IMG/VR virus record: IMGVR_UViG_3300020162_000994
Span: 1 to 21,492 of that record
Reading direction: 5' to 3' (one strand)
DNA from: a virus
Length of the DNA stretch: 21,492 nucleotides
The position numbers and the translations under genes are program-made. Shown here piece by piece: positions 1 through 21,492 of the stretch (within the stretch, counting starts at the first letter, position 1; each line of letters starts with the position of its first letter). The notes beneath the pieces are model-generated. The model saw only the letters and a program-made list of their open reading frames with translations, searched no databases and was not told where the DNA came from.

Positions 1-662
1 AATTTCTCATCACGCCACGGAATAGTTGTATCTTTAATATCAAAATTATCAATCATATCTAAAAACTTAATCCCCTCTAAATCATATGCATCTTTCACTG
101 GATAAAGATGAGCACCAGAATTGGTGGCACCTTCACGGCCAATATGTGAATCTTCAATAATGATAGTGTTTTTTGGCAAAGCTTTCATCTTTGTCATACA
201 CTGCCAATACATTTCTGGAAATGGTTTTGGATTGAAAACATCTTCATTACTAACAAAATAATCCACAAATTGAATTACATTCATTGAATTTAGAGCAATC
301 TTAACTGTCTCACGTATGCTATTAGAAGCAACAGCAATTTTCCAACCTCTTCTTTTTAGTTGTTCCATTAACCACGGAACAGAACTATTTCTTGGACAAC
401 TAGGAATCAACTTAAATGTTTCTTCTTGTTTTTCTCTCCAAATCTCATTATAGAATTCTACAGGCAAACCTTTGTCAACAGTCAACATCTGTAATTTTCT
501 TGTCGTATTCAGACCATCATATTTTGATAGATGTTCATCACGGGTGATTATGTATTCGGATGTACCAGTGACTTTAGATAAAGCTGCATTGAGTGTCTCA
601 TAATGCATCTCACGGGAATCTATCATTACACCATCAAGGTCAAAAATAACTAATTTATTCAT
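1..662 (-). CDS. HAD-superfamily phosphatase, beta-phosphoglucomutase-like (3' end outside window)
   Basis: The frame starts at ATG 662 and stays open to the left edge, giving about 220 residues with no stop. Seen: HAD motif I near the N-terminus (VIFDLDGVMID, with the two catalytic-type aspartates), a motif II-like strand ending in serine (IAVASNS), a NPKPFPEMY segment typical of the beta-PGM/phosphoglycolate phosphatase subgroup, and an acidic motif IV (IIIEDS). A helical cap lies between motifs I and II. Known for the family: hydrolysis or transfer of phosphate on small phosphorylated metabolites, often sugar phosphates, in the cytoplasm. The ATG overlaps the stop of the preceding gene by 8 nt, so it is probably co-translated with the glycan genes. 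A sugar-phosphate substrate is inferred from this context. The first 660 bases look complete and undamaged. Confidence 0.9.
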   Translation of the reverse strand, partial: MNKLVIFDLDGVMIDSREMHYETLNAALSKVTGTSEYIITRDEHLSKYDGLNTTRKLQMLTVDKGLPVEFYNEIWREKQEETFKLIPSCPRNSSVPWLMEQLKRRGWKIAVASNSIRETVKIALNSMNVIQFVDYFVSNEDVFNPKPFPEMYWQCMTKMKALPKNTIIIEDSHIGREGATNSGAHLYPVKDAYDLEGIKFLDMIDNFDIKDTTIPWRDEK

Positions 663-1308
663 AAGGGTATTCTTCCATTCTTTTTCCGGCATCGTGACAG
701 AATTGAATATGGTCATTCTGTAAATATGTTTCAAAATTGTCATATAATTCTACATGTTCAAACCATCCATTATCACGGACAATATGATATAGAACATCTT
801 CTACTGCCATAGTAAATCTAGGTAGTTGTGTTAAAGGTAGACATGACCCATAGAATTGAATGGTAGAAAAGAAACCAATTGTGCCGATTGTTTCACGACT
901 ATAATGCCATCTTGCACTGACCATTTGTTTTTCGTGTGCTTTGCTTCTGTCAATCAATGAAACAAAATCAATGGTTGGATTTACGTCATATGACAACTTC
1001 AACATATTTTTGAAACCAAATCTATGCACAGAATTGATTGCATTATGAATTGATGTTAATTCTGCCACGCCATGATTGAAGTCAATCGTTGGCTGACCAT
1101 TGATTTGAAAACTGTTATCTGCATCATACACAAAAACATCACAGTAACTTTGTGTTTCTTCATCAATCTTTGAATGTGAAGCCAAACAAACAAAAAGACC
1201 TTGTTCTTTGAGTTTCTTGCATAATGTTTTTGTCATGTGTCTTTTTCTCTCGGAGTTTGGTTCTCCACAATAAGATGTTACGATGACTACTGTATCTGAA
1301 TGATTCAT
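655..1308 (-). CDS. Hypothetical protein in glycan cluster, possibly glycosyltransferase-like
   Basis: 217 residues from ATG 1308. This start is preferred over an upstream TTG at 1329 because AAAGGA lies 6 nt before ATG 1308. The upstream TTG would also put the start inside the previous gene. The N-terminus (TVVIVTSYCGEP) looks like the first strand of an alpha/beta nucleotide-sugar fold, and YDAD around residues 60-65 could be a DxD-type metal site. I do not recognise a family with confidence. The gene sits between a heptosyltransferase-like gene (14 nt overlap) and the HAD phosphatase (8 nt overlap), so a role in sugar transfer or modification is inferred from position only. No signal peptide or membrane segment is seen. 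Confidence 0.8.
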   Translation of the reverse strand: MNHSDTVVIVTSYCGEPNSERKRHMTKTLCKKLKEQGLFVCLASHSKIDEETQSYCDVFVYDADNSFQINGQPTIDFNHGVAELTSIHNAINSVHRFGFKNMLKLSYDVNPTIDFVSLIDRSKAHEKQMVSARWHYSRETIGTIGFFSTIQFYGSCLPLTQLPRFTMAVEDVLYHIVRDNGWFEHVELYDNFETYLQNDHIQFCHDAGKRMEEYPYE

Positions 1309-1319
1309 AATATTTCCTT

Positions 1320-2036
1320 TTATTGCCAAGTTGTGCCTTCACAGTCCAACCAATATCTTACTAATTTACCTCTACCATCCAGTAAATGAAATGGCAAACA
1401 ATGTAGTAGTCCTCTGCTTGAATTATAGTATATCAAATTTTCAGGTGCTCTGTCAAGTGACCATGCAAAATGTGAAGTGCCGGTATCACCACCAACAAAC
1501 GTTTCTGCTGTCATTATATGTTTTATGTTTTCCATAAAATTGGATGAATATTTCCAACCTGGAAAACCACACCTATCTTTGAATTGTTCCATACCACAAA
1601 TAATCTTTTCGTGGTCTTTGTATTCTTCGGTTGAGTAATCTGAAATTATCTTTTCAAATACGTGTTGTGGCCAGTTTCTGTAAACATTGTATGGTGCATC
1701 AAAGACTGGAGTTACCACAATATTTTTTTCCATTATCAATGGATTCTTAATAAAAACATTGTCACCAATAATATCACGGAAGTCCCATAGATTCACTCTC
1801 TTCCAAGGTAATACAACATCACCAGGAGTTTCCGAAAAGAAGTCTGTATTCTTTAATAAGAACTGATAGAACTCTTGTATGTAACCAACAGTACTAACAG
1901 AACCAGGTTCCATATGAAATTTTATATGTTGATTATTTTGTTCTTTTCTCAGATATGCAACAACATTAGCCACGGCAATCAAATCACCATTTTTTACACC
2001 ATCACCAAAGACTCCATGCCTAACATTCATAATCAT
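1320..2036 (-). CDS. Glycosyltransferase family 9-like (heptosyltransferase-like) protein
   Basis: 238 residues. Seen: a C-terminal GGDTGTSHFAWSL segment (residues 182-194), which matches the conserved sugar-nucleotide site of GT9 enzymes (G-x-D-[ST]-G-x-x-H in ADP-heptose:LPS heptosyltransferases). The N-terminal half is short and poorly conserved, and the protein is clearly shorter than the roughly 320-350 residues usual for bacterial heptosyltransferases. The start overlaps the stop of the upstream gene as ATGA, with GGAG about 8 nt before it. A second GT9-like gene lies directly upstream, so the two may act on the same glycan or form two half-like proteins. Family assignment is good; the donor sugar is not proven. 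Confidence 0.82.
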   Translation of the reverse strand: MIMNVRHGVFGDGVKNGDLIAVANVVAYLRKEQNNQHIKFHMEPGSVSTVGYIQEFYQFLLKNTDFFSETPGDVVLPWKRVNLWDFRDIIGDNVFIKNPLIMEKNIVVTPVFDAPYNVYRNWPQHVFEKIISDYSTEEYKDHEKIICGMEQFKDRCGFPGWKYSSNFMENIKHIMTAETFVGGDTGTSHFAWSLDRAPENLIYYNSSRGLLHCLPFHLLDGRGKLVRYWLDCEGTTWQ

Positions 2037-2773
2037 AGATATTTCTCCAATTCACTTGCATGAATCAATTTTGCTTTTCGATTCAAGTAAAAGTGTTTCT
2101 CAAATATTTGATTAATGTTCTTTCCATTGTCCCATGTGATACCATCACCGACAATCCATTCTGGATTCCAATCTTCTGGTTTCCAAACACAGAACAATTC
2201 TTTATCAAGTAAGTCAGCCATCATGCCGACACCCGTAAAGTTTGTAATGAATGGTTTTTTAGATTCTTTGATGATGTAACAATTTGTCAACAGGTCATTA
2301 TTGAAGTCAATAAATTCAAAATCTTTGAGGTGAGAAAGTATATTTGTTTTTCTTCTATTGTCAGTACTGAAATGATCCCATCTATCACCAACATAATATG
2401 TGTCTTTGATTTCAATATCACATTTTGGATATTTCAATATGAACTTATCATCAACTTCAAAATCAATACCATGTACATCTTTTAGGAAGTTTTCATACTT
2501 ACAGGTTTCAATTGGTCTATTAGGATTTCTTTTATATTCCCTTTCAGTACCCCAATTGTCTAATGGAATAACTTCACCCTGAAACTCATTGTCAAAATAA
2601 ACATTCTCAAACAAATCCTGGTACATCAAAAAGTCTTTGAAACCCTTGAACTTTTCGGTTTGATGTTTAACAATCAAATTATATTTACCAAATTTGTTGT
2701 GTAATCCAGCCAATACTGGAACACAATTCAAAAAATCACCTAAGGCATCTGTTTGTCTTACATAAAAATTCAT
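2033..2773 (-). CDS. Glycosyltransferase family 9-like protein (N-terminal GT9 signature)
   Basis: 246 residues. Seen: the N-terminus YVRQTDALGDFLNCVPVLAG resembles the first Rossmann strand and loop of ADP-heptose:LPS heptosyltransferases (hydrophobic strand, then LGD, then P-V-L-x-x-L). A later FTGVGMMADLLDKELFCVW stretch (about residues 178-196) has the spacing of the C-terminal donor-binding region, but it lacks the usual D-[ST]-G-x-x-H. It therefore complements the next gene, which has a strong C-terminal signature and a weak N-terminus. Its start overlaps the preceding GT8-like gene by 4 nt (ATGA) and its stop overlaps the next GT9-like gene by 4 nt, which points to translational coupling. 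Enzymatic activity is uncertain because of the missing C-terminal motif. Confidence 0.78.
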   Translation of the reverse strand: MNFYVRQTDALGDFLNCVPVLAGLHNKFGKYNLIVKHQTEKFKGFKDFLMYQDLFENVYFDNEFQGEVIPLDNWGTEREYKRNPNRPIETCKYENFLKDVHGIDFEVDDKFILKYPKCDIEIKDTYYVGDRWDHFSTDNRRKTNILSHLKDFEFIDFNNDLLTNCYIIKESKKPFITNFTGVGMMADLLDKELFCVWKPEDWNPEWIVGDGITWDNGKNINQIFEKHFYLNRKAKLIHASELEKYL

Positions 2774-3588
2774 TTCATAATACTTCCATATAACGATTTA
2801 AAATTTTCACCTTCCATCTTTTCCCACATATGAATAAACGGAATGTAATTGTTCATTTCAAAGGGAACATTATTATCATCAATCAATATTTGTTTCTTTG
2901 ATGGTAAAACTTCGTTCTTATCTAAGTTGAATGTCATAACAGGATACTCATGATATTCAATTGGACTTGCATCAAAATCTGAGAATGCTAATGAATAACA
3001 AGCTTCTTCGGTTCTGGATCCTCTAAACAATCTTTTACATCCGTACTTATCATAATTCAAAAACTTTTCTCTAACCGATGCATAAAACTTATCTGTAGTT
3101 TTACTCTTTCTAATATATATGAACCCACAATGGACAGCAGGTATATGCTTACCTACGATGTTTGAGATATTATATCCTTGATTCCAATGCCAATGTGCAT
3201 CACATCTTTTCTTACCCAAAGTCCTAACAGGAAATTCAGATTTAGACAAATAATCCCAAAGATGTTCCGGATCATATTGACATAATACATCGGTATCTAA
3301 ATTGATTGTTTCATCGTATGGTAGAATCTTATCAAAGTTAATTCTGGCATAGATGCAATACTTCTCAAAACTATTATTACAGTCTTTAAATGTTTCTTCA
3401 TCCACTGACGTATCAAATGGAGCATATTCGTCAAAACAACCAAAAGACTTTGCATAATCCAAATCTTCTGGATTAATTAACAAACAGATAGGTCTTGTTG
3501 TATCGTGTTTCTTAATTGTGTTTGCTAGTAGTGAAGCCTCTACAATATATCTTTGACCCAAAGCAATTAGAAAGTAACCTTGACTCAT
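2770..3588 (-). CDS. GT8-like nucleotide-sugar glycosyltransferase
   Basis: 272 residues. Seen: an N-terminal strand with FLIALGQRYIVEASLLANTI, typical of GT-A enzymes that read an existing nucleotide sugar, a DxD motif LDTDVLC (D98, D100) for divalent metal and nucleotide sugar, and a later HCGFIYIRK segment (about residues 153-161), like the GT8 region where the acceptor site and a product-holding loop occur. This fits retaining GT8-type enzymes, though a neighbouring GT-A family is possible. It is soluble, with no membrane segment. The start overlaps the previous gene by 4 nt and the end overlaps the next by 4 nt. Its place in the glycan cluster supports sugar transfer; donor and acceptor are unknown. 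Confidence 0.82.
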   Translation of the reverse strand: MSQGYFLIALGQRYIVEASLLANTIKKHDTTRPICLLINPEDLDYAKSFGCFDEYAPFDTSVDEETFKDCNNSFEKYCIYARINFDKILPYDETINLDTDVLCQYDPEHLWDYLSKSEFPVRTLGKKRCDAHWHWNQGYNISNIVGKHIPAVHCGFIYIRKSKTTDKFYASVREKFLNYDKYGCKRLFRGSRTEEACYSLAFSDFDASPIEYHEYPVMTFNLDKNEVLPSKKQILIDDNNVPFEMNNYIPFIHMWEKMEGENFKSLYGSIMK

Positions 3589-4403
3589 AGTGTCTCATTA
3601 AATGCATTGAATAGAACAAATGGATCATGTCCTAATTGATGGTCAGGTATTTTGTGTAACTCAAATATATGTGGATGTAACAAATATGAAACTAACCAAA
3701 GGCCTTGGTCATCATCAACTAGATTATTCTCTAACAACTGATTGAAAGATTCACGCATTAATCCTTCTAAAATTGGCCAATTATCTTTATGTGCAACAAC
3801 TTTGGCACCAAGTATGTAAACATCATTGGATAATATTGCTTGAGATACTGGTGTCTTTCTATCAAACTCTTTGTACGAAAATAGGTGAATTTTATCTGAA
3901 TCAAAATCATATGACCACTTCTTACTTGGTGGTATATTCTTTTCTGACCTGCAATAACCAAAGTCAATCCATGCCACCATGTCATTAGATGTTAGATTTT
4001 TTCCAATTGCATAGTGTGTGAAGTAAGCTTTTAGGTCTGTTACCAAAACATAATCTGGATTCCAATATTCTGGATTCTTTGATTGGGATGGTACAACTGC
4101 ATTTTTGAATTCAGAACTTTTTTGTACTCTTTCAATTGATTCTCTCATTGATGCAAATTGTTTTTGTACATCAAATGCAACAATCTTAGTTCTGTCCATC
4201 CTATCTGCACAAACTTCTTCCAGTCTTTCAACTAAGTCCTCGGAAGTAAACACAACGATTTCATTTTCTAATTTGCACAGGTGTGAAAATCTTTCAATGT
4301 ATGTTTCGGTACTTCTTTCCAGATAATGTGGCAATCCTTTACTAGGTGTCCAATCTCCACGGCCAATATCAAAGAATGCTGTTACAATACTAATATCACT
4401 CAT
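3585..4403 (-). CDS. HtrL/YibB-family protein
   Basis: 272 residues from ATG 4403. A longer open frame exists upstream to 4505 but would lie inside the previous gene. ATG 4403 gives an N-terminus (SDISIVTAFFDIGRGDW) that matches the HtrL_YibB family start. Other family-like features are a HYLERSTETYIERFSHL segment (about residues 26-42) and the conserved WIDFGYCR region near residue 145. YibB sits in the LPS core locus of enterobacteria and has a GT-A-like look, but its reaction is not established. Here it lies between two glycosyltransferase genes and overlaps the upstream gene by 8 nt. A role in surface glycan assembly is inferred. Confidence 0.8.
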   Translation of the reverse strand: MSDISIVTAFFDIGRGDWTPSKGLPHYLERSTETYIERFSHLCKLENEIVVFTSEDLVERLEEVCADRMDRTKIVAFDVQKQFASMRESIERVQKSSEFKNAVVPSQSKNPEYWNPDYVLVTDLKAYFTHYAIGKNLTSNDMVAWIDFGYCRSEKNIPPSKKWSYDFDSDKIHLFSYKEFDRKTPVSQAILSNDVYILGAKVVAHKDNWPILEGLMRESFNQLLENNLVDDDQGLWLVSYLLHPHIFELHKIPDHQLGHDPFVLFNAFNETL

Positions 4404-5145
4404 TCCAATACCATTTCTTATAGTTGTTAATAATCTCAACTTCAGGAGATAAATTGTTGACAAAAGATTCAAAATCAAAACCAGGTCGGTGTGCGTGGGC
4501 ATCAACCATATATGGGTTTACTGTATAGTCTTTTCCACAAAGAAAATAATAAACAACCATAAACACATCTATTGAACCAAAAGGTGGATATGATTCTCTC
4601 ATACGGTCACCATATTCTCCTAAAAATCTAACAATATTATCGTAGTTTTCAATAAACGTTGATACTTTGAATATTGTTCCACCACCAGCACCAAAGTACT
4701 TTGTGATTGGTCTTTTACCTGAGAATTGTTCAATCAAGTCATGTATATATTCACCAATTACATTATCTCCTGGTGTATTCCAATGAGCTGCCATTTCCCA
4801 TTCATCTTTTACAGTTACTGGTTTCAACAACCAAACATCATCTTCTACCATTTGTATATGAGAAGTATTACACTTCAAACAAACCTCATAGAATCTGGTC
4901 AACCAAGCAATAATTGTGTCAACTGGATAACCATAACCGCCATTTACATTACATGAACCAAATCTTTTTTCATAAAATTTATATTCACAATTATATTTCT
5001 TAGCAATATCAGACAAATCATCAATACCATCAGATGATAGGAAATAATAGGCATTTGGATGGTACTGCCTTATATTGTTTATGATATGATTGGTGGCCAC
5101 AACTTTATGTGGAGTAGCCATATGAATAAATGATAAATCGGCCAT
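4396..5145 (-). CDS. GT-A-type glycosyltransferase-like protein
   Basis: 249 residues. Seen: the N-terminal strand LSFIHMATPHKVVATNHIIN, a sugar-nucleotide-type core, and an acidic QMVEDDVWLLKPV motif (E101, D102, D103) in the position of the GT-A DxD site, followed by a glycine-rich YFGAGGGTIFK segment (about residues 150-160) like the acceptor or product loop of these enzymes. I cannot name a CAZy family. The start is 1 nt after the methyltransferase stop, and the stop overlaps the HtrL/YibB gene by 8 nt. No membrane segment is seen. A transferase role is likely from motif and context, but the sugar is unknown. Confidence 0.75.
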   Translation of the reverse strand: MADLSFIHMATPHKVVATNHIINNIRQYHPNAYYFLSSDGIDDLSDIAKKYNCEYKFYEKRFGSCNVNGGYGYPVDTIIAWLTRFYEVCLKCNTSHIQMVEDDVWLLKPVTVKDEWEMAAHWNTPGDNVIGEYIHDLIEQFSGKRPITKYFGAGGGTIFKVSTFIENYDNIVRFLGEYGDRMRESYPPFGSIDVFMVVYYFLCGKDYTVNPYMVDAHAHRPGFDFESFVNNLSPEVEIINNYKKWYWNE

Positions 5146-5146
5146 T

Positions 5147-5713
5147 TTAATTTCTTACGACAAATAGAATACTATCTGGTTCTGGAGAAATATCTCGTAC
5201 ATCAACTATTTCATATGTCATGGATTCAGGAACATATTTTTTGAATTCATCACAGTATTCCATTTTAGCAATATCTTCAATGATAAAGACACCACCTGGT
5301 TTTAGTTTACTGAGATATAGTTGAATTGATTTTACTTGATCCTCAAAATGATGTGAACCATCTTCAATAATAATATCACACATTGGTATAGTATTTACAA
5401 ATTCTTCACTGTAAGCCTGAGCATAAATGATTTGAACGTTGGAAAGATGTTTGGTCTTTTCTTTGGCACCTTGTTCACGGTTATCAATTCCAAAAATAAA
5501 TGCATCATCAAAATATTCATCCCATAGAACGATACTGCCACCTTTAGCAATACCCACTTCCAATAAAATGATTTGTTTGTCTTTATATTTCAGGAATTCT
5601 TTGTCATAGAATCCAGTACAGTACATATGGTCATATTCTTTATCTGTACCAAACTCAGGGTGTGTTACATTATTCAAATTCTTTTCATGTATAATATCAA
5701 GCAAAGTTTTCAT
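5147..5713 (-). CDS. Class I SAM-dependent methyltransferase (macrocin O-methyltransferase-like)
   Basis: 188 residues. Seen: an N-terminal FGTDKEYDHMYCTGFY block (residues 21-36) typical of macrocin/demethylmacrocin-type sugar O-methyltransferases, SAM motif I ILLEVGIAKGGS (49-60), an acidic strand end FGIDNRE (74-80), IIIEDGSHHFEDQ (114-126), whose D/H residues resemble the metal-binding active site of that group, and LKPGGVFIIEDI (137-148). The family methylates sugar or other small-molecule hydroxyls in the cytoplasm. The start lies 3 nt after the stop of a second methyltransferase and the stop is 1 nt before a glycosyltransferase. O-methylation of a glycan or sugar nucleotide is inferred from context. 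Confidence 0.88.
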   Translation of the reverse strand: MKTLLDIIHEKNLNNVTHPEFGTDKEYDHMYCTGFYDKEFLKYKDKQIILLEVGIAKGGSIVLWDEYFDDAFIFGIDNREQGAKEKTKHLSNVQIIYAQAYSEEFVNTIPMCDIIIEDGSHHFEDQVKSIQLYLSKLKPGGVFIIEDIAKMEYCDEFKKYVPESMTYEIVDVRDISPEPDSILFVVRN

Positions 5714-5716
5714 CGT

Positions 5717-6247
5717 TTATCCAATTCTCTTAATCAAAGTCATACCATTATTATTAGTTCTTCTTTCAACTAACACCCATTGTGGATTTGCATCCAAGAA
5801 TTCTTGAATTGCTGGCCAAACACCATTCTCACCACCTTGACCTCTATCACCAAATGCAGTTGTATCATGGAAAAGAATATACTTTCTGACTTTGCTGGCA
5901 TGTAATTGTAATTCAATCTTAACTTGGTCATATGAATGATAACTATCAACCAACATTAAATCAGTTTCAGCAATCTCAATTTTTCTGGTGTCAGCTGTAT
6001 GTAGTGTCACATTTCTTCCTGCGTTTTTTGCATATCTGAAATATTCAATTACAAAATCGTACGGCTCAATTTCATAACTATGGTGTTCTCTAGCGTGACG
6101 TAGAAATCCTCTAGTACTCTGTGCTGAACCAACTCCCAATTCTGTGGTGTGATTACATTCCAAAACAAGGTCTGATATCCAAGGCAAGTGTTCGTGCATA
6201 TCAGTATTTCTGGAACAGGCGTCTTGATATTCTTTTTCAAAATCCAT
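5717..6247 (-). CDS. Class I SAM-dependent methyltransferase (Methyltransf_24/CmcI-like)
   Basis: 176 residues. Seen: SAM motif I TTELGVGSAQSTRGF (34-48), an acidic ribose-binding position in SYEIEPYDF (57-65), LMLVDSYHSYDQVKIEL (97-113) and a YILFHDTTAFGDRG block (123-136). The D-S-x-H-x-Y/HDT arrangement is shared with the cephalosporin hydroxylase/CmcI-like and Methyltransf_24 groups. It is short for the family, near the minimal Rossmann fold. It lies 1 nt from the upstream glycosyltransferase and 3 nt from the second methyltransferase, so the two probably act in one pathway. The acceptor is unknown; a sugar hydroxyl is the simplest reading. Confidence 0.86.
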   Translation of the reverse strand: MDFEKEYQDACSRNTDMHEHLPWISDLVLECNHTTELGVGSAQSTRGFLRHAREHHSYEIEPYDFVIEYFRYAKNAGRNVTLHTADTRKIEIAETDLMLVDSYHSYDQVKIELQLHASKVRKYILFHDTTAFGDRGQGGENGVWPAIQEFLDANPQWVLVERRTNNNGMTLIKRIG

Positions 6248-6248
6248 T

Positions 6249-7121
6249 TTAAGTTGTCCTATAAGTAAAATATTCTTCAGATGGTGTTACCTCATCTTGG
6301 CCAAATTTATTCATCATTAAACTTTTCCAAACCGGCACTCGGTCATATTGGTGTACAATACAATGTGGTATTCCATTTGTTGTGGTAATTGTTTTTGTGT
6401 GATAGTTAAAGATTGGTTCTGGTTCTGTTAAGAATGGCCTGAATTGGTTTATCTTTGATGGGTCACCAGTTGTACCAAGTTGTACCGCCCATCCATCTTC
6501 TTGGTTGGTAAACAATACTTTATCCTTATACGGTTGTGTGTTAAGTAACACATTATAGACCGCCTGGTCAACGATAGGAATTGGCCTGTTGATTGCATTG
6601 GTGAATATGTTGAAACACATATCTTTAACATATTCACATTCACCACCAAAGGTTCCTACGTTATAAATGATGTTACTTTTGAACCTGTTATAAACATCAT
6701 GTCCGTAAGTTTGAAGTAAGTTTTCATTACCCCATGGTTCATCTTGGTAACGAATAGATTCTGAACCTGCCACCAAAGCTTTGTCACCCATATAAAAGCT
6801 ATCAGAAACCCATTTGCATGGGTCTCTTTGGAAATAAACATCTTTAACATCGGTGGTTACAACGATATCATATATTGGATTACGATGTAGAAAGTCATAT
6901 ATTGACCAGAATCTTGCAACATGAATTGGTGCATTTATTTTTGGCATTGCAATCAATTTAAAACCATGATGTATGAGGTGTTGACAAGTATCATCTGATG
7001 CATCACCAACAATCATTACTTTGTCACCAACAAAGCCACAAGATTCAATTGATTCAACCCAAGGTTTTAATTGATTGTAGTTGTAACCAGAAAATGCACC
7101 GATTATTAAATTTTTCGCCAT
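6249..7121 (-). CDS. GT-A-type glycosyltransferase-like protein
   Basis: 290 residues. Seen: the N-terminal strand KNLIIGAFSGYNYNQLKPWV, an acidic VVTTDVKDVYFQRDP segment (87-101) with D91/D94 in the position of a GT-A metal site followed by the F-x-x-D-P pattern common to several GT families, and a YNVGTFGGECEYV stretch (about 153-165) like the conserved G-x-x-GG loop after it. The start at 7121 has GGAG about 8 nt upstream and lies 16 nt inside the end of the GT2 gene. The C-terminus ends in conserved-looking aromatic residues. I am confident of a glycosyltransferase-like fold but not of family or sugar. Confidence 0.8.
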   Translation of the reverse strand: MAKNLIIGAFSGYNYNQLKPWVESIESCGFVGDKVMIVGDASDDTCQHLIHHGFKLIAMPKINAPIHVARFWSIYDFLHRNPIYDIVVTTDVKDVYFQRDPCKWVSDSFYMGDKALVAGSESIRYQDEPWGNENLLQTYGHDVYNRFKSNIIYNVGTFGGECEYVKDMCFNIFTNAINRPIPIVDQAVYNVLLNTQPYKDKVLFTNQEDGWAVQLGTTGDPSKINQFRPFLTEPEPIFNYHTKTITTTNGIPHCIVHQYDRVPVWKSLMMNKFGQDEVTPSEEYFTYRTT

Positions 7122-7816
7122 GGGAAAACTCCATTATATTTTTGTTTCATTATATTATTACCATTATGGAAGAAGTCTGCATTAACAGAACCTGGATTTC
7201 CATCTACTCTATAATTTACTGTATACTTACCAGTACAATCATAGTTGGGAAAGTATTGTGACAGAGCCTGTAACCAAACTCTATCTTGTCCCCAACCACC
7301 GTGCCATACTTGTGCCAATTTTATCGCAATTTCTGTTTTAAGGCAATAGCAATTAGTGTCTATATGATTGACTCCATGGTAAGTTTGCCATTTACCAAGT
7401 GATTCACAATCATCATTGGTGATGTAGTTACCATCTTTGTCACAAATTCTTCTGAGTGAATATGTCCAATCAAGTTTCTTTTCTTTGATTGTCTTGATAC
7501 ACGTTTCTACGTGTTCTGGTTCCAACCAACAATCTTGGTCCAGATACAGTACATATTCGGTATCAATTAGGTGTGTGAAAGCAGCATAGATTCGGTGGCC
7601 ATAGAATCCGTTGGCACCGACATTGATGGGTAGATAACATCTTTCCAAATTTTTTCTGGAAAGGAAGTCATCTGTAATGATTCTTGTTTTTGAATGGTGT
7701 TTCATACCATCAGAAACTACATAACATTTTGTTTCATAGGTTTGTTCAAGTACGGATTGAACAGCACCTTTCAACTCTGGCGCACCAGTAGTTGGTATAA
7801 TCACAGTTGCAGTCAT
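7106..7816 (-). CDS. Glycosyltransferase family 2 protein
   Basis: 236 residues from ATG 7816, chosen over the in-frame TTG at 7822 because AGAGG lies about 6 nt before the ATG. Seen: the GT2 opening TATVIIPTTGAPELKGAVQS (2-21), the strand YVVSDG (32-37) and the DxD-type metal site YLDQDCWLEPEH (91-102). The later HGGWGQDRVW segment resembles the GT2 acceptor/catalytic-base region (ED/QD-x-x-[WL]). It is a compact soluble enzyme without membrane helices. It is the first gene of the transferase run and follows the conserved 93-aa gene with a 3 nt gap, and its end overlaps the next gene by 16 nt. Inverting transfer from a nucleotide sugar is expected for the family; the substrate is unknown. 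Confidence 0.9.
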   Translation of the reverse strand: MTATVIIPTTGAPELKGAVQSVLEQTYETKCYVVSDGMKHHSKTRIITDDFLSRKNLERCYLPINVGANGFYGHRIYAAFTHLIDTEYVLYLDQDCWLEPEHVETCIKTIKEKKLDWTYSLRRICDKDGNYITNDDCESLGKWQTYHGVNHIDTNCYCLKTEIAIKLAQVWHGGWGQDRVWLQALSQYFPNYDCTGKYTVNYRVDGNPGSVNADFFHNGNNIMKQKYNGVFPWRKI

Positions 7817-7818
7817 AA

Positions 7819-8100
7819 TCAACCTCTAGTCAGTTTTAGTATCTTCTCTATTTGTTTTTCAATTGTAGGTTTACGATTAGGCCAGTAGATGTATTCCTTA
7901 TCACCTGTACTATGTAGTTTCTTTAGGAAAGGGATAATCATCTTCTCCACTTCCGCAAGTCGTGTTTTGTAATCATCAGCAGTCTCAGCTGTCTTATTGA
8001 TTACTGAATTGTATTCCTCTTCGGATACAGCAGAGAAACCAAAATCATCTTCCAGATCCTGGTATTCTTTCATAATTTTATCAAATTCTGTTAATGGCAT
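7819..8100 (-). CDS. Conserved T4-like phage hypothetical protein, 93 aa
   Basis: 93 residues, strongly charged and probably helical. A recognisable core is AVSEEEYNSVINK (24-36) and a C-terminal KEYIYWPNRKPTIEKQIEKI block. I recall this pair of motifs from small proteins of marine T4-like phages, where function is unknown. No catalytic motif, membrane segment or nucleic-acid motif can be named. It lies 2 nt after the nuclease-like gene and just ahead of the GT2 gene, so it marks the boundary between the conserved replication side and the glycan island. Confidence 0.85.
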   Translation of the reverse strand: MPLTEFDKIMKEYQDLEDDFGFSAVSEEEYNSVINKTAETADDYKTRLAEVEKMIIPFLKKLHSTGDKEYIYWPNRKPTIEKQIEKILKLTRG

Positions 8101-8102
8101 AA

Positions 8103-9179
8103 TTATTTGTAAGAGTAGTCACACATCATACGGGTAGGATAACCATCACCACCTTGTGTATCACGTATGTTTAGTTTAAGAATATAGTGACCTGTTTCTA
8201 TTTCCATGTCAATCCGTTTACCGGTGCCCGATTTGCCGCCATAGTATACATTACAGGAAGTTGGTGTTGCAGCCTCTAACATATACTTTTTGTCAATTTC
8301 ATATACCTCAGTTTTACCAGTTAATTTATGAACGATGGTATAACCATGGCCAACACCAGAAATCAAAAAGTTTTTCAATTCATTCTTCTGTTTTGATGAC
8401 ATTGTTTTCCATACATCTTCAACATAACCTTTTTTAAGATTGCCATTGTAGATATCACAGAACAAAGCATCATTGATATTAAACATATCTAGTATTTTCA
8501 AACCGTCTTTATTTTTGATACGGCCTGTTTTAATTTCTTGTGGAGAAAGAACAGTACGAATACCAGAATTAAAGAATGTAACTGTACCACCAGTTTTCAA
8601 ACTTAGATAAATTTCTTTTTTATCACAAATTAAAGTAATGTCGGTAACAACTGGCCCCAAATTGTTATCACTTACTGGAATTTTTGATGAAATTAAAACT
8701 TGTGGTGAAAAGATAAATGGACGTTTGTTATTCAATTCACCAACCATCTTCACTTCAAGTTTTTTACACTTGTTGAGATTATGCAATTTGACTATATCAT
8801 CTACTGCTTGAGATAGTTTAGGGTCTGTAATTTTATTACCACCCCACCATTCTTTAATTGCTTCCGCAAGTTGTCCTTCGTATGCATTACCTTTGTTTTG
8901 TACACCTCGGCCACCAGATGATCCAGAACCAAACTTCATCGTAATTTTTGATACTTTGGCTTCTCGTTTTATTTTAGCAAGGTCTATGTCACCTTGCAAA
9001 TCTCTAGTAACATTAATTTTGCTGATTAATGCTGGATCAATGTTTATTGGTGATTCAAGTTTTTTGAACTTGTCTTTTAAATAAGCAAAGACATTGATGA
9101 TTTCGTCTATCTTTGCTTTATCACCTTTTAATGTTAATTTAATTTCACTTGCAGTCTTTGGAAAAAATGTGTAAGCCAT
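8103..9179 (-). CDS. Hypothetical protein with possible PD-(D/E)xK nuclease core
   Basis: 358 residues, ATG 9179 with GAAGG 6-8 nt upstream. Seen: a glycine/serine-rich linker (about 84-92), then NAYEGQLAEAIKEWW (98-112) with a buried-helix glutamate E101, then VVTDITLICDKKEIYLSLK (177-195). The order E, then D180 at a strand start, then S-L-K195 at the end of the next hydrophobic strand is the layout of the PD-(D/E)xK core, with serine replacing the second acidic residue as in some divergent restriction-type enzymes. This is inference from motif spacing. The N-terminal 80 residues are lysine-rich and may bind nucleic acid. It follows the DruA-like gene and has a late-promoter-like element before it. 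Alternative: a structural protein with a chance motif. Confidence 0.85.
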   Translation of the reverse strand: MAYTFFPKTASEIKLTLKGDKAKIDEIINVFAYLKDKFKKLESPINIDPALISKINVTRDLQGDIDLAKIKREAKVSKITMKFGSGSSGGRGVQNKGNAYEGQLAEAIKEWWGGNKITDPKLSQAVDDIVKLHNLNKCKKLEVKMVGELNNKRPFIFSPQVLISSKIPVSDNNLGPVVTDITLICDKKEIYLSLKTGGTVTFFNSGIRTVLSPQEIKTGRIKNKDGLKILDMFNINDALFCDIYNGNLKKGYVEDVWKTMSSKQKNELKNFLISGVGHGYTIVHKLTGKTEVYEIDKKYMLEAATPTSCNVYYGGKSGTGKRIDMEIETGHYILKLNIRDTQGGDGYPTRMMCDYSYK

Positions 9180-9198
9180 GGAACACCTTCAAAGAAAG

Positions 9199-9206
9199 TA
9201 TTTATC
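9199..9206 (-). promoter_or_regulatory. Possible T4-type late promoter (GATAAATA)
   Basis: On the minus strand GATAAATA differs from the T4 late consensus TATAAATA at the first base. It lies about 20 nt before ATG 9179 and overlaps the stop codon of the DruA-like gene, a place where a promoter for the next gene would fit. A single 8-base match with one mismatch in AT-rich DNA is weak evidence. Confidence 0.3.
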
Positions 9207-10308
9207 TGATGATTTGGATGTCTTTTCCGGATGTCCAAACTTCTAATTCATTTCTCAAACGATTTTCATTATATAGAGTTTCATAACGATTGCAAGCCTT
9301 GTTACGCCACCATTCAATCAAGTTTACCAGATTGTGTTTTTCATAATTTTCACCAGGAATAAGCACGTCCGTCTTACAGTTTACATAATCAACCATGTTT
9401 TTGAAACCATAGTCACTGATGTAATATCTTTTCTGCTCTGTCAACCCTTTTGCTTTCTCAATCGTTGCTTGGAATGTGCCGCCCTCAGGAGTACCTTTAA
9501 GTGCTGCTTTAGTGAGTGATATAATCTTCATGGAGATTTTAAGTTTCTTACTAGAAGCATCATCCTCAACCAAAGGACCAGTCCTTGCTTGGACATAATC
9601 ACGGAGTTCCGAATAAGGTTTGCCGTGCATCATTGGTAGAAAATCAGAATCAGTAAGACCTTTATAACGAATATATGGTTTCATACCATCATATTGTGAA
9701 ACAGTCTTGGAACTTCCATATAGACTTGTTGTTTCAAACAGACAAAGATTCATATCATATTTCTTATTCACAATCTCACGTACCTCATGTGAAGTACAGA
9801 TTGCAGCCAGAAGTTTACCACCAAGGTAATTATAACCAAATGGTTGTGCAGGTACGATAACAAAACCCATCATTGCAGAGTTATTGAATCGTTTACCCCA
9901 AGCAGGATTCTGTGTAAACACTTGGCCAAGCATATCATTACGAGGTTTACAGTTGATTACAGGTGAACCAAGACGGATGAATCCTACGTACTTTCCTGTG
10001 TTCTTCTCACGTACTGCCAGTTTGACATTACGACCAACTGGTGGAATGTTTACGTGTGATGAAGTAATATTCAGTAAATTGGTCCACGTTTCATTATCAA
10101 TTTCAACTACTTCAAAATCCATATCTTTTGGATGCATGGTAAAATTCTGAAACAATTCATCTTCAATTGGAAACAAAGGATTGGATGGCAATTCGGTCAG
10201 AGAATTCAATTTCTGGTCACGCATATATTCATCAATACGGTCAAAGTTACCAAAGTAATCTTCAAATACTTTGGCACAATGAACTGCATCATCAAATTCT
10301 AATTTCAT
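9202..10308 (-). CDS. DruA/DUF4338-like protein
   Basis: 368 residues. Seen: GKYVGFIRLGSPVINCKPRN (105-124), NNSAMMGFVIVPAQPFGYNY (142-161), a helix with GGKLLAAICTSHEV, then CLFETTSLYGSSKTV (189-203) and YIRYKGLTD (212-220). This order (strand naming a similarity or return to the genome, N-N-S plus hydrophobic strand ending in P, helix, E-T, then G-L-T) parallels the DUF4338 region of DruA, the core protein of the Druantia anti-phage system. The match is from memory and not from a search. No helicase or nuclease motif is visible. The start overlaps the 64-aa gene as ATGA, tying it to the gp41 operon. Its function in a phage is unknown; a DNA-binding or replication-associated role, or a counter-defence role, is possible. 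Confidence 0.85.
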   Translation of the reverse strand: MKLEFDDAVHCAKVFEDYFGNFDRIDEYMRDQKLNSLTELPSNPLFPIEDELFQNFTMHPKDMDFEVVEIDNETWTNLLNITSSHVNIPPVGRNVKLAVREKNTGKYVGFIRLGSPVINCKPRNDMLGQVFTQNPAWGKRFNNSAMMGFVIVPAQPFGYNYLGGKLLAAICTSHEVREIVNKKYDMNLCLFETTSLYGSSKTVSQYDGMKPYIRYKGLTDSDFLPMMHGKPYSELRDYVQARTGPLVEDDASSKKLKISMKIISLTKAALKGTPEGGTFQATIEKAKGLTEQKRYYISDYGFKNMVDYVNCKTDVLIPGENYEKHNLVNLIEWWRNKACNRYETLYNENRLRNELEVWTSGKDIQIIR

Positions 10309-10499
10309 AATTTAAATTTCTTTAGTATTTCGTTTGCTTCTTCTAAACTGGTAATCTTTGGTTCCAAATCAACTGAAACAATAGATACACTAAAACCAAT
10401 TTTGGATTTTGGATCATATTTTAACAATACATCACATTTTTGTGGATCCCAACTTTTACTAAAATTGATTTTTACTTCTTTGATTTCTCTTGTGTTCAT
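10305..10499 (-). CDS. Small hypothetical protein, 64 aa
   Basis: 64 residues, lysine-rich (MNTREIKEVKINFSKSW at the N-terminus) with alternating hydrophobic strands and a helical C-terminus (EEANEILKKF). I do not recognise it. It is almost certainly real because it is coupled on both sides: its ATG overlaps the gp41 stop as ATGA and its own stop overlaps the DruA-like start as ATGA. This puts its production in step with the replicative helicase. A small beta-rich nucleic-acid or protein-binding partner is possible, but nothing in the sequence proves it. Confidence 0.8.
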   Translation of the reverse strand: MNTREIKEVKINFSKSWDPQKCDVLLKYDPKSKIGFSVSIVSVDLEPKITSLEEANEILKKFKL

Positions 10500-11887
10500 A
10501 CTTTAAATCCAGTAAATTGTTTTTTCTGTGGTCGTTCACGGTCACCAAATGTGTTTAGTGGTTTATCGTGGCCTGCATCAGCCAAACCTTGTTGTGCCGA
10601 TTGTTCAATATCATATAATCGCATTTTTGCTCTGTCAATACCAAGAGTAAATCTTTTATGAAATGTTGGGTCATTATAACGATTCTTCAATTGTTTGACC
10701 ATAATCTGGCCAAGTTCTTCCAGTTCTTCGGAAGAAATCAAAGCAAACATCAAGTCAGCGGTTGCTGGCAAACCAAAAGACTCACTTGTGTCCTCAAGTC
10801 CTGGGTCTGAACTTGTAAAACCACTTCTTGTTGTTTGTGTAGCAGATACAACTGGTACTCCGAATTCAACGGCAAGACCTCGCAATTCTTCTGCAATTGC
10901 TTTGACATAAGTGTAACTGTTGACGTTAGCTCCTGCTTTAACTCTACTACTGCAACAAATATTGAGATAATCAATAAAAATAATATCAGGAATAAAAGAC
11001 TTTTTAAGATTGAGCTCATTGAGTAAGGTGCGAAAATGTACGCAGCTTGCAGATGCTGTTGGATATTCTTTAATGATAAGTTTTCCAACAGTTTTTTCAC
11101 GGAGTTTAGTAATCTTTTTATCATACATTTCTTTCGGTAAACTTAAAAGGTCATCAATTGTTACATTCAACATATTCGCATCAATACGTTCAGCAATCTT
11201 TTCTTCAGCCATTTCCATGGTGATATACAAAACATTCTTGCCTTGTACCATGGCACCTGCAGCAACGTGACACATAAACAAAGATTTACCAACACCAGTT
11301 CCTGCCAAAGCAATGTTCAATGTCTTTTTAGGTAAACCACCTTTGGTTATCTTATTAAAGAAATCAAGGTCAAACGGAATTCTTTCTTCTTTCTTGTGAT
11401 AGAATTCATATCGTTCATCGGAGTTTTCAAGATAATCATGTCCAACAGAGTTATCAAAACTTACCGCCAAGGCGTCCGATAATACTTTGGGAATCGCACC
11501 TTTGTCTTGGGTCTTGTCTTTTCCATCGAGGATAGAAATAGATGCCAGTACAGCGTTGTATATGGCCTTTTCTTGGCAGAACTGTTCGGTCTTGTCAACA
11601 AGCCATTGAACCTTGGATTCTTCTCCTTTAGTTTTTTCAATTTCTTGTAGATAAGTTTCGCACTTCTCCACTTCTTCATCTGTGAGATTTCGTTTTTCTT
11701 TGACGGCCAATACAATTGCTTCAATCGTTGGTGTAGAATTGTAAGATTCTGTGAATGATGTAATTTCATTAAAAATTGTTCTATCAGTTCTGTCTGTAAA
11801 ATATTCTGTCTTTAGAAACGGTAATACCTTACGTAGGTAATCATCATTATAGATTAGGTTTTTTAAGATTGTTTGTTCAAGTCGCAT
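10496..11887 (-). CDS. 41: Replicative DNA helicase, DnaB-like (T4 gp41 type)
   Basis: 463 residues, close to T4 gp41 (about 475). Seen: an N-terminal helical domain (1-100), Walker A AGTGVGKS (195-202), the helicase H1a-type YITMEMAEEKIAERI (221-235), Walker B DIIFIDYLN (301-309), a H3-like SATQTTRSG segment and a C-terminal SFGLPATADLM block. The family unwinds DNA as a hexamer at the fork and works with a primase, which is not in this window. ATG 11887 has only a weak GGAA upstream, and the next upstream DNA is the homing endonuclease insertion, so the natural coupling to the 100-aa gene has been broken. Its stop overlaps the 64-aa gene by 4 nt. Confidence 0.97.
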   Translation of the reverse strand: MRLEQTILKNLIYNDDYLRKVLPFLKTEYFTDRTDRTIFNEITSFTESYNSTPTIEAIVLAVKEKRNLTDEEVEKCETYLQEIEKTKGEESKVQWLVDKTEQFCQEKAIYNAVLASISILDGKDKTQDKGAIPKVLSDALAVSFDNSVGHDYLENSDERYEFYHKKEERIPFDLDFFNKITKGGLPKKTLNIALAGTGVGKSLFMCHVAAGAMVQGKNVLYITMEMAEEKIAERIDANMLNVTIDDLLSLPKEMYDKKITKLREKTVGKLIIKEYPTASASCVHFRTLLNELNLKKSFIPDIIFIDYLNICCSSRVKAGANVNSYTYVKAIAEELRGLAVEFGVPVVSATQTTRSGFTSSDPGLEDTSESFGLPATADLMFALISSEELEELGQIMVKQLKNRYNDPTFHKRFTLGIDRAKMRLYDIEQSAQQGLADAGHDKPLNTFGDRERPQKKQFTGFKV

Positions 11888-11896
11888 AATATTCCA

Positions 11897-11904
11897 TATA
11901 AATA
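11897..11904 (+). promoter_or_regulatory. T4-type late promoter (TATAAATA) for GIY-YIG gene
   Basis: Perfect match to the T4 late promoter -10 element on the plus strand, 61 nt before ATG 11965. The element is followed by a leader that is richer in G and C than the gene itself and by a strong GAGGAG ribosome site at 11951-11956. T4 homing endonuclease genes are commonly under late promoters, which fits. Confidence 0.75.
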
Positions 11905-11964
11905 GGTGTAGGTCGCCGAATTGCCGTTCGCACCCACTCTAACATCTTTTGAGGAGATATCAGC

Positions 11965-12546
11965 ATGATTATATATACAATTTACAAATGTGTCAATACA
12001 ATAAACGGTAAAGTTTACATAGGTTTTGACAGTCAATGGCCAAATAGGCAAAAAATACATAAATCTAATCATAAAAAGATGCGTTATAAATTTTATAATG
12101 CAATTTCAAAACATGGTTGGGAAAATTTTGAATGGTCAATTTTATATCAATCTAAAGATAGAGAACATACTTTAAAAATTATGGAACCATATTTTATTGC
12201 AGAATATGATTCATTCAAAAATGGATACAATTCAACTTTGGGTGGTGAAGGTGTTTTTGGATTACATAGAATACAATCTGATGAAGAAAAACAAAAAAGA
12301 AAAATTATTATGTTAGGTAATCAAATTGCAAAGAATAAAGGCAAACCATTAAGTGAAGAAAGAAAACTATTATTAAGAAAACCTAGAATCAATTGTGTTC
12401 TACCTTTAACCGAAGAACACAAACAAAATATATCAAAATCTAAAATTGGAAAAACAAAACAAAAAATTCAATGTCCTCATTGTAATAAAATTGGTGGTTT
12501 TCCTCAAATGAAACAATGGCATTTTGATAAATGTAGAATTAATTAA
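11965..12546 (+). CDS. GIY-YIG homing endonuclease (Seg-like)
   Basis: 193 residues on the plus strand, opposite to all neighbours. Seen: a GIY-YIG domain with IYTIYKC (3-9) and KVYIG (16-20), a conserved basic/helical region, and E74 in MEPYFIAEYDSF, the usual catalytic glutamate. C-terminal DNA-binding parts are two NUMOD3-like repeats (GKPLSEERK near 126-134, LTEEHKQNISKSKIGK at 149-164) and a CxxC...HxxxC zinc-finger-like tail (C170, C173, H186, C190). Such enzymes cut an intronless allele and spread by repair. ATG follows GAGGAG by 8 nt. Base composition is more AT-rich than gp41 on one side and the 100-aa gene on the other. Its stop overlaps the 100-aa gene stop by 4 nt. Confidence 0.95.
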   Translation: MIIYTIYKCVNTINGKVYIGFDSQWPNRQKIHKSNHKKMRYKFYNAISKHGWENFEWSILYQSKDREHTLKIMEPYFIAEYDSFKNGYNSTLGGEGVFGLHRIQSDEEKQKRKIIMLGNQIAKNKGKPLSEERKLLLRKPRINCVLPLTEEHKQNISKSKIGKTKQKIQCPHCNKIGGFPQMKQWHFDKCRIN

Positions 12547-12845
12547 TTGTCTGTTCCAGTTTCATCAATTACTTCCTGTTCAATATTAGATGACATTATT
12601 TCCACCAATAAGTCGCCAATGTAGTTTTTAAAGTCATCATCTTTTTCCAGCTTAGCTGATTTCTTCACTGGTGATTCTAACACATCATAAGCAAAAAGTA
12701 AATAGACCTGGTCATTTTCTTCTTTAAACTTTACCTTACCATATTTAAATATGGTATCTTTGTATGGACCTTCCAAGAATTTAATGTTGACTGCGGCATT
12801 ATCATCTTTTGGATAGATGAAGCAGTAATCTATTCCTTCTGTCAT
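12543..12845 (-). CDS. Conserved hypothetical phage protein, 100 aa, downstream of uvsX
   Basis: 100 residues with a beta-strand-rich N-terminal half (FIYPKDDNAAVNIKFLEGPY, then KYGKVKFKEENDQVYLLFAYD) and an acidic helical C-terminus. The strand pattern and an IKFLEGPYKDTIFKYGKV stretch suggest a small beta-barrel or plug-like domain, but this is weak. It overlaps uvsX as ATGA, so it is translated in step with the recombinase. Proteins of this kind follow uvsX in other marine T4-like phages, as I recall, without known function. A UvsX partner is a reasonable guess. Its 3' end meets the inserted plus-strand endonuclease. Confidence 0.82.
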   Translation of the reverse strand: MTEGIDYCFIYPKDDNAAVNIKFLEGPYKDTIFKYGKVKFKEENDQVYLLFAYDVLESPVKKSAKLEKDDDFKNYIGDLLVEIMSSNIEQEVIDETGTDN

Positions 12846-13915
12846 GCTTCTGTTCCATTCATAGTTTCAACATCAAATGTTTCATCAATGTTGCTGGTCA
12901 TAATTTCTCCAGATGCCACACGGTATTTGTTCTCAATGAAATCACGGAAGGATTTCTGCTTCAGAATAGGCATCCAGAAGTCTTTGGTGTCGGTGTCCTT
13001 CTCACGGTAATTCTTTTCTTCAATTACACCATCCACATCAACACGTTGATACCAACCATTCTTAGGTTTGATTACGTGTTTAGATTCAAGCGCAAGTTCA
13101 AGTAAGCCAGACCAAGTGCTGATGCCACCATCAAAAGATACACTGACAGGTATTTTAGATTTTTCTTTAACATATCTACTTTTCTCTACGTTGATAATGA
13201 AGTTATAACCGGTAACTTCTGTACCGTCTTTTTCTTGTTGGCGACCAATGATAAAGATATTATCGGCAGAGTAATAAGAACCTGTACCACCACCAACGAT
13301 TGCTTTCGGGAACATACCAATTTCCATGTAGGTATGATTAACAACAATCATTGGAATATCTTTTAGTGACAGATGTGGAGTCACCATACGGAACAAACTC
13401 TTAACTTGTTTTGCTCTGGACATATCAGCAACTGATTTTTCAGCCAAGGCATCTTCAACTTCTTTCTTTGATGCCAAGTTGCCAATTGAATCAATGACGA
13501 TAATCAATTTATCACCACGTTCCAATTGTGTTAACTGTGCCATTACGTCAAACTTTAATTGTTCAATGTCGGTAAGAGGAGTATGCAGCACACGATTGGT
13601 ATCAATACCGAATGAATCAAAATAAGATTGAGGAGTGCCAAACTCAGAATCATAGAATAAAAGAGCAGCATCTTGATATTTGTCCAAATAAGATTTGGCC
13701 ATCAATAAAGAAAATGCTGTCTTAAAATGTTTGGATGGACCGGCCCACATTGTAAGACCTGGAGTTAGACCACCGTCCAACTTACCAGAAAGTGCCACAT
13801 TAATAATCGGCACTGCGGTTGGAATCATATCTTTATCATTAAAGAATTTTGATTTAGCTAAGATAGCAGAATCTTTGATACTGCTGTTCTTTTTAATTTT
13901 ATCTAATATACTCAT
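12842..13915 (-). CDS. uvsX: UvsX, RecA/RAD51-like recombinase
   Basis: 357 residues (T4 UvsX is about 390). Seen: Walker A GPSKHFKT (59-66), which is the UvsX variant form rather than the RecA GPESSGKT, YDSEFGTP (88-95) with the catalytic-type glutamate E91, Walker B LIIVIDSIGNL (137-147), then a MIVVNHTY segment and GGGTGSYYSADN, a DNA-loop-like stretch. It catalyses ATP-driven strand exchange in recombination-dependent replication and repair. It overlaps the membrane-protein gene upstream and the 100-aa gene downstream, both as ATGA. No damage is visible. Confidence 0.97.
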   Translation of the reverse strand: MSILDKIKKNSSIKDSAILAKSKFFNDKDMIPTAVPIINVALSGKLDGGLTPGLTMWAGPSKHFKTAFSLLMAKSYLDKYQDAALLFYDSEFGTPQSYFDSFGIDTNRVLHTPLTDIEQLKFDVMAQLTQLERGDKLIIVIDSIGNLASKKEVEDALAEKSVADMSRAKQVKSLFRMVTPHLSLKDIPMIVVNHTYMEIGMFPKAIVGGGTGSYYSADNIFIIGRQQEKDGTEVTGYNFIINVEKSRYVKEKSKIPVSVSFDGGISTWSGLLELALESKHVIKPKNGWYQRVDVDGVIEEKNYREKDTDTKDFWMPILKQKSFRDFIENKYRVASGEIMTSNIDETFDVETMNGTEA

Positions 13916-14922
13916 TTGTTTTCCTTAAACGAAAATGGTTCACTGTAATCATACTTAGGTTCAAGTTTTTTATTCGCACCAATTGGTGGAATACTTTCAC
14001 CTGTAGCCTCATCTATAACAATATTTGTTACATTATCTCTCTCAACTTTTATTGAATTATCCACTTTAGGTTCTTCTTTGGGAACGAAAACTGGAATTTC
14101 CATTTCTTTTTCTTCTTCATCTAATTGTCTGGCATTTTCTCTTGCTCGTTCAAAGAATTCCTCAACATCTTTAAAACCATGTTTTTCATTCAATGACATA
14201 TTGGCTGCAATCAGTAATAAAATTGCCAGTGGGTCAAATACAACAATAATCAATAGAATAACTAGTCTTACCGCTTTGTCCATAATATCAGTAGTTGCTT
14301 CACCATATGCCAATGCTGCAATGTACTTGATTGGTCCTACATCTGCTTCAATCTTTTTAAGTTCAGTTGATAGAGGCGCACGTTCCTCTTGTAGTAAAGT
14401 AATACTCTTTTGAAATTGTTCGTTCTCAGATGATATTCTACTGCGGTCTTTCTGTTGGGCTTTCCGTATCGTAACCGCTTTATCGGCACCTTTTTCATCT
14501 GTTGACCTACCCATAACTTGGTCCACAGCCTCATCATATTGTTTAATTGTTTTGCGGTTCGCATCAATATTACCCCTCAAGGTATTAATCTTCTCATCAA
14601 TAATTGCAACTTTATTCACAAGTGGTGCATTATCAGCTGAATGTTCCATATGTGCCTTAGACAAGAAACCAAAAATACCCATTGAAGTAATGAGCATCAA
14701 AATGGTTACTGCCATGCATAGATATGTTTTAATCAAAAACGGACATTCTTTCCAGTTTCTATACAACCATGATACAGTTACAAGTTTTGACCCCTCAAGG
14801 ACAGAACCCATAATGACCACAGGCATGAAAGAACCTGGAAAGATTGCTGCTAAACCAATAACAGAATAATAGGCCGCAACACCAGATAATACTATTGCAG
14901 TTAGAAATGTCAAAAAAATCAT
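13912..14922 (-). CDS. Membrane/coiled-coil protein in the replication operon
   Basis: 336 residues. Seen: three hydrophobic stretches at about 3-28, 31-50 and 66-88, a long charged helical region (about 103-195) with heptad-like spacing, a fourth hydrophobic segment at about 217-241, and an acidic, proline-rich C-terminus (from about 260). A 100-residue coiled coil between membrane segments 3 and 4 is a striking layout. I do not recognise a family function. It is coupled as ATGA to gp43 upstream and to uvsX downstream, so it is made with the replication proteins. Possible roles are tethering replication or recombination factors to the membrane or altering the host envelope; both are inference. 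Confidence 0.85.
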   Translation of the reverse strand: MIFLTFLTAIVLSGVAAYYSVIGLAAIFPGSFMPVVIMGSVLEGSKLVTVSWLYRNWKECPFLIKTYLCMAVTILMLITSMGIFGFLSKAHMEHSADNAPLVNKVAIIDEKINTLRGNIDANRKTIKQYDEAVDQVMGRSTDEKGADKAVTIRKAQQKDRSRISSENEQFQKSITLLQEERAPLSTELKKIEADVGPIKYIAALAYGEATTDIMDKAVRLVILLIIVVFDPLAILLLIAANMSLNEKHGFKDVEEFFERARENARQLDEEEKEMEIPVFVPKEEPKVDNSIKVERDNVTNIVIDEATGESIPPIGANKKLEPKYDYSEPFSFKENK

Positions 14923-17453
14923 GAAAAGAAGTCCTCAAGTGAATTGCCTTTCTCAGTTTTCCATCCAATGCAATCCAAAATGCCACGGATTGGGTCCAAG
15001 AAAGTTTTGTCAAATTGTAAATCATAATCTACATATTTGTCAAGCTCAAATTCTTTTGGCAACCGAGATGGATATGAAATAACAGTTTCTTTAAATGGAT
15101 TTGGCATCTTCAAATACGTATATTTGATTTTTTCACCTTCTTTAATCAACTCATATTTCTTGGTCAAACCAAGTTGTTTCAAGTGGTGATTATAAAGAAT
15201 GGCACCTTTCACATGAATTGGTGTACCTTTTTTATACATTGATACCGCATCAGTGTAGGTTTTCAAACCATTCATACCACGGGGTGTAGAGATTTCTTCT
15301 GGTGGCATTTTTCTGAATTCTTCCCTAAAGTCAGCAATGAATTTATGGATATCTTCTTCTGTACCATTGATAATCAACTTGATAGAGTCTTTCATCTTAA
15401 CACGAATTGCTGCAGGTGTGGATGATTTAACCATTTCAAGACCCATGACTTTCATCTTAGGTTCTGCATACTGAACACCTTCATTGTTGTAGATGTTTAG
15501 AATGTAACGTTTCTTGGCAATCCAAATACCTTTGTTAGCCAAACCTTCACGTTTCATTTGCATCTTTTGGGCATACGCATGGACATACGTAGCAAGCTCC
15601 TGATAACTCTTGTCAATGTACGGTTGAATCTTATCTTCACAGACACGGTCCATGAAGGCGATAACTTGATTAACATCCGTCTTTTTAGAATACACTTTAT
15701 CAACAAGTGGACCAAGCTTGAGATATATAGAGTCTGTGTCTGAGGCGATAACGTAATCTTCTTCATCTGTTTTTAATAAATTGTTCATGTATGCGTTGAT
15801 TTTATTTTCAATCCAACGAATACTTAATTGCCCAGCAGTAGTGACACCAAGGGCCATACGCAAATCATAAAACCTGAAATACTGAGAGCCCAAAGCACCG
15901 TAAGCACTATTAAGTGATACCTTTTTAGCCAACTGTAGGTTGTCGTATCTGGCAATACGTTTTTCAATTTCATATTTCTTAGATTCATCTTTTTCATTCT
16001 CATACTCTTGTTTGGCCTGAAGCATTAAGTTCTTAAACTTCTTTCTATCTTCATACATTTCTTCCATCATTTTAGGTAAGAAACCTTGGAAGTCTGTTCT
16101 AAAGAATTGTCCATTAGGTGTCAATGTCACACCTTCAAGTTCTGATGTATCAACAGTCTTGTTTAGTAATTTATCCACGGTAACACCAGAAGAAATAACC
16201 TTACGCATTGCTTCAGTATAGTTTTCTGGTTCGACCAACGTTTCTGGTGAGATATTGTATTGCATCATCAAATGTGGATATAGACTGTTCAAGTCAAAGC
16301 TGGCCACATAATCATGTAGACCTGCCTGTACATCTTTAACATACGCACCCTCAAATGCTGCATCTTTTTCTTGGATGACTTTTGGTGGAACAATGATGTT
16401 CTGTTTCAACAGATAGGAATATGTCAAAGAATCCCACATACGAGTCTGTGCAAAAACATCTTCGTAATTTGATTTGGTGTCATATGCCAAAGTCAAAGCC
16501 AACTCAATCAGTTTCAACTTGTCTTCCAAACGGAGAATCAAGTCAACGTCTTTGATGTTATATTCAATAAACTTTTGGTAGTTCTGTTTGTAAAGTTGAT
16601 GTAAGTTTTCAAATTCATCGTAGGAGATTTTACCATCACCAAGTTCTACTTGTGCAATGTTATCCAACCGATATGATTCCTGTGATTTACCACCCGGCGC
16701 ATACCATTTATATAGTTCAATATAGTCAAGTGAGGCCACACCAACAATCTCATATGCAATCAGTTGACGCCCGTTGATGTTAGTTGTGCGATTTTTAATG
16801 AAGTTCCAAGGAGATAATTTCTTCGTATCATCTTCACCAAGAATTTTATTGAATCGGTTAATCAAATATGGAATATCAAAGAACTTGGTGTTCCAGCCAG
16901 TGATAACATCTGGACATTTACGTGACCACAATTCAATGAACTTCTTACATAGAGTCCATTCATCACGGCACTTGATATAAGTTTCATCACCTTGCACCTC
17001 ATAGTCACCGCATCCTAGAACGATAGGTGGACTTCCAATATAGGTGATAGCAATGGCGGTGATTGGTTCATTCGCATCATAAGGGTCAGGGAAACCATTC
17101 TCCGAACCCACCTCAATGTCAACGACAGCAACAAGAATCTTATCTTGGTCCCACTCAACCATGTCTGGATGTTGTTCGGAAATATACGCATACTCATAAC
17201 GTGTGTTACCAAAGATTCTGGAATTAGAAACATCTTTGAATTTATCCAAATAATCTTTGGCTTCATAGATTGAACCAAAGATTTTACGCATGAGTGGTTC
17301 ACCGTCTAGTGAACGATATTCTGATTTTTTATTGGTTGAAATGTATAAAGATGGTGAGTATTCAATTTTCTGTTTAACTCTTTTACCATCCAAAACACCA
17401 CGATAAAGAATGTGTCCAGCAATAGACTGAACATTTGTGTAAAAACTTGTCAT
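14919..17453 (-). CDS. 43: DNA polymerase, family B (T4 gp43-like)
   Basis: 844 residues (T4 gp43 is 898). Seen in order: 3'-5' exonuclease Exo I VVDIEVGS (110-117; D112, E114), Exo II TGWNTKFFDIPY (185-196; D193), Exo III YNIKDVD (298-304; D302), polymerase motif A ASFDLNSLYP (384-393; D387), motif B KKVSLNSAYGALGSQYF (510-526), motif C IASDTDSIY (569-577; D572, D574) and a KKRY-type site. The C-terminus NSLEDFFS resembles the sliding-clamp binding tail of gp43. It is the replicative polymerase, complete and undamaged. The start overlaps the 103-aa gene as TAATG. Confidence 0.98.
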   Translation of the reverse strand: MTSFYTNVQSIAGHILYRGVLDGKRVKQKIEYSPSLYISTNKKSEYRSLDGEPLMRKIFGSIYEAKDYLDKFKDVSNSRIFGNTRYEYAYISEQHPDMVEWDQDKILVAVVDIEVGSENGFPDPYDANEPITAIAITYIGSPPIVLGCGDYEVQGDETYIKCRDEWTLCKKFIELWSRKCPDVITGWNTKFFDIPYLINRFNKILGEDDTKKLSPWNFIKNRTTNINGRQLIAYEIVGVASLDYIELYKWYAPGGKSQESYRLDNIAQVELGDGKISYDEFENLHQLYKQNYQKFIEYNIKDVDLILRLEDKLKLIELALTLAYDTKSNYEDVFAQTRMWDSLTYSYLLKQNIIVPPKVIQEKDAAFEGAYVKDVQAGLHDYVASFDLNSLYPHLMMQYNISPETLVEPENYTEAMRKVISSGVTVDKLLNKTVDTSELEGVTLTPNGQFFRTDFQGFLPKMMEEMYEDRKKFKNLMLQAKQEYENEKDESKKYEIEKRIARYDNLQLAKKVSLNSAYGALGSQYFRFYDLRMALGVTTAGQLSIRWIENKINAYMNNLLKTDEEDYVIASDTDSIYLKLGPLVDKVYSKKTDVNQVIAFMDRVCEDKIQPYIDKSYQELATYVHAYAQKMQMKREGLANKGIWIAKKRYILNIYNNEGVQYAEPKMKVMGLEMVKSSTPAAIRVKMKDSIKLIINGTEEDIHKFIADFREEFRKMPPEEISTPRGMNGLKTYTDAVSMYKKGTPIHVKGAILYNHHLKQLGLTKKYELIKEGEKIKYTYLKMPNPFKETVISYPSRLPKEFELDKYVDYDLQFDKTFLDPIRGILDCIGWKTEKGNSLEDFFS

Positions 17454-17764
17454 TAACCTGTAATAATTTGTTGTTGACCTGGAAGAATGATGCCTGCGCC
17501 AAAGATTTGGTCATAATTTTTAATGAAATCTTCTGCCGGCACATAAGAGTATACTACATGTTTCTTTGCAATGGCAATAGTAGAACCTGTTTTTTGTTCT
17601 GAATGGATTGGGAATGGTGCAAATCCTACGTTTGGTTGGCCATCTTTGCCACGTACAATTGCAATGCCCAATGGATTACATAAGATGAATTCTGTTTCTG
17701 TTTCGGATTCCACTTCAGAAATGAGTTCTTCATTGGTGATTAGTTTAAAAGCAAGAATTTTCAT
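17453..17764 (-). CDS. Conserved phage hypothetical protein, 103 aa, upstream of gp43
   Basis: 103 residues, strand-rich: MKILAFKLITNEELISEVES, TEFILCNPLGIAIVR, a glycine/proline loop, then VVYSYVPAEDFIKNYDQIF and a Gln-rich C-terminus IILPGQQQIITG. The alternating pattern (bent strands, loop, strands) resembles small Sm-like barrels, an inference I hold weakly. Similar proteins sit directly before gp43 in other marine T4-like phages as I recall, of unknown function. It is first in the replication operon, 60 nt from the early promoter -10, with AAAGGA before ATG 17764. The stop overlaps the gp43 start as TAATG. Confidence 0.84.
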   Translation of the reverse strand: MKILAFKLITNEELISEVESETETEFILCNPLGIAIVRGKDGQPNVGFAPFPIHSEQKTGSTIAIAKKHVVYSYVPAEDFIKNYDQIFGAGIILPGQQQIITG

Positions 17765-17790
17765 AATATCCTTTTTAATATGTTATACCA

Positions 17791-17798
17791 CATAAATA
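17791..17798 (+). promoter_or_regulatory. Possible late promoter (CATAAATA) for plus-strand membrane genes
   Basis: On the plus strand CATAAATA differs from the T4 late consensus at the first base only. It lies 73 nt before ATG 17871, inside the divergent intergenic region. No better plus-strand promoter for those genes is obvious. The evidence is weak because the region is AT-rich. Confidence 0.35.
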
Positions 17799-17823
17799 AT
17801 TATATAGTTTGATTTGAATAAAC

Positions 17824-17852
17824 ATTATATCATTTTTTCATCATGTTGTCAA
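17824..17852 (-). promoter_or_regulatory. Sigma70-type early promoter, consensus -35 and -10
   Basis: Minus strand: TTGACA at 17852-17847 and TATAAT at 17829-17824 with a 17-nt spacer, a perfect match to the host sigma70 consensus. It lies about 60 nt before ATG 17764 and faces the 103-aa/gp43 operon. This is the strongest promoter visible in the window and is likely used early after infection by unmodified host polymerase. Confidence 0.85.
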
Positions 17853-17870
17853 TAGAAAAAATGGTAGAAA

Positions 17871-18701
17871 ATGGATCCGTTCACACTCTTTGCTTTGGCC
17901 AATGGTGCAGTTGCCGCTGTCAAAAAAGGTTGTCAGTTATACAAAGATATCAAAGGTGCCGCTGGGGATGTGAAAGCAGTCCTCAAGGATTTGGACGACC
18001 AGTTCCACAGGGCACATCCACCAGGTAAACCAGCAAGTACTGCAGCAGTCAAACAACTAGCGGAAGAAAAATCCAAAGTCAAAGAACTTAACAAACGTAG
18101 TGAAGATACCACTAACATTTATGCTGGGATTGGTGATTATCTTGGACAATACTATGACAATTACTTTAAGTGTTTGGCTGTACTTGAAGAAGAAGAAAAA
18201 CGTAGCAAAACGGAAGTATATACTGGTGATGCTAGTTTAGCTAAACGTGCCTTGCAACGTGTTCTAATGAAAAAACAATTAGAACAAATGGGTACCGAAC
18301 TCCGTGAATTGATGATATATCAAAGTCCACCAGAACTTGGTGCATTATTCACTGAAGTTCAAGAAATGACCAAGGAATTAGGTGCTCAACAAAGAGTTTT
18401 AATTGCTAAACAAATGCAACAAGATGCAATTAAAGCAAAAAGAAGAGCAGAAAAAATTGAACATTATAAAATCGAATTTGGATTATTTGTGGGTTTTATT
18501 ATTTTATGTATTGTGATGGGACTATTTTGGACTTGGTTACACTATGAAACACAAGAAAGATGGCCAGACTTGAAAAACAAAACCTACAGACAAGAATTGG
18601 AAAAACAAAAGAGATATGAAGTTGAAAAAATAAAAAAGGCTATTCAATATCTGGATGAACAAAACATGGAAAACAATAAGGAACTAATAACACCAAAATG
18701 A
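17871..18701 (+). CDS. Hypothetical membrane protein with coiled-coil region, 276 aa
   Basis: 276 residues on the plus strand. Seen: the N-terminus MDPFTLFALANGAVAAVKKG, weakly hydrophobic and Ala/Gly-rich, a charged helical region with coiled-coil-like spacing (about 62-80 and 125-200), one clear transmembrane segment at about 203-224 (FGLFVGFIILCIVMGLFWTW), and a 50-residue strongly charged C-terminal helix. There is no cleavable signal peptide. I recall similar proteins in marine T4-like phages but no function. The start at ATG 17871 has only a weak site (GGTAGAAA) before it. Its stop overlaps the next small gene as ATGA. A virion or envelope role and a lysis-related role are both possible; the sequence does not decide. 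Confidence 0.8.
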   Translation: MDPFTLFALANGAVAAVKKGCQLYKDIKGAAGDVKAVLKDLDDQFHRAHPPGKPASTAAVKQLAEEKSKVKELNKRSEDTTNIYAGIGDYLGQYYDNYFKCLAVLEEEEKRSKTEVYTGDASLAKRALQRVLMKKQLEQMGTELRELMIYQSPPELGALFTEVQEMTKELGAQQRVLIAKQMQQDAIKAKRRAEKIEHYKIEFGLFVGFIILCIVMGLFWTWLHYETQERWPDLKNKTYRQELEKQKRYEVEKIKKAIQYLDEQNMENNKELITPK

Positions 18702-18835
18702 AAAATAGATACACATTTTTGGAATGGGTATTTCAAGTTGTTGGTTTTGCTAAATTTTTACTATATTATTTTGTAACTTTATTGATTATTGGTTTTATGA
18801 TATTATCATTTGTTTGGTGGTATACCAAAAGATGA
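18698..18835 (+). CDS. Small single-span membrane protein, 45 aa
   Basis: 45 residues on the plus strand. The start codon overlaps the stop of the 276-aa gene as ATGA. Seen: a short charged N-terminus (MKNRYTF), an almost continuous hydrophobic stretch from about residue 12 to 42 (FQVVGFAKFLLYYFVTLLII, then GFMILSFVWWY), and a basic end (TKR). The hydrophobic run is long enough for one extended or two tightly turned membrane helices. The tight coupling to another membrane protein suggests they work together. Function unknown; small phage membrane proteins of this kind can be holin-like, but there is no specific motif. Confidence 0.68.
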   Translation: MKNRYTFLEWVFQVVGFAKFLLYYFVTLLIIGFMILSFVWWYTKR

Positions 18836-18842
18836 AATCATC

Positions 18843-18915
18843 TGGTTGCGGACCACGGAGTTGCACCGGAACTGAGGATTATGAGCCCACTGTGATACTA
18901 TTTCACCAATCCGCA
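18843..18915 (-). tRNA. Divergent tRNA-Met-like gene, anticodon CAT, CCA encoded
   Basis: Reading the minus strand: acceptor stem TGCGGAT pairs with GTCCGCA (G.T at the last pair), then A and encoded CCA. D-arm GTGA/TCAC with loop AATAGTA. Anticodon arm GTGGG-CTCATAA-TCCTC, a classic Met loop with anticodon CAT, but with a T28.T42 mismatch. T-arm TCCGG-TGCAACT-CCGTG with one C.T mismatch and a T-loop without the TTC start. The D-loop lacks GG and the variable loop is only about 3 nt. Folding is by hand. It may be functional but divergent, decaying, or an Ile2 (lysidine) tRNA. The first 13 nt overlap the 3' end of the epimerase gene. Confidence 0.6.
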
Positions 18916-19685
18916 ATAATACTTTTTAATTTTGATATGTCAGCACAAGTATATTCTTGGTAAGAATCTTTCAATATTTCTGGCATATCTATTTCCCTAA
19001 TTGGTACATTATAATCGGATGCAACATCTTGTGCGACCTCTAAGAAACTCTTAGTTGTTCCTGTACCAACATTCCAAATTCCACTATCTTTTACTTCCAA
19101 GAATTTTAAATGTGCATCAACCACTCGGCTGACATGAATAAAATCTCGTAAATATTTTTGTGAATTTTTAAATACTTTTATTTCTCCGTCCACTAATGCT
19201 TGTTTTTTAAATTGCATGTATGGACTTGCTTGATTACCTTTGTGTTCTTCACCTTCCGGTCCATATACATTGAAGTATCTGAAACCTTGCACGGTGTTAC
19301 CACCTTGATGTTGTATGTGATAACGTTCAAACAGATATTTAGACAATGCATATGGTGTTTTAGGTTCTAAGATTTCATCTTCTCTGAATGTACTAACCAA
19401 TCCATAAACACTTGCTGAACTGGAATACTGTAAATTTACTCCATAAGTCTTGCAAGCATTGTATAACTGCTTCGAAAAATCATAATTCTGTCGCAACACT
19501 TTGTCAATATCACGTTCGGTGGTAGAACTGATTGCACCCATATGAATGACCCAATCTTGTTCCATGACACTAGGCATATTGCCATCATCCCAATCGAACG
19601 TATCAACTTCATGTCCATGTTTTTCTAATGCCTTAAGCATATAAGAACCAATGAAACCTTTATGTCCTGTTAAAAGAATTTTCAT
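18903..19685 (-). CDS. ADP-L-glycero-D-manno-heptose 6-epimerase-like (HldD-like) NAD(P)-dependent epimerase
   Basis: 260 residues (bacterial HldD about 310). Seen: an N-terminal Rossmann motif LLTGHKGFIGSYM (4-16), SSSASVYG (88-95), YALSK (112-116) with the catalytic Y112/K116 pair, and FRYFNVYGPEGEEHKG (135-150), followed by a YLRDFIHV segment and SGIWNVGTGTTKSFLEVA. The YFNVYGP..EHKG block and the SGI.NVGTG.xxSF block are characteristic of HldD rather than of generic GalE-type epimerases. Known for the family: conversion of ADP-D-glycero-D-manno-heptose to the L-glycero form, the donor for GT9 heptosyltransferases. GT9-like genes at 1320-2773 fit this. The stop TGA lies inside the tRNA-Met-like gene. 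Confidence 0.9.
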   Translation of the reverse strand: MKILLTGHKGFIGSYMLKALEKHGHEVDTFDWDDGNMPSVMEQDWVIHMGAISSTTERDIDKVLRQNYDFSKQLYNACKTYGVNLQYSSSASVYGLVSTFREDEILEPKTPYALSKYLFERYHIQHQGGNTVQGFRYFNVYGPEGEEHKGNQASPYMQFKKQALVDGEIKVFKNSQKYLRDFIHVSRVVDAHLKFLEVKDSGIWNVGTGTTKSFLEVAQDVASDYNVPIREIDMPEILKDSYQEYTCADISKLKSIIADW

Positions 19686-19867
19686 TACAACTTTCTTTGA
19701 CGTTCAAGATTTTCTGATATAATTCTATCAAATTCTTCTTGTTCATATTTTTCTTCTTCTATCTCTTTTGGTGTTTTCTTGCGGAAGATTGCATCATAGT
19801 TATCACCAAACTTTTGTTGTGATACACTAAATGGCCTTGGGCTTGAACCTTTTCCACCATCTGACAT
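19685..19867 (-). CDS. Conserved phage hypothetical protein, 60 aa
   Basis: 60 residues. The N-terminus MSDGGKGSSPRPFSVSQQKF is a sequence I recognise from small proteins of many T4-like and other phages, followed by GDNYDAIFRKK and a charged helix (EEEKYEQEEFDRIISENLER). The first half is probably disordered. Function unknown. It begins 1 nt after the GroES-like gene stop and shares 1 nt with the epimerase start. Small size and high conservation in phages suggest a binding or scaffold role, which is inference only. Confidence 0.88.
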   Translation of the reverse strand: MSDGGKGSSPRPFSVSQQKFGDNYDAIFRKKTPKEIEEEKYEQEEFDRIISENLERQRKL

Positions 19868-19868
19868 A

Positions 19869-20114
19869 TTATTCTCCGTAGATAAAGATTACATGGTCAA
19901 TGGGAATAACGTAATGGTCACCAGATTTTGTTGCTGCATTCCAATTCAATAGAACAATATCACCAACTTCAACTTCATTAACATTAGGACCAATTGCAAG
20001 CACTTTTGCTTTATCTGGATCAGGTGTGCTTCTAAGAATAATACCTGATTCGGTTTCTTTGCTTGCTTCAATTCGTTCAACAACGATTCTATTTCCCAAT
20101 GGCTTAATATTCAT
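19869..20114 (-). CDS. GroES-like co-chaperonin (T4 gp31 functional analogue)
   Basis: 81 residues, shorter than GroES (97) and T4 gp31 (111). Seen: the GroES opening NIKPLGNRIVVERI (2-15), a mobile-loop region with ETESGIIL (20-27), AKVLAIGPNVNEVEVGDIVL (36-55) and a GroES-like end HVIFIYGE. Known for the family: a heptameric cap of GroEL. Phage versions replace host GroES for folding of the major capsid protein. ATG 20114 has a GAGG site before it. It is preceded by the tRNA cluster and probably cotranscribed with it from the promoter at 20388-20416. No GroEL gene is in the window. Confidence 0.93.
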   Translation of the reverse strand: MNIKPLGNRIVVERIEASKETESGIILRSTPDPDKAKVLAIGPNVNEVEVGDIVLLNWNAATKSGDHYVIPIDHVIFIYGE

Positions 20115-20130
20115 AATGACCTCAAAAAAG

Positions 20131-20199
20131 TGGAGCGGTTGTCTGCTTTGCTCAGATAATATAAAGGGGGAACCTCAATATCGTACTATTACAAACCGC
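20131..20199 (-). tRNA. Degenerate tRNA-Gly-like gene (possible anticodon TCC)
   Basis: Minus strand: acceptor GCGGTTT pairs with CAACCGC (one mismatch at the inner end), then T and encoded CCA. A hand fold gives anticodon arm TTGAG-GTTCCCC-CTTTA, putting TCC in the anticodon position, with a T28.T42 mismatch. The D region is only 14 nt, with a 3-bp helix at most. The T-arm is TCTG-AGCAAAG-CAGA, 4 bp, with no TTC start. Length 69 nt with CCA. The acceptor end and discriminator match the tRNA-Gly next door, so it may be a decaying Gly duplicate or a minimal tRNA-like RNA. Confidence 0.5.
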
Positions 20200-20205
20200 A
20201 TATAA

Positions 20206-20279
20206 TGGAGCGGGATATCAGAATCGAACTGATGACAGAAGATTGGAAATCTACTGTTTTACCACTAAACTAATCCCGC
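20206..20279 (-). tRNA. tRNA-Gly (anticodon TCC)
   Basis: Minus strand: perfect acceptor GCGGGAT/ATCCCGC, T then encoded CCA. D-arm region GTTTAGTGGTAAAAC with the conserved GG. Anticodon arm GTAGA-TTTCCAA-TCTTC with anticodon TCC and a T28.T42 mismatch, and T-arm ATCAG-TTCGATT-CTGAT. 74 nt with CCA. Anticodon TCC reads GGA/GGG glycine codons. Confidence 0.92.
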
Positions 20280-20301
20280 AAAAAAATTTGTTGTAGTTAA
20301 C

Positions 20302-20376
20302 TGGAGCGGGTAGTGAGAATCGAACTCACAACTAAACCTTGGCAAGGTCTTGTGTTACCACTAGCACCATACCCGC
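20302..20376 (-). tRNA. tRNA-Gly (anticodon GCC)
   Basis: Minus strand: perfect acceptor GCGGGTA/TACCCGC, T then encoded CCA. D-arm GTGCTAGTGGTAACAC with GG, anticodon arm AGACC-TTGCCAA-GGTTT with anticodon GCC, and T-arm TGAG-TTCGATT-CTCA with a normal T-loop. 75 nt with CCA. Reads GGC/GGT codons. It is the first RNA gene after the promoter at 20388-20416. Confidence 0.93.
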
Positions 20377-20387
20377 ATCATGTGTGT

Positions 20388-20416
20388 ATTATATAGGCTT
20401 TCTTTATTGAAGGCAA
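20388..20416 (-). promoter_or_regulatory. Sigma70-like promoter in the tRNA cluster
   Basis: Minus strand: TTGCCT at 20416-20411 (two mismatches to TTGACA) and a perfect TATAAT at 20393-20388, 17-nt spacer. The predicted start is a few nucleotides before tRNA-Gly(GCC) at 20376. It could supply transcription of the Gly tRNAs, GroES-like, 60-aa, epimerase and tRNA-Met-like genes, independent of the HNH and tRNA-Leu upstream. Confidence 0.65.
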
Positions 20417-20435
20417 GCACATTTTTAAAAATATT

Positions 20436-20512
20436 TGGTGCGGCTGGCGAGACTCGAACTCGCAGAACTCAGGGTTTAAGTCTGATACCTATACCAATTC
20501 GGTTACAGCCGC
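20436..20512 (-). tRNA. tRNA-Leu (anticodon TAA) with a short variable loop
   Basis: Minus strand: perfect 7-bp acceptor GCGGCTG/CAGCCGC, A then encoded CCA. Leu-like D-arm ACC-GAATTGGTATA-GGT. Anticodon arm TCAGA-CTTAAAC-CCTGA with anticodon TAA (one A.C pair). T-arm GCGAG-TTCGAGT-CTCGC. Only about 5 nt (GTTCT) lie between the anticodon and T stems, where bacterial and T4 tRNA-Leu have a long class II variable arm. Anticodon TAA suits the AT-rich phage codon use. The 5' 24 nt overlap the end of the HNH gene. Confidence 0.85.
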
Positions 20513-20935
20513 ATTTTTTTTCTTTATTGCCTCAGAAATTTTTTTCTTATGTTCTTCGGTTTTAGATTTACCGGAATTTCCTTTACCTGCCTTGGAAGGA
20601 TTTCCATTTTTACTATTCATTTTACGAGCTTCTTCTAATCCATATTTTTCAACAACTCTTTGCCAAGGACTTTTATGTGTTCCATTCTCCATTGCATCTT
20701 GCAAATTATCTTTGTCAGTACCCCAATAGAGGTGTTTTGGATTAGAACAATCACCATTATTGCAAGCATGACACAATAATATTCTACCAAAAGGTATTGT
20801 TGTCGTTAAATATTGTGCCAACACACCTTTATGTACGGTACTATTTCCTCCACGTTCACAACAAGGTTCGGATAAATCTAAATGTAACCTTCTCTCATTT
20901 CTATTCTTTTTCATATATTCTGTAATTAGTATCAT
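20489..20935 (-). CDS. HNH homing endonuclease with NUMOD3-type motif, overlapping tRNA-Leu
   Basis: 148 residues from ATG 20935. The frame extends upstream to 20971, but a late promoter and GGAGG lie just before 20935, so the shorter start is chosen. Seen: an HNH_3-type core with LLCHACNNGDCSNPKHLYWG (53-72) and DNLQDA, and a C-terminal NUMOD3-like GKSKTEEHKKKISEAI (122-137). The family makes a cut in a specific DNA site and spreads by homing, here next to a tRNA gene. The last seven residues and the TAG stop are encoded by the first 24 nt of tRNA-Leu, and the first base of the tRNA is the first base of codon 142. This is unusual and suggests a recent insertion that reads into the tRNA. Confidence 0.92.
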   Translation of the reverse strand: MILITEYMKKNRNERRLHLDLSEPCCERGGNSTVHKGVLAQYLTTTIPFGRILLCHACNNGDCSNPKHLYWGTDKDNLQDAMENGTHKSPWQRVVEKYGLEEARKMNSKNGNPSKAGKGNSGKSKTEEHKKKISEAIKKKNAAVTELV

Positions 20936-20938
20936 ATA

Positions 20939-20960
20939 TGCCTCCTTATTTTTATTTATA
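20939..20960 (-). promoter_or_regulatory. T4-type late promoter and ribosome site for the HNH gene
   Basis: Minus strand: perfect TATAAATA at 20960-20953, followed by GGAGG at 20945-20941 (within AAGGAGGCA) and ATG at 20935. The promoter element is 17 nt before the start codon, so the mRNA leader would be very short, and this pattern decides the start. Late promoters before homing endonuclease genes are typical of T4-like phages. Confidence 0.8.
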
Positions 20961-21001
20961 AGAAAACACATTTACACATCATTTGTCTTGTGTCTACCTA
21001 A

Positions 21002-21492
21002 TTACATGGCAGGTCCGTTTCCGTTTTTGAAACCGATCTCCCCACCCTCCTCTCGGATTCTCTGAACAACATCTTCGAACAGAATAGGTCGGAAGTCGGT
21101 TTGCTCTACACATACACAATGATACCTGTTGTCAATTCCCATTGGCTTTCTGTTAAAGCCACGAACCTGCACCCTGTTTGCATGAAGGTGTCCATGGATG
21201 TTAACACCGAAACGACCAAGACTTTCCTCATGAATTGGAATATGTGACAGAATCATTCCGTTCATAACGTGATATGCACGAAGCTCACGGAAATGTTTTC
21301 TATATTCTTCATCACGGAAGATATCGTGGTTGCCTCTGATAAGAACTTTATCTCCGTTCAGTCTACGCATAATGCCTAGAGCTTTGCGGTTGATAACAAC
21401 ATCACCAAGATGATAAACTTTATCGTTTGGTCTAACAGTTTCGTTCCATCGCTTTACCATTTCTTCATCCATCTCATCAGGATTATCCCATG
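21002..21492 (-). CDS. Calcineurin-like metallophosphoesterase (5' part outside window)
   Basis: At least 163 residues. The frame is open to the right edge (WDNPDE precedes the internal methionine at 21472), so the true start and the first metal-binding motif (D-x-H) lie outside. Seen: DKVYHLGDVV (the GD-x-x metal site), VLIRGNHDIF (GNHD), MILSHIPIH and IHGHLHANRV (GHxH), in the usual order. The family hydrolyses phosphomono- or diesters with two metal ions. The phage members look like small YfcE-like enzymes with unknown substrate. Only 66 nt separates it from the HNH start. No damage is visible in the part present. Confidence 0.93.
   Translation of the reverse strand, partial: WDNPDEMDEEMVKRWNETVRPNDKVYHLGDVVINRKALGIMRRLNGDKVLIRGNHDIFRDEEYRKHFRELRAYHVMNGMILSHIPIHEESLGRFGVNIHGHLHANRVQVRGFNRKPMGIDNRYHCVCVEQTDFRPILFEDVVQRIREEGGEIGFKNGNGPAM

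Follow-up and report, generated by a model that had tools for sequence, protein, structure and literature searches.

Why should a phage encode, within its replication operon, a homologue of DruA, a protein of the bacterial Druantia defence system? The question is raised by a gene in the stretch of DNA analysed here (the window), which comes from a freshwater T4-like phage and comprises 21,492 nucleotides of the viral record IMGVR_UViG_3300020162_000994 in IMG/VR (Table 1). The ORF described in the first-pass annotation and all the motifs quoted from its product were recovered: GFIRLGSP at residues 109-116, NNSAMMGFVIVPAQP at 142-156, FETTSLYG at 191-198 and KGLT at 216-219, with a helix at residues 163-184 of the AlphaFold2 model. 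The gene is also translationally coupled to gp41 through a 64-aa gene, as that annotation had proposed; 4 nt of the 64-aa gene are shared with gp41 (10496-10499) and another 4 nt with the DruA-like gene (10305-10308, ATGA). This small gene is present in only a few close relatives and is evolutionarily dispensable, because in 65 of the 79 freshwater loci that have gp41 upstream, gp41 is followed immediately by the DruA-like gene. Farther along the minus strand, downstream of the replication operon, a long run of genes resembling glycosyltransferases and methyltransferases was noted by eye (655-7822).

Table 1. Position of the DruA-like gene, its predicted parts and neighbouring genes in the window.
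Feature	Position	Strand	Basis or remark
DruA-like (DUF4338) gene, 368 aa, ATG start	9202..10308 (stop codon included)	minus	ORF, Pfam, PADLOC, phrog, profile alignment
Predicted GNAT core, residues 60-220	9649..10131	minus	AlphaFold2 model and VIA-align
Pfam PF14236 match	9715-10134	minus	residues 59-198
Thr193 codon	9730..9732	minus	aligned with Mom Ser124 through transitive profile comparison
C-terminal domain, mostly helical, residues 221-368	9205..9648	minus	model; also aligns to bacterial DruA
64-aa gene	10305..10499	minus	4-nt overlap with each neighbour; missing from most relatives
gp41 replicative helicase	10496..11887	minus	phrog_19, DnaB_C
UvsX recombinase	12842..13915	minus	profile matches
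gp43 DNA polymerase	14919..17453	minus	tblastn to annotated DNA polymerases; family context
Gene downstream of the DruA-like gene, predicted type II restriction-endonuclease-like fold (HinP1I/MspI-like)	8103..9179	minus	model; neighbour, not obligate partner

The assignment to the DruA/DUF4338 family in the first-pass annotation is correct and extends to the full length of the protein. The 368-aa protein matches the Pfam DruA model PF14236 with 34.8 bits against a curated gathering cut-off of 27, and its relatives score 38.8-80.3 bits. PADLOC DruA1 also matches (E 7.5e-9), and the PF14236 model gave no match in any of 14 control genomes; the family match is thus not due to chance. A profile of 57 proteins of the phage family was aligned by hhalign with full-length bacterial DruA, represented by six sequences, none of them phage-like. 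The alignment spans 284 columns (E 4.8e-22), and short DUF4338 proteins also align (E 9.7e-10), whereas generic GNATs do not (E 0.35); since these comparisons are one-to-one, the controls carry more weight than the absolute E-values. On this profile evidence, the phage protein is homologous to bacterial DruA over its full length. The protein further matches the uncharacterised phage family phrog_19197 (E 2e-138), and searches of PDB sequences by phmmer with the protein and by hmmsearch with the family profile returned nothing relevant.

Part of this picture was available before. According to the available text of the Phold paper, its authors reported DruA-like proteins in six Synechococcus phages, including S-PRM1; that text proposes no mechanism for them (PMC12774648). 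The S-PRM1 protein is of the same family and 45% identical to the window protein over its full length, but its gene lies after gp44, whereas the window gene belongs to a freshwater clade and follows gp41. DUF4338 had already been described as a GNAT domain (PMC10853773), and the GenBank record of S-SCSM2R labels a family member 'methylcarbamoylase mom'. A literature search found no biochemical activity reported for any DruA and no publication tying DruA or Druantia to Mom. What is new here is the link to Mom and the pattern of association with replication gene clusters.

The place of the gene in a replication operon, noted in the first-pass annotation, is conserved across the family. By tblastn the protein was found in 31 phage records, namely T4-like Synechococcus and Pelagibacter phages plus two marine single-cell viruses, compared with about 443 records for the polymerase of the window. 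Relatives are encoded on at least 600 IMG/VR stretches. None of the 24 Prochlorococcus-named phages carries the gene, compared with about 7% overall, a sample too small to be meaningful. In freshwater and HTVC008M-type loci the gene follows gp41 or gp43, and in marine cyanophage types it lies between the clamp-loader genes gp44 (or a small gene after gp44) and gp62. The Mosig type, a distant form with about 25% identity, is located between the genes for peptide deformylase and mazG, near gp47. The DruA-like gene is always close to replication or recombination genes, and is a conserved Kyanoviridae gene of that region. Pelagibacter phage HTVC008M (KC465899.1) has two distant paralogues, one of each form, at 86143-87255 and 99535-100659. 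Unlike bacterial DruA, the phage members sit in a replication operon and form a separate clade: in a tree of phage and bacterial homologues, of the kind the first-pass annotation had called for, a deep split sets the phage clade apart from cyanobacterial DruA, with the clade of the window as sister to that of HTVC008M, although the root and the deep order are unsure because the deep branches are long.

The predicted structure adds a feature that the first-pass annotation had not seen, a GNAT fold that in VIA-align is most like that of the DNA-modifying enzyme Mom. The AlphaFold2 model, built on the family alignment, has a pLDDT of 88.9, a pTM of 0.86 and the strand and helix order of GNATs. 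Mom of phage Mu (8bv8) ranked first among solved structures and gave the longest alignment (Z 10.0, 183 residues, 4.2 A). Most of the top rows are GNATs (Z 8.6-10.0), those other than Mom having Z of 8.6-9.5 with about 145 residues aligned for most; because the Z scores differ by less than 1, Mom and the other GNATs should be regarded as tied. In the PDB, Foldseek found nothing at E 0.001 and only GNATs at about 0.01; a Salmonella phage Mom was among its hits in viral models. The DruA-like protein is predicted to have a GNAT (acyltransferase) core followed by a helical C-terminal domain. The loop Q155PFG158YN160 is invariant or nearly so and resembles, without matching, the acyl-CoA motif Q/RxxGxG/A, its last position being Asn, not Gly or Ala. 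The best structural matches among BFVD viral models are uncharacterised proteins of the giant viruses Faunusvirus (A0A3G4ZXG3), Yasminevirus (A0A5K0UAJ3) and Dasosvirus (A0A3G4ZRA1). The Faunusvirus protein matches by Foldseek at E 1.3e-16 with 23% identity over 367 columns; unlike the phage protein, some of these matches are domains of much larger proteins.

Kinship with Mom is also suggested by profile comparison, through the bacterial members of the family. Against a profile of 12 Mom members, short bacterial DUF4338 proteins reach E 3.1e-8; among the controls, no E-value below 0.051 arose in 60 column shuffles, the reversed profile scored 0.12, and generic GNATs scored 0.15 against Mom. 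The alignment places SFAD...GxxYQASN of Mom on ETFVD...GTCYRAAN of DUF4338, so that Mom Ser124 on strand 5, the residue mutated in a crystal described as inactive, falls on a Thr of DUF4338 (Ser in one member). The corresponding strand of the phage family ends E-T193-T-S. Thr193 and Tyr206 are invariant in all 57 family proteins and correspond, by transitive alignment only, to Ser124 and Tyr137 of Mom. The His of the Mom HYS motif corresponds to position 85, which is His in only 39 of the 57 proteins, and Mom Asp127 is not conserved. Direct comparison of the phage-family and Mom profiles by hhalign was not significant, and the kinship is therefore transitive. The Mom model PF25680 likewise did not match the phage protein at E up to 1, compared with 2.4e-75 for Mu Mom itself, and the phage protein differs from Mom in having additional N- and C-terminal helical parts. 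The profile alignments suggest that the DruA family and Mom are kin and may share an active site centred on Ser or Thr. Mom domains of jumbo phages have been described as DNA-protecting and are often fused to endonucleases (PMC7824862). Two observations concern ParB-like sequences: a protein with a DruA core from a single-cell genome of a marine proteobacterium (locus L553, 1154-2911) has an N-terminal part that looks ParB-type by eye, and in a Microbacterium phage a ParB-like gene adjoins the Mom-like gene.

The gene downstream of the DruA-like gene is of interest in its own right. The model of its product (pLDDT 83, pTM 0.66) resembles HinP1I (Z 8.9 over 206 residues) and MspI (7.6), with the next best structure at 6.0, indicating a predicted fold of the type II restriction-endonuclease kind; Foldseek alone gave no significant match. 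In freshwater relatives this slot is hypervariable, with several mutually unrelated families replacing each other, most of them bearing a PD-(D/E)xK-like signature. A signature of the type D-x(n)-(S/E/Q)xK was present in 8 of 11 slot representatives against 0.93 expected from shuffles, a count that is descriptive because the pattern was written after the sequences had been inspected. Members of the same slot families are located after gp41-mazG in six carriers of marine or lake origin, and also in S-RIM44, S-CAM1 and S-RSM4, which are non-carriers. The slot is therefore a general feature of these phages and not the partner of the DruA-like gene. An obligate modification-restriction pairing of the DruA-like gene with the downstream nuclease was considered and rejected, since the slot occurs without the gene.

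The first-pass annotation had offered three functional ideas, a replication factor, a decoy or inhibitor of Druantia and a weapon against competitors, among which a replication-linked role fits best and the decoy is unsupported. A phage copy of DruA that enters the Druantia complex of the host and poisons it would be consistent with full-length homology to DruA, but such a role is highly improbable because DruA is rare in the likely hosts, occurring in 3 of 300 Synechococcus-family genomes (about 1%), in all cases as a shorter form; it was found in 6 of 292 cyanobacterial genomes. The deep separation of the phage clade from cyanobacterial DruA and the invariance of active-site residues, needless for a mere decoy, also argue against it. 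A phage-borne defence gene or weapon directed at co-infecting phages, acting by itself or together with the restriction-endonuclease-like neighbour, is quite improbable as well, even though DruA family membership, the patchy distribution and the nuclease-like gene that adjoins it at 28 of the 74 freshwater loci would suit it. That nuclease-like slot also occurs in phages where the DruA-like gene is missing, and in marine carriers it occupies a different place; the DruA-like gene itself sits among replication genes. The window has no Druantia partner genes and no ORF large enough for the giant helicase DruE, the largest being the 844-aa polymerase. The MZB domain, a DruE marker, was absent from nine complete phage genomes, but it is a poor marker that misses most bacterial carriers too.

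A stronger competitor, although still a somewhat unlikely one, is a factor attached to the replisome. Such a protein would use its GNAT fold to acylate a replication protein (helicase or clamp loader) or the fork, or would simply bind to either, and would not modify DNA. The location of the gene between the clamp-loader genes in marine phages and right after gp41 in freshwater phages is consistent with this, and protein-acylating phage GNATs are known, namely Rac of phiKMV-like phages (PMC7824862). However, its position varies between clades, and the gene is patchily distributed, with 31 records against about 443 for the polymerase, and is missing from 8 of 16 genomes tested by profile search. 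Because of this patchiness, the protein is not an essential replication factor. The closeness of its predicted acetyltransferase-like fold to that of Mom suggests a protein that modifies DNA while it is being copied, and makes a role as Druantia decoy unlikely. The preferred reading, whose chance falls a little short of even, is that the DruA-like protein works on DNA at the replication fork as an acyltransferase of the Mom kind. The GNAT-core enzyme would transfer a small acyl-type group to phage DNA during replication, much as Mu Mom does; its co-production with the helicase or clamp loader would allow new DNA to be marked at the fork; and the marked DNA would be shielded from host or rival nucleases.

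Broad shielding of DNA by the protein should leave carriers tolerant of restriction-type palindromes. In a comparison of eight carriers with eight non-carriers, their status verified by profile search, relief of palindrome avoidance as a sign of protection received no support. The two groups differ for several 4-mers, including CCGG (Fisher p 0.0014), but the labels were chosen after the data had been seen, and the CCGG contrast is confounded by clade, since the pooled loci of one marine carrier clade have an observed/expected ratio of 0.05 for CCGG. Freshwater carriers avoid GATC (0.31); carriers thus still avoid restriction-type palindromes.

The same counts, made in 100-kb samples of the 16 phage genomes, revealed that in several phages a particular 4-bp site is missing altogether where 26-313 copies would be expected, and the lost site differs by phage. 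CCGG is absent from eight phages (32-85 expected), CTAG from S-SM2 (149), GTAC from S-RIM44 (313), TCGA from ACG-2014d (168) and GCGC from P-SSM2 (26). In the few Synechococcus contigs examined CCGG is not avoided (77 observed, 89 expected). Complete loss of a site could reflect self-avoidance of restriction enzymes encoded by the phage or the host. In a small sample of five related freshwater loci with one slot family, family 4 (e.g. L058), ACGT occurs 6 times against 64 expected; loci with a different downstream family do not show this depletion, as though the avoided site were set by the slot gene. In Kyanoviridae, the hypervariable restriction-endonuclease-like slot and the total loss of specific 4-bp sites seem more unexpected than the DruA-like finding itself.

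A wider and quite improbable proposal is that DruA wherever found is a Mom-like acyltransferase that modifies or marks DNA. T4-like marine and freshwater phages would run their own version from the replication operon, in genomes that also have a hypervariable restriction-endonuclease-like gene set, so that both the marking of phage DNA and the attack on host or rival DNA would be phage-encoded. Should the phage relatives prove to be DNA-modifying enzymes of the Mom kind, the chemistry could be sought directly in a cultured cyanophage or pelagiphage. DruA would then be turned from a label into an enzyme, and abundant phages of oceans and lakes would carry an undescribed DNA modification.
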